Of a DNA stretch of 64,000 nt, positions 1 to 64,000 are shown one piece after another. Within the stretch, counting starts at the first letter, position 1. Every line of letters begins with the position of its first letter. The DNA lies in the NCBI RefSeq assembly GCF_005871085.1, contig NZ_VAUP01000038.1, positions 124,001 to 188,000 of the forward strand. The letters are read 5' to 3'. Source of the stretch: Xanthobacter autotrophicus (GTDB lineage: Bacteria > Pseudomonadota > Alphaproteobacteria > Rhizobiales > Xanthobacteraceae). The notes under the pieces are model-generated. The model had not been told where the DNA came from and did not search any database. It was given only the letters and a program-made list of their open reading frames with translations. The position numbers were made by a program, and so were the translations under genes.

Positions 1-181
1 TCTCCCGCTTGCGGGGGAGGGCAGGGAGGGGGCTGCGGCGCATCCGCCCTCACCGGTGCTTGGGGATGAAGAGGGCCTGCCCCCTCCCCAACCCTCTCCC
101 GCACGAAGCCGGATGTTTCCGGCTTCGGCCTTTCGGTGCCGAACTCGGCAACAGCCGAGTTCGGGCGGGAGAGGGGGCGCG
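1..181. repeat. mosaic palindromic intergenic repeat
   Basis: The window opens in non-coding DNA made of nested inverted repeats. The arms CTCCCGC and GCGGGAGAG flank inner hairpins (GAAGCCGG...CCGGCTTC near 105-128 and GAACTCGG...CCGAGTTC near 139-162). The same arms recur near 8743, 14457, 35218 and 44572, so this is a dispersed element and not a gene-specific terminator. It lies just downstream of nrtA; no gene is visible between it and the window edge. Confidence 0.75.
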
Positions 182-187
182 CCGTGC

Positions 188-1540
188 TCAGGCCTCGACG
201 CGCTTGATGCCGAGGCTTTTCAGGTAGGCCTGCGGATCGGCGGGATCGAAGACCTTGCCGTCGAAGAAGGTTTCCTTGCCGCGCGAGGTGCCGGCGGGAA
301 TATCCGCGGCGGCGACGCCGAGTTCCTTGGCGGCCTCGCGCCAGATGTCCTCGCGGTTCACCTTGTTGACGAGGGCGTTGATGTCGGTGGAGGGCTCGAA
401 CTTGCCCCAGCGGATGTCCTCGGTGATGAACCAGGCGTCGTGGCTCTTGAAGGGATAGGACGCATGGTCCTTCCAGAACTTCATGTACTGGTCGGTGCCC
501 TTCTCAACCCGGCCGTTGCCGTAATTGATGTCGCCCTTCAGGCGGCCGATGATGTCGGCGACGGGCACATTGAACCATTGGCGCTTGCCGACGATCTCGG
601 CCAGCTCCTGCTTGTTTTCCATCTTGTCGCACCACTGCTGGGCTTCCATCACCGCCTTGAGGATGGCCCGCGTGGTGTTGGGGTTCTTCTCCACGAAGTC
701 GGCGCGCATGCCGAGCGCCTTCTCGGGGTGGTTCTTCCAGATCTCGCCGGTGGTGCAGGCGGTGAAGCCGATGCCCTGGTTCACCAGCTGCTCGTTCCAC
801 GGCTCGCCCACGCAGAAGGCATCCATGGTGCCCACCTTCATGTTGGCCACCATCTGCGGCGGCGGCACCACGATGGTGGAGACGTCCTTGTCCGGATCGA
901 TGCCGGCGCTGGCCAGCCAGTAGCGGATCCACAGATCGTGGGTGCCACCGGGGAAGGTCATGGCGACTTTGACTTCCTTGCCGTCGGCCCTCTTCTTGGC
1001 GAAGGCGGCCTTCAGCGCGCTGGCGTCGGTGGTGACCTTGAGGTCCTTGTATTCGTTGGAAACCGAGACGGCCTGGGCGTCGAGGTTGAGGCGCGCCAGG
1101 ATGACCATGGGGGTGGGCACGTTGTTCTGTGTCACCTTGCCGGCGGAGATCAGGTAGGGCATGGGCGAAAGGATGTGCGCGCCGTCGATGCCGTTTTTCT
1201 CGCCGCCGAGCACGAGGTTGTCGCGGGTGGCGCCCCAGGAGGCCTGCTTGTTGACTTCCACGTCCGGCACGCCGTGCTTGGCGAAGAAGCCCTTCTCCTT
1301 GGCGATGACCAGCGGCGAGGCGTCGATGAGGGCGATATAGCCCAGGATCGCTTTGGTGGTTTCCGGCGCGGCTGCATAGGCGGACGGCACGCCGCCGGGG
1401 AAGGCCATGCGCACGGCGTCGAACAGCGCGGCGGTGCCCAGCGTGGCCGCCGTGCCCTTCAGCAGCGAGCGGCGGGACATGCCTTCGGCGGCGGGAGACT
1501 GGGTCGTCGCAGCAGACTTGGTCTTCGAAGCGTCGCTCAT
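188..1540 (-). CDS. nrtA: nitrate ABC transporter substrate-binding protein (NrtA/CmpA family)
   Basis: This 450-residue protein is the periplasmic nitrate-binding component of an NrtABC-type importer. A twin-arginine signal (SRRSLLKG at about residues 23-30, then a hydrophobic stretch ending near AYA-AAP) predicts export in folded form. The family core is present: YIALIDASPLVIAKEKG at the N-terminus, then FPGGTHDLWIRYWLA, VVPPPQMVANM and VGEPWN. The ATG is preceded by AGAGGA. The permease and ATPase genes would be expected further left but lie outside the window. Its leader carries a sigma-54 promoter, two ANTAR-type hairpins and a terminator, so expression should respond to nitrogen status and nitrate through NasS-NasT. 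The family also contains bicarbonate binders; the NasST context favours nitrate. Confidence 0.9.
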   Translation of the reverse strand: MSDASKTKSAATTQSPAAEGMSRRSLLKGTAATLGTAALFDAVRMAFPGGVPSAYAAAPETTKAILGYIALIDASPLVIAKEKGFFAKHGVPDVEVNKQASWGATRDNLVLGGEKNGIDGAHILSPMPYLISAGKVTQNNVPTPMVILARLNLDAQAVSVSNEYKDLKVTTDASALKAAFAKKRADGKEVKVAMTFPGGTHDLWIRYWLASAGIDPDKDVSTIVVPPPQMVANMKVGTMDAFCVGEPWNEQLVNQGIGFTACTTGEIWKNHPEKALGMRADFVEKNPNTTRAILKAVMEAQQWCDKMENKQELAEIVGKRQWFNVPVADIIGRLKGDINYGNGRVEKGTDQYMKFWKDHASYPFKSHDAWFITEDIRWGKFEPSTDINALVNKVNREDIWREAAKELGVAAADIPAGTSRGKETFFDGKVFDPADPQAYLKSLGIKRVEA

Positions 1541-1585
1541 CTTGGTTCCTCTGGATCGGCGGACGGCGCAGAGGGGACCCGAAAC

Positions 1586-1641
1586 AAAAAAAGCCGCAGG
1601 ACATCACGACCGGCCCAGAGGCCATCGGTGTCAGCGGCTTT
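1586..1641 (-). terminator. intrinsic terminator in the nrtA leader
   Basis: Read on the minus strand, AAAGCCGC pairs with GCGGCTTT and is followed at once by a run of seven T. The long loop holds a smaller GGCC/GGCC hairpin. It lies between the ANTAR-type hairpins and the nrtA start codon, the arrangement expected for a leader terminator that NasT must override. Read-through by antitermination is inferred, not shown. Confidence 0.75.
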
Positions 1642-1648
1642 GCTGCGG

Positions 1649-1664
1649 GTCCCGTCATTGGGAC
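1649..1664 (-). promoter_or_regulatory. second ANTAR-type hairpin (P2) of the nrtA leader
   Basis: On the minus strand the sequence is GTCCC-AATGAC-GGGAC: a five-base-pair perfect stem closing a six-base loop with A at position 1 and G at position 4. That loop pattern is the known signature of ANTAR protein targets. It follows the first hairpin after 13 bases and precedes the terminator. Confidence 0.75.
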
Positions 1665-1677
1665 GATTTTATGGGGG

Positions 1678-1699
1678 GCGCGATCCTCGTTGACCGCGC
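1678..1699 (-). promoter_or_regulatory. first ANTAR-type hairpin (P1) of the nrtA leader
   Basis: On the minus strand GCGCGGTC and GATCGCGC form an eight-pair stem with one G-U wobble, closing the loop AACGAG, again with A1 and G4. It starts a few bases after the transcription start predicted from the sigma-54 promoter. The pair P1-P2 is the two-hairpin target recognised by NasT/EutV-type antiterminators. Confidence 0.75.
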
Positions 1700-1712
1700 T
1701 TGGGGATTACCA

Positions 1713-1730
1713 ATGCAAACGGCGGGCCAA
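1713..1730 (-). promoter_or_regulatory. sigma-54 promoter of nrtA
   Basis: On the minus strand TTGGCCCG-CCGT-TTGCAT matches the -24/-12 consensus: GG and GC are separated by exactly ten bases. Transcription should start near 1702-1704, directly ahead of hairpin P1. Sigma-54 control fits nitrogen-regulated nitrate uptake driven by NtrC. Confidence 0.75.
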
Positions 1731-1835
1731 GAGGCGGGGAGGGGTTATGTGTTTGAAATTACACTATTTATGACATGGTGAAAATTCAGGCATCAGCAAT
1801 TCCTGCCCTGTGACTGCGCAGCGGTGCGATGCACT

Positions 1836-1852
1836 TGCATTCAAATTGTGCG
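1836..1852. promoter_or_regulatory. possible NtrC enhancer site
   Basis: TGCATTCAAATTGTGCG resembles the NtrC site TGCA-N9-TGCA with one end mismatch, and lies about 120 bases upstream of the sigma-54 promoter, a usual enhancer distance. A second partial match (GTGCGATGCAC) begins at 1824. The call rests on spacing and half-site similarity only. Confidence 0.4.
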
Positions 1853-1971
1853 CTGCGGTGGGTGCGAAGCGGGCAGCGTCGAAACGGTTTGTAGCGGTCT
1901 TTAAGTGTTCCAGGACCGTCATGGCCGGGCCTGACGGCGGAGTGACACGGCCAAAGGTCCTGCCTGTGCGG

Positions 1972-3105
1972 CTAGCTCCCGCCCCCAAGGAACGCCCGCG
2001 CATCGAACACGGCGCCGAACTGGGTGGCGACGCAATCGGGCTCCGGATGCTTCACCGGCACCGGGCCCACAGCCGCATCGAAGATGTCCGGCCGGTACAC
2101 GCCCATGGCTTCGCGCGCCGCGTCGGCGGCGAACTCGCCCTGTCCGGCGGCGACGATCTGGGCATACATCCACAGGGCATGGTCGCGCTCGGGCCGGTTG
2201 GCGCCGTCGCGGTTGAGCACCAGATAGTCCGGATGGGCGCGCAGCCGGCCGCCGGGCGCCGAATGCAGACGGCCGTCCAGGGTGCGTTTCAGCACGTCGG
2301 CGGGCAGGTTGAGGTGGCGCGGCTCGCCGAGCAGCCGGGCGAGGTCGTCGTGGTTGGCCGGGTCCTCGCACCAGCGGGCGGCGGCGTAAAGCGCGCGCAC
2401 CAGGCGGTGCAGCAGCTCGGGCTCGGCATTGGCGAAGCGGGCATGCACCCCCAGCACCTTTTCCGGCACCCAGCCGAAGATCTCCGCGCCCAAGACCGCG
2501 ATGCGCCCCACGTCCGCCTCCACCGCCACCGAATTCCAGGGCGAGCCCACGGAAAAGCCGTGGATGAGCCCGCCGCGCAGGCTCTCGGCCATGAACGGCG
2601 GCGGCACCACCACGAAGCGCACGTCGCGGTCCGGATCGATGCCGCCGCCGGTCAGGAAGTGGCGCAGCAGATAGGTGTGGGTGGAGAAGGCATAGACCGA
2701 GGCGAAGGTGAGCGGGTCACGCCCCTCGGCCTTGCGCTGGCGCACTACCTTGCCCAGCGCCTGCGCCGCGCCGGGGGCGGTTGAGAGGTCTTCCCCCACC
2801 TCGGCCATGGCAGCGTAGACGTGCTTGTCGATGGTGACGGCGCTGCCGTTGAGATTGAGCGCGAACGGCACCACCAGCGGCACCCGCACATGGCCGAGGC
2901 CGAGCGAGGAAGCGATGGCCAGCGGGCCCAGCATGTGGGCGCCGTCGAGCAGGCCCACATTCACCTTGTCGCGGATGTTGGCCCAGGACACCTCCTTGTG
3001 CAGCTCGATCTCGATGCCCTCCGCCATGGCGAAGCCGCGCTCGGCGGCGGCGATCAGCACCGCCGCGTCGGTGAGGGGGATGAACCCCATGGCGAGCCGT
3101 CTCAT
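1972..3105 (-). CDS. nasS: NasS nitrate sensor (cytoplasmic NrtA-like protein)
   Basis: A 377-residue relative of NrtA that lacks any signal peptide: it begins directly with MGFIPLTDAAVLIAAAERG and keeps VVPPPFMAES and VGSPWN. In the family, signal-less NrtA-like proteins beside an ANTAR regulator are NasS, which binds nitrate or nitrite in the cytoplasm and holds NasT inactive when nitrate is absent. The gene overlaps nasT by four bases (ATGA), so the two are translationally coupled. The next gene on the same strand is nrtA, whose leader carries the predicted NasT target. Confidence 0.85.
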   Translation of the reverse strand: MRRLAMGFIPLTDAAVLIAAAERGFAMAEGIEIELHKEVSWANIRDKVNVGLLDGAHMLGPLAIASSLGLGHVRVPLVVPFALNLNGSAVTIDKHVYAAMAEVGEDLSTAPGAAQALGKVVRQRKAEGRDPLTFASVYAFSTHTYLLRHFLTGGGIDPDRDVRFVVVPPPFMAESLRGGLIHGFSVGSPWNSVAVEADVGRIAVLGAEIFGWVPEKVLGVHARFANAEPELLHRLVRALYAAARWCEDPANHDDLARLLGEPRHLNLPADVLKRTLDGRLHSAPGGRLRAHPDYLVLNRDGANRPERDHALWMYAQIVAAGQGEFAADAAREAMGVYRPDIFDAAVGPVPVKHPEPDCVATQFGAVFDARAFLGGGS

Positions 3106-3692
3106 CGCAGGAGCTCCGCGGCGGTGATGATGGACTGGGCGATGTCGGCGATGCGCTTCTTCTCGTTCATGGCGGTGCGGCGCAAAAGGCCGTAGGCGGT
3201 TTCCTCGTCGATGCCCTTCATCTTCATGAGGATCATCTTGGCGCGGTCCACCACCTTGCGCTCTTCCAGCTGGCTTTTCGCCTCCTCCAGCTCCGCCTTG
3301 AGCCGGGCAAAGGCGCGGAAGCGGGAGATGGTGGTCTCCAGGATCGGCTTCACCCGGTCCTTGCGCAGGCCGTCCACCACATAGGAGGCGACGCCGGCCT
3401 CGATGGCATCCTCGATGGTCTTCGAGTCGGTCTGGTCCACGAACATGGCGATGGGGCGCTTCACTTCGCGGCTCACCTGGAACATCTGCTCGATGGTGTC
3501 GCGGGAAGGGTCCTCGAGGTCGATGAGGATCACGTCCGGGTCGATGGCGTAGATGCGCTCGAGCAGGTTGGTGCGCCCGGTGATGCGCAGCACGTTCTGG
3601 AAGCCGGCCTCCTTCAGGCCTTCCTCCAGAATGGCGGCGCGGACGGGGCTTTCGTCCACGATCACGATCCGCAGCGAGAGATCATTCGCCAT
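3102..3692 (-). CDS. nasT: NasT ANTAR-domain antiterminator
   Basis: A 196-residue response-regulator-like protein. The N-terminal half is a receiver (IVIVDESPVR; the central acidic residue sits in VILIDLEDPS). The C-terminus is an ANTAR RNA-binding domain with DRAKMILM and the helix around EETAYGLLRRTAM. The start chosen is MANDLSLRI at 3692; an in-frame upstream Met at 3737 would add a proline-rich stretch outside the domain. NasT binds paired hexaloop hairpins in leader RNA and prevents termination; such a leader lies in front of nrtA about 1.5 kb away. Released from NasS by nitrate, by family knowledge. Confidence 0.9.
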   Translation of the reverse strand: MANDLSLRIVIVDESPVRAAILEEGLKEAGFQNVLRITGRTNLLERIYAIDPDVILIDLEDPSRDTIEQMFQVSREVKRPIAMFVDQTDSKTIEDAIEAGVASYVVDGLRKDRVKPILETTISRFRAFARLKAELEEAKSQLEERKVVDRAKMILMKMKGIDEETAYGLLRRTAMNEKKRIADIAQSIITAAELLR

Positions 3693-3874
3693 GAGGGTCC
3701 GGAGCATTGGCAGGTGCGGCGGGACGGAGCCGCGCACCTCACCTCACCCGCCGGGACCGGCAAGGTCAAGCCTTCCGGACACCGCCGGCGTGGACCTTGA
3801 CGCAATCGCGCTCTAGAACGCGGGCGAATGCGGCGTCGCGCCGCGCGTCGGGTGCATGGGCCGAGGTTCCTGGG

Positions 3875-5470
3875 ATGATGGTGAGCGTGGAGGCGGGCGA
3901 GCGGCGAAGGAGCACCGTGGCGCTGCGATGCCTCATCTTCCTCATCGTGGTGCTGCTCGCCACCGCCGTCATGGTTGCCCAGCAGCTGGGGGCCGGCGCC
4001 TATGTGGCGGAGCTTGGCAGCACCGATCCCGACGAGGCGCGCCATTTCGTCACCGCCCTCATGGTGGCGGACCATGCCGCCGCCGGCTTTCCCGCACCAA
4101 GCGCCTTCGCGGCGGACTATGCCCTCAACGCCCCGCAGGCGCTGCCGCTCGCCCGGCTGACCCTGTTCCATGGACTGGCGGGCGGTTGGCTGGCGCTGTT
4201 GACGCCCACCACGCCGGCCGCCCTGCTGCTGCCGGCGGTGCTGGCCGCGCTGCTCGTGGTGAGCGCGGGCTGGGCCACGGCGCGGGCGGCGGGGGTGCTG
4301 CCGGCGGTGGCGGTGGGCTTCGTGCTCGCAGCTTTGCCGCTGCTGCGGGAGGCGAGCTTCGTGCTGGGCCTCGATCTGCCGCTGGCCCTGGTCACGCTGT
4401 TGTCCGCCTTGGCCTTCGGCCGCCACATGCGGCTGGGCACCAGGGCCTCCGCCGCTGTGTTCGCCGCCACCGGGGCGGTGAGCGTGCTCATGGCACCAGC
4501 CGGAGCGGTGGTGGTGCTGCTGCCGCCGCTAGCGGCGCTGATGGCCGGGCGGCTCGATGTGATGCGGCGGGCGCGTGTGCTCGTGCCGCTCGCGGGCCTC
4601 GCCCTGCTGGCGCTGGCGGTGGCCCTCGCCGCCGGCCGGCTGCCGCCGGTGGTGACGGCCGAGGGGCCGGCGCAGGTCTGGCAGACGTTGCGCGCCGTCT
4701 TCGGCACCCTGCCGCTGGCCTGCGCGGCGGCCGGCTTCGTCTTCACCGTCTTCGACGGCTGGCGGCGGGATGAGGATGCGGTGGACCCGGCCGCGCTGGC
4801 GCCGGTGGCGGCGCTGGTGCCGGCTTTCGCCCTTGCCTTCGGGCTGGGCGCCGGCCGGGGCGTGGCGCTGGATGCCGTCGTGTTGCTGGCGCCGGTGGCC
4901 ATGCTGGCGGCGTTCGGTGCCATGCGGCTCATCGGCCTTGTGGTGTCGGGCTGGGGAACCATCCGGGAACTGGCGGTGGCGCTCATGCTGCTGCTCGCCG
5001 CCATGCCGGGCCTGCTCCAGCAGGTGCGCAAGGGCGCCATCGGCATGGATGCGGCGGCGGAAGCCTTCCTCGCCCGCGATGCGGTGCCCCCGGTGATCGT
5101 CGTCGCCGGCGATGCGCGGGGCGAGGCGGCGCTGGGCGCCGCCATCGCCCAGCGCGACCGCGCCCGCCGCAGCTTCGTATTGGACGCGAGCCGTCTTTCC
5201 GCCCCCACCCCTGAAGAGCTTCTCGCCGCCTTTGATGCCATGGGCGCTGCCGCCCTCGCGGTGGAGACGCGGGAGACCGGGGCAGTGCCCGCCAGCCGGG
5301 TGGCGCAGGCGACGGTCGCCGCCTTTCCGGACCGGTTCAGGGTCATCGGCACCTTCCCGCGGGCGGACGGGCGGGGCGAGGTGGTGCTTTACGCCTTCTC
5401 CCGCGCCGCGCCCGCGCCTTCGGACCCTGCCCCTGTTCTGCGCCGCCTCTCGGCGCCGGCCCAGCCCTGA
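3875..5470 (+). CDS. multi-pass membrane protein, glycosyltransferase GT-C-like
   Basis: About 531 residues with a transmembrane helix near the N-terminus (LIFLIVVLLATAVMVAQQ), then a loop with DPDEARHFVTALMVAD and a long series of hydrophobic helices, ending in a soluble C-terminal part. An acidic motif in the first outside loop followed by many helices is the layout of ArnT/PMT-type (GT-C) lipid-linked sugar transferases. I recognise the architecture, not a specific family member. The start is one of two adjacent ATG codons at 3875/3878. It precedes two soluble glycosyltransferase-like genes by 8 bases, so the three probably act together on a surface glycan. Confidence 0.6.
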   Translation: MMVSVEAGERRRSTVALRCLIFLIVVLLATAVMVAQQLGAGAYVAELGSTDPDEARHFVTALMVADHAAAGFPAPSAFAADYALNAPQALPLARLTLFHGLAGGWLALLTPTTPAALLLPAVLAALLVVSAGWATARAAGVLPAVAVGFVLAALPLLREASFVLGLDLPLALVTLLSALAFGRHMRLGTRASAAVFAATGAVSVLMAPAGAVVVLLPPLAALMAGRLDVMRRARVLVPLAGLALLALAVALAAGRLPPVVTAEGPAQVWQTLRAVFGTLPLACAAAGFVFTVFDGWRRDEDAVDPAALAPVAALVPAFALAFGLGAGRGVALDAVVLLAPVAMLAAFGAMRLIGLVVSGWGTIRELAVALMLLLAAMPGLLQQVRKGAIGMDAAAEAFLARDAVPPVIVVAGDARGEAALGAAIAQRDRARRSFVLDASRLSAPTPEELLAAFDAMGAAALAVETRETGAVPASRVAQATVAAFPDRFRVIGTFPRADGRGEVVLYAFSRAAPAPSDPAPVLRRLSAPAQP

Positions 5471-5478
5471 GCTGTCCC

Positions 5479-6405
5479 ATGCGCGATCTCGCCGATTATT
5501 CGCTCAAGGACTGGCTGGCAGGCGCCCCGTTGGCCCATCGCCTGCGGCGCGCCCGCAACCGGGTCGTGGACCTTGTCTATGCGCGTCGGCAGGCGGACGG
5601 GCAGGCGGCGCTGGTGGCGAGGCTGAAGGCCGAGCGCGCCCCCGCCATGGCCTTCACCGTGGCCTTCAACATGCCCGAGGCCATCGACTTGCTCGCGCAG
5701 GCCATGGCCCGCTTCCTGCCCGGAACGCCGCTGGTGGTGTGCGACAATTCCACTGATCCCGCCGCCCGCGCCGCCATTGCGGCCTTGTGCGCGGAGCGGG
5801 ACATCGCCTATTGCCCGCTGCCGCCCTCGCCCTATCGCGGCGGGCGCAACGGCTCGCGCTCCCATGCGGTGGCGCTGAACTGGATCTGGGCCAACCTCGT
5901 GCGCCCGGCGGCGCCGCCGGTGGTGGCCTTGCTCGACCACGATCTCCTCCCGCTTCAGGCCGACGACCTGACGGCCCGCGTCGCCGCCCAGCCCTGCTAC
6001 GGCATGGCGCGCCATGGCGAGGGCAATGGGGCCTGGTATCTTTGGCCGGGGTTCAGCGTGTTCAATTACAAGGCGGTGCAGGCCCTGCCGCTGGACTTCG
6101 GCACCGACACCCCGCTCACCCTTGACACCGGTGGGCAGAACTGGAACGTCCTCTACCGCCGTCTCGACCGGGACGCTTTGGCGTTTGCCGAAACCCGCAC
6201 CGTGTTCGTCGCCGATCCCGGCACGGGGACGGGGGAGGACCACCTGCTGGTGGACGGATGGCTGCATGCCGGCGGCGCCGGCCATGGCACGCGCGGACGG
6301 GCCTTCGACACGGTGGCGCGCGCCTTCGCGGCGGACCCGGACGGTCTTCTCGCCCGGCTGCGCGCGGGCGCGGACGCCACCACCGCATCGGGAGCAGCCA
6401 CATGA
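5479..6405 (+). CDS. GT-A-like glycosyltransferase, first of two tandem paralogues
   Basis: 308 residues, no signal peptide. Features of a nucleotide-sugar GT-A fold are visible: AFTVAFNMPEAIDLL, LVVCDNSTDP around residues 86-94, and LLDHDLLPL with an acidic DHD at about 153-155 where DxD metal-binding motifs usually sit. WYLWPGFSVFNYK and DTGGQNWNVLYR are shared word for word or nearly so with the next gene. No substrate can be assigned. It follows the membrane protein closely and overlaps the paralogue by four bases (ATGA), so the genes form an operon. Confidence 0.65.
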   Translation: MRDLADYSLKDWLAGAPLAHRLRRARNRVVDLVYARRQADGQAALVARLKAERAPAMAFTVAFNMPEAIDLLAQAMARFLPGTPLVVCDNSTDPAARAAIAALCAERDIAYCPLPPSPYRGGRNGSRSHAVALNWIWANLVRPAAPPVVALLDHDLLPLQADDLTARVAAQPCYGMARHGEGNGAWYLWPGFSVFNYKAVQALPLDFGTDTPLTLDTGGQNWNVLYRRLDRDALAFAETRTVFVADPGTGTGEDHLLVDGWLHAGGAGHGTRGRAFDTVARAFAADPDGLLARLRAGADATTASGAAT

Positions 6406-7310
6406 GCGGGTCTGAAGGGCACAAGCGGGCCGGCCTGTCCGGCATGGTCGCCGCGCTGCCGGGCCTGCATTGGCTCAACCACGCGCGCTACGCGCTGATG
6501 GACCGCCTCTATCGTGGGCGCCCGGCCGAAGGGCAGGCCGAGGTGGTGGAGGCGCTGAGCCGCCGCCGCGACGGCGCATTGGCCCTGACCATTGCCTACA
6601 ATGTGCCGGAGGCGGTGGCGCTGCTGGCCGATTCCATGGCGCGCTTCGCCCCCGGCACGCCGCTGCTGGTCTGCGACAATTCCACCGAGCCGGAGGCGCG
6701 GCGGGCGCTTGCCGCCATCGCGGCTGACAAGGGGCTCTATTACCTCGCCTTGCCGCCGGCGCCCTTCGTGCGGGTGCGCACCGCGCGCTCCCACGCCGCC
6801 GCCGCCAACTGGGTGTTCCACAACGTGCTGCGCAAGGTGAAGCCGCGCGTGTTCGCCATGCTCGACCATGATTTGGTGCTGCTGAAGCCCACCGACCTTG
6901 CCGCTCTGGTGGCGCGTCAACCGGTCTATGGCCTCCAGCGTTGGAGCAGCCGGGTGAAGGCCTGGTACCTGTGGCCGGGCTTTTCCATCTACGACGGCAG
7001 CCTTGTGGCGAAGCCGCTGGATTTCGGCCCCGACCGGCTGTTGGGCACCGACACCGGCGGGCGCAACTGGCATGTGCTGTTCCGCAAGCTGGACGTGAAG
7101 GGCTTCGCGTGGCCGCACGCGCGTTCGGTGCGGGTGCCCTCGCCCGAGGGGCGCTGGAGCGAGCCGAAGATGCTGCTGGATGCCTGGCTGCATGTGGGCG
7201 GCGCCAGCTATCGCGGCGGCGAGACCGCGCTGGCCGAGATCCGCCGCGCCTTCGATGCCGATCCGGACGGCCTGTTCGCGCGCCTGCGGGACGACGCACC
7301 GGCGCAGTGA
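6402..7310 (+). CDS. GT-A-like glycosyltransferase, second of two tandem paralogues
   Basis: 302 residues, clearly a duplicate of the preceding gene: LTIAYNVPEAVALLA, LLVCDNSTEPEAR, MLDHDLVLL (DHD at about 155-157), WYLWPGFSIYD and DTGGRNWHVLFRKLD align along the whole length. The start at 6402 overlaps the upstream stop. Divergence is even along the protein, so the duplication is old, and both copies keep the acidic motif and are probably active. Acceptor and donor are unknown. Confidence 0.65.
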   Translation: MSGSEGHKRAGLSGMVAALPGLHWLNHARYALMDRLYRGRPAEGQAEVVEALSRRRDGALALTIAYNVPEAVALLADSMARFAPGTPLLVCDNSTEPEARRALAAIAADKGLYYLALPPAPFVRVRTARSHAAAANWVFHNVLRKVKPRVFAMLDHDLVLLKPTDLAALVARQPVYGLQRWSSRVKAWYLWPGFSIYDGSLVAKPLDFGPDRLLGTDTGGRNWHVLFRKLDVKGFAWPHARSVRVPSPEGRWSEPKMLLDAWLHVGGASYRGGETALAEIRRAFDADPDGLFARLRDDAPAQ

Positions 7311-7337
7311 CACCAGGCGCCGCGCGGGCCCGAAACG

Positions 7338-7369
7338 AAAAAACGCCCCCGGGCGGTCCCGGAGGCGTT
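7338..7369 (-). terminator. intrinsic terminator after rplS
   Basis: On the minus strand AACGCC-T-CCGGG pairs with CCCGG-G-GGCGTT and runs into six T residues, 47 bases beyond the rplS stop. It ends the rimM-trmD-rplS transcript; the plus-strand reading has no T run. Confidence 0.8.
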
Positions 7370-7415
7370 GAATACGTGACGCTTCAGGCGGCGGATGCCG
7401 GCCTTGAGGCTCTGC

Positions 7416-7838
7416 TCACTCGGCGGCGGTGGGAGCGGGGGCCGACTTGCCACCCTTCTTGATCTTGCCGTCGGCGGTGCGGTCCTGACGCTCGGCGATA
7501 CGAGCCGACTTGCCACGGCGATCGCGCAGGTAATAGAGCTTGGCGCGGCGCACCTTGCCGCGGCGGACCACCTTGATGGAATCGATCAGCGGCGCATAGA
7601 CCGGGAACACGCGCTCCACGCCCTCGCCGTAGGAAATCTTGCGGACCGTGAAGCTCTCGTTGATGCCGCCGCCGGACCGCGCGATGCACACGCCTTCATA
7701 GGCCTGCACGCGCGAGCGCTCGCCTTCCACGACCTTCACGTTCACGATAATGGTATCGCCGGGCTGGAAGTCCGGGATGGCACGCTTTTCGGCGAGTTTC
7801 GCCGCCTGCTCGGCTTCGAGCGTCTGGATGATGTTCAT
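7416..7838 (-). CDS. rplS: 50S ribosomal protein L19
   Basis: 140 residues with the L19 signature throughout: [45 protein letters not shown] and the basic [11 protein letters not shown]. The C-terminus has an extra Lys/Ala-rich tail (about residues 118-140), common in alphaproteobacteria. L19 sits at the 30S-50S interface. It is the last gene of the rimM-trmD-rplS group and is followed by a good terminator. Confidence 0.97.
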
Positions 7839-7943
7839 GTCGCCAACCTTTTTGCAGCCACCGGTTCGGCAAAACGCCCCGGTGCCACGTTGTGTCGTTT
7901 TAAGTTAAGGGACGCGGCTCCATAGCCGAGAAATAGGGCCGTG

Positions 7944-8660
7944 TCATTCCCTTTCCTTCATGGTCCCGTCATGCGGGAGAAGATCCGGCCGCCGCGCGCG
8001 GGTGACGGCGAGGGATTGGGCATGGCGCCAGCGGGCGACGCGGGCGTGATCGCCTGAGGTCAGCACGTCCGGGATGGGTTCGCCCTCGAACAACTGCGGG
8101 CGGGTGTATTGCGGATATTCCAGCAGGCCGGCGGAAAAGCTCTCCTCGGTGCCGCTTTCCGCCTTGCCCATGACGCCGGGAATGAGCCGCACGCAGGCAT
8201 CGAGCAGAAGCAGCGCCGCTGCCTCGCCGCCGGACAGCACGACGTCGCCGACGCAGATTTCCTCAAGGTTGCGGGCTGAGACGATGCGCTCGTCCACCCC
8301 CTCGAAGCGCCCGCACAGGATCACCGCGCCGGGGCCTTCCGACAAAGCGCGCACCCGTGCCTGGGTGAGGGGCGCGCCGCGCGGGGTCATGAGCAGGCGG
8401 GGCCGGGGATCATGAGGCGGGGAGACCGCATCGATGGCGCGGGCCAGCACATCGGCGCGCATGACCATGCCCGGGCCGCCGCCGGCGGGGGTGTCGTCCA
8501 CCGAGCGGTGCTTGTCGAGGGCATGGTCGCGGATCTGCACCGCCTCCAGCGCCCACAGCCCCTTCTCCAGCGCCCGGCCGGCCAGGGCATGGCCGAGGGG
8601 GCCGGGAAACATCTCCGGATAAAGGGTGAGGATGCTGGCGCGGAAGGTCGGGGACGTCAT
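7944..8660 (-). CDS. trmD: tRNA (guanine-37-N1)-methyltransferase
   Basis: 238 residues from [10 protein letters not shown]. The SPOUT knot motifs are present: [27 protein letters not shown] and [19 protein letters not shown]. TrmD methylates G37 of tRNAs that read CNN codons and prevents frameshifting. A longer reading frame runs upstream to 8801, but that part is a translated copy of the dispersed palindromic repeat, so the Met at 8660 is the start. Confidence 0.95.
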
Positions 8661-8742
8661 GGCGCCGTGATGGGGGAGGGGGGCGCCTGAGTCAAACGGG
8701 GGGCCGTAACAATGCTGCTGCTCCGACTGGGCGCGGTGGAAA

Positions 8743-8860
8743 CCCTCTCCCGCTTGCGGGGGAGGGTAGGGTGGGGGCAACAGTGGTCGCATTTCGAGCA
8801 TGATGCCGGTGGAGAGGGATGCCCCCTCCCCAACCCTCCCCCGCAGGCGGGAGAGGGGGC
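8743..8860. repeat. mosaic palindromic repeat between rimM and trmD
   Basis: CCCTCTCCCGCTTGCGGGGG and the mirrored right end (CCCCCGCAGGCGGGAGAGG) enclose a central variable segment. It is the same family as the elements at 1, 14457, 35218 and 44572, and lies within an otherwise conserved operon. Confidence 0.8.
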
Positions 8861-8904
8861 TTCACGGCGCCCGGCCGCTCAAACGCGCTACCCTCACTCC
8901 GTCC

Positions 8905-9459
8905 CTAATCGCTGGTATCCTCACCCTCTTCCGGCTCTGCCGGGCGGCGTTCCACGAAGGCTTCGGCGATGACCACGCGCCGGCCGGGCAGGTCCACCAC
9001 CGGCACCGCATCGTTCGAGAAGGGCACCATCAGCGTCTTGGCCTTGGTGGCGGGCATGGTCGGGGCATATTCCAGAATGTCGCCGGCGCCGAAATCCTGC
9101 AGCGCCACCACCTTGCCGATCACCGCGCCGGCCTCGTCCTGGACGTCGAGGCCGATGAGGTCGGCGTGGTAGAAGGTGTCCTCGTCGTCCGGCGGCGGCA
9201 GGGCATCGCGGGGGACGAAGAGGTCCACGTTGGTCAGCGCCTCGGCGGCGGTGCGGTCGGCGATGCCCTCGATGCGGGCGACGAAATGGTCCTTGGCCGC
9301 GCGCAACGTGGCGATGCGGAAGCGCTTCTTGCCGGTAGCGTCGGTGAGCGGATCGTAGTCCAGCACGGCGCCGGGATCTTCGGTGAAGACGAAGAGGCGC
9401 ACCTCGCCCCTCACGCCATGGGGGGCGCCGATGCGGGCGACGAGGATGCGGTCGGCCAT
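8905..9459 (-). CDS. rimM: 16S rRNA processing protein RimM
   Basis: 184 residues. The N-terminal barrel has VARIGAPHGVRGEVRLF and the C-terminal PRC-type domain has DLIGLDVQDE, DILEY and MVPFSNDAVPVVDL. RimM assists maturation of the 30S head domain. The acidic tail (EEGEDTSD) is unremarkable. The usual upstream partner rpsP is not next to it here. Confidence 0.95.
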   Translation of the reverse strand: MADRILVARIGAPHGVRGEVRLFVFTEDPGAVLDYDPLTDATGKKRFRIATLRAAKDHFVARIEGIADRTAAEALTNVDLFVPRDALPPPDDEDTFYHADLIGLDVQDEAGAVIGKVVALQDFGAGDILEYAPTMPATKAKTLMVPFSNDAVPVVDLPGRRVVIAEAFVERRPAEPEEGEDTSD

Positions 9460-9503
9460 GAAGTCTCCGGAACGGACGGGTCTCGGCGCTCAGTATCGGA
9501 CAA

Positions 9504-9555
9504 GAGCACGCGTTCTGCGATCAGCTTGGCAAGGCAGGCTGACCGGCGCGTGCTC
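9504..9555. repeat. palindromic hairpin between gntR and rimM
   Basis: GAGCACGCG at 9504-9512 and CGCGTGCTC at 9547-9555 form a perfect nine-pair outer stem, with an inner TCAGC/GCTGA pair. It abuts the stop codon of the GntR-family gene. It resembles the short intergenic palindromes common in Hyphomicrobiales; there is no T run to make it a clear terminator. Confidence 0.6.
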
Positions 9556-10388
9556 TAGCGCAGGTCCTCGCCCTTTGCCAAGGACTTGGACCGTGTCCTG
9601 CGGCGGCCGTCCGCGCTGGCCTCCGCCGTCGTCGTCTCGCTCGTGTCCTTGCTTGTGTCTTGCCGGGTGCCATCTGCCGCCCTGGCGCGTGCCGTCCGCT
9701 GCTCGATCACCCGCAGCAGATCGGCGTGCACCTTGCCGATATGGCCGTCGAGAAAAGAGGTGGCCTCCGTCACCGCGCCCGCCCGGCAGAGCGCGATGAG
9801 CTGGGCGTGCTCGCTCTTGGCCCGGTCCATGGCTTCTGTGGTGGAGAGCTGGAGCCGCGTGTAGCGGTCCGAGGTCTGGAGCAAAGCAGCGACGATCTGG
9901 CGGGTGCGGGGCAGGGCCGCGCGATCATAAAGCGCCATGTGGAAATCGGCGTTGAGAATGCCCCACTGGCTCACGTCATGGGCCTTGGTGGCGGCGGTGA
10001 AGCGGGCGTGGATGGCGTCGAGCCTGGTGAAATCCGCGTCGGTGAACAGCGGGATGGCGCGCTCCAGCAGGCGCGGCTCCATGATCCGCCGCAGCTCGAA
10101 CACGTCGTTGATCTCCTCCACCGACAGGTCGGAGACGATGGCGCCCTTCTGCGGCACCATGCGCACCAGCCCCTCGGCCTCCAGCTGGAACAGCGCCTCA
10201 CGCACCGGAATGCGGCTGACGCCATAGGCGTCCGCCAGCGCATCCTGCCGCAGCTGGGTGCCGGCGGGATGGGTGCCGTCGAGGATCGACTGGCGCAACT
10301 GGTCAAGGATCGCCGCCGAGAGCGTGCGGTGCTTGAGGCCCTTCTGGGCGGCGGTCGGACTGCCGGAATTCATGTCGCCGGAATTCAT
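9555..10388 (-). CDS. GntR-family (FadR/FCD subgroup) transcriptional regulator
   Basis: 277 residues. The winged helix covers about residues 20-90 (DQLRQSILDGTHPAGTQLRQ, YGVSRIPVREALFQLEAEG) and an FCD ligand domain follows with FELRRIMEP, NADFHMALYD and SEHAQLIALC, which supply the usual metal-binding Asp/His set. The last 50 residues are a low-complexity Thr/Ser/Arg-rich tail. A 15-base duplication gives two in-frame ATGs (10388 and 10373). It is divergent from the TRAP operon, and an inverted TGTA-N7-TACA motif overlaps that operon's promoter, so it probably regulates uptake of the transported acid. Confidence 0.85.
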   Translation of the reverse strand: MNSGDMNSGSPTAAQKGLKHRTLSAAILDQLRQSILDGTHPAGTQLRQDALADAYGVSRIPVREALFQLEAEGLVRMVPQKGAIVSDLSVEEINDVFELRRIMEPRLLERAIPLFTDADFTRLDAIHARFTAATKAHDVSQWGILNADFHMALYDRAALPRTRQIVAALLQTSDRYTRLQLSTTEAMDRAKSEHAQLIALCRAGAVTEATSFLDGHIGKVHADLLRVIEQRTARARAADGTRQDTSKDTSETTTAEASADGRRRTRSKSLAKGEDLR

Positions 10389-10424
10389 GGGATCTGAGCT
10401 ACAGCAAAAAGCGTTGGCGGGGTA

Positions 10425-10454
10425 TTGACGCGTCGATTGTATAAAATCTACATT
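10425..10454 (+). promoter_or_regulatory. promoter with candidate GntR operator for the TRAP operon
   Basis: TTGACG (10425-10430), an 18-base spacer and TACATT (10449-10454) make a plausible sigma-70 promoter. TGTA-TAAAATC-TACA (10438-10452), an inverted repeat of the kind bound by FCD-type GntR proteins, sits between and over the -10 box. Binding there would block transcription of the TRAP genes. Confidence 0.5.
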
Positions 10455-10504
10455 CTGATTGAAAGCACCAAATCGAGACCCATAAGGGTCCGCCTTCCAG
10501 AGCG

Positions 10505-11134
10505 ATGAACATGACCAATGCGACCAAGACAGGCGCCGCGAAAGCGGGGCCGTGCGGGCTCGTGCTTGCCCTTTCGACGGGGCTTCTGGCCTTCGAGCGG
10601 GTGGCGGTGATCGGCCTGATGGGGCTTGTCGGCGTCCTCATCCTGCTGAACGTGGTGACCCGCTATACCGGCACGCCCATCTACTGGATCGATGAATCGG
10701 CCATCTACGCGGTGGTCTGGCTGAGCTTCATCGGCGCCTCGGCCATGACGCGCCTGCGCCTCGACTTCTCGGTGGGCATGCTCACCGAGCGCCTGCCGCC
10801 CGCCGGGGTGAAGGCGGCGCGGGCCATCGCCACGTGCTTCACCGTGCTGTTCGGCCTCAGCCTCTCCTACATGTGCTGGCTCTGGATGGATCCGGTCGGC
10901 ATCGCGGCGGCCGGGTTCGATGCCAAGACCTTCGCCGGGGAAAGCTTCAACTTCCTCTATACCGAGCGCACCCAGACGCTGAACTGGCCCACCTGGGCGG
11001 TCAGCCTGGTCATCCCGCTGTTTGCCGTGTCCCTCACCATCCACGGCCTCGCCAATCTGGTGGAAGACCTCGAATTCGTGCCGCGCCGCGTCTATCGCGG
11101 CTTCCCCATGGCCAATGTCGAGGCGGCAAGCTGA
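10505..11134 (+). CDS. TRAP transporter small permease subunit (DctQ type)
   Basis: 209 residues with four predicted membrane helices and the DctQ pattern around VLILLNVVTRYTGTPIYWIDE, then WLSFIGASAMTRLRLDFSV. It pairs with the large permease, whose start codon overlaps its stop (TGATG). A short extramembrane insert (about residues 130-160) separates the last two helices. The start at 10505 is followed by another Met two codons later; either may be used. Confidence 0.88.
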   Translation: MNMTNATKTGAAKAGPCGLVLALSTGLLAFERVAVIGLMGLVGVLILLNVVTRYTGTPIYWIDESAIYAVVWLSFIGASAMTRLRLDFSVGMLTERLPPAGVKAARAIATCFTVLFGLSLSYMCWLWMDPVGIAAAGFDAKTFAGESFNFLYTERTQTLNWPTWAVSLVIPLFAVSLTIHGLANLVEDLEFVPRRVYRGFPMANVEAAS

Positions 11135-12399
11135 TGCTCACCACCGCCGCATTCCTCATCACCATGCTGGTGGGCCTGCCCATCAGCCTGTGCCTGGCCC
11201 TGTCCGGTGTGGCGTTCATCCTCGCCACCGGCAACCCGCTGCTGCTCCAGACCTTTCCCACCCAGCTGTTCGGCGGCGTGGACAGCTACGGCCTCATCGC
11301 CATCCCGCTGTTCGTGCTGATCGGCGAGATCATGAACGGCGGCGGCATCACCCGCCGGCTCATCGACATGGCGATGGCGGTGGTGGGGCGTATGCGGGGC
11401 GGGCTCGCCTATGTGAACCTCATCGCCAACATGCTGGTGTCGTCCATCCTCGGCTCGGCCACGGCGCAGGTGGCCATCATGGCGCAGATCCTGGTGCCGG
11501 AGATGGTGAAGAAGGGCTACGACAAGACCTTCGCCGCCGGCCTCACCGCCTATGCGGGCATGCTGGGGCCCATCATCCCGCCGTCCATCATGTTCGTGGT
11601 GTATTCGGTGCTGGCGCAGGTCTCGGTGAGCGACATGCTCATCGCCGGCATCGTGCCCGGCGTTCTTTTGACCGTGCTGTTCTGCGTCTGCGTCTACATC
11701 ATGGGCTTCTTCTACGATTATCCCTGCGGCGAAAGCATGACCTGGCGCCAGCGGGTGGACATCGTGCTGAATGCCATCCCCACCCTGCTCATCCCCATCG
11801 TCATTGTCGGCTCCATCCTCACCGGCCTTGCCAATGCGACGGAATCGGCGGCGGTGGGCGCGCTCGCGGCCCTGCTCATCGGCCGCTACTGGACCAAGGA
11901 ATTGTCCTTCGCCCAGCTGCCGCAGATGCTGCTGAAGGCCGGGCTCTATTCCTCTGTCATCCTGTTTCTTGTTGCGGTGGCGGCGGTGTTCTCCTGGGTG
12001 CTGGTCTACGGCAAGATCCCGCAGGCTGTGGCGGCCTGGGTGCAGACCGTGGCCCATGATCCCATCACCTTCATGCTGCTGGTCAACGTGATCCTGCTGG
12101 TCATCGGCACGGTGATCGACGGCGCGCCCGGCCTCATCATGACGGTGCCGATCCTTCTGCCCATCGCCGTGGAGGTCTACCACATCGATCCCGTGCATTT
12201 CGGCGTGGTGGTGGTGATCAATCTGGTCCTCGGCTTCCTCTCCCCACCGGTCGGCCTGTGTTTCTTCGTCGCCTCGGCAGTTACCGGGGCGAAGGTGGGG
12301 CGGATGTTCTACGTCACCCTGCCGTTCTTCTTCGCCGCCTGCGCGCTTCTGGTGCTGCTGTCGCTGGTGCCGTGGCTGTCGACCGTTCTCGTCAAATAA
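11134..12399 (+). CDS. TRAP transporter large permease subunit (DctM type)
   Basis: 421 residues, about twelve helices, of the normal DctM length. Family motifs are present: FVLIGEIMNGGGITRRLIDMA, ILGSATAQVAIMAQILVPEM, AGMLGPIIPPSIMFVVYSV and NLVLGFLSPPVGLCFFVASA. It forms the sodium-driven transport path for an organic acid delivered by the binding protein encoded next. The start overlaps the dctQ stop, so an upstream extension of the frame is not used. Confidence 0.92.
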   Translation: MLTTAAFLITMLVGLPISLCLALSGVAFILATGNPLLLQTFPTQLFGGVDSYGLIAIPLFVLIGEIMNGGGITRRLIDMAMAVVGRMRGGLAYVNLIANMLVSSILGSATAQVAIMAQILVPEMVKKGYDKTFAAGLTAYAGMLGPIIPPSIMFVVYSVLAQVSVSDMLIAGIVPGVLLTVLFCVCVYIMGFFYDYPCGESMTWRQRVDIVLNAIPTLLIPIVIVGSILTGLANATESAAVGALAALLIGRYWTKELSFAQLPQMLLKAGLYSSVILFLVAVAAVFSWVLVYGKIPQAVAAWVQTVAHDPITFMLLVNVILLVIGTVIDGAPGLIMTVPILLPIAVEVYHIDPVHFGVVVVINLVLGFLSPPVGLCFFVASAVTGAKVGRMFYVTLPFFFAACALLVLLSLVPWLSTVLVK

Positions 12400-12423
12400 A
12401 ACCAACCTTCCAGGAGCCCTGCC

Positions 12424-13431
12424 ATGTCTCGCCCTGTCATGACTTTGTCCCGTCGCCATTTCCTTATGAGCGCTGCCGCCGGCGCCGCCCTTCCGCTTGC
12501 CATGCCCAGCGTGGTGCGGGCTCAGGAGGCGCGGGAATTCCGGCTCGGCATCATCACCCCGGTGGGCCATCCCTGGAACGTGGCCGCCGACAAGGTGGGC
12601 GCCATGCTGAAGGAGGAGACCAAGGGTCGCCTCTCCATCACCGTCTTCCCCTCGGGCCAGCTCGGCAACGAGGCGGCCATGCTGCAGCAGATGCAGACCG
12701 GCGCCCTCGACATGGGCTGGATCATGACCGCGGAACTGGGCTCGCGGGTGCCGGCCATCGCCGCCATCAATGCCCCGTGGGTGGTGGATTCCACCGCCAA
12801 GGCCGGCAAGCTGGTGCGCACTCCCGTGGCCATGAGCCTGCTCGACGTGCTGCCCAAGGAGACCGGGACGGTGGGCCTCGCCTGGGGCATCACCACCATG
12901 CGCGTCGTGTTCTCCGCGAAGCCCATCACGGGCATCAAGGACCTGAACGGCATGAAGCTGCGCATCAACACCACGCCGGCCTATCGCGACTTCTACCAGC
13001 TGCTCGGCGCCGCCCCGACCCCGATCCCCACCCCGGCGGTGTTCGACGCCATGTCCAACGGCCAGGTGGATGGCCTTGAGGCCGACCTCGACTTCTCCTG
13101 GAACCAGCGCTTCGACAAGGTGTCGAAGACCATGCTGAAGATGGACGCCATCTTCATGCCGGTCATCGCGCTGGTCTCCGGCCGGGTGTGGCAGACCCTG
13201 TCGCCCGCCGACAAGGCGCTCATCACCAAGCTCACCAAGAGCGCCCTCGACGCCCAGGTGGACGAGACCGTGGTGAACGAGCCGGTGCTGCTGGAGAAGT
13301 TCAAGGCGGTGATCCCGATCAAGGTGGCGGAAGTGGCCGACCGCGAGAAGATCATCGCCGAATACGACAAGATCTGGCTGCCCAAGGCCCCGATCCTCGC
13401 CGAGCTGCGCAAGGCCGGCGCCGCCCTCTGA
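12424..13431 (+). CDS. TRAP transporter substrate-binding protein (DctP family)
   Basis: 335 residues with a twin-arginine signal (LSRRHFLMSAA, cleaved near VRAQE). DctP-fold motifs include FPSGQLGNEAAMLQQMQTGALDM split over residues 75-100, DLNGMKLRINTTPAYRDF and FDAMSNGQVDGLEADL. The Arg in the KLRIN segment is the usual carboxylate-binding residue, so the ligand is probably a carboxylic acid. It follows the permease genes after 24 bases and precedes a DapA-family lyase, which is likely to act on the imported compound. Confidence 0.9.
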   Translation: MSRPVMTLSRRHFLMSAAAGAALPLAMPSVVRAQEAREFRLGIITPVGHPWNVAADKVGAMLKEETKGRLSITVFPSGQLGNEAAMLQQMQTGALDMGWIMTAELGSRVPAIAAINAPWVVDSTAKAGKLVRTPVAMSLLDVLPKETGTVGLAWGITTMRVVFSAKPITGIKDLNGMKLRINTTPAYRDFYQLLGAAPTPIPTPAVFDAMSNGQVDGLEADLDFSWNQRFDKVSKTMLKMDAIFMPVIALVSGRVWQTLSPADKALITKLTKSALDAQVDETVVNEPVLLEKFKAVIPIKVAEVADREKIIAEYDKIWLPKAPILAELRKAGAAL

Positions 13432-13502
13432 TCCCTGAAACCCGCACGCGGGCGGGGCAGGGCCCTGTCCGCACCCCCTTATCGACACAAGGATGACATG
13501 AG

Positions 13503-14432
13503 ATGAAGCCGGCAATCAGCTGGGAAGGCGTCTTCCCGGCCGTGACCACCCAGTTCCGCGAGGACTATTCGCTCGATATCGATGCCACCGCCAAGGTGAT
13601 GGAAGGCCTGATCCGCGACGGCGTGTCCGGCATGATCGTGTGCGGCACCGTGGGCGAGAACTGCTCGCTCACCACCGCCGAGAAGATCCAGGTGATGGAG
13701 GCCGGCAAGGCGGTGGCCGCCGGCCGGGTGCCGGTGATCTGCGGCATCGCCGAATTCACCAGCGAATTCGCCATCGCCACCGCGAAGGAAGCGGCCAAGG
13801 TGGGCGTGGACGGCATCATGCTCATGCCGGCGCTGGTGTATTCCTCCAAGCCCCATGAGACGGCGGCCCATTTCCGCACCGTCTCCAAGGCCACCGACCT
13901 GCCGGTGATGATCTACAACAACCCGCCGGTCTACAAGAACGACGTGACCCCGGACGTGGTTGCTTCCCTGGTGGATTGCGAGACCATCGTCTGCTTCAAG
14001 GAAAGCTCGGGCGACACGCGCCGCTTCATCGATCTGCGCAACAAGGTGGGCGATCGCTTCATCATGTTCGCCGGCCTTGATGACGTGGTGGTGGAGAGCA
14101 TCGCCATGGGCGCGCAGGGCTGGGTGTCGGGCATGTCCAACGCCTTCCCGCGCGAGGGCGAGACCCTGTTCCGCCTGGCCCGTGCCGGCCGCTATGCGGA
14201 GGCCATGAAGCTCTATGAGTGGTTCATGCCGCTGCTGCATCTTGATGCGCGCCCCGACCTCGTCCAGTGCATCAAGCTGTGCGAGCACATCATGGGCCGC
14301 GGCACCTTCCTCACCCGCCCGCCGCGCCTCGCGCTGCTGGACCACGAGCGGGCCGAGGTGGAAGCGCTGATGGCGGCCGCCCTCAAGACCCGTCCGGAAC
14401 TTCCCGACGTGGGCCTGAAAGCCGCCGCCTGA
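13503..14432 (+). CDS. DapA-family lyase/aldolase (dihydrodipicolinate synthase-like)
   Basis: 309 residues, a TIM-barrel Schiff-base enzyme. The catalytic set is visible: GTVGEN (residues 48-53), Tyr138 in MIYNNPP and the Schiff-base Lys166 in VCFKESSG. Members split or make bonds to pyruvate or act as dehydratases on 2-keto-3-deoxy acids. Its place after a TRAP transporter and before an FAD-linked hydroxyacid dehydrogenase argues for a catabolic role and against lysine synthesis. The substrate is not readable from sequence; a hydroxyproline-pathway deaminase is one family alternative. Confidence 0.85.
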   Translation: MKPAISWEGVFPAVTTQFREDYSLDIDATAKVMEGLIRDGVSGMIVCGTVGENCSLTTAEKIQVMEAGKAVAAGRVPVICGIAEFTSEFAIATAKEAAKVGVDGIMLMPALVYSSKPHETAAHFRTVSKATDLPVMIYNNPPVYKNDVTPDVVASLVDCETIVCFKESSGDTRRFIDLRNKVGDRFIMFAGLDDVVVESIAMGAQGWVSGMSNAFPREGETLFRLARAGRYAEAMKLYEWFMPLLHLDARPDLVQCIKLCEHIMGRGTFLTRPPRLALLDHERAEVEALMAAALKTRPELPDVGLKAAA

Positions 14433-14456
14433 GGACTTTTCTGGCCTGGCCTTGCT

Positions 14457-14490
14457 CCCTCTCCCGCTTGCGGGGGAGGGATGGGGAGGC
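14457..14490. repeat. partial copy of the dispersed palindromic repeat
   Basis: CCCTCTCCCGCTTGCGGGGG followed by AGGGATGGGGAGG matches the left end of the elements at 8743 and 44572. The right end near 14561-14600 is degenerate. It separates the DapA-like and FAD-oxidase genes. Confidence 0.7.
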
Positions 14491-14611
14491 GGCCTGTGTA
14501 CGGTCCTGGCGCGACATGGGGTGTGAAGCGCACCTGAGTGTGCCGCCCCCTGCCGCCCCACAGCCAACCCCACCCTTGCGGAGCCGGGAGCCGTGCGGCA
14601 CCCTCCCGGCC

Positions 14612-16063
14612 ATGTCGAGCCACGCCCCGCACCCCGTCCTTCTCGATGCCGCCCGCCTCAAGGGGCTGCTGGAGCGCATCGCCGCGCGCATCGGTCCCGC
14701 CCGCGTGGTCACCGATGCGGCGGAGCTGGCCCCCTGGCTGGTGGAAGGCCGCGGCCTGTTCCAGGGTGCCACCCCGGCCATGGTGGAGCCGGCGACCACG
14801 GAAGACGTGTCCTTCATCGTCGCCGCCTGCGCCGAGGCGGGGGTTCCCGTGGTGCCGCAAGGCGGCAATACCGGCCTCGTGGGCGGGCAGGTGCCGTTCG
14901 GCGGCCTGCTCCTCTCGCTCCGGCGCATGAGCCGCATCCGCGATCTGGATCCCATCGACCTCACCGTGGTGGCCGAGGCCGGCTGTACGCTGCATCAGGT
15001 GCAGCAGGCGGCGGCGGAGGCGGGCTGCCTGTTTCCGCTTTCCATCGCGTCGGAGGGCAGCTGCCGTATTGGCGGCAACCTCTCCACCAATGCCGGCGGC
15101 ACCGCCGTGCTGCGCTACGGCAACATGCGGGAACTGACCTTCGGGCTGGAGGTGGTGCTGCCGGACGGGCGGATCTGGAATGGCCTCAGCCGCCTGCGCA
15201 AGGACAATACCGGCTATGCGCTGAAAGACCTGTTCATCGGCTCGGAAGGCACGCTCGGCATCATCACCGCCGCCGTGCTGCGGCTTTATCCGGCGCCGCG
15301 CGCCCGCGCCACTACGCTCACCGGTCTCTCAAGCCCCGATGCCGCCCTCAAGCTGTTCCAGCGGCTGCGGAACGTGGCGGGGGATGCACTCACCGGCTTC
15401 GAGATCCTGCCGCGCTTCGGCATGGAGACGGTGCTGAAGCATATCCCCGGCACCACCCGCGCGCTCGCCGGCGACCACGGCTGGTATGCGCTCGCCGAAC
15501 TCACCTCCACCCGTCGCGACGACGACCTCTCCGCGCTGGCGCTGGAGGTGTTCGGCGCGGCGTTCGAGGCGGGGGAGATCGAGGATGCGGTGATCGCCGC
15601 CAGCGAGGCCCAGGCCGAGGCCCTGTGGAAGCTGCGCGAGGCGCTGTCCGACGCCCAGAAATTCGAGGGCGGTTCCATCAAGCACGACGTGTCGGTGCCG
15701 GTGTCGCGGGTGCCGGGTTTCATCGCCGAGGCGTCCCGCGCCTGCGAGGCCCACATGCCGGGGCTGCGGGTGTGCGCCTTCGGCCACATGGGCGACGGCA
15801 ACATCCACTTCAACCTGAGCCAGCCGCCGGGCATGGACAAGGCGGCCTATCTGGCCGGCTGGGAAGGCTTCAACCGCATCGTCCACGACATCGTGGCGGG
15901 GCTTGGCGGCTCCATCTCGGCGGAGCACGGCATCGGCCTGCTCAAGCGCGAGGAACTGTCGCTCTACAAGGACCCCGTGGCGCTGGAGCTGATGGCGGCC
16001 ATCAAGTCCGCCATCGATCCCAAGGGCCTCGCCAATCCCGGCAAGGTGCTGCTGGGAGGGTAA
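14612..16063 (+). CDS. FAD-linked D-2-hydroxyacid dehydrogenase (GlcD/DLD/D2HGDH type)
   Basis: 483 residues. The N-terminal PCMH-type FAD domain has VPQGGNTGLVGGQVP and GNLSTNAGGTAVLRYGN, followed by LKDLFIGSEGTLGIITAA. The C-terminal cap has FGHMGDGNIHFN and AEHGIGLLKREEL, the metal/substrate histidine motifs of D-lactate and D-2-hydroxyglutarate dehydrogenases. It oxidises a D-2-hydroxyacid to the 2-keto acid, passing electrons to FAD and then the respiratory chain. With the TRAP system and the DapA-like lyase it suggests a hydroxyacid catabolic module. The start at 14612 follows the repeat; longer frames run into repeat DNA. Confidence 0.88.
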   Translation: MSSHAPHPVLLDAARLKGLLERIAARIGPARVVTDAAELAPWLVEGRGLFQGATPAMVEPATTEDVSFIVAACAEAGVPVVPQGGNTGLVGGQVPFGGLLLSLRRMSRIRDLDPIDLTVVAEAGCTLHQVQQAAAEAGCLFPLSIASEGSCRIGGNLSTNAGGTAVLRYGNMRELTFGLEVVLPDGRIWNGLSRLRKDNTGYALKDLFIGSEGTLGIITAAVLRLYPAPRARATTLTGLSSPDAALKLFQRLRNVAGDALTGFEILPRFGMETVLKHIPGTTRALAGDHGWYALAELTSTRRDDDLSALALEVFGAAFEAGEIEDAVIAASEAQAEALWKLREALSDAQKFEGGSIKHDVSVPVSRVPGFIAEASRACEAHMPGLRVCAFGHMGDGNIHFNLSQPPGMDKAAYLAGWEGFNRIVHDIVAGLGGSISAEHGIGLLKREELSLYKDPVALELMAAIKSAIDPKGLANPGKVLLGG

Positions 16064-16075
16064 GACCCGTTTCCT

Positions 16076-17287
16076 TCACTGCGGCCGGCGGCGCACCGCG
16101 AAGGCGGTCAGCACCGCGAGGCCGAGGGGGATGGCCGCGCCCACGAACACCAGGCGCGGCAGGTGGTGGTCGAGCATGAGGCCGAACATCAGCGGGCCCA
16201 GCAGCGCGCCGATGTCGTAGCCCGAATACACCACCCCGAACACCTTGCCGGTCGCCCCCGCCGGCGCGGCACCGCGCACCAGCACGTCGCGGGACGGCGT
16301 GGTCATGCCCATGGCGAAGCCCACCAGCGCCACCAGGCCCACAGTCACCTCGGGCGGTACCACCAGCAGGGCCGCGAGCAGCGCCAGCGCGCAGGCGCAG
16401 GCGAGCCCGCCCATGGCGATGAGGTGATGGCTGGCGGTGCGGTCCGCCACCGCCCCGCCCAAAGCGACGCCCGCCGCATTGCCGCATTGGTAGAGCGCGA
16501 CCGCCAGCGTCGCCAGCGCCACCGTGGCGCCGAAGCCCTCCTTCAGGGCGACGATGGAGAAGCTCTGGATGCCGGTGAGCGAGATAGAGGTGAGCACGAA
16601 ATACAGGAAGGCCGTGAGCACCACCGGCATGGCCAGCACCTGGAGGAAGGTGGGGGCGGGTCCGTGCGCGGCCTTGGCGCCGTGCGCGCCGGCATGGTCC
16701 GGATCAACCCTCAAAGCCTTGCGGCAGACGAGGAGAACGAGGCCGAGCACCACCACGCCCGCCCCCATGGCGCCGAGCGCCACCCGCCAGCCATAAGCCG
16801 AGCTGATGGCGGCGGAAACGAGGGGCGACAGCGCAAAGCCGATGCTGCCAGCGATCACATGGGCGGCGAAGGCGCGCCCGAGCCGGGCTGGCGCCACCTT
16901 GTGGCTGAGGATGGAAAGATCGGCCGGGTGGTAGACCGCATTGCCGAGGCCGGCGAGGGCGGCGAGGGGCAGGAGGACCAGATAATGGGGCGCAAGGCCC
17001 ATGGCGGCCGTGGCCGTACCTTGCAGCAGCAGGCCGCCCAGCAGCAGGCGATGGGCGCCGAAGCGGTCCACGAGGATGCCGGCGGTCACCTGGCCCAGGC
17101 CGGAGCATAGGTAGAAGACCGAGAGCACCACGCCCAAGGCGAAGAAGGAGACGCCAAGATCGGCGCGCATCATCAGGAACAGGGGGGCGAGGGCGAGCTG
17201 GAGCAGGTGGCTGCAGAAATGGGCGACGCCCACCGCGCCGATGGTGGAGATTTCCCCGGCCGGCCATTCGGCCGTTCGCGCATTCAT
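16076..17287 (-). CDS. MFS transporter (fosmidomycin-resistance-like group)
   Basis: 403 residues, twelve predicted helices. GLGNAVYHPADLSILS after helix 4 and VDRFGAHRLLLGG are typical of the Fsr-like branch of drug and metabolite exporters. The start chosen is MNARTAEWP; an upstream Met at 17320 adds eleven residues. It converges on the FAD-oxidase gene with a 12-base gap. The exported compound is unknown; nothing links it to the neighbouring operon but position. Confidence 0.8.
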   Translation of the reverse strand: MNARTAEWPAGEISTIGAVGVAHFCSHLLQLALAPLFLMMRADLGVSFFALGVVLSVFYLCSGLGQVTAGILVDRFGAHRLLLGGLLLQGTATAAMGLAPHYLVLLPLAALAGLGNAVYHPADLSILSHKVAPARLGRAFAAHVIAGSIGFALSPLVSAAISSAYGWRVALGAMGAGVVVLGLVLLVCRKALRVDPDHAGAHGAKAAHGPAPTFLQVLAMPVVLTAFLYFVLTSISLTGIQSFSIVALKEGFGATVALATLAVALYQCGNAAGVALGGAVADRTASHHLIAMGGLACACALALLAALLVVPPEVTVGLVALVGFAMGMTTPSRDVLVRGAAPAGATGKVFGVVYSGYDIGALLGPLMFGLMLDHHLPRLVFVGAAIPLGLAVLTAFAVRRRPQ

Positions 17288-17531
17288 GGTCACGGTCGAC
17301 ACCCCTCTCCGGGCCGGCATGATGCCGTCCCTCCCGGCGCTGGCCGCCGGTTGTTGCGCCTCCCCTCGTCTGGTCTGTGGCGGGGTTGGTCCCTCGCCCT
17401 TATGCTCTCGTGTCCGCTCGCGCGGGCAGGGTGTCTTACCCTGTTGCCGCCGTCGCCGTCACCCTCGAAGCGGAGCGCGGGCCTTCACGTTTGCGCACGG
17501 TCCGTGTCGGCAGGGGGCGCTTATCTGGCGC

Positions 17532-19583
17532 TCACCTGGTGCGGCGGGGGCCGTGGCCGCCGAAATAGCGCAGCGTCAGGCAGGTGATGTCGTCGGCCTG
17601 CGGCGCGCCGCGCTCGAACACATGGACCGAGGCGAGCACGCGCTCCGACAGTTCGGGTACCGACCAGTCCGCCGCGCCGCTCTTGAGCAGGTCTTCCAGC
17701 CGCTCCTCGCCATAGGGCCGCTCGTCCACGTCGAAGGCCTCGGTGACGCCATCGGTATAGAAGAAGAGCGTGTCGCCAGGCTGGAGATGGAGTTCGTGCT
17801 CCACATAGACGAAGCCCTCCAGCACTGCCACCGCCATGCCGCCGGTGGAGGGCATGGTGGAGACCTCGCCCGCGCGGGTGATGCGATAGGGCAGGTTGTG
17901 GCCGGCATTCACATAGGTGACGCGCCCGGAGGACAGGTCGATCACGCCATAGAGCACGGTGACGAACAGCATCTGCTCGTTCTCCACCGCCAAAAGGTCG
18001 TTCAGGCGGCGGATGGAGCTGGCCGGCGAGCGCTCGAACAGCGCGGTGGAGCGCAGCAGCGTGCGGGCGATCGCCATGAACAGCGCCGCCGGCACGCCCT
18101 TGCCGGAGACATCCGCCACCACGAAGCCGAGCGTGGTGTCGTCGATCATGAAGTAATCGTAGAAGTCGCCGCCCACCTCGCGGGCCGGCGTCATCTGGCC
18201 ATGGATGGCGACGCGGGCGTCGGGCGGGAATTCCTTGGGCAGGATGGCGAGCTGCACCTGCCGGGCGATCTCCAGTTCCTGCTGCAGGCCGGCGAGCTTG
18301 GTTTTGGTGATGAGGGCTTCGCGCAGTTCCACCACCATGGAGGACAGCCGGGTGTGCTGCTCCACGATGCGCCGCGACAGATCGTGCAGCACGCGGGCGA
18401 CACGCCGCAGTTCGTCGTCCTGCTCGCCCTCGGAGCCGCGGGCGAGCAGCGCGAGCACTTCCTCGCGGTCGGTGGGATCGATAGCGTCGGCCAGTGCCTG
18501 GAGCTCGGCGGAGATGACCGCCTCCTGCCGGCGGCGCACGCGCTCGCGCTGGCGCCGGGTCTCGGCGAGGGCCTGCACATTGCCGCGCAGGGCGAGCACG
18601 GCGGAGGCGATGCGGCCGATCTCGTCATTGCCCACATGCCCGACGGTGACGGAAGTGTCGCCCCGCGCCAGGGCCTGGAGCACGTCGATGGCCGATTCCA
18701 GCGGACGGAAGCTGTACCAGAGGAAGACGTTGAGCCCGATGACGCCGATCAGCACCAGGCCGATGGCACCGGCCACCGCCGACTGGCGGATGAAGGCGGT
18801 GGCCTGCACCGTCTCCGTGGTGTCCTCGAAGCTCACCAGCGCGCCCACGGTACTGGCGCTGATGTCGGAAACGGGAATGCTCGTCACGTTGTAGTTGCGC
18901 CCGTCCAGCACCATCCGTTCAGAGGTGGGCCGGCGGGGCGTGATGGCGAGCTTGGCCCGTTCCCACAGGCGGAAATCGGTGCTGGCCACCACCCGGCCCC
19001 GCAGGGTGACGAGGGTGGTGACGGCGCTGAGCCCGCGGGCGAAGCGCTCCATGCCAAGGGCAGCGTCGCGCCCGAGCACGAGGACTACCGTGCCCTTGCC
19101 CGGCAATTCCACGGTGCGGGTGGTGAGCACGATGACCTGGTTGGCGCTCACCTGCCGAAGGCCGGACAGGACCTCGCCCTTGAGCGCCCGATCGAGGCTG
19201 CCGGCGTCGAGGATGTAGCGGTTGGTGGAGCCGCCGTCGCTGAACATCACCTCGCGGTCGGCGCTCACCACCTCGAAATAGGTGGCATCGTCGGAGATGT
19301 TGACGCCCAGTTCCTGGAGCGCGGCGGAGACGCCTGGCCGGTCCGAGAAGCCGAGGGCGATGCGGAAGGCGGGGGAGCCGTCCACGCGCTCGATGATGCG
19401 GGCGAGGTTGGCCGTCTGGAAGGCGACGATCTCGCGCCACAGCACGGTCTGGCCCTCGATGGCCAGCTCCGCCTCCTGGGCCTCGGCCACGCGGTCGCGC
19501 AGCAGGGTGGCGCCCCAGATGCCGAGCATGAGGACGGCGAAGCCGGTGGCGACGATAAGCGTGATGCGGGTGCGCAGCAGCAT
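17532..19583 (-). CDS. membrane-anchored SpoIIE-type (PP2C) protein phosphatase with HAMP domain
   Basis: 683 residues in order: TM1 (7-27), an extracytoplasmic sensor-like region (about 28-265), TM2 (266-290), HAMP (291-345), a charged coiled linker and a PPM/SpoIIE phosphatase (about 440-675). Metal ligands are intact: GGDFYDY (471-477), DVSGKGVPAA (491-500), DGVTEA (611-616) and DDITCL (664-669). RsbU/SpoIIE-type enzymes remove phosphate from STAS antagonists; two STAS genes and an RsbW-like kinase gene lie a few kilobases away. It is the last gene of a three-gene block, its ATG overlapping the upstream stop. Confidence 0.92.
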   Translation of the reverse strand: MLLRTRITLIVATGFAVLMLGIWGATLLRDRVAEAQEAELAIEGQTVLWREIVAFQTANLARIIERVDGSPAFRIALGFSDRPGVSAALQELGVNISDDATYFEVVSADREVMFSDGGSTNRYILDAGSLDRALKGEVLSGLRQVSANQVIVLTTRTVELPGKGTVVLVLGRDAALGMERFARGLSAVTTLVTLRGRVVASTDFRLWERAKLAITPRRPTSERMVLDGRNYNVTSIPVSDISASTVGALVSFEDTTETVQATAFIRQSAVAGAIGLVLIGVIGLNVFLWYSFRPLESAIDVLQALARGDTSVTVGHVGNDEIGRIASAVLALRGNVQALAETRRQRERVRRRQEAVISAELQALADAIDPTDREEVLALLARGSEGEQDDELRRVARVLHDLSRRIVEQHTRLSSMVVELREALITKTKLAGLQQELEIARQVQLAILPKEFPPDARVAIHGQMTPAREVGGDFYDYFMIDDTTLGFVVADVSGKGVPAALFMAIARTLLRSTALFERSPASSIRRLNDLLAVENEQMLFVTVLYGVIDLSSGRVTYVNAGHNLPYRITRAGEVSTMPSTGGMAVAVLEGFVYVEHELHLQPGDTLFFYTDGVTEAFDVDERPYGEERLEDLLKSGAADWSVPELSERVLASVHVFERGAPQADDITCLTLRYFGGHGPRRTR

Positions 19584-20416
19584 CAGACGCCCCGTTCCTT
19601 CTCGGCCGCGCCGGGTGCGGCCAGCACCTCACGCCGCACCCGCTCCACGTCCGGCCGCAATCCTCCGTCGAAATCCACGGCCAGCAATTCCTCCGCATAG
19701 GCCTCGAACACGGCGCGGCGATCGGCGACCCGCCGGTTGCCGCGCTCCAGCGCCCGGAGCGCGCGGCCCACCGCGCCGTGGGGGCCGGACCGGCGGTTGT
19801 AGCGCTGGGGGTCGTCGGAGGTGCCGTATTCGCCCTCCACCGCCCCGATGAGGCCCTCGGTGAGTCGGGTGCGGCTGCGCTCCAGGGCGCCGCCCACCAG
19901 CAGGCCGGCGGCAAGGGCCGCGAGGGCGGCGCACACCGCCACCACCACCGCCGCCTTGACGCCGATGTCGGCGAACGAGGTGGCGAGGGCTGCCGGATTG
20001 GTGGTCACCTCCACCGACGCCACCGTGTTGCCGTCCACCATCACCGGCGCGGAGACCGAATCGGTGCCCGGATGCTCGCCGATGGCGCTGCGGATCTCGC
20101 GCCCGTCGGCACCGCGCAGCACGATCTGGGTCAGGCCGGGCGTGCGCGTAAGGGTTTCGGAAAGGTGTATCTCAACCCCCGGCAGCAGCTTCAAGGGGAT
20201 GCCGAAGCGCGCGGCCTTCTCGAATTGCTGCGCCAGCGTGCGCGCCACCGACGTGCCGATGACGAGAGCGTCGCGCCGGGCGCTCTCCTCCACCCGCGTG
20301 CGGTAGCCGTTGATGAGCAGCGCCGCGGCGGCGGAGCCCAGGAGAAAGGTGACGAGGAGGGCAAACAGGCCGGTCAACAGGCGGGCGCGTCCCCCCTCCG
20401 CAAACTCATGCCGCAT
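19583..20416 (-). CDS. two-helix membrane protein, probable extracytoplasmic sensor
   Basis: 277 residues. One helix near residues 14-36 (TGLFALLVTFLLGSAAAALL), an outside domain of about 115 residues with LTQIVLRGADGREIRSAIG, a second helix (VVVAVCAALAALAAGLLVG) and a cytoplasmic tail of about 100 residues rich in Arg and Glu. The segment 'hydrophobic strand, aspartate, G.E..' resembles Cache/PAS-like sensor folds, as in the four neighbours. No catalytic domain is present. The start overlaps the upstream gene by 11 bases and its stop overlaps the phosphatase start, so it may feed signals to the phosphatase. Confidence 0.55.
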   Translation of the reverse strand: MRHEFAEGGRARLLTGLFALLVTFLLGSAAAALLINGYRTRVEESARRDALVIGTSVARTLAQQFEKAARFGIPLKLLPGVEIHLSETLTRTPGLTQIVLRGADGREIRSAIGEHPGTDSVSAPVMVDGNTVASVEVTTNPAALATSFADIGVKAAVVVAVCAALAALAAGLLVGGALERSRTRLTEGLIGAVEGEYGTSDDPQRYNRRSGPHGAVGRALRALERGNRRVADRRAVFEAYAEELLAVDFDGGLRPDVERVRREVLAAPGAAEKERGV

Positions 20417-21152
20417 CGTCGAGCGCTCCCAGCTGGCCGAGGCCGCGGTCGACCCGGGCCTCGGCATCGCGCCAGCTTTTCAACGTGTCATCGGCGAGCT
20501 GGGTAAGGGCGCCGTCGTCGTTCGATGTCACACCCTCCCCGCTGAGGATGCGGGCGGCCCGGTCGAACGGCCGGGTCATGACGTAGGCGAAGGCCACGGC
20601 GGCCAGGGTGGCGGCCAGGGCGGCGGCCAGGATCAGGATCGCCGTGCGGGAGATGAGGTCGAGGCCGAGGCGGTCGGCGCGGGAGCTGCGCGCCTCGTCC
20701 GAGACGGTCACGGAAATGCCGCCGGCGACCCCGAGGTCGTTCTCGAATCGGGTGCCGAACACAGTGTCGCCGCGCTCCGCCGCGGTCCACACCTCGTCGG
20801 TGGATAGGCGGCGCACCCAGTCCGGGGCGACCTCCTCGCCGATGACGCTGCGGTCGGTGGAATAGATGGCGCGGCCGGCGCCATTGAAAATGTCGATGGC
20901 GAGGATGGAGGGGTCGCTCGCCTTCTCGCGCTCGATGCGCGGTTGCAGCAGCGAGATCTGGTCGAGCAGCAGGCCGATGGAGAGGTTGGCCTCGGTGGAG
21001 GCGCGCAGGGTGCCCAGCAGGTTGGCGACGCGGGCGCGCTCGATCTCCTCGCCGACCTTGTCGCTCGCCGTGAAGGCGATGGCCGCCACCGCGATCACCG
21101 CAGCGCTCACGGAAAGGACAGCGACCAGGATGAGCCGGCTTACGAAAGTCAT
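20406..21152 (-). CDS. two-helix membrane protein, probable extracytoplasmic sensor with HAMP-like tail
   Basis: 248 residues: TM1 (LILVAVLSVSAAVIAVAAIAF without the first charged residues), an outside domain of roughly 130 residues containing ILAIDIFNGAGRAIYSTDRS, TM2 (TAILILAAALAATLAAVAFA) and a short tail beginning TRPFDRAARILSG that looks like the start of a HAMP helix. The outside motif is typical of Cache-like sensors. First gene of the three-gene minus-strand block ending in the SpoIIE-type phosphatase. No enzyme domain and no recognised family. Confidence 0.55.
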   Translation of the reverse strand: MTFVSRLILVAVLSVSAAVIAVAAIAFTASDKVGEEIERARVANLLGTLRASTEANLSIGLLLDQISLLQPRIEREKASDPSILAIDIFNGAGRAIYSTDRSVIGEEVAPDWVRRLSTDEVWTAAERGDTVFGTRFENDLGVAGGISVTVSDEARSSRADRLGLDLISRTAILILAAALAATLAAVAFAYVMTRPFDRAARILSGEGVTSNDDGALTQLADDTLKSWRDAEARVDRGLGQLGALDDAA

Positions 21153-21377
21153 GCAATGAGCTTCGGTGGAAGGGTGGGCGGACGTTAACCGCCAGCTTCA
21201 AGCCAAACCAGACAAAAACTCATCTGTGACCAAAAAAACCTTCAAACTCAGATCCCTTTTCGTGGCATGTAAGGGCCTGCGGGCAAGGGTACAAGATTGC
21301 CTTTGCTGCAAGTTGCGGTCCGTCGGTACTACCACCCGGATCGCAGGACGCGGACCAGGGACACGCGGATCCAACCC
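21153..21377. promoter_or_regulatory. divergent promoter region of the signalling locus
   Basis: These 225 bases separate the phosphatase block (minus) from the transporter/STAS block (plus). The stretch around 21190-21260 is richer in A and T than its surroundings, as promoters usually are here. I could not identify a convincing -35/-10 pair or a GGAAC-type EcfG promoter, so the controlling sigma factor is unknown. Confidence 0.4.
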
Positions 21378-22082
21378 ATGGCGCGGACCACTCTCGGGCT
21401 GATCGCTGTGTTCGCACTGATCGCGGCGGCATGCGTCGCGTTCGGCGCCTACTTCTCCTATGTCACTTTGCTCAATGCCCATCGCTCGGTCATCGAGGCG
21501 CGATTCGGCATCGCCGCCGAGCGGGTCGCCGACGTGGCCGAGCAGGCCGCCTCGCTGGGCATCGCCCTGCCGGCGCAGAGCACCCTGACCAGCCTGCTGG
21601 ACCGGGAATCGCGGGTGGAACCAGCCATCCGCTCCATGGATCTGGCCGACGAGCGCGGCATCGTGCTGTTCTCGAGCGATCCGCAGCGCGTCGGCATCGC
21701 CGAGGCGCAGGACGGCGGGCGCGGTCTCACTCGGCCGGTCCGCAACGATCTCAACGAGGTCATCGGCCGTGTCGTGGTGCGGTATGATCCGCAGATCCTC
21801 GCGGCGGGCGCGGCGGCCCTCGGCGACGACCTGAAGGTGATCGCCCTGCCGGCACTGATTGGCGCGGGCGTCGCCACCATCGTCATCGGACTGCTGCTGG
21901 CCGCCCTGCTGCGCCGGGCGGTGCGGCGCGCCGCCGATCCGCAGGCGTGGCCCCCGGCGGCCCGGGCCGCCCTCGCCGCCGCGGAGAGCGTGCACAACGA
22001 GGCGGCGGGCGCATCCACAAAAGGCTGCGCCCCGTCCGGCCCATCCAAGCCGGGGCCTTCACGATCGGGGAGGCGGGCATGA
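21378..22082 (+). CDS. two-helix membrane protein, probable extracytoplasmic sensor
   Basis: 234 residues from MARTTLGLI. TM1 lies near residues 5-27, followed by an outside domain with IRSMDLADERGIVLFSSDP, TM2 (LPALIGAGVATIVIGLLLAA) and a short Arg/Ala-rich tail. The architecture and the 'DERG.vlfSs' motif match the other sensor-like proteins of the locus. First gene of the plus-strand block, overlapping the next by four bases (ATGA). It carries no output domain, so it may act by pairing with a partner in the membrane. Confidence 0.55.
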   Translation: MARTTLGLIAVFALIAAACVAFGAYFSYVTLLNAHRSVIEARFGIAAERVADVAEQAASLGIALPAQSTLTSLLDRESRVEPAIRSMDLADERGIVLFSSDPQRVGIAEAQDGGRGLTRPVRNDLNEVIGRVVVRYDPQILAAGAAALGDDLKVIALPALIGAGVATIVIGLLLAALLRRAVRRAADPQAWPPAARAALAAAESVHNEAAGASTKGCAPSGPSKPGPSRSGRRA

Positions 22083-24064
22083 TCGGGCTGCGCGGCGGCA
22101 TCACCGTCGCCATCGTGCTGATTCTGTGCTCGGCCCTCGCCTTCATCGGCTGGGGCGCCGAGCGTGCGGCGCAGCGCACCATCGCCCCCGAGATCCTGGC
22201 CAAGGCCAACACGGTGGCGCGGTCCGCCGCCGACCTCCTGGGTCGCGCCGAAACGGTCGGGGTCCCATTCGACCGGCTGGTGGGGGTGAGCGCATATTTC
22301 GAGAGCCTGCGCGCCGCCAATCCGGAATTCGCGCAGATCAGCCTCGTCTCGGCGGCGGGCACGGAGCTGGCCAGTGCGGGCGACGCCGCCGACTTCGAGG
22401 GCGCGCCGCAGGCCCGCGTTCCAGTGGCCGTGCCGTCCGGGAAAAGACTCGGCGACGTGGTGATCGTGGTGGACCCCACGGCGGTCACCGCCCAGGTCGG
22501 CGCGGTGCTGGTGGACGTGGCCTTCATCGGTATCGTCTCCCTGCTGGTGGCGCTGGAGCTGGTGGCGCTGGTGGTCGGCTCGCGCGGCATCGGCGCGCTC
22601 ATGGCGGTGGAACGGCGCCTGAAGGCGCTGGGGCGGGGCGTGCTGGCGCGGCACGAAGGCAATCCCGGGGCCGCCGGCAATCTCGTCGAGCCCATCGATC
22701 GCCAGGTGGATGCCCTGGCCGAGCGCCACGCGGCGATCAGGGCTGCGGCGCAGGCCCGGGGCGACGCCACGGCGCTCTCCCGGCTCGCGGACCTTGAAAC
22801 CCGGACCGGCCTCGGCCAGGTCCAGGCGGCGGAGAGCGAGGCCGCCATCGCGGTGCGTCCCGCCCTGTTCCTGTTCATGCTGGCGGAGGAACTGACGCGG
22901 CCGTTCCTGCCGCGGTTCGCCCAGTCCATCGCCGGCAGCGGCGCGTTCTCGCCGGATTTCGCGGCCAGCCTTCCCATCGTCGCCTTCATGGCCGTGGTGG
23001 CCCTGTGCCAGGTGCCGTTCGCCGGCATCTCCGAACGGCTCGGCCGGCGGCCGGGATTCGTCATCGGCGCCCTGCTGGCGGCCACCGGCTATGCGCTTTC
23101 AGCGGTCAGCCCCACCTATGGCCTGTTCGTGGGCGCCCGCATCGCCACGGCGGTGGGCTACGCCCTCGTCTTCGTCTCCTCCCAGGGCCATGTGGTGGAC
23201 TTTTCCGCCGGGGCGGCGCGCAGCGCGGCGCTCGCCGTGTTCGTGCGGGCCATTATGGTGGCGAGCCTCTGCGGGCCGCCCATCGGCGGCGTCATCGCCG
23301 ACCGGCTGGGGGCGCCCAGCGCCTTCATGGCCTCCGCCGGCCTTGCCCTCGTGGCCCTCGTGGTGGCGCTCCTGACCCTGCCGAAGACGGTCCGGCGCGC
23401 GGGCGCTGCGGCAGGCATCGGCCTTTCCGATCTCAAGGACGCGGCGCGGGCGCCGGGCCTCATGGCGCTGCTGTTCGGCTGCGCCTTCCCCGCCAAGTTC
23501 CTGTTCGCCGCCCTGTGCTTCCTCCTGGTGCCGCTGGAATTGCAGCGCCTCGGCTACAGCTCCGCCGCCATCGGCCGCTTCCAGATGATTTATCCCATCA
23601 TCATGGTGCTGGCGGTGCCGTTCTTCGCCGCCATGGCCGACCGGTTCGACGCCCGCGGCGGCTTCGTGGTGGCCGGGGCGCTGGTGTCGGGACTCGGCGC
23701 CATGGCCATGGTGCTCCATCCGTCGATCGCCTTCATCGTGGTGGCGCTGGTGACGCTGGGCTACGGGCAGGCCATGTCCATCGCCTCCCAGTCGGCGCTG
23801 GTGGCGGACACAGCCTCGGCCCTCGGCGGCGGCCGGGCAGCCGGTGTTCTCGGCCTGTTCCGGCTGGTGGAACGCAGCGGCAATGCCGCCGGCCCCGCCA
23901 GCGCCGGTTTTCTCATGGCGACCATCGGATTTGCCCCGGCGACGGCGCTTATCGGCATGGTGGTAGTAGCCGGAGCGGCCCTGTTTGCGCTATCGGGGCT
24001 TAGAACCGCGCATCACCCCCGCCGCGCCTCGTCCGCGGCCGCATCGGAAGGAAGCTCCGCCTGA
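22079..24064 (+). CDS. fusion of an extracytoplasmic sensor domain to an MFS transporter
   Basis: 661 residues. The first third repeats the locus's sensor design: TM1 (GGITVAIVLILCSALAFIGW), an outside domain with QISLVSAAGTELASAG, TM2 near 145-170 and a HAMP-like cytoplasmic linker. From about residue 260 comes a twelve-helix MFS domain (RPALFLFMLAEELTRPFLP, GISERLGRRPGFVIG, RLGAPSAFMASAGLAL). I know of no common family with this order. The start overlaps the previous gene and the stop overlaps the next. A transporter with a built-in sensor suggests a receptor that reports on, or is gated by, an outside ligand. Confidence 0.8.
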   Translation: MIGLRGGITVAIVLILCSALAFIGWGAERAAQRTIAPEILAKANTVARSAADLLGRAETVGVPFDRLVGVSAYFESLRAANPEFAQISLVSAAGTELASAGDAADFEGAPQARVPVAVPSGKRLGDVVIVVDPTAVTAQVGAVLVDVAFIGIVSLLVALELVALVVGSRGIGALMAVERRLKALGRGVLARHEGNPGAAGNLVEPIDRQVDALAERHAAIRAAAQARGDATALSRLADLETRTGLGQVQAAESEAAIAVRPALFLFMLAEELTRPFLPRFAQSIAGSGAFSPDFAASLPIVAFMAVVALCQVPFAGISERLGRRPGFVIGALLAATGYALSAVSPTYGLFVGARIATAVGYALVFVSSQGHVVDFSAGAARSAALAVFVRAIMVASLCGPPIGGVIADRLGAPSAFMASAGLALVALVVALLTLPKTVRRAGAAAGIGLSDLKDAARAPGLMALLFGCAFPAKFLFAALCFLLVPLELQRLGYSSAAIGRFQMIYPIIMVLAVPFFAAMADRFDARGGFVVAGALVSGLGAMAMVLHPSIAFIVVALVTLGYGQAMSIASQSALVADTASALGGGRAAGVLGLFRLVERSGNAAGPASAGFLMATIGFAPATALIGMVVVAGAALFALSGLRTAHHPRRASSAAASEGSSA

Positions 24065-25122
24065 TGGACCGCCGCTCCCTCCTCGCCCTGGGCCTCGGCG
24101 CCGGCGCCGCGGGGCTCGCCGGCCGGCTGCCCGGCGCCCATGCCCAGCCGTCCGCCAATGGGCAGGCCGGCCCCGGAGCGGCCGCCGCGCCGCGGTCCGA
24201 GCCGTTCCGCGTCCTGATGCTCACCTTCCGGGGCGATACCGACGTGGAGCGGGGCTTCCGCGACTATTTCGCCGCCAATGAGATCAAGGTGGAGTTTCTC
24301 ACCCGCGACGTGGAGCGCGACGCCAGCCGGGTAAAGCCGATCCTGGCGGAGGTGCTGCCCACCTTCAAGCCGGATCTCATCTATACCTACGGCACCCCCA
24401 ACACCCTTGCCGTCGCCGGCCCCTACGACGCTCCGCCGGATTCGCCCTACGTGCACGACATCCCGGTGGTATTCGCGCTGGTGGCGGCGCCGGTGCAGGT
24501 GAAGATCGCGCCCTCTCTCGCGTCCTCCGGGCGCAACGTCACCGGCGCGGTGCATGTGGTGCCCACCGACGTGCAGATGCGCGCCATGCAGAGCTACAAG
24601 GCGTTCCGCAAGGTGGGTGTCATCTACTCGCCGAACGAGCGCAACTCGGTGGCCATCATCGAGGAGATGCAGGCCTTCTGCGCCGGCATCAACGCCAGCG
24701 TCATCGCCCAGCCCCTCACCATGGTGGGCAGCCGGCCCACCGGAGACGGGGTGGAAGACTTCGTCCGCAACCTGAAGGCGCAGGGCGCCGACTGGCTTTA
24801 TCTGCCGGCCGATACCTTCCTTGCCACCATCTTCGACCGGGTGGGGCCGGCGGCGCTGGCCGCGGGACTGCCCACCTTCGGCGCCACCGAATTCTTTCTG
24901 CGGGAGGGGCTCGGCCTCGTGGGACTGGTGAGCCGGTATTATTCGGTTGGCCAGCTGGCCGCCTCGAAGGCGGTGGAAGTGCTGGTGCAGCGGGTGCCCC
25001 CTCGGGATATTCCCATAGAGACGCTGCGTCGCTTCGCGCTCATCATTAATATGAACATCGCCAAGCAGCTCGGGGTGTATCCGCCCATCGCCATGCTCAA
25101 CTATGCGGAAGTGATCACCTGA
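24064..25122 (+). CDS. periplasmic substrate-binding protein (ABC_sub_bind/TrpX-like)
   Basis: 352 residues with a twin-arginine-like signal (DRRSLLALG, then an Ala/Gly-rich stretch ending near AHAQPS). The body has FRVLMLTFRGDTDVERGF, LIYTYGTPNTLAVAG, RKVGVIYSPNERNSV, DWLYLPADTF and TFGATEFFLREG, the two-lobe pattern of the ABC_sub_bind family. No ABC permease or ATPase gene accompanies it, so it may serve as the ligand-binding part of a signalling complex with the membrane sensors. Coupled by one-base overlaps to both neighbours. Confidence 0.8.
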   Translation: MDRRSLLALGLGAGAAGLAGRLPGAHAQPSANGQAGPGAAAAPRSEPFRVLMLTFRGDTDVERGFRDYFAANEIKVEFLTRDVERDASRVKPILAEVLPTFKPDLIYTYGTPNTLAVAGPYDAPPDSPYVHDIPVVFALVAAPVQVKIAPSLASSGRNVTGAVHVVPTDVQMRAMQSYKAFRKVGVIYSPNERNSVAIIEEMQAFCAGINASVIAQPLTMVGSRPTGDGVEDFVRNLKAQGADWLYLPADTFLATIFDRVGPAALAAGLPTFGATEFFLREGLGLVGLVSRYYSVGQLAASKAVEVLVQRVPPRDIPIETLRRFALIINMNIAKQLGVYPPIAMLNYAEVIT

Positions 25123-25808
25123 TGAACGCCCTGCGCGAGTTCGCACAGACCGAACCGCTCACCTCCCGCGCGCTCGGCCCGGACGACCTCGATGCGGTCG
25201 ACGCGCTGCACCACCTCGCCATCGGCCCGCTGGTGCGGCCGGAGGTGGTGAAGCCTGAGAACCGCTCGTATTTCGAGGGGATCCTCGGCGGTCGTGGCTG
25301 GACGGTCGGGCTCTACGATGGCGCTTTGCTGGTGGCCTACGGGATTCTTCAGCACGACCACACCCCCAAGGACGGGCCGCACCGTCTGCTCGGCCTGCGG
25401 CCGGAGACCAAGGTGGGCCGGCTCGCCGGGGCGTCCGTGCATCCGGCCTATCGCGGGCGGGGGCTCCAGCGGGTATTGATCGCGGCGCGGGTCAAGGCCG
25501 CGCCCGCCGACATGGTGCTGTTCTCCACCGCCGCGCCGGTGAACACGCCCAGCTGGTCGAGCCTGCTCGCCGAAGGCTTCCCCATCCACGACATCCAGCT
25601 CTTCTTCGGCGGCTATGCCCGCTATGTGCTGGTGCGCGACGGCAGCACCTATGATCCGGCGGAAGCGGTGCTGGTCGATCCGCTCGACACCGAGCGGCAG
25701 AAGGCGCTGTTCGCCCAAGGCTCCCATGGCTACGAGCGCAGCCGGCTGGAATGCGGCGCTGCGGGCGTCCTGTTCGCGCCGCCCCGAAAGGGAACGGCGG
25801 AGGCCTGA
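25122..25808 (+). CDS. GNAT-family N-acetyltransferase
   Basis: 228 residues. The acetyl-CoA site is clear: ASVHPAYRGRGLQRVLI at about residues 105-121, the usual V-x-P-x-x-R-G-x-G-x motif, preceded by substrate-side strands (GWTVGLYDGALLVAYG). The final 60 residues are not part of the core fold. Its substrate could be a protein of the locus or a small molecule; sequence does not say. Last gene of the first overlapping run; a 138-base gap follows before the STAS gene. Confidence 0.8.
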   Translation: MNALREFAQTEPLTSRALGPDDLDAVDALHHLAIGPLVRPEVVKPENRSYFEGILGGRGWTVGLYDGALLVAYGILQHDHTPKDGPHRLLGLRPETKVGRLAGASVHPAYRGRGLQRVLIAARVKAAPADMVLFSTAAPVNTPSWSSLLAEGFPIHDIQLFFGGYARYVLVRDGSTYDPAEAVLVDPLDTERQKALFAQGSHGYERSRLECGAAGVLFAPPRKGTAEA

Positions 25809-25946
25809 GGACAAAAACTCTGAGGGCGAAGGCTCCGGCGTGGTTCGCCGGTGTTTCCGCGTCCGGCGGTTTTCACTAAGCTGTCGCGGCCGGCGGGCCA
25901 CCTTGTGGCCGGTTCGGCCCGCTTTGATGGTGAGAGACACGCGCGC

Positions 25947-26297
25947 ATGAAGATCGAGAGTCAGCCGCTCGGACCCGGCCTCGTCCTCGTCAGCCTCGAC
26001 GGGCGTCTCGACATTTCCGGCGCTGCCCTGGTGGAGACGCAGTTCAAGGCCACCTGCGACGCGGCGAACGTGGTGCTGGTGGACCTCTCCCACACGCCGT
26101 TCATGGCCTCCATCGGAATCCGGCTGCTGCTGACGGGCGCCAAGGGGCTGCGACGCAAGGGCGGCAGCATGCACCTGTGTGCCTGCGACCCGCAGGTGGA
26201 GAAGGTTCTGATTGCAACCGGCGTGCACCAGCTGGTGGCAATCCACGCCACGCGGGATGAGGCGCTCGCCGCGGCGGGCTCCTCCAGCGGCACGTGA
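25947..26297 (+). CDS. STAS-domain anti-sigma-factor-antagonist-like protein
   Basis: 116 residues, essentially one STAS domain. The conserved segment VLVDLSHTPFMASIGIRLLL places the probable phosphorylation site at Ser55 before I-G-I. In partner switching such a protein is phosphorylated by an RsbW-type kinase and dephosphorylated by a SpoIIE/RsbU-type phosphatase. The kinase gene follows after 10 bases and the phosphatase is encoded in the divergent block. An upstream Met (25851) would add 32 residues with no domain match; the ATG at 25947 fits the fold. Confidence 0.9.
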   Translation: MKIESQPLGPGLVLVSLDGRLDISGAALVETQFKATCDAANVVLVDLSHTPFMASIGIRLLLTGAKGLRRKGGSMHLCACDPQVEKVLIATGVHQLVAIHATRDEALAAAGSSSGT

Positions 26298-26307
26298 CGG
26301 CACGCCC

Positions 26308-26751
26308 ATGTCCGCGCTGCTCGCCGAAAGCCTGATCTCCTCCCTCAATGTGGATGCACGCATCGACGACATCACCAAGGCAACCGGCTGGCTCGGCGCC
26401 CTGGCCGAAGACGAGGGCTGGTCTCAGGCCACCCGATTCGCCCTGGAGCTGTCGCTGGAAGAGGCGCTGACCAATGTGGTGTCCTATGGCTTCCAGGACA
26501 GCACCGCCGTCCCGCGCATCCGCATCGAGTGCTATCGCCTGCCGGAAGGGCGGGTGGCGGTGCGGCTGATCGACAACGGCATGGCGTTCGATCCCACCAC
26601 CATCTCCGAACCGGTGGTGCCGGCTTCCATCGAGGATGCCAAGATCGGCGGTCATGGCGTGCAGCTCATGCGCAACTTCCTGGAAACCCTCGCCTATGCC
26701 CGGGAAGGTGACGAAAATCACCTGACCCTGATTGCCGGCAAGCCGGACTGA
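26308..26751 (+). CDS. RsbW-like serine kinase (GHKL ATP-binding domain)
   Basis: 147 residues, a single GHKL ATPase fold. The N-box is LSLEEALTNVVSYGF (Glu51, Asn56), the G1 box is IDNGMAFDP (89-91 DNG) and the G2 box GGHGVQLM (114-121). Proteins of this size with this N-box are anti-sigma or anti-partner kinases of the RsbW/SpoIIAB group. It follows the STAS gene after 10 bases, the standard antagonist-kinase order. No sigma factor gene lies near, so its final target is unknown. Confidence 0.9.
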   Translation: MSALLAESLISSLNVDARIDDITKATGWLGALAEDEGWSQATRFALELSLEEALTNVVSYGFQDSTAVPRIRIECYRLPEGRVAVRLIDNGMAFDPTTISEPVVPASIEDAKIGGHGVQLMRNFLETLAYAREGDENHLTLIAGKPD

Positions 26752-26990
26752 GGCCGGTTCGGGAGCGGGGCAGGGCAAGTCGGTGAGCGCGAGAAAGGCG
26801 AGGGGCCGGCGGCGGGCGGCCGCGCGCGCTCCCCCATGGTGCTCTCCCATAGCGCTCCTGCATGACGCTCCCCCCGCCCGCGGCACCGTGGCACCGGACG
26901 GGATCGCTCCGCTGTCGTCATAATGATACAGACCCGCCGTAAGCTCGCCGGTCATCCCACTATGCCGAAAGAGGACGCTGCGGAGCAGCC

Positions 26991-28640
26991 ATGGCGATCA
27001 TTGCGCAAATTCTCGCCGGGCTGGGCCTGCTCTTCGTCGGACTGAAGATCATGTCGACGCACCTGCAACAGGCCACGGGCCGGCGGGTGCGCAATCTGCT
27101 GCGAACGGCCACCCGCTCGCCGTTCGCGGGGCTGCTGTGCGGCACGCTGGCCGGTGCGGCGACCCAGTCCTCCAATGCGGTGGCGGTCATCAGCGGCAAT
27201 CTGGTGCGCGGCGGGGTGCTCACCACCCGCGATGCCATCCCCATCGTGGCCGGCGGCAATGTGGGCACCGCCGCGCTGGTGTTCGTGGCCGCCATCGATT
27301 TCCGCCTGCTGGTGCTCTATCTGGTGGCGATGGTGGGCTTCGGCTTCCAGTTCAAGCTGGACCGCCGCCCGGCCTTCAAGGAATGGATGGGCGTCGCTCT
27401 CGGCCTCGCCCTGGTGCTGTTGGGGCTCGACTACATCAAGCAGGGGCCGCGCGCCCTCGACGTGAGCGCGCTGGCCGCCGTCCTCGACCATGGCATCTCG
27501 CCTTGGGTGGGCTTCCTGCTGGGGCTCATCGCCGCCGCTGTCAGCCAGTCCTCTTCCACGCCTACCATCCTGGTGGTGGCGCTGATGCAGTCACAGGTGC
27601 TCGGCCTCGACGATTCCATCATTATCGTCATGGGCGCCAATCTCGGCTCCGGCATCTCCGCCGTGCTCACCGCCGGCGAGCTGGAGGGCACCGGGCGGCA
27701 GCTATGCTATGTTCACGTGCTGGTGAAGGCAGTGGGCTGCCTCCTCGTCGGCGCTGTGTTGCTCGCTGCCGGATGGCTGGGGGCGGAGCCGGTGGCCCTG
27801 CTGTCGCAGATGGGGGGCGGCAAGGCGTCGGCCTCCCTGTCCCTGCTGTTCCTGGCCTTGCAGGTCGCCGGGGCGGTGCCGGTCTCCCTCGCCCGAGGGG
27901 TGACCGAGGCCATCGCCGCGCGGCTGAGCCCGCCCACCATGGAGGATAGCGCCTCCAAGCCGCGCTTCATCCACGAGCGGGCGCTGGGCGACTTCGCCAC
28001 CGCGCTGGATCTCGCCGAACAGGAGATCATGCGGCTGGTCAAGCTGCTGCCCACCCTGCTGCCGGACCTCGACCAGCAGGACCAGAGCGGGCCGGCGGAG
28101 CGGCTCGCTTTGTGGCGGGGGGCCAACGCCATCGGCGTCGCCATCGACCAGTTCCTGTCCGATCTCATCGCCCGCGGCGTGCCGAGGGGCAGCCTCCAGA
28201 CCGCCCTGCACCTGCAGGCGCTGGTGGAGACCGTGCGCACCTTGCAAGACACGCTGCACGCCTTCACCGAGGTGGTGGAGGGCTTTGCCGACCTGCCGCC
28301 CCTCGGCTTCAACCTGTCCGAATCCCTGCGCACCATCATCCTGTCCCTGGCCGACGCCACCGACGGGGATGCGGAGGACCTCGACCTCATCATCACGCTG
28401 GCCGGGGATCGCAGCGACCTGCTGAGCCGCATCCGCCGCCAGCTCGCGGCATCGGCGCTGGGCACGGGGGAGGACGCGCGCCAGCTCCTGCTCGCCACCA
28501 GCCTGTTCGAGCGCGGGGTCTGGCTGGTGCGGCGCAGCGCAGTGGCGTTGCGTGCTCCGGCGAATGAGGCTAATCCCGTGGTCAACGCGGCCTCCGGCGA
28601 GGCGCGCAAGCGAGAAGAGGCCGATGCACATCGAACGTGA
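26991..28640 (+). CDS. Na/Pi cotransporter family protein with PhoU-like C-terminal domain
   Basis: 549 residues. Two inverted membrane repeats each carry the QSS signature: GAATQSSNAVAV (about 55-66) and AVSQSSSTPTI (about 181-191). The second half, after about residue 320, is helical and soluble with LDLAEQEIMRLVKLLP and heptad-like spacing, resembling the PhoU-type tail of NptA/YjbB proteins. Members export or import phosphate with sodium. The downstream STAS gene overlaps its end by 17 bases, tying transport to the signalling locus. Confidence 0.88.
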   Translation: MAIIAQILAGLGLLFVGLKIMSTHLQQATGRRVRNLLRTATRSPFAGLLCGTLAGAATQSSNAVAVISGNLVRGGVLTTRDAIPIVAGGNVGTAALVFVAAIDFRLLVLYLVAMVGFGFQFKLDRRPAFKEWMGVALGLALVLLGLDYIKQGPRALDVSALAAVLDHGISPWVGFLLGLIAAAVSQSSSTPTILVVALMQSQVLGLDDSIIIVMGANLGSGISAVLTAGELEGTGRQLCYVHVLVKAVGCLLVGAVLLAAGWLGAEPVALLSQMGGGKASASLSLLFLALQVAGAVPVSLARGVTEAIAARLSPPTMEDSASKPRFIHERALGDFATALDLAEQEIMRLVKLLPTLLPDLDQQDQSGPAERLALWRGANAIGVAIDQFLSDLIARGVPRGSLQTALHLQALVETVRTLQDTLHAFTEVVEGFADLPPLGFNLSESLRTIILSLADATDGDAEDLDLIITLAGDRSDLLSRIRRQLAASALGTGEDARQLLLATSLFERGVWLVRRSAVALRAPANEANPVVNAASGEARKREEADAHRT

Positions 28641-28926
28641 GCAGCTCGGGTCCGAGGTGGTGCTGAAGGTGGCGGGACGGCTGGATACGCCCAACGCCAA
28701 GCCGTTCGAGGCGAGCCTCATGGAAGTGGTGACCACCACCGATGGCGGGCTCCTCGTGAACCTCGCTGGCGTGGACTATGTCTCCTCTTCGGGCCTGCGG
28801 GCCCTGCTGGTGGCCGGCAAGGCCATGCGCACCGCCAAGCGCAAGCTCACCTTGTCGTCCCTGCAGCCGCAGATCCGGGAAGTGTTCGACATTTCCGGCT
28901 TCTCGACCCTTTTCGAAATCACCTGA
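28624..28926 (+). CDS. second STAS-domain antagonist-like protein
   Basis: 100 residues, a minimal STAS domain from MHIEREQLG. The phosphorylation segment is VDYVSSSGLRALLVAG, with serines 54-56 directly before G-L-R, closer to the SpoIIAA/RsbV pattern than the first STAS protein (ASIGIR). The start lies inside the cotransporter gene (17-base overlap), so the two are translated together. It may be the switch that ties phosphate transport to the kinase and phosphatase. Its stop overlaps the first unit of a tandem repeat. Confidence 0.88.
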   Translation: MHIEREQLGSEVVLKVAGRLDTPNAKPFEASLMEVVTTTDGGLLVNLAGVDYVSSSGLRALLVAGKAMRTAKRKLTLSSLQPQIREVFDISGFSTLFEIT

Positions 28927-29015
28927 GCCCGCGCGGCGCCTGAGCGTGGCCGGAGTCTAGCCCGCGCGGCGCCTGAGCGTGGCCTGAGTCTAGCCCGCGC
29001 GGCGCCTGAGCGTGG
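28926..29015. repeat. 33-base tandem repeat, about 2.7 copies
   Basis: The unit AGCCCGCGCGGCGCCTGAGC plus GTGGCCKGAGTCT starts at 28926, 28959 and 28992. The first two copies differ by one base and the third ends after 24 bases. It fills the gap between the convergent STAS and epmA genes and begins at the last base of the STAS stop codon. Each unit contains the palindrome GGCGCC. Confidence 0.9.
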
Positions 29016-29028
29016 GTCCGGCTCCCGC

Positions 29029-30096
29029 TCAGCCGACCGGCGCCCACAGCACGTCCTCGATGCGGCGGGCGCCGCTGGCCAGCACCGCGAGGCGGTCGAA
29101 GCCGAGCGCGCAGCCGCTCGCGGGTGGCATCACCGCCAAAGCGGCCAGGAAATCGGCATCGATGGGATAGCGCTCGCCATAGAGCCGCTCTTTCTCGTCC
29201 ATCTCCTCCTCGAAGCGCCGGCGCTGCTCGTCGGCGTCGGTCAGCTCGCCGAAGGCGTTGGCCAGCTCAAGCCCGCAGGCATAAAGCTCGAAGCGCTCGG
29301 CGAAGCGCGCATCTTCCGGCTTGGGTCGGGCCAGCGCCGCCTCGCTCACCGGATAGTCGCAGAGCACCGTGGGCCGGCCCATGCCGAGCCGGGGCTCGAT
29401 CTTTTCCACCAGCACCCGCGAGAAGATGTCCGCCCAGGTGTCGTCCGGGGCGGTGCGGATGCCGTGCCCCGCCGCCATCTCGGCAAACGGCCTCGGGTCC
29501 GGCCGCTCGCCGGGGGCCGGCAGCACCGTGGCCAGCGCCATGCCGGCGTGGCGCGCGAACGCCTCTTCCAGCGTCAGCCGCTCCGGCGCGGCGAACGGGT
29601 CGCACGTGTGCCCCCGCCAGGCGAAGCTCGACACCCCGCCAGCCTCGGCGGCGCAGGCGAGCAGGCCGGCGCAATCCTCCATGAGCCGGGTATAGGGCGC
29701 GCCGGCGCGGTACCATTCCAGCAGGGTGAACTCGGGATGGTGGGCCATGCTCCGCTCCCGGTTGCGGAACACGCGGGCGAATTCGAAGATCTTCTCTTCC
29801 CCCGCCGCCAGCAGCTTCTTGGCGGCGAATTCCGGCGACGTGCGCAGGTAGAGCGTGCGCCGGGCGCCGTCCGGGCCGATGAGGTCAGTGGCGAAGGCGT
29901 GCAGGTGCGCCTCGTTGCCGGGGGAGATCTGGAGTGCCGGCGTCTCCACCTCGATGAAGCCTTCGGCGGCAAGGCGGGCGCGGATCGCCGCCATCATGCG
30001 CCCGCGGGCCAGCAGGAATGGGCGCCGGTCGGCGTGGACGGACGGGCTCCACCATGGACTGGGATCGGGGCTTGTGCCGGGCGTCGATACCGCCAT
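29029..30096 (-). CDS. epmA: elongation factor P--(R)-beta-lysine ligase
   Basis: 355 residues, a stand-alone class II lysyl-tRNA synthetase core without the anticodon-binding domain. Class II motifs are visible: RMMAAIRARLAAEGFIEVETP, EFARVFRNRERS with HHPEFTLLEWY, and GCALGFDRLAVL. EpmA attaches (R)-beta-lysine to elongation factor P. Its target gene efp is divergent 142 bases away. EpmB, which makes the beta-lysine, is not in the window. Confidence 0.93.
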   Translation of the reverse strand: MAVSTPGTSPDPSPWWSPSVHADRRPFLLARGRMMAAIRARLAAEGFIEVETPALQISPGNEAHLHAFATDLIGPDGARRTLYLRTSPEFAAKKLLAAGEEKIFEFARVFRNRERSMAHHPEFTLLEWYRAGAPYTRLMEDCAGLLACAAEAGGVSSFAWRGHTCDPFAAPERLTLEEAFARHAGMALATVLPAPGERPDPRPFAEMAAGHGIRTAPDDTWADIFSRVLVEKIEPRLGMGRPTVLCDYPVSEAALARPKPEDARFAERFELYACGLELANAFGELTDADEQRRRFEEEMDEKERLYGERYPIDADFLAALAVMPPASGCALGFDRLAVLASGARRIEDVLWAPVG

Positions 30097-30238
30097 GGGG
30101 CGCGAAATCCTTGTTGCGGCAGGGTGCCGAAGGCAGAAAGGCGGGCACGAGACTGGTTTTGTTCGCCAAGATCGCTATGTTGCGCGCCGATAGATCAGGA
30201 GCGGCACGCCGCCGCACAAAGTTCAAGGAAGACGCGAC

Positions 30239-30808
30239 GTGGTCAAGGTCATCGCCAGCTCTCTGCGCAAAGGCAATGTGGTCGATATCGACGACAAGCT
30301 CTATGTGGTGCTCACCGCTGAAAATATTCATCCCGGCAAGGGCACGCCGGTCACCCAGCTCGACATGCGCCGCATCTCCGACGGGGTGAAGATCTCCGAG
30401 CGCTACCGCACCACCGAGCAGGTGGAGCGCGCCTTCGTGGAAGACCGCCCCCATACCTTCCTCTATGAGGATTCGGACGGCTACACCTTCATGAACCCTG
30501 AGAATTTCGATCAGGTGATCGTGACCAAGGACGTCATGGGCGACTCGGCGGTGTATCTTCAGGAAGGCATGGAATGCATGCTTTCCACCCATAACGGCGT
30601 TCCCATCGCCATCGAGCTGCCGGCGCGCGTGACGCTGGAGATCGTGGACACCGAGCCCACCGTGAAGGGCCAGACCGCCTCGTCCTCCTACAAGCCGGCG
30701 AAGCTCTCCAACGGCGTGCGCACCATGGTGCCGCCGCACGTTTCGGCCGGCACCCGCGTGGTCATCATGACCGCCGATAACTCCTATGTGGAGCGCGCCA
30801 AGGACTGA
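30239..30808 (+). CDS. efp: elongation factor P
   Basis: 189 residues starting at a GTG with AAGGAAG upstream. KOW-like domain I contains the modification loop [10 protein letters not shown] with Lys34, the residue lysylated by EpmA. The OB domains follow ([21 protein letters not shown] end). EF-P relieves ribosome stalling at proline runs. Lys34 plus the divergent epmA gene indicate the lysylation branch of EF-P activation and argue against rhamnosylation. Confidence 0.97.
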
Positions 30809-30818
30809 GCGCCGCAGC

Positions 30819-30843
30819 GCGGGACGGACCAGATCCGTCCCGC
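30819..30843 (+). terminator. strong hairpin after efp
   Basis: GCGGGACGGA and TCCGTCCCGC form a ten-pair perfect stem around a five-base loop, 11 bases after the efp stop. There is no T run, so it may be a terminator of the weak-tail type or a 3' stabiliser. Confidence 0.5.
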
Positions 30844-31008
30844 CGCGCCCTGCCTCGCTGTCCGGTCCGGCCGTCTCGTGCCGCCGCCCTTGAATTCCCT
30901 TGCCCTTGCCTCGTCATTTCGCGGCCGCAGCATCCTGCGGAAGCAATGGAACTTTTTCGCAAGTCCGTCCGTTGTGGGGGAAACGACTGGTAGTCAGGGC
31001 GTATCGCG

Positions 31009-31425
31009 ATGATCTTTACGGGAAAGCGGGTTCTCGTCGTGGAAGACGAGTTCCTTGTAGCCTTAGGGCTGGAAGACAATCTGAGGTCGCTGGGCTGCAC
31101 CGTGGTTGGACCGATCGCGAGCCTGTCGGCTGCCATGGCAGCCGCCGCTCATGAAAAGGTCGATGCAGCGATCCTCGACGTCAATCTCGTTGGAGAGGCG
31201 GTCTATCCCGCCGCATCGATCCTCGCGGACCGGGGCATCCCCTTCATCTTCTGCTCGGGCTACACCGGCAGCGTCCGCATGCCGGCGGAATTCGCCGACG
31301 CACCGCGCGTGGCCAAGCCCTATACCAGCCGGGTCATCGCCGAAGCCTTGTCGGACCTGCTGTCCGGGGGGGCGGCCGGGGAAGCCGTCCTGCGCGGTCC
31401 GGCCAACGCCACCAACGGTATGTGA
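31009..31425 (+). CDS. single-domain response regulator (receiver)
   Basis: 138 residues, one receiver domain: acidic pair in VLVVEDEFL, phosphoacceptor Asp57 in AAILDVNL, Thr/Ser switch in IFCSGYTG, and Lys in RVAKPYTS. There is no output domain. FCSGY and KPY place it with the FAT GUY-type receivers common in alphaproteobacteria, which often act as phosphate sinks or in stress signalling. No kinase gene is adjacent. Confidence 0.88.
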   Translation: MIFTGKRVLVVEDEFLVALGLEDNLRSLGCTVVGPIASLSAAMAAAAHEKVDAAILDVNLVGEAVYPAASILADRGIPFIFCSGYTGSVRMPAEFADAPRVAKPYTSRVIAEALSDLLSGGAAGEAVLRGPANATNGM

Positions 31426-31453
31426 CGGTCTTTGCTGGGACAGGACTTGGTGC

Positions 31454-31473
31454 GGCGGTCTTGCAAGACCGCC
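31454..31473. repeat. 20-base perfect palindrome
   Basis: GGCGGTCTTGCAAGACCGCC is a perfect self-complement lying 29 bases after the receiver gene. It could be a hairpin without a loop or a dimer binding site. The rest of 31426-31663 holds a short direct repeat (ACCAAGGGCCGT, twice near 31541-31565) and no gene. Confidence 0.6.
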
Positions 31474-31663
31474 GGCCTGCAGCTTGGACGAAGCCTTTTC
31501 CTGTAGGACCCTTGCCATCCCGGCCTTCGCGCCGGGCTTGACCAAGGGCCGTACCAAGGGCCGTCGAGCGTAGCGCTCCAGCCCGGTCGCTTCGGCCCCA
31601 GTCAGTCAGTTTCCCCGGAAAAGCTCTGGTTCGATAACGCCTTGCAGATTGAAGGCCGGGGGG

Positions 31664-32320
31664 TCAGGCCGCCCCGGCTTCTTTGTCCTTGCCGGACGCT
31701 GACGCCTCGGCCTTCGGTCCGCCGCGGGCGACGCCCACCATGGCCGGACGCAGCACCCGCTCGCCGATGACGTAGCCGGACTGCACCACCTGCACCACCG
31801 TGCCCGACGGCACGCTCGGGTCGGGCACCTCGAACATGGCCTGGTGCAGGTTGGGATCGAACTTCTGGCCCTTCGGCTCGATCTTGCGGATGCCGTGCTT
31901 TTCCAGCGCCTTGACGAGGCCGCGCTCGGTCAGTTCCAGGCCTTCCAGAAGGCCCTTCACGGCGCCGTCGGCGGTGGCCTTGGCCTCCTCATCCACCGTG
32001 CCGAGGGCGCGGGCGAGGTCGTCGGCCACGTTCAGCACGTCGCGGGCGAAGGAGGCGATGCCGTAGGTCTTGGCGTCCACGACTTCCTTCTCGGCGCGGC
32101 GGCGGATGTTCTCCGCCTCAGCGAAGGCGCGCAGAAACTTGTCCTTCAGGCTCGCAATCTCGGCTTCCAGGCGCTGCTTTTCCGCGGCGAAGTCGCCGGC
32201 GATCTCCTGGTCGGCGGTCGCGAGGGCTTCCGCCTCGGCGGTTGCTTCGTTGACGCCCGCGTTCACACCGTTTTCGCTTGCGTCGCCGCCGGTCTCGGGC
32301 GCGCGCTTCTGCTCGCTCAT
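31664..32320 (-). CDS. grpE: nucleotide exchange factor GrpE
   Basis: 218 residues from [10 protein letters not shown] charged N-terminus is followed by the long coiled helix ([22 protein letters not shown] over about 45-68) and the beta domain with [22 protein letters not shown] and [19 protein letters not shown]. GrpE releases ADP from DnaK. Upstream Met codons (32338, 32368) are possible but add nothing conserved. Downstream of hrcA on the same strand. Confidence 0.95.
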
Positions 32321-32469
32321 CCGGTTATCCCCTGCCATGAATGTCGCCCCGTGAGGGGCAAAGACCAAATGTCAACGCGGATATCGGGGCCACGGCGCCA
32401 AAAATCAAGACTGCGCGAGACCCGGCGCGGCTCTGCCCCCGAAAGTTTCGCCCACCGGACCCAATCGGC

Positions 32470-33588
32470 TCAGGCGGCGTCCACCCCCGGCGCGCCGAGC
32501 ACGCGGCTCACCAGCCGGGCGGTGAAATCCACCATGGGCACGATGCGCCCGTAATTGAGCCGGGTCGGGCCGATGACCCCGAGCACCCCCACCACCCGGC
32601 CCTGACCGTCGCGATAGGGCGCCACGATGGTGGAGGAGCCGGACAGCGAGAACAGCCGGTTCTCCGAGCCGATGAAGATGCGCAGCGCTTGCGCCTCCTC
32701 GGCCCGGCCCAGCAGGTCCACCACCTCGCGCTTGGTCTCCAGGTCGTCGAACAGGAGGCGGATGCGTTCCAGATCCTCCAGCGCGCGCAGGTCCTCCAGA
32801 AGCTTGGCCTGCCCTCGCACGATGAGCTTGCGGTCGCCCGGCTCTTCGCCGGACCAGGAGGCAAGACCATCCTCCACCACCCGCGCGGTGAGGGCGTCGA
32901 GGTCGAGCCGCAGCTCGGCGAGCAGGTTTTCCATCTCGGCCCGCGCGTCGCCGAGGGTGCGGCCACGGATGCGGGCGTTGAGGAAATTGGTGGCCTCGGT
33001 CAGCGCCGAGGTGGGCAGGCCCGGCGGCAAAGGCAGCACGCGGTTTTCCACCTGCCCGTCCTCGGAGACGAGGATGACCAGGGCGCGGCCCGGCTCCAGC
33101 GGCACGAATTCCACATGCTTGAGGCGCGGATCAGTCTTGGTGGCGGTCACCACCCCGGCGCCCCGGGCGAGGCCCGAGAGCATGGCGGAGGCTTCCTGCA
33201 GCACGCCTTCCACAGTGGTGGTCTTGGCGGCGGCCATCACCTGGGTCTCGATATTGGTACGGTCGCGCTCGTTCACGTCGCCGATTTCCATCAGCGCGTC
33301 CACGAAGAAGCGCAGGCCGCGCTCGGTGGGCAGGCGGCCGGCGCTGGTGTGGGGGGCGTAGATGAGGCCCGCCGTCTCCAGATCCGCCATCACGTTGCGC
33401 ACCGAGGCGGGCGACAGGGTCATGGGGATGAGGCGCGAGAGATTGCGCGAGCCCACCGGCTCGCCGGTGGCGAGATAGCTCTCCACGATCTGGCGGAAGA
33501 TCTCCCGCGCGCGCTGGTCGATCTGCGCGAGGCCGCCGGTCGACAGGGGCTGGAACGGATCGAGCGCCACTGGGTCACCGCTTTCCAC
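32470..33588 (-). CDS. hrcA: heat-inducible transcription repressor HrcA
   Basis: 372 residues, GTG start. The N-terminal winged helix contains [20 protein letters not shown] and [18 protein letters not shown], then a GAF-like domain and the C-terminal [22 protein letters not shown] typical of HrcA. It represses groESL through CIRCE elements; none is visible in this window, including in front of hrcA itself. Followed by grpE, divergent from rph, as in many alphaproteobacteria. Confidence 0.96.
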
Positions 33589-33698
33589 TGAACCGGGACT
33601 GCCCCGGGACCCGTATTATGTGTCCATGAACAGGCTCGCGCACAAGCGCCGTCGCGCATCGGGAGCGGCTTTGCTTCCCTCGCGCCGCCACCCGCAAA

Positions 33699-33732
33699 AA
33701 CGGCCCCCGTTCACGGGAGCCGTTCTCTCTTT
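33699..33732 (+). terminator. terminator-like hairpin upstream of rph
   Basis: On the plus strand ACGGC-C-CCCG, loop TTCA, CGGG-A-GCCGT is followed by TCTCTCTTT. It points toward rph, 95 bases before its start, in the divergent hrcA/rph gap. It could end a short leader RNA; there is no upstream plus-strand gene that needs terminating. Confidence 0.5.
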
Positions 33733-33827
33733 GGCGTCCGCCGCATTTCCTTCACGCGAACCGGTCTCCACTTCGCTCGAAAATGCTCTAAAAGGGGCGC
33801 CCGATGACCAGACAAGAGGTAAGTCCC

Positions 33828-34540
<713 letters not shown>

Positions 34541-34541
<1 letters not shown>

Positions 34542-35176
34542 TGGACCATCGGATCCTCAAGGGCCGGCTCGTGGTGGCCACCCACAATCCCGGCAAGCTC
34601 ATCGAGATGCGCATGCTGCTCGCCCCTCATGGAGTGGAGGCGGTCTCGGCCGGGGAGCTGGGCCTCACCGAGCCGGAGGAGACCGAACAGACCTTCTCCG
34701 GCAATGCCCGGCTGAAGGCGCAGGCGGCGGCGCAGGCGGCCCAGCTGCCGGCCTTCGCCGACGATTCGGGGCTGGTTATCGATGCGCTGGGCGGCGCGCC
34801 GGGCATCCACACCGCCCGCTGGGCGGGGCCGGACCGCGACTTCGAGATGGCCATGGAGAAAGTGCAGGCCGAGCTGGAGAAGGTGGGCGCCATCGCCCCC
34901 GAGCAGCGCCGCGCCCGCTTTGTTTCCGCCTTGTGCCTGGCGTGGCCGGACGGGCACGTGGAGGAATTCGAGGGGGTGGTGGAAGGCACCTTGGTCTGGC
35001 CGCCGCGCGGGGCCAAGGGCTTCGGCTACGATCCCATGTTCGTCCCCGAGGACTATCCCAAGACCTTCGCGGAGATGACGGCGGACGAGAAGCATTCCAT
35101 GCCGCCCAAGGGCTTCGGCCTCTCCCACCGGGCGCGGGCCTTCCTGAAGCTGTCGCAGGCCTGTTTGGAGGGGTGA
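34541..35176 (+). CDS. rdgB: XTP/dITP pyrophosphatase (RdgB/HAM1)
   Basis: 211 residues. Signature segments: VVATHNPGKLIEMRMLL, TFSGNARLKAQAAA, PAFADDSGLVIDALGGAPGIHT split over residues 70-90, and GFGYDPMFVPED, MPPKGFGLSHRARA. It cleans non-canonical purine nucleotides from the pool. Coupled to rph upstream and probably to hemW downstream. Confidence 0.96.
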
Positions 35177-36459
35177 GCGGAGAATTGGATCAGGCTTCGT
35201 CCCATAGGACCAACGCGAACCCTCCCCCAGCTGAGGCCGGATGTTTGCGGCCTCAGCTCGTGGAAACTGAGCTCGGCAACAGCCGAGTTCAGGCGGGAGA
35301 GGGAGCCTCGCCTGTACCCGACCCCGCCGGCTTCGGCGTCTATGTCCATTGGCCGTTCTGCAAGGCCAAGTGCCCCTATTGCGACTTCAACAGCCACGTC
35401 CGCCACGCCCCGCCGGACGAGGCGCGCTTCATCGCCGCCTTCCGCCGGGAGATCGCGCACATGCGCGCCTTGTCCGGCCCGAAGCAGGCGCAGACGGTGT
35501 TCTTCGGCGGCGGCACGCCCTCCCTCATGGCGCCGGCCACGGTGGGCGCCATCCTGGAGGCCATCGACGCCGCATGGCCACTGACGGCCGATGCCGAGGT
35601 GACGCTGGAGGCCAACCCCACCTCGGTGGAGGCGGAGCGTTTTGCCGGCTATGGCGCGGCGGGGGTCAACCGGGTGTCGCTGGGGGTGCAGGCGCTGGAC
35701 GATGCCGATTTGCAGGGCCTCGGCCGCATGCATTCGGTGGCCGAGGCGCTGGCGGCGGTGGCCATCGCCCGCCGGGCATTCGGGCGCGTCTCCTTCGACC
35801 TCATCTATGCCCGCCCGCGCCAGACCCCCGAACAGTGGGCGGCGGAGCTGAAGCGCGCCTTGGCGGAGGGCTGCGAGCATCTGTCCCTCTACCAGCTCAC
35901 GATCGAGCCCGGCACGCCGTTCGAGCGGCTGTATGGCGCCGGCAAGCTGATCCTGCCCGACGACGACATCTCCCGCGCCCTGTGGGACGTGACGCAGGAG
36001 GTGACGGCGCAGGCCGGCCTGCCCGCCTATGAGGTCTCCAACCACGCTCGTCCCGGCGCCGAGGCGCGGCACAACCAGATCTATTGGAGGTATGGCACCT
36101 ATGCCGGCATCGGCGCCGGCGCCCATGGCCGGCTGGTGGTGGATGGCACCCGGCGCGCCCTCTTCACCGAGCGCGCGCCGGAAGATTGGCTGGCGCGGGT
36201 GGAGGCGCACGGGCACGGCATCGTTTCCGACGAGGCCCTGTCGGCGGCGGAGCAGGCGGACGAAATGCTGCTCATGGGCCTGCGCCTGAAGGAGGGCGTG
36301 GACCTTGCCCGCCACGCCCGCCTCGGCGGACGGGTGGATGAGGCGCGCATCGCCGCGTTGGCGGCGGCGGGGTTCGTGACCCGCACCGGCGACCGGCTGG
36401 CGGTGACGCCGGCCGGCTTCCCGGTGCTGAATGCAGTGATCGCGCAGCTGGCGCAGTGA
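35173..36459 (+). CDS. hemW: HemW (radical SAM coproporphyrinogen oxidase-like, haem chaperone)
   Basis: The core begins at GFGVYVHWPFCKAKCPYCDF with the CxxxCxxC radical-SAM cluster motif, then FFGGGTPSLM, EANPTSVE, VNRVSLGVQALDD and the C-terminal HemN-like domain. HemW binds haem and delivers it to respiratory proteins. The start is unclear: a GTG overlapping the rdgB stop (35173), a TTG (35185) or a GTG (35260) are all in frame, and none has a well-placed ribosome site. Each adds an N-terminal stretch encoded by a palindromic repeat (35218-35307) that stays open in frame. With the 35173 start the protein has 428 residues. Confidence 0.9.
   Translation: MSGELDQASSHRTNANPPPAEAGCLRPQLVETELGNSRVQAGEGASPVPDPAGFGVYVHWPFCKAKCPYCDFNSHVRHAPPDEARFIAAFRREIAHMRALSGPKQAQTVFFGGGTPSLMAPATVGAILEAIDAAWPLTADAEVTLEANPTSVEAERFAGYGAAGVNRVSLGVQALDDADLQGLGRMHSVAEALAAVAIARRAFGRVSFDLIYARPRQTPEQWAAELKRALAEGCEHLSLYQLTIEPGTPFERLYGAGKLILPDDDISRALWDVTQEVTAQAGLPAYEVSNHARPGAEARHNQIYWRYGTYAGIGAGAHGRLVVDGTRRALFTERAPEDWLARVEAHGHGIVSDEALSAAEQADEMLLMGLRLKEGVDLARHARLGGRVDEARIAALAAAGFVTRTGDRLAVTPAGFPVLNAVIAQLAQ
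35218..35307. repeat. dispersed palindromic repeat inside the 5' end of hemW
   Basis: CCCTCCCCCAGCTGAGGCC and GGCGGGAGAGGGAGC form the ends. Inner hairpins are GAGGCCGGATGTTTGCGGCCTC and ACTCGG-CAACAG-CCGAGT. It closely matches the element at 80-181 near the window start. Read in the hemW frame it encodes PPPAEAGCLRP...GNSRVQAGEG without a stop. Confidence 0.85.
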
Positions 36460-36676
36460 GGCCGGCGCGGTTCACGCCTGCGGCGTTATGAGACCATCGG
36501 CCTCGGTCTTCGACCGATGCCATGTGGATCCTAGAGCCGGTTCCGGCAATAGCCGGAGCCGGGCGCCGCGAGGGCTTGGCCAGAGGCCCATGACGCAAGC
36601 TCATGAGCCTCTGGTATAAGGCTGGCACGTATAAAGGCGCGTGCGCCATGCGGCGCGCCGGTCCAACGAGGCGGAA

Positions 36677-37513
36677 ATGAGCGAGAGCGTGCTGAAATCC
36701 CTGTCCGGTCCCGTGGTGCTGCTGGGCGCCGGCAAGATGGGCGGGGCCATGCTGGAAGGCTGGCTGAAGCTGGGCCTGCCCGCCGACAAGGCCGTGGTGC
36801 TCGATCCGAACCTGCCGGCGGATGCCGCCGCCGCCCTGGCCGCGCGGGGCGTCGCCGTCAATCCTGCTCTCGCGGACATTCCGACACCCTCGGTGCTGCT
36901 GCTGGCGGTGAAGCCGCAGGTGGCGCCCGATGCGCTGCCGCCATTGGCGCCGCTGGTGGGGGCGGGGACGCTGGTGGTCTCCATCATGGCCGGGCGCACC
37001 CTCGCCTTCATGTCCGCCATCTTCGGCGCGGGGACGGCCATCGTCCGCTCCATTCCCAACACCCCGGCCGCCATCGGGCGAGGGGTGAGCGTCTGCGTGC
37101 CCGGGCCGAACGTGTCCGCCGCCCAGCGTGATCTCACCACTGCCCTGCTCGGCGCCATCGGCATCGTGGAATGGATCGACGACGAGGCGCTCATGGATGC
37201 AGCCACGGCCGTCTCCGGCTCCGGCCCCGCCTACGCCTTCCTGCTGGCGGAAGTGATGGCCCAGGCGGGCGCCGCCGCCGGCCTGCCGCCGGAGCTTGCC
37301 GCCCGCATCGCCCGCGCCACCGTCTCTGGAGCCGGCGCGCTCATGGACCAGTCGGAGCTTCCCGCCGCCACGCTGCGCCAGAACGTCACCTCGCCGGGCG
37401 GCACCACCGCGGCGGCCCTTGGGGTTCTGATGAACGACACCGCCGGTTTCGGCCCGCTGATGGTGGAAGCGGTTGCCGCCGCCACCCGAAGGGGCAAAGA
37501 ATTGGCGGGCTAG
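36677..37513 (+). CDS. proC: pyrroline-5-carboxylate reductase
   Basis: 278 residues from MSESVLKSL, with GAGGCGG just upstream. The Rossmann start is PVVLLGAGKMGGAMLEGW, then LLAVKPQV, IPNTPAAIGRGVS and the ProC signature SGSGPAYAFLLAEVMAQAG...TVSGAGALM, VTSPGGTTAAAL. It makes the last step of proline synthesis. A terminator-like structure follows its stop. Confidence 0.96.
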   Translation: MSESVLKSLSGPVVLLGAGKMGGAMLEGWLKLGLPADKAVVLDPNLPADAAAALAARGVAVNPALADIPTPSVLLLAVKPQVAPDALPPLAPLVGAGTLVVSIMAGRTLAFMSAIFGAGTAIVRSIPNTPAAIGRGVSVCVPGPNVSAAQRDLTTALLGAIGIVEWIDDEALMDAATAVSGSGPAYAFLLAEVMAQAGAAAGLPPELAARIARATVSGAGALMDQSELPAATLRQNVTSPGGTTAAALGVLMNDTAGFGPLMVEAVAAATRRGKELAG

Positions 37514-37516
37514 GGC

Positions 37517-37569
37517 ACGCGCCGCTCAGATTGCGGAGCAATCCGAGTGGATGACGCGTTCTCTTTTTT
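37517..37569 (+). terminator. intrinsic terminator after proC
   Basis: ACGCG...CGCGT enclose a second stem (CTCAGATTGC-GGA-GCAATCCGAG with one bulged base on each arm) and the structure is followed by TTCTCTTTTTT. It lies four bases after the proC stop on the plus strand. Confidence 0.6.
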
Positions 37570-37610
37570 AAGATCCAAGGCGCGCCGTTCCGATCGCCCG
37601 AGGAAAAGAC

Positions 37611-38294
37611 ATGACCTCCGAGACCACTCGCGACGCCTGCCTGCGCAGCTTCCTTGCCCTTCTGGCCGAGCGGCCGTTCACGCGCATCGCCCTCGGCGAC
37701 GTGGCGGAGCGCTGCGGCGTGTCGCTTGCCGAGATGCGGGCGTCCTACGCCTCGTCCCAGGATCTCCTCGCCGCCTTCTTCCGTTCGACCGACCGGCACG
37801 TGCTGTCGGAAGGCGGCCCGGATGCGGAGGATTTCGCCGGTGAGGGGCCCAAGGAGCGCCTGTTCGAGGTGCTGATGCGCCGGCTCGACGCACTGGAGCC
37901 GCACAGGGAGGCGGTGCGCTCGCTGCGCCGCTCCGCCCGGCGCGATCCGCTGCTGGCGCTCCACCTGCTGCGCCTGTCGGAAACATCCCAGCGCTGGATG
38001 GTGGCGTCGGCGGGCCTCGATTGCACCGGCCTTGCCGGCAGCATTCGGGCCAAGGGCCTCGCCGTGCTGTTCGCCCGCGTGCTGGATGTGTGGCTGGAGG
38101 ACGAGGATCCCGGCCTCGCCCGCACCATGGCGACCCTCGACCAGGAGCTGGAACGCGGGGCCAAGCTGCTCGGCATGCTGGACGACGTGGCCTATCTCGC
38201 CATCCCGTGGCGCAAGCGACGCGCCTCGGCCGCAACGGGGCAGGACAGGCCGGCCGGCGAGGCCGCGCCCGCCGCAGGCGAGCCGGCGGCCTGA
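37611..38294 (+). CDS. TetR-family transcriptional regulator
   Basis: 227 residues, GAGGAAAAG upstream of the ATG. The helix-turn-helix lies near residues 12-56 (FLALLAERPFTRIALGDVAERCG, MRASYASSQDLLAAFF). The C-terminal half is an all-helical ligand/dimer domain with DRHVLSEGG and RDPLLALHLLRL, and the end is low-complexity Ala/Gly/Pro. The COQ9-like C-terminal group of TetR proteins is one possible affiliation. Target unknown; the yaiI gene follows after 17 bases. Confidence 0.8.
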   Translation: MTSETTRDACLRSFLALLAERPFTRIALGDVAERCGVSLAEMRASYASSQDLLAAFFRSTDRHVLSEGGPDAEDFAGEGPKERLFEVLMRRLDALEPHREAVRSLRRSARRDPLLALHLLRLSETSQRWMVASAGLDCTGLAGSIRAKGLAVLFARVLDVWLEDEDPGLARTMATLDQELERGAKLLGMLDDVAYLAIPWRKRRASAATGQDRPAGEAAPAAGEPAA

Positions 38295-38311
38295 CATGAG
38301 CCAGGCCGCCC

Positions 38312-38806
38312 ATGCGTGACGCCCCCATCGCCCTTTACATCGACGCCGACGCCTGCCCGGTGAAGGAGGAGGCCTACAAGGTCGCCTTCCGCCATAGCCT
38401 CAAGGTCTTCGTGGTGGCCAACACCCCCATCGCGGTGCCGCGCCATCCTTTGGTGGAGCGGGTGACCGTGCCGGCGGGGCCGGACGCGGCCGACGACTTC
38501 ATTGCCGGCCGCGCCGTCCGGGGCGACGTGGTGGTGACCACTGACGTGCCGTTGGCTGCCCGCTGCGTCGCCGCCGGGGCGGACGTGATCGCCCCCAACG
38601 GACGGCCGTTCACCCGCGATTCCATCGGCATGGCGCTGGCCACCCGCAACCTGATGGAGGATTTGCGCTCGGCCGGCGCGGTCACCAGCGGGCCGAAGCC
38701 CTTCGGCCCGCGCGACCGCTCGGCCTTCCTCTCGGCCCTCGACCTGGCCATCGTGCGCCTGAAGCGGGCGGGCTTTGCCACCGGAACGCCGGGGCAGGAC
38801 GGCTGA
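38312..38806 (+). CDS. yaiI: YaiI/YqxD (DUF188) family protein
   Basis: 164 residues. The family pattern is clear: [18 protein letters not shown] at the start, then [27 protein letters not shown] and [18 protein letters not shown]-like nuclease fold has been suggested for the family, with acidic residues in DADACP and TTDVPL, but its function is not established. It follows the TetR gene closely and may share its transcript. Confidence 0.9.
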
Positions 38807-38848
38807 GCGCCTGTTTGGAAACTCAAAAGAGTATAATCGCGATCACCC

Positions 38849-38957
38849 CGTCATGCCCGGGCTTGACCCGGGCATCCACGCCGAACCGCTTGAGACAGCG
38901 TTGGAAAGCCGTTCGCAGCCTGTCCGCGTGGATGGCCGGGACAAGCCCGGCCATGAC
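38849..38957. repeat. second family of intergenic palindromic repeat
   Basis: CGTCATGCCCGGGCTTGACC...GGGCATCCACG and the mirror half CGTGGATGGCCGGGACAAGC...CCGGCCATGAC form a long imperfect palindrome between yaiI and cowN. The sequence type is widespread in Bradyrhizobium-like genomes by general knowledge. Only one copy is seen here. Confidence 0.75.
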
Positions 38958-39005
38958 AGTGGGAGAGCGGCTGCATGGGCTGCAAGCGCCCATCTGGGCC
39001 GAGGC

Positions 39006-39347
39006 TCAGAAACACTCCTCCTCCAGCCGCTTGAGGTCGGCGAGAGCGATCTCGTCCTCCTGCTCCTCGAACAGGTCGACCATGTAATAGACATGGGAGT
39101 GGAGCAGCAGCAGCTTGTCGCAGATCGTTGCCGCGCCTGCCTCCGCCGCCTCGAGACGCGCCTTGAAGCGGTCCCAGAAGGCGTTGCCGTGGGCCGGATC
39201 GTCGATATAGCGATAAAGGTGCGCCAGCACGCGGCGCATGTTGCCTTCGAAATCGATGCCCTGGAAGGTCAGGTAGCGGTCGGGCTGCTCAAGCTCGAAA
39301 TGCAAGGCCGGGAAGCCGGCGGTGGGCTGGTCCATCTGTGTCCCCAT
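39006..39347 (-). CDS. cowN: CowN, N2-fixation sustaining protein (CO protection of nitrogenase)
   Basis: 113 residues. The family core is unmistakable: [51 protein letters not shown] and the ending LKRLEEECF. CowN lets nitrogenase work in the presence of carbon monoxide. It has a longer N-terminus than the short CowN proteins (about 20 extra residues) and a small insert ([12 protein letters not shown]). The start at 39347 gives MGTQMDQ; the second Met at 39335 is also possible. The gene upstream encodes an RcoM-like CO sensor. Confidence 0.9.
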
Positions 39348-39430
39348 GTTCAGCGCCGGACGGCGTCTTGAGGGGACGGTGCGCGGCGCAGGGGCGCCCT
39401 TCAATCGACAAGGCGCGACCCACGGGGGTC

Positions 39431-39465
39431 CTGCACCAACGGCATCCCGGCTGCACGAACGGCAT
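39431..39465. promoter_or_regulatory. direct repeats upstream of cowN, candidate LytTR/RcoM site
   Basis: CTGCACCAACGGCAT (39431-39445) and CTGCACGAACGGCAT (39451-39465) match at 14 of 15 bases with a 20-base period, about two helical turns. They lie 84-118 bases upstream of the cowN start. LytTR proteins bind tandem direct repeats of about this spacing, so this is the likely operator for the adjacent regulator. Confidence 0.55.
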
Positions 39466-39487
39466 TGGCTGTCTCGCACAGGCCGCG

Positions 39488-40297
39488 TCAAACCGCCAGA
39501 AGCCGGCGGATCGCCTCCACCTTGCCGCGGCTTACCGGCACGCGGGTCCGGGCGGTGTCGGCCATCACCAGATGCCAGGCGCCGTCCTCGCGGGTGGCGG
39601 CGCGCACATGGCGGATATTGACCAGGTAGCGCCGGTGGACGCGCACGAACAGCGCCGGATCCAGCCGCCGCTCCAGATCCGCCAGCGGGCGCGGGCAGAA
39701 GGCGGAGAAGTGGAGGGTGCGCGCCTCCGCATAATGGCCCTGGGCCACCAGGCACACCACCTCGTTGACGTCGATGAGGCTGATGAGGTCGCCCTTGCCC
39801 TGCACCAGCGGCAGCTTCATGAGCGGGCACAGGGCCTTCATGGCCGCTTCCCCGGCCACGGCGAGGCCCTCCACCGCCAGCGCGTCGGCATCGTCCGCCC
39901 GGGTCCGGCCCATCACCGGGGCTTCCGCCAAAGCGTGGATCATCATGCAGAAGCCCTCCACCGGCCCGTCCGGGCTCTCCTCCAGCCGGCTGATCTTGGC
40001 GATGAGGCTGCCCATGGCGGTGGTGACCACCAGCGATGAGGTGCCATCCGCCGAGGTTCGCGCCCGCTCGATGAGGAAGGCGACCTTCTCCCGCGCCTCA
40101 TCGGGGTGGAGGGAGAGGATATCCACGCCCGCCAGCTTTTGCCCCGGCGGGGCCAGCAGGCGCATGGCCACCGGGTTCACCGAGCGGATGGTGAGGTCGG
40201 CATTCAGCAGCACCACGCCCACGGGCGTGCGCTGCAGGCGATATTCGAAAGATTGGGCGGCCGGCGACGAAGGGCGTGCGGCTTGTGTCTCGGCCAT
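39488..40297 (-). CDS. rcoM: RcoM-like CO-sensing transcription regulator (PAS-LytTR)
   Basis: 269 residues from MAETQAARP (a longer start at 40345 is possible). The PAS domain begins at [19 protein letters not shown] and holds His64 ([10 protein letters not shown]) and Met95 ([10 protein letters not shown]), 31 residues apart; RcoM proteins use His74 and Met104 as haem ligands, 30 apart. The C-terminal LytTR domain (about 165-269) has [15 protein letters not shown]. RcoM is a one-component haem sensor that activates genes when CO binds. Sitting directly upstream of cowN on the same strand, it should induce cowN under CO. Haem binding is inferred. Confidence 0.8.
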
Positions 40298-40634
40298 GGT
40301 CCGCGATCTTGCTCCCGATCCCTGCCCGCATCGGGGCACCGCCACCTTATAGAGCTTTGCGCCGGACTTCTTCCGGCAGAAAGCCGGTTTGCATGCGGGA
40401 GGCGCGGCGCGGGAGCTGCGGCGTCGGCCTGCCGGCCACCCTGATCTTCGGCCCGTGCCGGGACGGTTTCACTCGATCGCCGCGCGGCCCCTGCTATTGT
40501 GCAGCCTCACGCGCCCCCAAGCGCATCGATTGGCGCGAAGGCCCTTGAATCGCCGCGTTTGCCACGATGAAGCCGCATGGGTACTTTACGCGCCCTTTTG
40601 CCGGCACGCCGGCTCATCGCAAGTCGCGGACCCC
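40298..40634. other. intergenic region between rcoM and the yfgM-like gene
   Basis: A 337-base divergent gap that must hold promoters for both genes. I see no convincing promoter boxes, repeat, RNA gene or conserved small reading frame in it. If rcoM starts at 40345, the gap shrinks to 289 bases. Confidence 0.4.
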
Positions 40635-41348
40635 ATGACCGATATTTTTCACGAGATCGAGGAAGACCTCCGGCGCGAGCGCCTGCGCAAGCTGTGGGAC
40701 CGCTTTGGCGGGCTCATCATTGCCGCCATCGTGCTGGTGGTCGTGGGCGCGGGCGGCTGGAGCGGATACAAATACTGGCGGCACCAGCAGGCGGTGGCGG
40801 CGAGCACCGCCTTCCAGTCCGCCGTGAGCCTGTTTGACGAAGGCAAGATGCAGGAGGCGGAGACCGCCTTCGGTGCCCTCGCCAAGGACGGTCCGGCCGG
40901 CTACCGCACTCTGGCCCTGTTCCGGGGCGCGGCAGCAGCGGCCGCGCGGGACAAGGCCGCCGGCGTCGCCGCCTTCGACGCCATCGCCGCTGACGCAAGC
41001 CTGCCCGCGCTGGTGCGCGAGCTGGCCCAGCTGCGCGCCGCGCTGATTCTCGTGGATACGTCCAGCCTCGCCGACGTGAAGCAGCGGGTGGCCGCCATCG
41101 CCGCCGGCACCGGGCCGCTGCGCAATTCCGCCCGCGAGGCGCTGGCGCTGGCGGAACTGAAGGCCGGCGATGCCGCCGCCGCCAACAAGACCGCCACCGA
41201 CATCACCTCCGACAGCGAGACCCCGCCGGGCGTGCGCTCCCGCGCGGAACTGATCCGCCGCCTCACTGCCGGCACCGGATCCGAGCCAGCCGCGCCCGAA
41301 TCGGCAGCGCCCACCCCCGCCGCCCCCGGCGGCGCGGCCACCCAATGA
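40635..41348 (+). CDS. YfgM-like tetratricopeptide membrane protein
   Basis: 237 residues. A short cytoplasmic N-terminus (MTDIFHEIEEDLRRERLRKL), one membrane helix (GLIIAAIVLVVVGAGGWSGY) and a periplasmic TPR-like domain with AVSLFDEGKMQEAETAFGAL; the tail is Ala/Pro-rich. YfgM-type proteins assist the Sec/BAM export machinery. In many Proteobacteria the gene precedes bamB and der; here a short lipoprotein gene takes the bamB place. Confidence 0.85.
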   Translation: MTDIFHEIEEDLRRERLRKLWDRFGGLIIAAIVLVVVGAGGWSGYKYWRHQQAVAASTAFQSAVSLFDEGKMQEAETAFGALAKDGPAGYRTLALFRGAAAAAARDKAAGVAAFDAIAADASLPALVRELAQLRAALILVDTSSLADVKQRVAAIAAGTGPLRNSAREALALAELKAGDAAAANKTATDITSDSETPPGVRSRAELIRRLTAGTGSEPAAPESAAPTPAAPGGAATQ

Positions 41349-41358
41349 GGACCCGCCG

Positions 41359-41622
41359 ATGACGAATGACAGTCGCGTTTTCAGGTCGGTCAAGCTGGCA
41401 CTGGGCCTCGGTCTGGCGCTCGCCGCCACCGGCTGCGAGGCCCTCGACAAGTTCAACCCGTTCGACCAGCCCAAGAAGCCGCTGTCGGGCACCCGTCAGC
41501 CGGTGTTCCCCACCGGCGTGCCCGGCGTGGACTATGGCACGCCCCTCGGCCAGCCGAGCAACGCCAACGTCTCCGTCGACCAGCTTCCGCCGCCGCCCCA
41601 GGGCGGCCAGCAGCAACGCTGA
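41359..41622 (+). CDS. small lipoprotein in the bamB position
   Basis: 87 residues. A signal peptide ends in the lipobox LAATGC, so Cys26 would be lipidated. The mature part, EALDKFNPFDQPKKPLSG and VFPTG, resembles the extreme N-terminus of alphaproteobacterial BamB proteins (F-N-P-F..K..L-G-x-R), but the beta-propeller that should follow is absent and the end is Pro/Gln-rich. Between yfgM-like and der, exactly where bamB usually sits. Either a truncated bamB or an unrelated lipoprotein; no frameshifted remainder is visible downstream. Confidence 0.75.
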   Translation: MTNDSRVFRSVKLALGLGLALAATGCEALDKFNPFDQPKKPLSGTRQPVFPTGVPGVDYGTPLGQPSNANVSVDQLPPPPQGGQQQR

Positions 41623-41679
41623 CCCCTTTCTCGACCTGACCGGCCGGACGTTCGCAAGCTCGGCCAAAGAGCCCATTTC

Positions 41680-43053
41680 ATGACCTTTTCCCTGGCCATC
41701 GTCGGGCGTCCGAACGTCGGCAAGTCCACCCTCTTCAACCGCCTCGTGGGCAAGAAGCTCGCGCTGGTGGACGATCGTCCCGGCGTCACCCGCGACCGGC
41801 GGGAAGGGGATGCGCGCCTCGGCGACCTCTCCTTCCGCATCGTCGATACCGCCGGCCTCGAGGAGGCGGACGCCGCGAGCCTTGAAGGCCGCATGCGCGC
41901 CCAGACCGAGGCCGCGATCGGCCATGCCGACGCCATCCTGTTCATGATCGACGCCCGCATCGGCCTCACCCCCACCGACCGGGCCTTCGCCGACCTCGTG
42001 CGCAAGTGCGGCAAGCCGGTGATCCTGCTCGCCAACAAGAGCGAGGGGCGCGGCGGCGAGGCGGGGACCCTTGAGGCATTCGCCCTCGGCCTCGGCACGC
42101 CGCTGCCGTTCTCCGCCGAGCACGGCGAGGGCCTGTCCGACCTCTACGACGCCATCTGCGACGCCCTGCCGGAACAGACCCAGCCCGAGCCGGAGGAAGA
42201 CGAGGACGCCGACGCCGAGCTTGAGGAGGATGCGGACGACAAGCCGCGCCGTCCCATCAAGGTGACGGTGCTGGGCCGGCCCAACGCCGGCAAATCCACC
42301 CTCATCAACCGCCTTCTGGGCGAGGACCGGCTGCTCACCGGCCCGGAGGCCGGCATCACCCGCGATTCCATCTCGGTGGAAGTGACCTATGCCGGCACCA
42401 AGCTGGAGGTGTTCGACACTGCCGGCCTGCGCAAACGCGCGCGCATCGAGGACAAGCTGGAGAAGCTCTCCGCCGCCGATGCCCTGCGCGCCATGAAGTT
42501 CGCGGAGGTGGTGGTGCTGCTGGTGGATGCCACCCATCCCTTCGAGGAACAGGACCTGCGCATCGCCGACCTGGTGGCGCGGGAGGGGCGGGCCCTTGTC
42601 ATCGGCTACAACAAGTCGGACCTCGTCGCCCGCGGCGGCCTCATCACCCGCCTGCGCGAGGATGTGGACCGGCTGCTGCCGCAGGTGAAGGGCGTGCCCA
42701 TCGTGCCGGTGTCGGGGCTCATGGGCCATGGGCTGGACAAGCTGGTGGCCGCCATCTCCTCCGCCCACAAGGTGTGGAACAAGCGCGTCGCCACCAATCC
42801 GCTGAACCGCTTCCTGCAGCAGGTCACCGACAATCATCCGCCGCCGGCGGTGTCGGGCCGGCGCATCAAGCTGCGCTACATGACCCAGCCCAAGGCGCGG
42901 CCGCCGTCCTTCGTGCTGTTCTGTTCGCGCACCGATGCGGTGCCGGAGAGCTATATCCGCTATCTGGTCAATGGCCTGCGCGAGACCTTCGACCTGCCGG
43001 GCGTGCCGATCCGCCTGACGCTGCGGGAGAAGGGCAATCCCTACGCGGATTGA
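41680..43053 (+). CDS. der: ribosome-associated GTPase Der (EngA)
   Basis: 457 residues with two tandem GTPase domains and a C-terminal KH-like domain. First P-loop GRPNVGKST with DTAGLEE and NKSE; second P-loop GRPNAGKST with [11 protein letters not shown] and NKSD. An acidic linker (about 165-185, rich in Glu/Asp) joins the two. The end [17 protein letters not shown] is typical. Der is essential for 50S assembly. Last gene of the yfgM-like/lipoprotein/der group. Confidence 0.97.
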
Positions 43054-43196
43054 CCCGACGCAAGGCGTGATCCCACGCAGAAACCCCCGTCGCGGATTGC
43101 GCGCGGGGCGGGATGCGCCGGAGCTGAGCGGCTTTGTTATTCCGTAACGTAAGGATCAGGCAGCGGCCGGCGGGTGATCCGCGCCGGCCGTCTTGA

Positions 43197-43697
43197 TCAG
43201 GCCTCGCCTACCGTGTCGAACAGGGCGGTTTCCATGGCTTCCTTGGCCGTCTTGCCGGCCCAGACCACGAACTGGAACGCGGGATAATAGCGCTCCACCG
43301 CGTCGAGGGCGCCATCCAGGATGGCCGCGCACTGCCGGTCGGAGGCGGTGGCACCGCCCGCCAGCACCAGCGCGTAGCGGAACATGATCACGTTTTCCTG
43401 CGACCAGATGTCGAAATGGCCAAGCCACATCTGCTCGTTGACGAGGCCGAGGAGCTTGAGCACCTCGGCGCGGCGCCCATCGGGCACCTTGAAGTCAAAG
43501 GCACAGGCGAGATGCAGGGATTCCAGCTCGTCCATCCACTGGAACGAGACGTGGCAGTCCGTCCAGCGGCTGGTGAGCGAGAGGGTGATCTCGTCCTCGT
43601 CGGAGCGTTCGAACGACCAGTCATTGAGGGCAGCGAGCTGCTCCACAAGATCTACGGGGTTCGCCGGCGCTTCGGCTTCGATGTCGATGAGAGACAT
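43197..43697 (-). CDS. YbjN-domain protein
   Basis: 166 residues from MSLIDIEAEA. The YbjN pattern is seen in WTDCHVSFQWMDELESLHLAC, FDFKVPDGRRAEVLKLLGLVNEQ and GHFDIWSQENVIMFRYAL. These proteins are putative type III secretion-chaperone-like regulators of unknown role; in alphaproteobacteria they often neighbour proC, which here lies 6 kb away. The longer frame up to 43928 is rejected because residues before this Met show no domain. Confidence 0.85.
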   Translation of the reverse strand: MSLIDIEAEAPANPVDLVEQLAALNDWSFERSDEDEITLSLTSRWTDCHVSFQWMDELESLHLACAFDFKVPDGRRAEVLKLLGLVNEQMWLGHFDIWSQENVIMFRYALVLAGGATASDRQCAAILDGALDAVERYYPAFQFVVWAGKTAKEAMETALFDTVGEA

Positions 43698-44016
43698 GGC
43701 CTCGACCTCGCGGTGTGAGGAACGCGGAGAGGGTCGAACGCGGCACCTGCGCGTATCAGGCCATTTGGCGAACGAGGCCACGTGGCATGCGCGTCGCGGC
43801 GTGCCGGGCGGAGGCCCATCGCAGGTCATAACCCAAGATGGACTTCCTGGCGAGGCTGCGCCCCGTCGTACGCCAGATACGACGAACCGGCTCCGAATCG
43901 CCACGAAAATCAGTATATCGCGGGTCAAGATTGTCCCGCTACGACAGATTGTATCTTGTCTGGCCTGACACCACGGCTTTTTTGCGGTGCGGTAGGCCGA
44001 GACGATTTGTCGCTTG
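43698..44016. other. intergenic region upstream of the ybjN-like gene
   Basis: 319 bases between two minus-strand genes. It contains a less GC-rich patch near 43905-43965 with TATACT on the minus strand, which could be a -10 box for the ybjN-like gene; no matching -35 is convincing. No other structure was found. Confidence 0.35.
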
Positions 44017-44343
44017 TCAGGCCGGGTTTCCCGTTACCGTGGAGTCGGCCGGGGCGGCGGGGCCGCTGTGGCCTGCGGGCGTGGGATGGGTGTGGGCCAG
44101 AAGGGCGGCCTCCAGCCGCAGCACGCGGGCGGCGAGGGCTTCGCTCTCGGCGCGGGCGGCGGCGGCGAGGTCCTTCACGGCGTCGAACTCCTCGCGTTTC
44201 ACGAGGTCCATGTCGCGCAGGAAGCGCTCCATCTGGGCCTTCATGGCGGTCTCGGCCTCGCGGCGCACGCCCTGGGCGACCCCTGCGGCGTCGTTCACGA
44301 GACGCGCCATCTCGTCGAAAATGCGGCCGGTTGTCTGGGTCAT
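44017..44343 (-). CDS. UbiK-like (BMFP) accessory factor
   Basis: 108 residues from MTQTTGRIFDEMARLVNDAAG, then an amphipathic helix and a coiled coil: MERFLRDMDLVKREEFDAVK and LAARVLRLEAALLAH. The K-R-E-E-F-D segment is the hallmark of the BMFP/YqiC group that helps ubiquinone synthesis and binds membranes. The Pro/Ala-rich tail is not conserved. The start at 44343 is preferred over 44406. Divergent from lgt, its frequent neighbour in alphaproteobacteria. Confidence 0.8.
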   Translation of the reverse strand: MTQTTGRIFDEMARLVNDAAGVAQGVRREAETAMKAQMERFLRDMDLVKREEFDAVKDLAAAARAESEALAARVLRLEAALLAHTHPTPAGHSGPAAPADSTVTGNPA

Positions 44344-44816
44344 GAATGCCTCCTCGCGTGCGTCGCGCCTGGCGCTGAACATGGCGAGGTGAGCGCGCGC
44401 GTGCAAGTGCGGAGCAGGTCGGCGGGGTGGGTGCGCGGCGGCGCCGCACCCCGAAGCGGCAGCACCGCCGTCCTTTCGCGGCTTGCGACGCGTGGGTTCG
44501 GCCGCCGGCCTCGCCCTCGGGCCCGTGTCTCAGTTTTAAGAGCAGCGGCTTCGACCGGGCGCACCCGAGAACCCTCTCCCGCTTGCGGGGGAGGGCAGGG
44601 TGGGGGCAGGCCCTCTGCGCCATCCCTACCGCCGGTGTTCGATCCCGACGCCTCTGCCCCCTCCCCACCCCTCCCCCGCACGCGGGAGAGGGGGCAGGCT
44701 GGTGCGGGGATGGCGAGCAGGGGTCCCACCGCCCCACCGTTCGGGCCGGCTTGACGGCGCAGCCTCCGGCGCGGCACATGACGGCGCCCGCCGCGGTAGT
44801 GCATTCCGGGGATCAG
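44344..44816. other. intergenic region between ubiK-like gene and lgt
   Basis: 473 bases. Its right half is a copy of the dispersed palindromic repeat (44572-44695). The rest holds no gene; promoters for the two divergent genes must lie here, but none was recognised. Confidence 0.5.
44572..44695. repeat. mosaic palindromic repeat upstream of lgt
   Basis: CCCTCTCCCGCTTGCGGGGG at the left end mirrors CCCCCGCACGCGGGAGAGG at the right end. The best preserved copy in the window besides the one at 8743; both flank essential genes without interrupting them. Confidence 0.8.
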
Positions 44817-45635
44817 ATGCCGACCTTCGCCTTGCCTTTCCCGGCCATAGACCCGGTCCTGATCCAGCTCGGTCCGCTGGCCATTCGCTGGTATGCCCTT
44901 GCCTATATCGCCGGCCTCGTCCTCGGCTGGCTGCTGGCGCGGGTGCTGGTGGCGCGCCCTGCCTTGTGGGGCGGCACCTCGCCCATGACGCCGCAGGACC
45001 TCGACGACGCTTTGTTCTGGGCGACGCTGGGCGTCATCCTGGGCGGGCGGCTCGGCTATGTGCTGTTCTACAATCCGGCCTATTTCGCCGCGAACCCGCA
45101 GGACATCGTGGCGGTGTGGAAGGGCGGCATGTCCTTCCACGGCGGGCTCGCCGGCACGCTGGTGGCCCTTGTCCTGTTCGCCCGGTCGCGCGGCATCCGG
45201 GTCATGTCGCTGCTGGACGTGTCGGGCGTTGTGGCGCCGCTCGGCCTGTTCTTCGGCCGCCTCGCCAATTTCATCAATGGCGAGCTGTGGGGCCGGCTGG
45301 CCGACGTGCCGTGGGCCATCGTCTTCCCCCATGGCGGCCCGGTGCCGCGCCATCCCAGCCAGCTTTACGAGGCGGCGCTGGAAGGCATCGTGCTGTTCCT
45401 CATCATGCTGGTGGTGGTGCGCCTCGGCGGGCTGAAGCGGCCGGGGGTGGCGGCGGGCATTTTCGGCATCGGCTATGGCATCTCCCGCATCATCGGAGAA
45501 TTCTTCCGCGAGCCGGACGCGCAGCTCGGCTATCTCGCCTTCGGCACCACCATGGGCATGTGGCTGTCGGTGCCGCTGGTTGTCGCCGGTGCTGGCCTTC
45601 TTCTCTACGCCCTGAAGCGCAAGCCGGCCGCGTGA
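44817..45635 (+). CDS. lgt: prolipoprotein diacylglyceryl transferase
   Basis: 272 residues, seven membrane helices. Signature parts: IRWYALAYIAGLVLGW, GGRLGYVLFYN, GGMSFHGGLAGT (catalytic His), LGLFFGRLANFINGELWG and RHPSQLYEAALEGI. Lgt adds diacylglycerol to the lipobox cysteine of lipoproteins in the inner membrane. Start taken at MPTFALPFP (44817), preceded by GGGG at a good distance; an upstream ATG at 44778 is possible. The stop overlaps the GTG of the next gene. Confidence 0.95.
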   Translation: MPTFALPFPAIDPVLIQLGPLAIRWYALAYIAGLVLGWLLARVLVARPALWGGTSPMTPQDLDDALFWATLGVILGGRLGYVLFYNPAYFAANPQDIVAVWKGGMSFHGGLAGTLVALVLFARSRGIRVMSLLDVSGVVAPLGLFFGRLANFINGELWGRLADVPWAIVFPHGGPVPRHPSQLYEAALEGIVLFLIMLVVVRLGGLKRPGVAAGIFGIGYGISRIIGEFFREPDAQLGYLAFGTTMGMWLSVPLVVAGAGLLLYALKRKPAA

Positions 45636-46735
45636 CCACGCCCCTCGCTCAGGACATCGCCGCCCTCATTGCCGCCGAGGGGCCCATGCCCCTGAGCCGC
45701 TACATGGCGCTGTGTCTCGGCCATCCGCGCCACGGCTATTACATGACGCGCGATCCCCTCGGCACGCGGGGCGATTTTACCACCGCTCCCGAGATCAGCC
45801 AGATGTTCGGGGAATTGCTCGGCCTGTGGGCGGTGGCCCAGTGGCAGGCCATGGGATCGCCAGCCGCCTTCGCCCTGGTGGAGCTTGGCCCCGGCCGCGG
45901 CACCCTGATGGCCGACGCCCTGCGCGCGGCCCGGCTGGTGCCGGATTTCGGCGCGGCGGCGCGCATCCATCTGGTGGAGACGAGCCCGGTTCTGCGGGCG
46001 GCGCAGGCGCGCACCCTCGCCGCTTACGCGGACCATGTGGCCTGGCACGACCGCATGGAGGAGGTGCCGGCCGGCCCGGCGCTGGTGCTTGCCAACGAAT
46101 TCTTCGATGCCTTGCCCATCGACCAATATGTCTTCCGCTCTGGCCACTGGCATGAGCGGCGGGTGGGCCTCGATGACGAAGGCCGGCTCGTCCTCGGCCT
46201 TGATCCCGCCCCGTCGCGGGTCGCGCCCGCCTTCGCCGCCCTTCTGCCCCCACCCGCCGAGGGCGCGGTGCTGGAGCATCTGGAGAGCGGCCCGGCAAGG
46301 GTGCTTTCGGCGCGGCTGAACACCCAGGGCGGGGCGGCGCTGATCATCGATTACGGCCATGCCGGCGGCTATGGCGACACCTTCCAGGCGCTGGAACAGC
46401 ATCGCTTCGCCGATCCTTTGTCCGCGCCGGGGAACGCCGACCTCACCGCCCATGTGGATTTTGCGGCTCTCGCCCGCATCGGCCGCGAGGCGGGGCTGCG
46501 CGCCTTCGGGCCGCTGGAGCAGCGGGCGTTCCTCGCCCGCCTCGGCCTTGCCCAGCGTGCCGAGCGGCTGAAGCGCGATGCGCCGGCGGAGGTCCGAGCC
46601 AGCGTGGATGCCGCCGCGCGCCGGCTGGCGGGGGACGGGGCACGGGAGATGGGGCGTCTGTTCAAGGTGCTCGTCCTCGCCCATCCTGAAATCGGGCTGC
46701 CGCCCGCGTTCGATTCGACCGAGGAATGGGTGTGA
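45632..46735 (+). CDS. MidA/NDUFAF7-type SAM-dependent methyltransferase
   Basis: 367 residues, GTG start overlapping the lgt stop (GTGA). The NDUFAF7 family motifs are present: SRYMALCLGHPRHGYYM, GTRGDFTTAPEISQMFGE, VELGPGRGTLMADALR (SAM-binding loop) and LANEFFDALPIDQYV. The eukaryotic relative methylates an arginine of complex I; the bacterial role is probably similar but unproven. The order lgt, this gene, pgeF is conserved in alphaproteobacteria. Confidence 0.92.
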   Translation: MTTPLAQDIAALIAAEGPMPLSRYMALCLGHPRHGYYMTRDPLGTRGDFTTAPEISQMFGELLGLWAVAQWQAMGSPAAFALVELGPGRGTLMADALRAARLVPDFGAAARIHLVETSPVLRAAQARTLAAYADHVAWHDRMEEVPAGPALVLANEFFDALPIDQYVFRSGHWHERRVGLDDEGRLVLGLDPAPSRVAPAFAALLPPPAEGAVLEHLESGPARVLSARLNTQGGAALIIDYGHAGGYGDTFQALEQHRFADPLSAPGNADLTAHVDFAALARIGREAGLRAFGPLEQRAFLARLGLAQRAERLKRDAPAEVRASVDAAARRLAGDGAREMGRLFKVLVLAHPEIGLPPAFDSTEEWV

Positions 46736-46748
46736 TGAGGTTCGCGTC

Positions 46749-47516
46749 ATGAAGATCGAGGCCCCCTCGCTCAAGGCCCTGCCCGGCATCCGCCATGCCT
46801 TCTTCACCCGGCAGGGCGGGGTCTCGACCGGCCTTTATGCCAGCCTCAACGGCGGCATGGGCTCCAATGACGATCCGACTGCCGTGGCTCAGAACCGCGC
46901 CCGCATGGCGCAGGAGATCGGCATCGCGCCGGAAGCGCTTTTGGCCCTGTGGCAGGTGCATTCGGCCGATCCGGTTCTGGCCACCCAGCCCTGGACCCGC
47001 GAGGACGCCCCCAAGGCCGATGCCATCGTCACCACCACGGTGGGCCTCGGCGCGGCGGTGGCGGTGGCCGATTGCGGGCCGATCCTGTTCGCCGATCCCG
47101 ATGCCCGCGTGGTGGCCGCCGCCCATTCCGGCTGGAAGGGCGCAGTGTCCGGCATCATCGGAGCGACGGTGGCGCTGATGGAGCAGCAGGGCGCGAAGCG
47201 GGGCAACATCCGCACCGTCATCGGCCCGCTCATCCGCCAGCCCAGCTACGAGGTGGGGGAGGATTTCGTCGCCCGCCTGCTTTCCGAGGACAAAAGCTTC
47301 GCCCGCTTCTTCGCGCCGGCGGACCGGGCCCACCATGCCCTGTTCGACCTGCCGGGCTTCATCCGCCTGCGGCTGGAGCAGGCCGGCGTGGGCTTCATTG
47401 AGGATCTGGGCCTCGATACCTATGCGGACGAGGCGCGCTTCTTCTCCTATCGCCGCACCACCCACCGCAAGGAAGCCGATTACGGCCGGCTGATCGCCGC
47501 CATCACCTTGGCCTAA
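46749..47516 (+). CDS. pgeF: purine nucleoside phosphorylase PgeF/YfiH (laccase-domain) family
   Basis: 255 residues. The YfiH set of metal-binding residues is present: FFTRQGGVSTGLYASLN, WQVHSADP (His), VADCGPILFAD (Cys) and AAHSGWKGAVSGII (His). The end has FFSYRRTTHRKEADYGR. The family cleaves purine nucleosides and was earlier called polyphenol oxidase. The start at 46749 follows midA by 13 bases. Confidence 0.92.
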   Translation: MKIEAPSLKALPGIRHAFFTRQGGVSTGLYASLNGGMGSNDDPTAVAQNRARMAQEIGIAPEALLALWQVHSADPVLATQPWTREDAPKADAIVTTTVGLGAAVAVADCGPILFADPDARVVAAAHSGWKGAVSGIIGATVALMEQQGAKRGNIRTVIGPLIRQPSYEVGEDFVARLLSEDKSFARFFAPADRAHHALFDLPGFIRLRLEQAGVGFIEDLGLDTYADEARFFSYRRTTHRKEADYGRLIAAITLA

Positions 47517-47545
47517 CCCTCGCCTGAACCTGCCCGGACTGACGC

Positions 47546-48097
47546 ATGCGCTCCACCGATGCCGCCCTTCTCATCGTGCCCGGCTGGCAGGGCTCCGGCC
47601 CCGATCACTGGCAGAGCCGGTGGGAGCGCAGCCTCTCCACCGCCCGCCGGGTGCAGCAAGCGGATTGGGACCGGCCCGACCGGGAGGACTGGCCGCGCCG
47701 CCTCGTGGCGGCGGTGGTGGCGGCGGACAAGCCGGTGGTGGTGGTCGCCCACTCCCTCGGCGTGCCGACCCTGCTCCATGCCGCGCCGCTTCTGCCGGAA
47801 GGGAAGGTGAAGGGCGCCTTCCTGGTCGCGCCTCCCGATCTTGATGTGCCCGAACTCGACCCGATGGTGGCGAACTTCGGCCCCATGCCGACGGCGCCGC
47901 TGCCGTTTCCCTCCGTGCTGGTGGCGAGCCGCACGGACCCCTATTGCAGCTACGCGCGGGCGGAGGGCTTCGCCCTCGACTGGGGCGCAGCCATCGTGGA
48001 TGCGGGGGACGCCGGCCATATCAATGCGGATGCCGGCTACGGGCCGTGGCCGGAAGGGTCCATGCGCCTCCTTGGCCTGCTCCAGTCGCTGAAGTGA
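47546..48097 (+). CDS. RBBP9/YdeN-family serine hydrolase
   Basis: 183 residues, a small alpha/beta-hydrolase: LLIVPGWQGSGPDHWQSRWE at the N-terminus, nucleophile in VVAHSLGVPTLL (Ser70), acid in VLVASRTDPYC and base in DAGHINADAGYG. The family is of unknown physiological substrate. It follows pgeF after 29 bases and may be cotranscribed. Confidence 0.9.
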   Translation: MRSTDAALLIVPGWQGSGPDHWQSRWERSLSTARRVQQADWDRPDREDWPRRLVAAVVAADKPVVVVAHSLGVPTLLHAAPLLPEGKVKGAFLVAPPDLDVPELDPMVANFGPMPTAPLPFPSVLVASRTDPYCSYARAEGFALDWGAAIVDAGDAGHINADAGYGPWPEGSMRLLGLLQSLK

Positions 48098-48284
48098 GCG
48101 CGGGGCGGTATCTTTACCAAAGCTTAGAACTTTTTCCGCGCCGCCAACCGGCCGGCCGGAGGGGCGCCTTCCCTTGAGTTTGCTCGGTTTCACAGCCGTG
48201 TTAACCGCGTCTTAACCGTTTTTCTGGACCCGGCCTCCGTTTCCCGCTACGCCTTCGGTGACGAGACAAGCGCCGGGAGCCACC

Positions 48285-48965
48285 ATGCGGGGATACGAGG
48301 CAGAAGCCGTTCCGGAGGTGCGCGCGCACCGGCCGTTCGTCTTTTCCGCCAGCCGGACCCGGACCCTGGCGCGCATCGCCGGCCTCTCCCTGTGCATCGC
48401 GCTCGGCGCCTGCCAGACCGATGGCTCCGGCATGGCCTCCTCAGGCAATCGCGCCCTCGCCTTCGACACCATTGACGGCCCGCCCCCCGCCACCTTCGAC
48501 AAGCTGGTGGGCCAGCTCACCAGCGAGGCGCAGGACCGCAAGGTGACCGTGGTCTCGCGCAGCACCAGCGCGACCTACCGGGTGAAGGGCTACCTTGCCC
48601 TGCACGTGGACAAGGGCAAGGCCTCCGTCTCCTACGCCTGGGATGTCTACGACCAGAACCAGACCCGCGTCGCCCGCGTCGCCGGCGAGGAGCCGGCCGG
48701 CAGGGTGAAGGGCGGCCTCGCCAATGGCTGGGCGGCCTGCGACGATGCGGTGCTCTCCCGCGTGGCCAACCGCTCCATGGCGAGCCTGGCCGAGACCCTC
48801 GGGGTCGGCGGCACCCCGCAGCCGGCGTCGGAACCGGCCACGGCGACCGCGGCATCCGCTCCGGCCGAGTCTCCCGCCGCCGAGCCGGCGCCGGGCGAGC
48901 CTGCGGGCGTGCCCGTCGCGGCTTTCTCTGCGCCCTCCGCAGCCCTGGCATACGCGGGCAACTGA
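48285..48965 (+). CDS. putative lipoprotein
   Basis: 226 residues, with GGGAG just ahead of the ATG. A long basic n-region precedes a hydrophobic helix ending in the lipobox ALGAC (Cys43). The mature domain (about 44-165) contains DTIDGPPPATFDKLVGQL and YLALHVDKGKASVSYAWDVYD; the remainder is Ala/Pro/Glu low complexity. I do not recognise a family beyond a general lipoprotein design. It is flanked by unrelated genes on the same strand. Confidence 0.7.
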   Translation: MRGYEAEAVPEVRAHRPFVFSASRTRTLARIAGLSLCIALGACQTDGSGMASSGNRALAFDTIDGPPPATFDKLVGQLTSEAQDRKVTVVSRSTSATYRVKGYLALHVDKGKASVSYAWDVYDQNQTRVARVAGEEPAGRVKGGLANGWAACDDAVLSRVANRSMASLAETLGVGGTPQPASEPATATAASAPAESPAAEPAPGEPAGVPVAAFSAPSAALAYAGN

Positions 48966-49200
48966 CGGCGGCGGCAGGGGACGGCCACAACGCCGGAAAT
49001 CCTGTTCCACCAAGGCTGTGCCGGCCTGACCCAGCCTTCACACGGCGTTTTCCCGCCGATCCGGCAGGACGCGAGCGTGTTCGCCGATGCCTTGGGGCCT
49101 TTACAAGATTGTGACGGCCCGCCTATCAGAACGCCTCAAGCTTTCGATCAGCTCCCGGCGCGGCCGGGGCGGAGCGACCATGTCAGCGGAGAACGGATCC

Positions 49201-50133
49201 ATGAAGCTCGTCGCGGGCAACTCAAACCGCGCGCTCGCTGAAGCCATCGCCGCTTATCTCGCCACCCCGCTGACCAAAGCGGTGGTGCGGCGCTTCGCGG
49301 ACATGGAGATCTTCGTCGAGATCCAGGAGAACGTGCGCGGGCAGGATGTGTTCGTGGTGCAGTCCACGGCCTTCCCCGCGAACGACCACCTCATGGAACT
49401 GCTCATCATCATCGATGCGCTGCGCCGGGCCTCGTCCAAGCGCATCACGGCGGTGCTGCCCTATTTCGGCTACGCCCGGCAGGACCGCAAGCCCGGCCCG
49501 CGCACGCCCATCTCCGCCAAGCTGGTGGCCAACCTCATCACCCATGCTGGCGCCGACCGGGTGATGACGCTGGACCTGCATGCCGGTCAGATCCAGGGCT
49601 TCTTCGACATCCCCACCGACAATCTCTATTCGGCCCCGGTGATGGTGCGCGACATCAAGGAACGGTTCGACCTCTCCAACGTCATGGTGGTGTCGCCGGA
49701 CGTGGGCGGCGTGGTCCGCGCCCGCGCGCTGGCCAAGCGCATCGACGCCCAGCTCGCCATCGTCGACAAGCGCCGCGAGCGCCCCGGCGAGAGCGAGGTG
49801 ATGAACGTCATCGGCAACGTGGAAGGCCGCTCCTGCATCCTGGTGGACGACATCGTCGATTCGGGCGGCACGCTGGTGAACGCGGCCGAGGCCCTGCTGG
49901 CCCGTGGCGCCAAGGAAGTGCACGCCTATATCACCCACGGCGTGCTGTCGGGCGGGGCGGTGGCGCGCATCACCGCATCCAAGCTCAAGGAACTGGTGAT
50001 CACCGATTCGATCCAGCCCACCGAGGCGGTGCGCGTGGCCCGCAACATCCGCGTGCTGTCCATTGCCACCCTCATCGGCGAGGCCATCGCCCGCACGGCG
50101 CACGAGGAATCGGTGTCCAGCCTGTTCGACTGA
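49201..50133 (+). CDS. prs: ribose-phosphate pyrophosphokinase
   Basis: 310 residues from [17 protein letters not shown], the usual Prs start; MSAENGS at 49180 with a better-placed GGAG is an alternative that adds seven residues. Motifs: [36 protein letters not shown] and the PRPP loop [18 protein letters not shown]. It makes PRPP for nucleotide, His and Trp synthesis. Confidence 0.96.
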
Positions 50134-50187
50134 CCATTTGGTCGATTGTTACGAGGGCGGGCTCGGGTCCCATTGGGACGAGTCCGC

Positions 50188-51012
50188 CTATCGATCGGCT
50201 TGCGATGCCGTTCGCTCGGCACGGGCCCGGGCGTCCATCCCATTGCCCTCGGTCTCGCCTTCCACCTCGCCACGGCGCTGAAGCCATAGCATCAGCAGCC
50301 AGCAGGAGCAGGCCCAGGCCGCGCCCAGGGCCCAGCCGCCCAGCACGTCGGTGGGCCAATGCACGCCGAGATAGATGCGGCTGATGCCGACGATGACGGT
50401 GAGCGCCGCCGCCGAGCCCAGGAAGAATACCTTCACCCGCGTCCGCGCCTGGGTGCGTGCCAGAAGCGCCCCCAGGGTCAGATAGACCACCGCCGAGAGC
50501 ATGGCGTGGCCGGAGGGAAAACTCTGGCTGTAGACCGCCATGCCGTGGGGCACGAGGTCGGGGCGGGGCCGATCGAACCCCCATTTCAGGATCTGCGACA
50601 AGGCGGTGCCGCCCGCCACCGACAGCAGGACCAGCCAAGCCGCATGGCGTTTGCGCGTCATGGTCAGGAATACGGCCACCAGGATGGTGAGCAGGGTGAG
50701 CACGCTGGTTCCGCCCAGGGCGGTGAAGTCCCGCATGGCCTCCTCCAGCCACGGCGGCCCGATGGGATCGGACGGGTCGGCTGGATTGCGCAGGGCGAGG
50801 AGGATGCCGCGATCGAGCCCGCCGGTGGCGCCCTCCATCACCTCGTCGGCCACTTCGATGAAGACGTAGAAGGCGATGGCGACGAAGCCGAGCACGGCCA
50901 GGGTCGCCCGCTCCATGCCGCTCACCGAGGCCAGCATGGGCCCGATGACCGGCACGGCTTCGAGACGGCGCAGGCCGGCGAGGAGGAAGGATTTTCTGGG
51001 GTGCGCGCTCAC
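50188..51012 (-). CDS. PAP2-family membrane phosphatase
   Basis: About 274 residues with six helices. The three phosphatase motifs are complete: KWGFDRPRPD, SFPSGHAML and SRIYLGVHWPTDVLGG. Substrates of the family are lipid phosphates such as undecaprenyl pyrophosphate or phosphatidic acid. No ATG is available at the start; a GTG at 51012 (VSAHPRKS) or a TTG at 51018 are the options. The N-terminus before helix 1 is basic. Confidence 0.88.
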   Translation of the reverse strand: MSAHPRKSFLLAGLRRLEAVPVIGPMLASVSGMERATLAVLGFVAIAFYVFIEVADEVMEGATGGLDRGILLALRNPADPSDPIGPPWLEEAMRDFTALGGTSVLTLLTILVAVFLTMTRKRHAAWLVLLSVAGGTALSQILKWGFDRPRPDLVPHGMAVYSQSFPSGHAMLSAVVYLTLGALLARTQARTRVKVFFLGSAAALTVIVGISRIYLGVHWPTDVLGGWALGAAWACSCWLLMLWLQRRGEVEGETEGNGMDARARAERTASQADR

Positions 51013-51148
51013 GCGCAAGGTGTGGCGCGCTTCGGCTGGAGCGTCAACACCTTGTGGTAAGGGATGACGTTTGCGTGACGCTCCGGTCGCGCCGTGGGGC
51101 AGGGCTCAAGGCGTGCTCTCCCCCGGCGTAACCTGCCCCTGCGAAAGC

Positions 51149-51177
51149 AAAAGGGCGCCGCGCAAGCGACGCCCTTT
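51149..51177 (-). terminator. intrinsic terminator after ilvE
   Basis: On the minus strand AAAGGGCG-T-CGC pairs with GCG-G-CGCCCTTT around loop TTGC, ending in TTTT, 25 bases beyond the ilvE stop. It closes the ilvE transcript. Confidence 0.75.
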
Positions 51178-51201
51178 CCTCATGCCTGCCCGATAGCGGC
51201 C

Positions 51202-52095
51202 TCAGGCGGCCTGCTGCTTCGGGCGCACCTCGGCGGTGTAGGAGTCCATCAGCTGATGGGTGATTCCCGAGGGAGCGAAGTGCCAGTCGGCGATGGAGCC
51301 CACTGGCGTCACCTCGGCCGCGGTGCCGGTGATGAAGCATTCGGTGAAGGAGGAAAGCTCCTCCGGCTTGATGTGGCGCTCCACCACCTCGATGCCGTGG
51401 CGGCGGGCGATGTCGATCACCGTGCGGCGGGTGAGGCCGTCCAGGAAGCAGTCCGGGGTCGGCGTGTGGATAACGCCGTCCTTCACGAAGAAGATGTTGG
51501 CGCCGGTGCACTCGGCCACATAGCCGCGATAGTCGAGCATCAGCGCGTCGGCGAAGCCGCGGCGCTCGGCCCGGTGCTTGGAGATGGTGCAGATCATGTA
51601 GAGACCGGCCGCCTTCGCCTTGCAGGGGATGGTGGCGGGATCAGGCCGCCGCCATTCCGAGAGGTCGAGCCGTAGGCCCTTCAGGCGCTGCTCGGGGTCG
51701 AAATAGCTCGGCCATTCCCACACGCCGATGGCGAGGTGGATGGTATTCTTCTGGGCGGCGACGCCCATCATCTCGCTGCCGCGCCAAGCCACGGGGCGGA
51801 TATAGGCATCCACGAGATTGTTCTTTTCCAGCGTGGCCTTCTTGGCCGCGTCAATCTCGCCGATGGTGTAGGGGATGGTGAAATCCAGCATCTCGGCGGA
51901 CAGGCGCAGGCGCTCGGAATGCTCTGCGCTCTTGAAGATCGTGCCGCCGTAGGCGCGCTCGCCCTCGAACACGGTGCTGCCGTAGTGAAGGCCATGGGAC
52001 AGCACATGCAGCTTGGCATCGGCCCACGGCACGAACACGCCGTCGTACCAGATCCAGCCGTCACGTTGGTCGAAGGGGACACCCTGCGCGCTCAT
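51202..52095 (-). CDS. ilvE: branched-chain amino acid aminotransferase
   Basis: 297 residues from MSAQGVPFDQ. Fold-type IV PLP enzyme: VLSHGLHYGSTVFEGERAY, the PLP lysine near residue 161 in PCKAKAAGLYM, then GYVAECTGANIFFV and FFITG-type FITGTAAEVTPV. It makes Val, Leu and Ile from their keto acids. It is divergent from a MarR-family gene, and a long inverted repeat lies between them; the ilvE / MarR / regulator order recurs in alphaproteobacteria. Confidence 0.94.
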   Translation of the reverse strand: MSAQGVPFDQRDGWIWYDGVFVPWADAKLHVLSHGLHYGSTVFEGERAYGGTIFKSAEHSERLRLSAEMLDFTIPYTIGEIDAAKKATLEKNNLVDAYIRPVAWRGSEMMGVAAQKNTIHLAIGVWEWPSYFDPEQRLKGLRLDLSEWRRPDPATIPCKAKAAGLYMICTISKHRAERRGFADALMLDYRGYVAECTGANIFFVKDGVIHTPTPDCFLDGLTRRTVIDIARRHGIEVVERHIKPEELSSFTECFITGTAAEVTPVGSIADWHFAPSGITHQLMDSYTAEVRPKQQAA

Positions 52096-52216
52096 GATCT
52101 CGAACTCCTTTTTTCGACCGCGTCGTCCGCGCGGCTTCTCCCCAGGAGCGTCCACCGTGGCTTTCCAGCGATGCCGCATGGGGATATCTTTACGCCTGCT
52201 CAGGAAGCCGGCAAAG

Positions 52217-52268
52217 CCACGAAATGATCGAACCTTGTATAGAGGGTGGACGACCGATCATTTCGTGG
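52217..52268. promoter_or_regulatory. 14-base inverted repeat between ilvE and the MarR gene
   Basis: CCACGAAATGATCG (52217-52230) and CGATCATTTCGTGG (52255-52268) are perfect complements separated by 24 bases. Placed 41 bases before the MarR start and about 120 bases before ilvE, it is the obvious operator candidate for the MarR protein controlling itself and possibly ilvE. Confidence 0.65.
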
Positions 52269-52308
52269 AACTGGCTCCTGAAGTAACGATCAGAACGAAA
52301 AAGTCAAC

Positions 52309-52860
52309 ATGGCTGACATAAATTCTCTCCTGGACCCCGCGCCTCTTCCCGCTCCCGCGGTGGTCGAGGACACGGCGGCCGCCTTGCCGCTGGTCGATTT
52401 CATCGAGCTTTTGTTCTTCGCCTACAGGGACTTCGTGGCCGATCCGGACCAGATCCTGGCGCCCATCGGCTTCGGCCGGGCGCATCATCGTGTTGTCCAT
52501 TTCGTGAACCGGCACCCCGGCATGCGGGTGACAGACCTGCTCGACATCCTGCGCATCACCAAGCAGAGCCTGGGCCGGGTGCTGCGCGAACTGGTGGACG
52601 AAGGCTTCGTGGAAAGCCGGGCGGGATCCTCGGACCGCCGCCAGCGCCTGCTGTTTCCCACCGCGAAGGGCGAGGCGCTGGCGCGCCAGTTCGTTGGCCT
52701 GCAGAGCCGGCGCATGGCCACGGCGCTGGAGGCGAGCGGCCCGGACGGCCGGGAGGCGGTGCAGCGCTTTCTTCTCGCCATGATCGACCCGGAGGATCGC
52801 GCCGCGGTGGAGCGCCTCATCGAGCGCGCCGACCGCGCGGCCCGGGCCCGCCCGGCGTGA
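52309..52860 (+). CDS. MarR-family transcriptional regulator (PetP-like)
   Basis: 183 residues. The winged helix covers GFGRAHHRVVHFVNRHPGM, VTDLLDILRITKQSLGRVL and VESRAGSSDRRQRLLFPTAKG. A MarR gene directly before an OmpR-type response regulator matches the petP-petR pair described in Rhodobacter; that link is by context and family knowledge. It is divergent from ilvE with a perfect inverted repeat in between. Sixty bases separate it from the response regulator. Confidence 0.85.
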   Translation: MADINSLLDPAPLPAPAVVEDTAAALPLVDFIELLFFAYRDFVADPDQILAPIGFGRAHHRVVHFVNRHPGMRVTDLLDILRITKQSLGRVLRELVDEGFVESRAGSSDRRQRLLFPTAKGEALARQFVGLQSRRMATALEASGPDGREAVQRFLLAMIDPEDRAAVERLIERADRAARARPA

Positions 52861-52920
52861 CCGCGTCGGGCGTGACCTCGACCGTGACATTGAGTTGGAC
52901 CGTGACCTGCGAGCGCCCCC

Positions 52921-53634
52921 ATGTCTGATGCCGCCGCCGCGCCCGTGCCCGTCGCCGATGACGCGCCGCATCTTCTTGTGGTGGACGACGACAACCGCAT
53001 CCGCACCCTCTTGTCGCGCTTCCTCACCGAGCACGGCTACCGCGTGACCACCGCCGCCAATGCCGCCGAGGCGCGCAGCCGGCTGGACGGCCTCGCCTTC
53101 GACCTCCTGGTGCTCGACGTGATGATGCCGGGGGAGAGCGGGCTCGACCTTGCCCGCGACCTGCGGCGCTCGTCCGCCGTGCCTATCCTGATGCTGACCG
53201 CCCGCTCGGAAACTTCCGACCGCATCACCGGCCTGGAAGCGGGCGTGGACGATTACCTCGCCAAGCCGTTCGAGCCGCGCGAGCTTCTGCTGCGCATCGG
53301 CTCCATCCTGAAGCGGGCGCTGCCGCCGGCGCAGAAGGCCATCGAGAGCGTGCGCTTCGGCGAGTTCGCCTTTCATCTGGAGCGGGGCGAACTGACCCGT
53401 AATACCGAGATCGTCCGCATCACCGAGCGCGAGCGCGACATGCTGCGGGCCTTGGCCGAGGCCCCGGGCGAGACCGTGCCGCGCCTGGCTCTCGCCGGCG
53501 GCGGGGCGGCGAGCGAGCGCGCCGTGGACGTGCAGGTGAACCGCCTGCGCCGCAAGCTGGAGCGCGATCCCGCCAATCCGGTGTTCCTGCAGACGGTGCG
53601 CGGCATCGGCTATCGCCTGGTGGTGACGCCTTGA
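52921..53634 (+). CDS. OmpR-family response regulator (PetR-like)
   Basis: 237 residues. Receiver: LLVVDDDNRIR, phosphoacceptor Asp66 in LLVLDVMMPGESG, MLTARSETSDRI and DYLAKPFEPREL. The C-terminal winged helix has TERERDMLRALAEAPGETV and DVQVNRLRRKLERDPANP. It pairs with the sensor kinase gene that overlaps its stop, and with the MarR gene before it forms a PetPR-like set. Confidence 0.92.
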   Translation: MSDAAAAPVPVADDAPHLLVVDDDNRIRTLLSRFLTEHGYRVTTAANAAEARSRLDGLAFDLLVLDVMMPGESGLDLARDLRRSSAVPILMLTARSETSDRITGLEAGVDDYLAKPFEPRELLLRIGSILKRALPPAQKAIESVRFGEFAFHLERGELTRNTEIVRITERERDMLRALAEAPGETVPRLALAGGGAASERAVDVQVNRLRRKLERDPANPVFLQTVRGIGYRLVVTP

Positions 53635-55019
53635 GCGTGGCGGAGAGCGGGCCGTCCGGACTGCGCCTGCTCGGCGGCTGGCTGAGGGACGCCAACACCC
53701 GCTTTGCCGCCTGGTTCAACCGGGTAACGCCCAAGGGGCTTTATCCGCGCTCGCTGCTCATCATCGTCACCCCCATGGTGATCCTGCAGTCGGTGGTGGC
53801 GTTCGTGTTCATGGAGCGCCACTACAATACCGTCACCCGCCGCCTGTCCGCAGCCGTCAGCCAGGACATCTCGGCGGTGGTGGCGCTCTACGACCTTCTG
53901 CCCAAGGACCGGGACTTCACCGAGCTGCGCCGTGTCGCTTGGCGCAACCTTGCCCTCAACGTCACCGTGCTGCCTCCGGACCCGCTGCCGCCGCCGGGGC
54001 CGAAGCCCTTCTTCTCGGTGCTCGACAGCTCCCTGTCGCGGGAGATCGGCCGCCGCATCCAGCAGCCGGTGTGGATCGACACGGTGGGGCGCTCCAACCT
54101 CATCGAGGTGCGCATCAAGATGGATGACGCGGTCCTGCGCATCTTCGCCCCGCGCAACGCCGCCTATGCCTCCAACTCGCACATCTTCATCCTGTGGATG
54201 GTGGGGACATCTCTGGTTTTGTTGACGGTGGCCATCCTGTTCCTGCGCAACCAGATCCGCCCCATCGAGAACCTGGCGGACGCCGCCGAGGCCTTCGGCA
54301 AGGGGCGGGACGTGGAGAATTTCCGCCCGCGCGGCGCTCGCGAGGTGCGGCGCGCGGCCATCGCCTTCCTGGAGATGAAGCGGCGCATCGAGCGGCAGAT
54401 CGAGCAGCGCACCACCATGCTCGCCGGCGTCTCCCACGACATGCGCACCATCCTCACCCGCTTCAAGCTGGAGCTGGCCTTCCTCGGGGAGGGGCCGGAG
54501 ACCGAGGCTCTGAAGAAGGACGTGGACGAGCTTGCCGGCATGCTGGAGGCCTATCTCGCCTTCGCCCGGGGCGATCCCGGCGAGCAGGCCGCCCTCACCG
54601 ACATGGCGGCGCTGCTGGAGGATTTGCGCCTCAATGCCGAGCGCGACGGCGCCATCGCCGAAGCGAGTTTCATGGGCCCGCCTCTGGTGGAGGTGAAGGG
54701 CGACCAGCTCAAGCGCTGCGTGGGCAACCTCGTGAACAATGCGGTGCGCCACGCCTCCCGCGTCGCCATCACCGGCACCCGCGACGCCCGCTGGCTGATG
54801 GTGAGCGTGGACGACGACGGGCCGGGCATTCCGGAGGAAAAGCGCGAGGAGGTGTTCCGCCCCTTCCTGCGGCTGGATGATGCGCGCAACCAGGATGACG
54901 GCGGCTCGGGCCTTGGCCTCTCCATCGCCCGCGACATCGCCCGCGCCCATGGTGGGGAGGTGATCCTCGCCGACAGTCCCATGGGCGGGCTGCGGGCCAC
55001 CGTGCGCATCCCGGTGTGA
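53631..55019 (+). CDS. EnvZ-like sensor histidine kinase
   Basis: 462 residues. TM1 near 42-60, an outside domain of about 120 residues, TM2 (LWMVGTSLVLLTVAILFL), HAMP, and the kinase core: H-box GVSHDMRTILTRFKLEL (His269), N-box NLVNNAVRHA, G1 DDDGPGIP and G2 GSGLGLSIARDIAR. The H-box has Ile where RTPL-type kinases carry Pro. Start is TTG 53631 overlapping the regulator's stop, or GTG 53637. It phosphorylates the preceding OmpR-type regulator. Confidence 0.9.
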   Translation: MSVAESGPSGLRLLGGWLRDANTRFAAWFNRVTPKGLYPRSLLIIVTPMVILQSVVAFVFMERHYNTVTRRLSAAVSQDISAVVALYDLLPKDRDFTELRRVAWRNLALNVTVLPPDPLPPPGPKPFFSVLDSSLSREIGRRIQQPVWIDTVGRSNLIEVRIKMDDAVLRIFAPRNAAYASNSHIFILWMVGTSLVLLTVAILFLRNQIRPIENLADAAEAFGKGRDVENFRPRGAREVRRAAIAFLEMKRRIERQIEQRTTMLAGVSHDMRTILTRFKLELAFLGEGPETEALKKDVDELAGMLEAYLAFARGDPGEQAALTDMAALLEDLRLNAERDGAIAEASFMGPPLVEVKGDQLKRCVGNLVNNAVRHASRVAITGTRDARWLMVSVDDDGPGIPEEKREEVFRPFLRLDDARNQDDGGSGLGLSIARDIARAHGGEVILADSPMGGLRATVRIPV

Positions 55020-55107
55020 GGCCGCGCCAAACCTCAATCGCTTAAGTTATAGGCATGCCTTTTTCATGGGCTTGCCTTCGCGCCGGGTGTGATGGTCCTA
55101 TTCCCGG

Positions 55108-55977
55108 ATGGACGAGACGCCCCCCTTCCGCATCGAGGACATGATCGAGACCCATCCCGGTCTCGCGCTGCTGCGCCTTGCCGCCCTCATCGCCGAGAGC
55201 AACCAACAGGACGCGAGCGCGGACGAGGACACCCTCGACCTCATGTTCGAGCAGATGGAGGTGGGCGCGCTCGACGCCCTCGATCCCGCCCGCATGTGGC
55301 CGGAGCTGGCGCGCGGCCTGATGGCCCCGGCCCCCGCCGCCATGGTGAAGGCCCTGCGCGAATGCGGGGTGCTGGAGATCGTTCTGCCGGAGGTGTCCTC
55401 CCTGTTCGGCGTGCCGCACATCACCGATACGGCGGACGAGATCGACCTCGGCGTTCTCATCCTGAATTCGCTGACCGAGGCGGCCCGGCGCAACGCGCCG
55501 CTGGAGGTGCGGTTCGCGCTTCTGGTGATGCACGCGGGCAAATCGGATTCCCCGCGCGAGCATTTGCCGGTGCATTACCGCCACATGGAGCGCGGCCTGC
55601 CCCGCATCCATGCCATCTGTGACCGCTTCGCTTTGCCGGACGTGTGCCGCGACCTCGCCCTGCTGGCGCTTCAGGAATGCGAGCGGGTGGGGCGCGTGTC
55701 CCCCATCCGCGCCGGTCCGGTGGCGGCCATGCTGGAGCGCACCGGCGCCTTCCGCGATCCGGACCTGTTCGCCAAGCTGTTGCTGGTCTCCACCTGCGAT
55801 TACTTCGGCTATGGCGACAAGGTGGGCGACACCCACCCCAAGGTGGACCTCCTGCTCGCCGCCCGCACCGCCTGCGCCACGGTGGACGGGGAGGGGCTGG
55901 ACGACGACGACCTCGCTACGGCGCGGGCTCAGGCGATTGCGCTGGCGTTCCGGTCGGAGCGCTGGGCGGAGGCTTGA
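55108..55977 (+). CDS. stand-alone relative of the CCA-enzyme RNA-binding/HD region, lacking the catalytic head
   Basis: 289 residues. ALLRLAALIAES, MFEQMEVGALDALDPARMWPEL and LRECGVLEIVLPEVSSLFGVP follow, in order, the segments after the nucleotidyltransferase head in tRNA nucleotidyltransferases. The HD-like part is ALLVMHAGKSDSP...VHYRHMERG, where CCA enzymes of the E. coli type have CHDLGKGLTP: His142 is kept, the Asp is Ala143. The nucleotide-transferring head (GGxVRD and DxD motifs) is absent and no remains lie upstream. So it cannot add CCA; an RNA-binding or regulatory role is possible. A decayed Cca is the alternative, but the frame is intact. Confidence 0.7.
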   Translation: MDETPPFRIEDMIETHPGLALLRLAALIAESNQQDASADEDTLDLMFEQMEVGALDALDPARMWPELARGLMAPAPAAMVKALRECGVLEIVLPEVSSLFGVPHITDTADEIDLGVLILNSLTEAARRNAPLEVRFALLVMHAGKSDSPREHLPVHYRHMERGLPRIHAICDRFALPDVCRDLALLALQECERVGRVSPIRAGPVAAMLERTGAFRDPDLFAKLLLVSTCDYFGYGDKVGDTHPKVDLLLAARTACATVDGEGLDDDDLATARAQAIALAFRSERWAEA

Positions 55978-56002
55978 GGGGGCGGCTTGCCGGGTGCGCG
56001 AT

Positions 56003-56028
56003 ATTTCTTACATGGTAAGGTAAGAAAT
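56003..56028. promoter_or_regulatory. inverted-repeat operator upstream of the AbrB-type antitoxin
   Basis: ATTTCTTAC (56003-56011) and GTAAGAAAT (56020-56028) are perfect complements separated by eight bases; the inner TTAC-ATG-GTAA adds a second dyad. It ends 12 bases before the antitoxin start, which is served by GGAGG. Autoregulation by AbrB-type antitoxins through such sites is usual. Confidence 0.65.
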
Positions 56029-56040
56029 CCGGAGGCAGCC

Positions 56041-56271
56041 ATGCGCATCACATCCAAGGGGCAGGTGACCATTCCCGCGGACATCCGCGTGAAGGCCGGC
56101 CTCCTGCCCGATACCGAGGTGGAATTTCAGTTCGACGGCACGGTGGTCACCCTGCGCCCGGCCCAAGGCCACAAGGCCGGCCGTGGCGCCCGCCTCGTGC
56201 GTCAGCTGCGCGGGCGGGGCGATGTGGCGCTCTCCACCGATGCCATCATGGCGCTGACCCGCCAAGACTGA
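56041..56271 (+). CDS. AbrB/MazE-type antitoxin
   Basis: 76 residues. The swapped-hairpin AbrB domain is clear: MRITSKGQVTIPADIRVKAG followed by PDTEVEFQFDGTVVTLRP. The second half (GHKAGRGARLVRQLRGRGDV...STDAIMALTRQD) would bind the toxin. It precedes a PIN-domain toxin gene, giving a VapBC-type pair. Its stop codon lies inside a 14-base tandem repeat. Good Shine-Dalgarno (GGAGG) and an operator sit directly upstream. Confidence 0.88.
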   Translation: MRITSKGQVTIPADIRVKAGLLPDTEVEFQFDGTVVTLRPAQGHKAGRGARLVRQLRGRGDVALSTDAIMALTRQD

Positions 56272-56295
56272 CCCGCCAAGACTGACCCGGCAAGA
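56254..56295. repeat. 14-base tandem repeat, three copies, at the antitoxin/toxin junction
   Basis: CTGACCCGCCAAGA occurs at 56254, 56268 and, with one mismatch, 56282, and ends just before the toxin ATG at 56299. The antitoxin stop (TGA) falls in the second copy. The unit is not a multiple of three, so copy-number changes alter the spacing to the toxin gene. Confidence 0.9.
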
Positions 56296-56298
56296 CTG

Positions 56299-56706
56299 AT
56301 GGGCACCGTCTTTATCGACAGCAACATCCTGCTCGACGTTCTCACCGAGGATCCGCAGTGGTTCTCCTGGTCCAGCGCCGCGCTGGCCGAGGCGGCGGAC
56401 CGGCATCGCCTTGTCATCAATGCGGTGGTCTATGCGGAAGTCTCGGTGCGCTTCTCCCGCATCGAGGATCTGGAAGCCGCCTTGCCGGCGCAGCTGATCG
56501 AGCGCGAGCCTATTCCATTCGAGGCGGCGTTCCTCGCCGGCAAATGCTTTCGCGCCTACCGCTAGCGTGGCGGCGCCCGCACCTCGCCGCTCCCCGACTT
56601 TTTCATCGGCGCCCATGCCGCCGTGGCTGGATATGAGCTGATGACGCGGGATGCGGCGCGGTACGAGACGTATTTTCCGAAGCTGAGGGTGATTGGGCCG
56701 GGTTGA
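56299..56706 (+). pseudogene. PIN-domain (VapC-type) toxin gene with an in-frame amber stop
   Basis: The frame begins MGTVFIDSNILLDVLTED (first acidic residue of the PIN site), continues through VVYAEVSVRF (second) and reaches FRAYR, then TAG at 56563-56565. Beyond it the same frame continues without shift: RGGARTSPLPDFFIGAHA, GYELMTRDAARYETYFP, VIGPG and a TGA at 56704-56706, supplying the remaining two acidic residues. One base change would restore a normal 135-residue VapC. The shortened product (88 residues) lacks half the active site, so the toxin is probably inactive unless the amber codon is suppressed. Confidence 0.85.
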
Positions 56707-56794
56707 GGAAGTGAATACTCCTGCCCTTGGTGGCATATGCAGGGGATGAGGAGGGCTGAGTCTCGTTCTCAAGTATGACTTTGGTCGCGACAGC

Positions 56795-57439
56795 TTAACA
56801 CAAATCACCCTGCGAGCACTCGTTCTGAAGCCGGATTTGGTTCTCAGATTCCGAGTACCCTATCAATATTCCGGCAGAAATTATGATCGCAAAGGCCGTT
56901 AGTACGACCCACTTAGTTTGCAGTTTGCGCGCGGCGACCTCGACATAGAGGAAGCTGAACAGCGTGATGGGCGCCTGTGCCATCAGCGCAACCATATAAC
57001 GCGACCGCGTTAATCCGTGCTGGTATGGCTCCCAATCCAGACCCGCATTTATCCCCAAACTGAAGTCGTGAAGGGTAAAATAATCAAAACAGTACCAAGT
57101 CGCGATGGCGATCGCGGGCAGCGTGAGCAAGACGCAGAAGCGTGCCGGCTTGCCGAAGCAATGGACCAAAACTTTCATGAGAAACGCTTGCAATGCCTGT
57201 GGTGTCGCGAAAACAAGAATCGCGAAAATTATATTAATAATCGAAAGAAATGGCTGCATTAATATTATAATGACAAAAACATTTTGATAAGAGCGGTTCG
57301 GGTTCCCATGTATGAAATCGAAAAAAACCAAGTGCGCTATGGTCGATACGGAAGTCAGAGCAACGAAGAGTCCAAGGACCCAAAGGAAGCTAATCAGATA
57401 AGCCCGTCCGATCACCGTTGTGTCGGAAAATGTACTCAC
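56795..57439 (-). CDS. AT-rich membrane protein of unknown family
   Basis: 214 residues with about five hydrophobic helices (AYLISFLWVLGLFVALTS, FVIIILMQPFLSIINIIF, VVLTAFAIIISAGILIGY). Start taken at a GTG (57439) preceded by GGAGGGAGG; an ATG at 57460 is the alternative. Base composition is strikingly less GC-rich than everything around it and codons such as AAA, ATA and TTA are frequent, which points to recent acquisition. No motif allows a function; no mobility gene is present nearby. Confidence 0.65.
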   Translation of the reverse strand: MSTFSDTTVIGRAYLISFLWVLGLFVALTSVSTIAHLVFFDFIHGNPNRSYQNVFVIIILMQPFLSIINIIFAILVFATPQALQAFLMKVLVHCFGKPARFCVLLTLPAIAIATWYCFDYFTLHDFSLGINAGLDWEPYQHGLTRSRYMVALMAQAPITLFSFLYVEVAARKLQTKWVVLTAFAIIISAGILIGYSESENQIRLQNECSQGDLC

Positions 57440-57470
57440 TGGCGACCTCCCTCCGGGCATTTCTGCCCCC

Positions 57471-58763
57471 TCACCCCTCAAACCGCTCCATGAACCCCAC
57501 CACCCGCCGGTCCACGCGCACATCCTGCCCGCGGATCGGCCGCACCAGCGACAGCCCTTCCAGCGAGCGCGCCCGCGAGAGGGCCACATAGGCCTGGCCC
57601 GGGGCGAAGGCGCCGTCGCCGAAGTCGATGCGCACGTCTTCCAATGTCAGGCCCTGCGCCTTGTGCATGGTCAGCGCCCAGGCGGGGGCGAGGGGAAGCT
57701 GGGTGTAGGTGCCCACCACCTGCGCCTCGATGCGGCCGCCCGGCTCGTCCCAGCCGTAGCGGATGCGCTCCCAGGTGAAGGATTCGATCTCCACCACCGG
57801 CCCGGCATCCAGCTTCACCATGGCGGAGGTCTCGCCCAGCCCCACCACCGTGCCCACCGAGCCGTTGACCCAGCGCCGCGCCGGATCGTTGCGTAGGGCC
57901 ATCACCCGCGCGCCGCGCTTCAGCACCAGCCGCTCCGCCACCGGCAGGCGGTCGCCCTCCAGCCCGAACTCGCCCTTCAAAAGGCCGGAGAATTCGCGGC
58001 CGGCGTCCGAAAGGGTGGCAAGGCCACGGGCGTTGTAGGCGTCGGCGCGGGCATTGGTGGGGGTGAGCAGCACGGGTAGGGCGCCGTCGCGATGGGGGCG
58101 CACGCAGGCGGCGTTCAGGGCCTCCGCCGCCTCCCGCGCGCCGCGCCCGCGGCGGATGGCGTCCAGCATGGCGATGAAGGCACGGTCGGTCTGCCGGTGC
58201 ACATGGGTGAACGGCACGCCGACCGGCTCGCGGTCGGCCAAAGCCTTGGCGTTGAAGGCGAAGGGGCCCTCGTAGCCCATCCGGCCCAGCATCTCCTGCT
58301 CGGCCATGGGCACCACCGGGGGGAGCTGGAGGAAATCGCCCACCAGCACCATCTGCACCCCGCCGAACGGCTCGGAAGTGTCGCGGGCGATGCGCAGGGA
58401 AATGTCGATGGCGTCCATGAGGTCGGCGCGGACCATGGACACTTCGTCGATCACCACCCGGTCGAGCTTCTTGAGCAGGCGGCGCACCTGCACCCGCGGC
58501 TTCACCTCGTCGGGGTTCAAAAGGCGCGGGGGGATGCCGAAGAAGGAATGGATGGTCTGCCCGCCGGCCTGGAGCGCCGCGACGCCGGTGGGGGCGAGGA
58601 ACACCTGCCGCCCACGCGGGGTCTTGCGCAAAGCGTGCAGGAAGGTGGTCTTGCCGGTGCCGGCGCCGCCCAGCACCATCAGCAGCGGGGCGCGGCTGTC
58701 GATGGCGGCGAGCGCCCGGCCAGCGGCATCCGTTGCGTCGGGAGCGGCCGGCAAATCGCTCAC
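57471..58763 (-). CDS. Pif1/RecD-like DNA helicase
   Basis: 430 residues, superfamily 1 helicase. Walker A VLGGAGTGKTTFLHAL (residues 30-45), motif Ia PTGVAALQAGGQTIHSFF, motif II DRVVIDEVSMVRADL, motif III VLVGDFLQLPPVV, and the C-terminal WALTMHKAQGLTLEDV with YVALSRARSLEGL. Pif1-type enzymes unwind DNA 5' to 3' and resolve G-quadruplexes, plausible in such GC-rich DNA. The ATG overlaps the stop of the upstream kinase gene (ATGA). Confidence 0.9.
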   Translation of the reverse strand: MSDLPAAPDATDAAGRALAAIDSRAPLLMVLGGAGTGKTTFLHALRKTPRGRQVFLAPTGVAALQAGGQTIHSFFGIPPRLLNPDEVKPRVQVRRLLKKLDRVVIDEVSMVRADLMDAIDISLRIARDTSEPFGGVQMVLVGDFLQLPPVVPMAEQEMLGRMGYEGPFAFNAKALADREPVGVPFTHVHRQTDRAFIAMLDAIRRGRGAREAAEALNAACVRPHRDGALPVLLTPTNARADAYNARGLATLSDAGREFSGLLKGEFGLEGDRLPVAERLVLKRGARVMALRNDPARRWVNGSVGTVVGLGETSAMVKLDAGPVVEIESFTWERIRYGWDEPGGRIEAQVVGTYTQLPLAPAWALTMHKAQGLTLEDVRIDFGDGAFAPGQAYVALSRARSLEGLSLVRPIRGQDVRVDRRVVGFMERFEG

Positions 58764-59761
58764 GACAGGAGGCCGGCCTCGCGGGCGAGGTCGATGAGGG
58801 GACGCTGGGGCCGCGCGCCCATCTGGCCGATGATCTCCCCCGCCGCCAGCGCGCCGAGGCGCAAAGCGGTGGCCGGGTCCAGCCCGCGCGTATAACCGGC
58901 GAGGAAGCCGGCGGCGAAGAGATCACCCGCGCCGGTGGTGTCCACCACCTTCTCCACCGGATGGGCCGGCACGCTCACCACCGCGCCGGAGGTGACGAAG
59001 GAGGCGCCCTTCTCCGAGCGCGTCACCACCGCTTCCTTCGCATCGCGGCGCAGGGCGACGAGGGCGGCATCGAAATCGGCGGTCTCGTAGAGGGATTTCA
59101 GCTCGCCCTCGTTGCAGAACACGAGGTCCACGGTGCCGGCCCGGATCAGGTTCAGGAACTCGCCGCGATAGCGGTCCACGCAGAAGGCGTCGGAGAGGGA
59201 GAGGGCCACCTTGCGCCCGGCGCCATGGGCGATCTGGGCGGCGGCGAGGAAGGCGTTCTTGGCGGGCGGCGGATCCCACAGATAGCCTTCGAGATAGGTC
59301 ACGGCGGCGCTTTCCACCTCGCCCGCATGGATGTCGGCGACGGTGAGGTGTTGGGCGGCGCCGAGATAGGTGTTCATGGTGCGCTCGCCGTCCGGCGTCA
59401 CCAGGATCAGGCAGCGCGCGGTGGCGGGGCCGTCGGCGGCGGCCGTCGTCGCATAGGCGACCCCGGCGGCGCGGATGTCGTGGCCGAAGACGGTGCCGAG
59501 GGTGTCCGCCTTCACCCGGCCGACGAAGCCGGCGCGTCCGCCGAGGGAGGCGATGCCCGCAGCCGTGTTGGCCGCCGAGCCGCCGGATGCCTCGGTACCC
59601 GGCCCCATGGCGGCGTAGACCTGTTCCGCCCGCTCTTCGTCGATGAGGGCCATGCCGCCCTTCACCATGCCGTGCCGGGCCAGCACATCCTCCTCGGCGC
59701 GGGAGAGGACATCGACGATGGCATTGCCGATGGCGAGAACGTCGAGGGCGCTTGAGGTCAC
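58760..59761 (-). CDS. PfkB-family carbohydrate kinase, adenosine kinase-like
   Basis: 333 residues from a GTG at 59761 (VTSSALDVLAIGNAIVDV) with GGAG upstream; a longer frame to 59821 exists but adds no homology. Family motifs: SGGSAANTAAGIASLGG near the substrate site and DTTGAGDLFAAGFLAG with the catalytic Asp. The Hyphomicrobiales members of this group are annotated as adenosine kinases, which recycle adenosine to AMP; other nucleosides or sugars are possible. Confidence 0.88.
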   Translation of the reverse strand: MTSSALDVLAIGNAIVDVLSRAEEDVLARHGMVKGGMALIDEERAEQVYAAMGPGTEASGGSAANTAAGIASLGGRAGFVGRVKADTLGTVFGHDIRAAGVAYATTAAADGPATARCLILVTPDGERTMNTYLGAAQHLTVADIHAGEVESAAVTYLEGYLWDPPPAKNAFLAAAQIAHGAGRKVALSLSDAFCVDRYRGEFLNLIRAGTVDLVFCNEGELKSLYETADFDAALVALRRDAKEAVVTRSEKGASFVTSGAVVSVPAHPVEKVVDTTGAGDLFAAGFLAGYTRGLDPATALRLGALAAGEIIGQMGARPQRPLIDLAREAGLLS

Positions 59762-60080
59762 GAGGGGCAATCTCCGTAAAGAATCGGCGGAGCCGTAGCA
59801 TTGGGCGAGGGGACGGCGCAATCTTCGCCTTAACCCTGCGTTCGTTCCTCAAGGCTAGGCTGATCAGGGCGCCTGGCCTTGCCCTTGCGGCCAAGGCTTT
59901 GTTTTTGACACTTTTGTCGTCGTAGAGAACAGGCCATCGGGGGCGTCATCCCGGGGCGGGGGAGCGGGGCTTCATTACGCGCGCGTCACCAGAAGTGATC
60001 GCGTGCCCCGCGCCAAGGATGGTAAGGCAGGTAAACCCCTGTGGAATCAGTGCCCGCGCCAGCGTGGAGCAAGAGGGAAC

Positions 60081-61424
60081 ATGTCGCGCAAATATTTCGG
60101 AACGGACGGTGTGCGCGGGCGCGCCAACGCAACGCTGACGGCCGATCTGGCGCTTCGGGTCGGCATGGCCGCGGGCCTGACCTTCCAGCGGGGCGAATAC
60201 CGCCACCGCGTGGTCATCGGCAAGGACACCCGCCTGTCCGGCTACATGATCGAGAACGCTTTGGTGGCGGGCTTCACCTCCGTGGGCATGGATGTGCTGC
60301 TGCTCGGCCCGGTGCCGACCCCGGCGGTGGGCATGCTCACCCGCTCCATGCGGGCCGACCTCGGCGTGATGATCTCCGCCTCGCACAATCCCTATGACGA
60401 CAACGGCATCAAGCTGTTCGGACCCGACGGCTTCAAGCTCTCCGACGAGGTGGAGCGGGAGATCGAGGGGCTGATCGACGAGGACATGGCCAAGCGCCTC
60501 GCCAAGCCCGCCGAGATTGGCCGGGCCAAGCGGCTGGAAGGCGTGCACGCCCGCTATATCGAATATGCCAAGCGCACCCTGCCGCGGGATCAGACCTTCG
60601 ACGGTATCCGCGTGGTGGTGGATTGCGCCAATGGCGCCGGCTACAAGGTCGCCCCCGAAGCCCTGTGGGAGCTGGGGGCGGACGTGGTCTCCATCGGCGT
60701 CGAGCCAGATGGCATGAACATCAACCGCGACGTGGGCTCCACCTCGCCCGCCGCGCTGTCCGCCAAGGTGCGGGAAGTGCGCGCCGACATCGGCATCGCC
60801 CTCGACGGTGACGCCGACCGGGTGATCATCGTGGACGAGAAGGGCCACGTGGTGGACGGCGACCAACTGATGGCGGTGGTGGCCGAGAGCTTCAAGGAAG
60901 ACGGCCGCCTCGCCCGCAGCGGGCTGGTGGCCACTGTCATGTCCAATCTGGGCCTGGAGCGGCACCTGGCGGGGGAGGGCATCTCGCTCGCTCGCACCGC
61001 CGTGGGCGACCGTTATGTGCTCGAGCGCATGCGCGCGGACGGCTATAATGTGGGCGGAGAGCAGTCTGGCCACATCATCCTGTCGGACTATTCTACCACC
61101 GGAGATGGCCTCGTGGCCGCGCTTCAGGTGCTCGCCGTGGTGGCGCGGCGGGGCAAGCCGGTGTCCGAGGTGTGCCACCGCTTCGATCCGCTGCCGCAGA
61201 TCCTCAAGAATGTCCGCTACGCCAGCGGCCGGCCGCTGGAGGACGAGAAGGTGAAGATCGTGATCGCCGATGCGGAGCGCCGCCTCGCCAATCACGGCCG
61301 CCTGCTTATCCGCCCCTCGGGCACTGAGCCGGTCATCCGTGTGATGGGCGAGGGCGACGACCGCGACCTGGTGGAGAACGTGGTCGACGATGTCATCGAC
61401 GTGCTCCAGAAGGTGGCCGCCTGA
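60081..61424 (+). CDS. glmM: phosphoglucosamine mutase
   Basis: 447 residues from [16 protein letters not shown], with AGAGGG upstream. The active serine is Ser101 in [17 protein letters not shown]; the metal loop is [26 protein letters not shown] and the phosphate loop [15 protein letters not shown] follow. GlmM makes glucosamine-1-phosphate for peptidoglycan and lipopolysaccharide. The 259-base gap upstream contains TTGACA at 59905-59910, but no good -10 box. Confidence 0.97.
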
Positions 61425-61518
61425 GCGCCCGCTTAACTGTTCGTCAGGGTTAATCCGGCCTTAAAGCTTGCCGTGCGAGGGTCTGCTTCGAAAGCGGATC
61501 TTGGCACGGGTTCAAGCA

Positions 61519-62229
61519 ATGGTGCGGTTTTGGAGTGCGGGGCGTTGTGGTTTCGCCGGCGTGGCGGCGATGGCCTTCCTGTGGGCGGGAACGGTGGCGC
61601 AGGCCGCTGACCCGGAAGCCGCAGACATGCTGGCCAAGCTCGGCCGCCCCGGCGATTTCTCCCTCGCGCCTCCCGAAGTTTCGGACGATGCCCCTTCCGG
61701 CTGGTACATGCGGGCGGACGCCGGCTATGTGGCCTCGACCGGTGGCCGTGTCTCCACCGCGGGCATCCCTGCGGCGGGTGATCTGTCCGGCTCGGGCTGG
61801 TCGGTGGGCGGCGGATTGGGCTACCGGTTTCTGCCGGTGCTGCGCGGCGAGGTGAGCCTCGACTATCTCGACCTCGGCGCGACCCAGAACGGGGCGGCCC
61901 AGATGTCCGCGAACGCGACGGTAGCGCTGGCAAGCCTCTACTGGGACGTGATCACCGTCGCGGGGTTCACGCCCTATCTCAGCGCCGGCGCGGGCTTTTC
62001 CATCAATACGCTTGATGTGGCGCCCGCCGCCTTCGGTCCGGCGGTGAACGACTGGCAGTTCGCGTGGTCGGCGGGCGCGGGTGTGTCCTATGCGCTCTCC
62101 TCCGACCTCAGCCTGGATGTGAGCTACCGCTACCTGGACCTGGGGTCGCCGTCCTCTGCGGGGGTGTTCGCTGTAAGCGATACCATCGCCCATCAGGTGC
62201 GCTTCGGCGTGCGCTACATGCTGCGCTGA
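61519..62229 (+). CDS. outer-membrane beta-barrel protein (Omp25/opacity type)
   Basis: 236 residues from MVRFWSAGRC. A signal peptide ends near AQAADPE. The mature part shows alternating strands: GWYMRADAGYVAS, WSVGGGLGYRFLP, LRGEVSLDYLDLG, YLSAGAGFSIN, FAWSAGAGVSYALS, LSLDVSYRYLDLG and the C-terminal HQVRFGVRYML ending in an aromatic/hydrophobic strand. This is the eight-stranded OmpA/Omp25 pattern of Hyphomicrobiales surface proteins. Function in the envelope is unspecific. Confidence 0.85.
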   Translation: MVRFWSAGRCGFAGVAAMAFLWAGTVAQAADPEAADMLAKLGRPGDFSLAPPEVSDDAPSGWYMRADAGYVASTGGRVSTAGIPAAGDLSGSGWSVGGGLGYRFLPVLRGEVSLDYLDLGATQNGAAQMSANATVALASLYWDVITVAGFTPYLSAGAGFSINTLDVAPAAFGPAVNDWQFAWSAGAGVSYALSSDLSLDVSYRYLDLGSPSSAGVFAVSDTIAHQVRFGVRYMLR

Positions 62230-62259
62230 GCGGCCGCGACAGGCGGCAAAGGCCAGCCT

Positions 62260-62667
62260 TCAGCGGTTCCGTCCGCGCCGCGCCATGAGCCAGCGGATGC
62301 GGTCGGCCAGTTGCTGGGGCTGGTAGGGCTTGTCCACCGCCGGGCCGTCCTCGCACAGGTCGGTGGCCTGGGCGGCGGCCATGGCCGGCGAGCCGGCCAG
62401 GACCACATCCATGTGGGGATGGGTTTCCCGCAGCCAGCGCGCCAGCGCAAAGCCTTCCCGGTCGCCAGTCGCTGCGGCGTCGGCGAGCACGATGTCGATG
62501 CCCTCGGCCTCCACGTCCAGGATCAGCGCCGCCTCTTCGCCGGTCGCCGCCTCCAGCACCCGGTAGCCGCAGCCGCGCAGATAGTCGGCGATCACATGGC
62601 GCACGAGGATGTCGGTTTCCACCACCAGGATCGTCGGGGCGGGCTCGGTTGCATTGGGTTCGGACAT
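62260..62667 (-). CDS. single-domain response regulator (divergent receiver)
   Basis: 135 residues. The acidic pair is ETD instead of the usual EDD/DDD (VVETDILVR); phosphoacceptor Asp63 lies in IVLADAAATGDREG, with three alanines where most receivers have hydrophobic and Met-Pro residues; Lys is in VDKPYQPQQL. It has no output domain. Its start overlaps the stop of the next receiver gene (TGATG), so the two are made together. Confidence 0.85.
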   Translation of the reverse strand: MSEPNATEPAPTILVVETDILVRHVIADYLRGCGYRVLEAATGEEAALILDVEAEGIDIVLADAAATGDREGFALARWLRETHPHMDVVLAGSPAMAAAQATDLCEDGPAVDKPYQPQQLADRIRWLMARRGRNR

Positions 62668-63065
62668 CAGGAGGATCCGCTTGCGAACTGGGCGTGGATC
62701 AGCTGGATCACTGTTTCCACGCTGTAGGGCTTGGCGAGAAAGGGGGCGACAAGGGCCGCCACCGAACTGTCCAGATGGCCGGAGGTGAGGATCACCGGCA
62801 GGCTGGGGCGTTCCGCCTTCAGCATGCGGGCAAGCTCGTAGCCATCCAGCGTGCCCTCGGTGCGCACGTCGGTGAAGACCACATCCACGTGCAGGCCGGC
62901 AATGATGGCCTCATAGGCCTCCTGCGCCGAGGCCGCCTCGATGACGGTGAGGCCGGCATCCCGCAATTCGCCCGCCGTGACCAGCCGGACGAGGGCATCG
63001 TCCTCGACCAGCAGCACGGTGCGTGCGGCTGCGATTGTACTTGGCGCGAGACCTTGAGCTGACAT
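62667..63065 (-). CDS. single-domain response regulator
   Basis: 132 residues, one receiver: VLLVEDDALVRLV, Asp66 in VVFTDVRTEGTLDGYEL, LTSGH and LAKPYSVETV. This is the FixJ-like short receiver type often fed by hybrid HWE kinases. First gene of a two-gene receiver pair; no kinase is encoded near it, so the partner must lie elsewhere. Confidence 0.88.
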   Translation of the reverse strand: MSAQGLAPSTIAAARTVLLVEDDALVRLVTAGELRDAGLTVIEAASAQEAYEAIIAGLHVDVVFTDVRTEGTLDGYELARMLKAERPSLPVILTSGHLDSSVAALVAPFLAKPYSVETVIQLIHAQFASGSS

Positions 63066-63278
63066 GATCCGATTATTCTTCCGGCGCGGCGTCGAACCTG
63101 AGAACGCCGTTATCGCGCTCCGGTTCCGCTAACCGTCAAAGAGCGGCGCACAAAATCAGGAAAGCCGATGCCTGCCATCCCAACTTTCGATTGGCCGGGG
63201 GCGGCCGGGCCGGTGACAGTGCGCGAGACTTCCGAGTTCGCCTGCCAAATTCGCCTTCCAGAAAACAGGACACCCGCG

Positions 63279-63734
63279 GTGGCAACCACGATCTTCTTCA
63301 TCAACGGGCCGAACGCCAATCTCTACGGCCTCGACCCGTCCGGCACCTACGGCAGCGAGAGCTTCCCGGCCATCGAGGCGCGCTGCCAGGCCCATGCGGC
63401 GGCGCTGGGGGTCACCCTCGATTTCCGCCAGTCCAACCATGAGGGCGTGATCGTGGACTGGATCCAGGAGGCGCGGGCCAAGGCGGATGCCATCGTCATC
63501 AACGCGGCAGGGCTCACCTATACGTCCATCGCCATCCTCGACGCGCTGCTGGCCTTCCCCAAGCCGATTATCGAGGCGCACATGAGCAATGTGTACCGGC
63601 GCGAGCCGTTCCGGCACCATTCCTTCGTCTCCAAGGCGGCGACGGGGATCGTGGCGGGGCTCGGCGCGCTGGGCTACGAACTCGCCATCAGCGCGGCGGC
63701 GAAGCTGGCGCAGGCGGAAGGGGCGCAGAAGTGA
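63279..63734 (+). CDS. type II 3-dehydroquinase-like protein with an altered active-site loop
   Basis: 151 residues from a GTG (VATTIFFINGPNANL); an ATG at 63168 would add 37 residues without homology. The fold is AroQ: NGPN, Tyr24 in GTYGSE, RQSNHEGVIVDWI, NAAGLTYTSIAI, HMSNVYRREPFRHHS. The catalytic loop, normally G-x-R-E-P-x-x-Y-G, reads G-L-D-P-S-G-T-Y-G: the key Arg is Asp. It probably dehydrates a related compound, or works poorly on dehydroquinate. The next gene, overlapping by four bases, is a hydroxyacid dehydrogenase, so a catabolic role is likely. Confidence 0.8.
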   Translation: MATTIFFINGPNANLYGLDPSGTYGSESFPAIEARCQAHAAALGVTLDFRQSNHEGVIVDWIQEARAKADAIVINAAGLTYTSIAILDALLAFPKPIIEAHMSNVYRREPFRHHSFVSKAATGIVAGLGALGYELAISAAAKLAQAEGAQK

Positions 63735-64000
63735 GCGAGCAGGCGAGCGGGGCGCTGGTGTTCTACAGCGCCGTGGACATCGGGCAGGAGTGGAAGAGCG
63801 CCCTTCAGGCCGCCCATCCCGGCCTCGACGTGCGGATCGCGCGGGCGGAGGACGGCCATGTGGAGGGCGATCCGGCGCAGGTGCGCTATGCGCTCGTCTG
63901 GAAGCCGCCCCACGGCTTCTTCGCGCGATTCCCCAACCTGAAGCTTGTGATCAATCTCGGCGCCGGGGTGGATGCCCTGGTGGCGCGGGATGATCTGCCG
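63731..64000 (+). CDS. D-2-hydroxyacid dehydrogenase (GhrA-like), cut by the window end
   Basis: The first 90 codons are present, from a GTG overlapping the previous stop (GTGA). ALVFYSAVDIGQEWKSAL, AQVRYALVWKPPHGFFARFP and LKLVINLGAGVDALV match the substrate domain of glyoxylate/hydroxypyruvate reductase A-type enzymes; the NAD-binding domain lies beyond 64000. It would reduce a 2-keto acid made in the pathway of the dehydroquinase-like neighbour. Confidence 0.82.
   Translation, partial: MSEQASGALVFYSAVDIGQEWKSALQAAHPGLDVRIARAEDGHVEGDPAQVRYALVWKPPHGFFARFPNLKLVINLGAGVDALVARDDLP

Follow-up and report, generated by a model that had tools for sequence, protein, structure and literature searches.

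What does a bacterium sense, and what does it control, with a block of eleven genes in which membrane sensors, a sensor fused to a transporter and a periplasmic binding protein stand beside a serine phosphatase, a serine kinase and two STAS proteins? Such a block lies in a Xanthobacter autotrophicus genome, within a stretch of 64,000 nucleotides that we call the window (Table 1), and it looks like a membrane signalling system, with a core that other proteobacteria share. The familiar role of partner switches is the control of sigma factors in Gram-positive bacteria. For several Gram-negative partner switches, inputs and outputs are described as unknown in the excerpt of PMC8256260.

Open reading frame coordinates and Pfam searches recovered all eleven genes that a sequence-only reading of the window had proposed, with intact frames and in the arrangement it gave. 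The two divergent blocks of mostly overlapping genes were also borne out: six of the nine within-block junctions overlap, by 1 to 17 bases, and no overlap was seen at the GNAT-STAS1, STAS1-kinase and kinase-Na/Pi junctions. Some gene starts were placed inside the longest open reading frames (senB 20422, senC 21378, senMFS 22079), and STAS1 (start 25947), the kinase (26308) and STAS2 (28624) are likewise shorter than the longest frames. Pfam scores exceeded the curated cut-offs for HAMP and SpoIIE, MFS_1, ABC_sub_bind, GNAT (Acetyltransf_1, 21.5 bits against 20.7), both STAS domains, HATPase_c_2 and Na_Pi_cotrans. Comparison with one genome of the same genus gave dN/dS values of 0.05-0.25 for ten of the locus genes and zero amino-acid changes for STAS2; the locus genes are under purifying selection. 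A promoter scan returned no sigma-70-type match in 17300-29100.

Table 1. Features of the eleven-gene locus (positions in the window)
Feature	Positions	Strand	Description
SpoIIE/PPM serine phosphatase	17532..19583	-	HAMP residues 290-337, SpoIIE domain 481-673, two predicted TM helices (hydropathy)
senB	19583..20422	-	TM-periplasmic-TM sensor; paralogue of senMFS N-terminus
senA	20406..21152	-	TM-periplasmic-TM sensor; paralogue of senC
Intergenic region between divergent blocks	21153..21377	.	Presumed regulatory, from ORF layout
senC	21378..22082	+	TM-periplasmic-TM sensor
senMFS	22079..24064	+	N-terminal sensor module fused to MFS domain
Periplasmic binding protein (SBP)	24064..25122	+	PF04392, TrpX-like
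GNAT-family acyltransferase	25122..25808	+	Pfam Acetyltransf_1
STAS1	25947..26297	+	Additional antagonist-like protein; Pfam STAS 8.6e-15
RsbW/SpoIIAB-like serine kinase	26308..26751	+	Pfam HATPase_c_2 1.4e-18
Na/Pi cotransporter (NaPi)	26991..28640	+	PF02690
STAS2	28624..28926	+	Putative core antagonist; Pfam STAS 5e-16; 17-base overlap with NaPi gene

The phosphatase, the kinase and the STAS proteins carry the active-site residues expected of a switch of the RsbUVW type. In the phosphatase (Pfam SpoIIE 1.7e-50, HAMP 2e-7), the metal-binding Asp residues D473, D491, D611, D664 and D665 are invariant in 28 homologues. The same number of kinase homologues showed invariant E52, N56, D89, G114, G115 and G117, which we take to comprise the N-box catalytic Glu and Asn together with residues of the G1 and G2 boxes. 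The phosphorylatable Ser, S55, is invariant in 27 STAS sequences including STAS1 and STAS2, the alignment placing a Ser at the phospho-site position of STAS1 as well. Two STAS proteins had been foreseen and both are present, but they differ in standing: STAS2, the predicted conserved antagonist, is a member of the core family, whereas STAS1 was found in Xanthobacter loci only, among the loci compared. The locus kinase ranked first (68 bits) among the 17 HATPase_c_2 matches of the window genome, the second-best (51 bits) being a receiver-HisKA_2 protein. No sigma factor was found among the eleven locus genes or the four flanking proteins scanned.

No Pfam family exceeded its cut-off in senA, senB or senC. 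Profile-profile comparison showed, in addition to what the sequence-only reading had described, that these three and the senMFS N-terminus are mutually homologous, with E values of 1.1e-24 for senB against the senMFS N-terminus and 1.3e-33 for senA against senC, a pair that was also aligned. A duplicated sensor pair underlies the divergent blocks. Sensor fold and MFS topology are described here from sequence profiles and simple hydropathy, and a sensor profile search gave no convincing solved relative (best E 0.084). The members of each pair may form a complex, as gene fusions suggest for senC and senMFS: ten loci of Betaproteobacteria carry the senC counterpart and senMFS as a single gene (sensor~sensor-MFS, 10 of 67 loci). 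The MFS part of senMFS (Pfam MFS_1 4.2e-30) is weakly similar to efflux families and contains a CGPPxGG motif, presumably the exporter-type MFS motif C, in which G399, G403 and G404 are invariant and C398 and P400 at least 90% conserved among 41 sequences; the motif suggests outward transport, not sensing. Long senB proteins with an MFS-like tail occur at 12 loci (L083-L086, L089-L094, L097, L098). These tails have about 7-12 additional hydrophobic segments and, in nine of the 12, a GPxxGG-like motif; they gave no match to the MFS profile built from senMFS and one sub-cut-off Pfam MFS match among two tested.

The two blocks co-occur in relatives. Our neighbourhood scan yielded 67 named loci with a sensor-MFS gene, 54 of which were large (>20 kb). 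Among the large loci, the binding protein was present at 52, SpoIIE at 49, GNAT at 46, STAS at 37 and the kinase at 35, the last count being a lower bound, since its absence from 19 loci is by gene calls and a partial kinase match was found in the raw ORFs of L086. All SpoIIE-bearing loci belong to Alpha- or Betaproteobacteria. Gene order and strand differ between lineages, and parts are missing at some loci. At five of the 54 (L103, L104, L105, L108 and L117, Motiliproteus included) the input part, that is sensor, senMFS and binding protein, occurs without SpoIIE and can therefore serve other outputs. Within the genus, the kinase was found in 13 of 13 other genomes searched: eight loci carry the full set of eleven (with SpoIIE truncated in L044, where the contig ends), two lack STAS1 only, and L038 starts at the kinase because its contig ends there. 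The locus of X. tagetidis (L045) keeps phosphatase, sensors, kinase and STAS1 without binding protein, GNAT, NaPi and STAS2, and L049 has STAS1-kinase-STAS2 only. Gene fusions tie the signalling chain together, with cyclase~kinase at four, SpoIIE~kinase at three and senB~SpoIIE at one of the 67 loci. Matrices of inter-gene distances also correlate (senMFS-SpoIIE r 0.96, senMFS-SBP r 0.93, weaker with the short kinase at r 0.39-0.72), partly through common species history; for each of 21 pairs (18-29 loci per pair), 0 of 2000 permutations were as high. The earlier interpretation is supported in linking a partner-switch core to a binding protein and membrane sensors, which stay together in relatives, and needs amending for the Na/Pi transporter, which is not part of the conserved core.

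The binding protein (PF04392, 3.6e-22) has a twin-arginine leader-like N-terminus, as judged by eye, and its PDB relatives are 6hni, 3lkv and 3lft; solved relatives hold aromatic amino acids. It shares its family with the TrpX/CD0873-type binding proteins of ABC importers for aromatic amino acids (PMC6816091, in excerpt), which are similar to it over most of its length and provide its best PDB matches. It differs from them in falling below the curated TrpX cut-off (NF041285, 87 bits against 390) and in its surroundings: no ABC permease or ATPase was seen among the genes identified between positions 13503 and 30808, of which the FAD oxidase and EF-P genes were named by eye. At the first position of the DPV motif, 29 of 38 homologues have A and two have D.

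Our preferred reading, which we consider probable as a whole, is that the locus encodes a transmembrane module that senses a ligand and signals through a partner-switch core to outputs that differ between lineages. The binding protein would sample a small periplasmic ligand, as the contents of its solved family members suggest. Two homologous sensor pairs, senC/senMFS and, adjoining the phosphatase, senA/senB, would read this ligand, which the MFS part of senMFS may move or monitor. The sensors would then set the HAMP-SpoIIE phosphatase, a step to which architecture, synteny and the senB~SpoIIE fusion point. Judging from the conserved active sites, the kinase would phosphorylate Ser55 of STAS2 and the phosphatase would reverse the reaction. 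Free kinase or free STAS would finally act on a lineage-dependent output. In Xanthobacteraceae this may be the Na/Pi transporter, whose gene lies between those of kinase and STAS2; in several other Alphaproteobacteria it may be a class III nucleotide cyclase. As a further substrate, STAS1 could give the switch a threshold or a branch, and a second SpoIIE phosphatase of the window genome, cyclic-nucleotide-binding, may feed the same switch.

The same parts might instead serve self-sensing or cell-to-cell signalling, if the GNAT protein, with a racemase where one is present, made an acylated or D-amino-acid-derived signal that the MFS part exported, the binding protein and sensors detected and the switch responded to. 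A dedicated alanine-racemase paralogue, which the sequence-only reading had not noted, is present at 21 of the 54 large loci, directly after the GNAT gene in 19 of them. In all 16 genomes tested, one or more further alr copies with weaker scores accompany it, whereas a single alr was found in each of two genomes that lack it, the window genome and one of Azospirillum. The near or full invariance of motif C, an exporter signature, the aromatic amino acids bound by solved relatives of the binding protein and the weak resemblance of GNAT to acetyltransferases of amino-acid-like compounds are consistent with such a circuit. However, the module racemase is absent from the window genome and from 33 of the 54 large loci, one internal stop was reported in one module racemase copy and in two other racemase copies, and GNAT, whose conservation adds to the sequence-only reading, resembles characterised enzymes weakly (best E 1.9e-5; E values of 0.0039 or more for the 11 others listed). 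We consider this reading unlikely, and put no more trust in its fullest form, a self-contained circuit in which a secreted, amino-acid-derived signal made by GNAT (with a dedicated racemase in many lineages) would leave through the sensor-fused MFS, be captured by the orphan binding protein and reach the serine-phosphorylation switch through the paired sensors, with a phosphate transporter, a nucleotide cyclase or perhaps type VI secretion as exchangeable outputs. The enzymes nearest to GNAT, all weakly so, are puromycin, phosphinothricin and diaminobutyrate acetyltransferases, and together with the efflux-like MFS part they would also suit a module that senses an amino-acid-like antimicrobial, acetylates it and exports it. 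We regard such detoxification as improbable: resistance loci are not known to need as much as four sensor modules together with phosphatase, kinase and STAS proteins, and racemase and cyclase do not fit.

Control of phosphate transport, which the sequence-only reading had suggested as one option for the switch, would have the locus set the Na/Pi transporter (PF02690 7e-41, 140 bits, cut-off 29; Na_Pi_symport NF037997, 101 bits against 50), through direct binding of STAS2, in the manner of the STAS domains of SulP transporters. The position of the transporter gene between the kinase and an overlapping STAS2 agrees with this, and its subfamily adjoins the switch in several lineages and arrangements: in Xanthobacteraceae, at three loci of Betaproteobacteria (L079-L081) and at two loci that lack senMFS (L055, L132), where its neighbours are kinase, STAS and SpoIIE. 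In a tree of 39 transporter proteins, which left out L064 and L066 (near-copies) and L134 and L148 (under the 100-bit threshold), a fully supported branch separates all 21 switch-linked and five free proteins from 13 free ones. This split is imperfect, most linked copies were sampled because they are linked, one transporter, G157, lies at a contig end and was not placeable, and the 6-14 kb inspected around the five free members of the linked subfamily contain no switch gene. Across 22 genomes of the order, a transporter gene lies <=5 kb from three of 24 kinase matches >60 bits, the window providing one of the three, against about 0.05 expected by chance on a rough estimate. Against this reading, the transporter is present at 14 and, by gene calls, absent from 40 of the 54 large loci, as it is from X. 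tagetidis; phosphate-transport control is therefore a hypothesis for the lineages that have the transporter and not a general purpose, and as an account of the locus we find it doubtful. That sensor/phosphatase, MFS/SBP/GNAT and kinase/STAS/NaPi blocks adjoin by accident would agree with the variable order and strand and with the missing parts, but the core is kept in Alpha- and Betaproteobacteria and the SpoIIE~kinase fusion crosses block borders. Chance clustering is contradicted by the neighbourhood data and is highly improbable.

The preferred reading, a sensing module built on a partner switch, can be set against described systems. With RsbU/RsbV/RsbW and SpoIIE/SpoIIAA/SpoIIAB of Bacillus (PMC8256260, in excerpt) the locus has in common a PPM phosphatase, a STAS protein with the conserved Ser and a HATPase_c_2 kinase with N, G1 and G2 residues; it differs in having no identified sigma factor gene and in its input of paired sensors, sensor-MFS fusion and binding protein. 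SiaA of the Pseudomonas aeruginosa SiaABC(D) system is, according to the excerpt of PMC7647112, a two-TM HAMP-PP2C phosphatase that targets a STAS-like protein and is paired with a dedicated kinase, and the output of SiaABCD is a diguanylate cyclase, not a sigma factor. The window phosphatase also has two predicted TM helices and a HAMP domain, but it fails the SiaA cut-off (NF038263, 63 bits against 700), no SiaD-like GGDEF diguanylate cyclase was found among the locus proteins scanned, and the same excerpt names no MFS, binding or GNAT protein for SiaABC(D). RbaV/RbaW/RbaY of Rhodobacter capsulatus is an alphaproteobacterial STAS/kinase/phosphatase set for which a sigma factor was not found; RbaY has a receiver domain, not the HAMP and TM sensors of the window, and rbaVW is a predicted two-gene operon (PMC3999984, in excerpt). 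SypA/SypE of Vibrio fischeri and BtrUVW of Bordetella are Gram-negative STAS/kinase/phosphatase switches that act on something other than a known sigma factor, and the excerpt of PMC8256260 mentions no input module like the window's for them. TciKR of Vogesella indigofera brings an RsbW-like domain into a Gram-negative regulator; it forms a fusion with a receiver domain and is under the control of a histidine kinase, and the excerpt of PMC12826045 reports no RsbV homologue. As the sequence-only reading had supposed, no described system with this gene set was found in the open-licence PMC literature. The module would give one family of Gram-negative switches a recurring, recognisable input, namely binding protein, sensor pairs and sensor-MFS fusion, while fusions and lineage-specific neighbours name nucleotide cyclase, Na/Pi transporter and possibly type VI secretion as candidate outputs. 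If this is true, a sensor-fused transporter wired to a Ser/Thr phosphatase would be an unusual coupling of transport and signalling.

At other loci the place of the Na/Pi transporter is taken by a type VI secretion gene or a nucleotide cyclase, and these alternative neighbours, such as the class III cyclase at some relatives' loci, add to the sequence-only reading. The window genome gave no match to the L085 cyclase in a weak search, run without positive control. A genome search with PF05936 showed that TssK is absent from the window genome, and type VI secretion is therefore rejected as an output here; as a general function, its regulation is rejected too. Of 50 genomes or records that contain module relatives, 25 have TssK. 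It lies directly upstream of the module at eight of 13 named Azospirillum loci, called at L120 by Pfam scan and at the other seven by our own profile, six of these also by PF05936 positions. No kinase was called at any of these eight loci, which makes theirs the least complete partner switch. A Vibrio plasmid record in which no SpoIIE was called has TssK about 19 kb off and a VgrG-like gene next to the input part.

The eleven genes and two divergent blocks described in the sequence-only reading were found at 17532-28926, in a genome of 5.01 Mb in 42 contigs. Flanking the locus are genes for a DHDPS-family protein, an FAD-linked oxidase (identified by eye), an MFS protein, a paralogue of class II tRNA synthetases that we take to be EpmA-like and, presumably, EF-P. 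The protein fusing a sensor module to an MFS domain (senMFS) had its closest named match in Xanthobacter oligotrophicus (95%), and comparison with one same-genus genome gave dN/dS values of 0.05-0.25 for ten locus genes and zero amino-acid changes in STAS2. A search of close relatives detected the locus kinase in 25 of 61 genomes, including the window's own and all 13 others of the genus. The blocks do co-occur in relatives, the check that had been proposed: all eleven genes were present at 8 of the 13 other same-genus loci (L044 is counted although a contig end cuts its SpoIIE gene), and only STAS1 was missing at 2/13. One more, L038, begins at the kinase owing to a contig end; L045 lacks the periplasmic binding protein (SBP), GNAT, Na/Pi cotransporter (NaPi) and STAS2; and L049 (genome G010) is a natural reduction in which the FAD oxidase and EpmA-like genes enclose only STAS1, kinase and STAS2. 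What the L045 and L049 reductions have in common is the kinase plus one STAS protein or more.

Alignments of the putative switch proteins showed invariant residues in the kinase (E52, N56, D89, G114, G115 and G117; 28 sequences), STAS (Ser55; 27 sequences) and phosphatase (Asp473, 491, 611, 664 and 665; 28 sequences), which presumably map onto SpoIIAB, SpoIIAA and SpoIIE, respectively. The locus kinase was the best of the genome's 17 HATPase_c_2 matches (68 bits), followed by a receiver-HisKA_2 protein (51 bits). As far as sequence tells, the locus has the features of the partner-switch family and would work like a partner switch. A curated model ruled out identity with SiaABC. Two SpoIIE phosphatases and nine STAS matches were found in the genome; three of the latter, the two at the locus and one at C6, have reading frames of 154-166 aa. 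The second phosphatase may therefore also act on the locus STAS proteins. STAS2 carries the SSxGLR motif of the STAS proteins from loci outside Xanthobacteraceae, with which it is 30-49% identical. In STAS1, which is 29% identical to STAS2, the motif reads ASIGIR; among the loci compared, this protein was found only in Xanthobacter.

An alignment of 16 senMFS proteins, used as query, retrieved 67 named loci with this gene, distributed over Xanthobacter, Azorhizobium, Aquabacter, Chelatococcus, Mesorhizobium, Jiella, Albimonas, Acuticoccus, Amorphus, Azospirillum, Ruegeria and Motiliproteus, together with several Burkholderiales and Rhodocyclaceae. With the threshold set strictly at E 1e-90, senMFS turned up in 9 of 398 genomes sampled phylum-wide, one of them the window's own. 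Among the 54 loci larger than 20 kb, by our own gene calls, which possibly missed some genes, profile labels placed SBP in 52, SpoIIE in 50, GNAT in 46, STAS in 37, kinase in 35, racemase in 21, NaPi in 14, and cyclase and TssK in 7 each. The SpoIIE count becomes 49 once L103 is excluded, where the match covers just the HAMP/sensor part of a kinase-like protein; the L124 match is a fragment. The input part occurs without SpoIIE at five large loci (L103, L104, L105, L108 and L117); the gammaproteobacterial examples, Motiliproteus L103 and Vibrio plasmid L131, both show this lack of SpoIIE. The mechanism proposed earlier, a phosphatase-kinase-STAS switch set by a ligand, is probably right in outline, and its single locus has been widened: by sequence comparison, the eleven genes appear to be one case of a recurring module with exchangeable neighbours. 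Titles, abstract openings and passages of open-licence PMC text yielded no description of such a module.

Features of the locus and of compared loci
Feature	Location	Strand	Remark
HAMP-SpoIIE phosphatase, senB, senA	within 17532-28926	minus	
senC, sensor-MFS fusion, PF04392 binding protein, GNAT, STAS1, RsbW-like kinase, Na/Pi cotransporter, STAS2	within 17532-28926	plus	
Separate MFS gene	16076-17320	minus	adjoins phosphatase; kept at many, not all, Xanthobacteraceae loci
Second SpoIIE phosphatase	L060:8940-10298 (G000, contig C36)		cyclic-nucleotide-binding domain; adjoins ion-channel-like gene
Hybrid histidine kinase	L104:4211-7216		possible output; within about 7 kb of SpoIIE-less input part
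Receiver-GGDEF-EAL protein	L117:1729-3891		possible output; within about 7 kb of SpoIIE-less input part
Receiver-domain and BON-domain proteins	L120:18891-21108 (Azospirillum)		after SpoIIE-STAS; kinase missing
Module-specific second alanine racemase	L067, L068, L077, L080-L086, L089-L092, L094, L095, L099-L102		after GNAT (L102: after SBP)

Several components are fused at other loci: two sensors with MFS at ten betaproteobacterial loci (L079-L082, L095, L099-L102, L105), SpoIIE with kinase at L106, L110 and L127, and senB with SpoIIE at L081 only, on a metagenome-assembled contig. At L083, L084, L091 and L096 the kinase forms the C-terminus of a class III nucleotide cyclase-domain protein. 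The fusions join neighbours, which suggests that the components form one chain. A separate neighbouring cyclase gene was seen at L085, L086, L090 and L092; the domain was confirmed by Pfam in L083 and L085, and the other cyclase labels come from a profile built from five such sequences, these two included. Pairwise distance matrices, uncorrected for species history, which accounts for part of the signal, correlated with r 0.81-0.96 among senMFS, SBP, GNAT, SpoIIE and senA, and with r 0.39-0.83 for pairs involving kinase or STAS (STAS1 of the window, of L065 and of L069 being omitted from the STAS set); in each of 21 component pairs, 0/2000 permutations reached the observed correlation.

Candidate outputs vary with lineage. 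NaPi lies between kinase and STAS2 in Xanthobacteraceae. In three betaproteobacterial loci (L079-L081) it directly precedes the sensor-MFS gene, and at L055 and L132, which both lack senMFS, it faces the kinase and STAS genes and has a SpoIIE gene close by. In a tree of 39 NaPi proteins, a fully supported branch separated all 21 linked and 5 free proteins from 13 free ones, and the linked label required 3 changes versus 13.2 in shuffles. In other lineages a class III cyclase domain is fused to or adjoins the kinase. TssK lies directly upstream of the module in 8 of 13 Azospirillum loci (L111-L113, L120-L122, L124, L128), at none of which an RsbW-like kinase was called; TssK was not found in the window's genome.

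Profile-profile comparison showed senA, senB, senC and the senMFS N-terminus to be mutually homologous, the closest pairs being senA-senC (E 1.3e-33) and senB-senMFS N-terminus (E 1.1e-24). The divergent blocks thus rest on a duplication of the sensor pair, with one copy adjoining the phosphatase and the other carrying the MFS. At 12 loci in other lineages (L083-L086, L089-L094, L097, L098) the senB position is occupied by a protein of 603-728 aa with about 7-12 additional hydrophobic segments; of two tested by Pfam, one gave a sub-cut-off MFS match and the other none. The extension is perhaps a degenerate MFS, possibly used in sensing. In the MFS motif CGPPxGG, which we take to be an exporter mark, G399, G403 and G404 are invariant and C398 and P400 at least 90% conserved (41 sequences).

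The best solved relatives of the binding protein are 6hni, 3lkv and 3lft, which, according to PMC6816091, hold tyrosine, phenylalanine and tryptophan, respectively. The family motif residues T111, E192, N194, S195 and D250 are retained in 35-37 of 38 homologues, but the Asp of the DPV motif is replaced by Ala in 29 of them and kept in 2. A curated model ruled out the locus as a TrpX importer component. GNAT shows weak similarity to acetyltransferases of puromycin, phosphinothricin and diaminobutyrate, and the racemase gene follows it immediately 3' in 19 of the 21 large racemase-bearing loci, the exceptions being L102 (racemase after SBP) and L108 (racemase elsewhere). Each of the 16 genomes examined carries, in addition to its module racemase (460-581 bits in 15; in two pieces in G074), at least one lower-scoring alr (127-352 bits) at another site; the window's genome and one Azospirillum, both without module racemase, have one alr apiece. 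K40, Y262 and Y281 are shared by all 15 module racemases compared. Taken together with the exporter-type character of the MFS and a binding protein of the aromatic-amino-acid kind, racemase and GNAT permit a reading in which the module might make and export a secreted signal.
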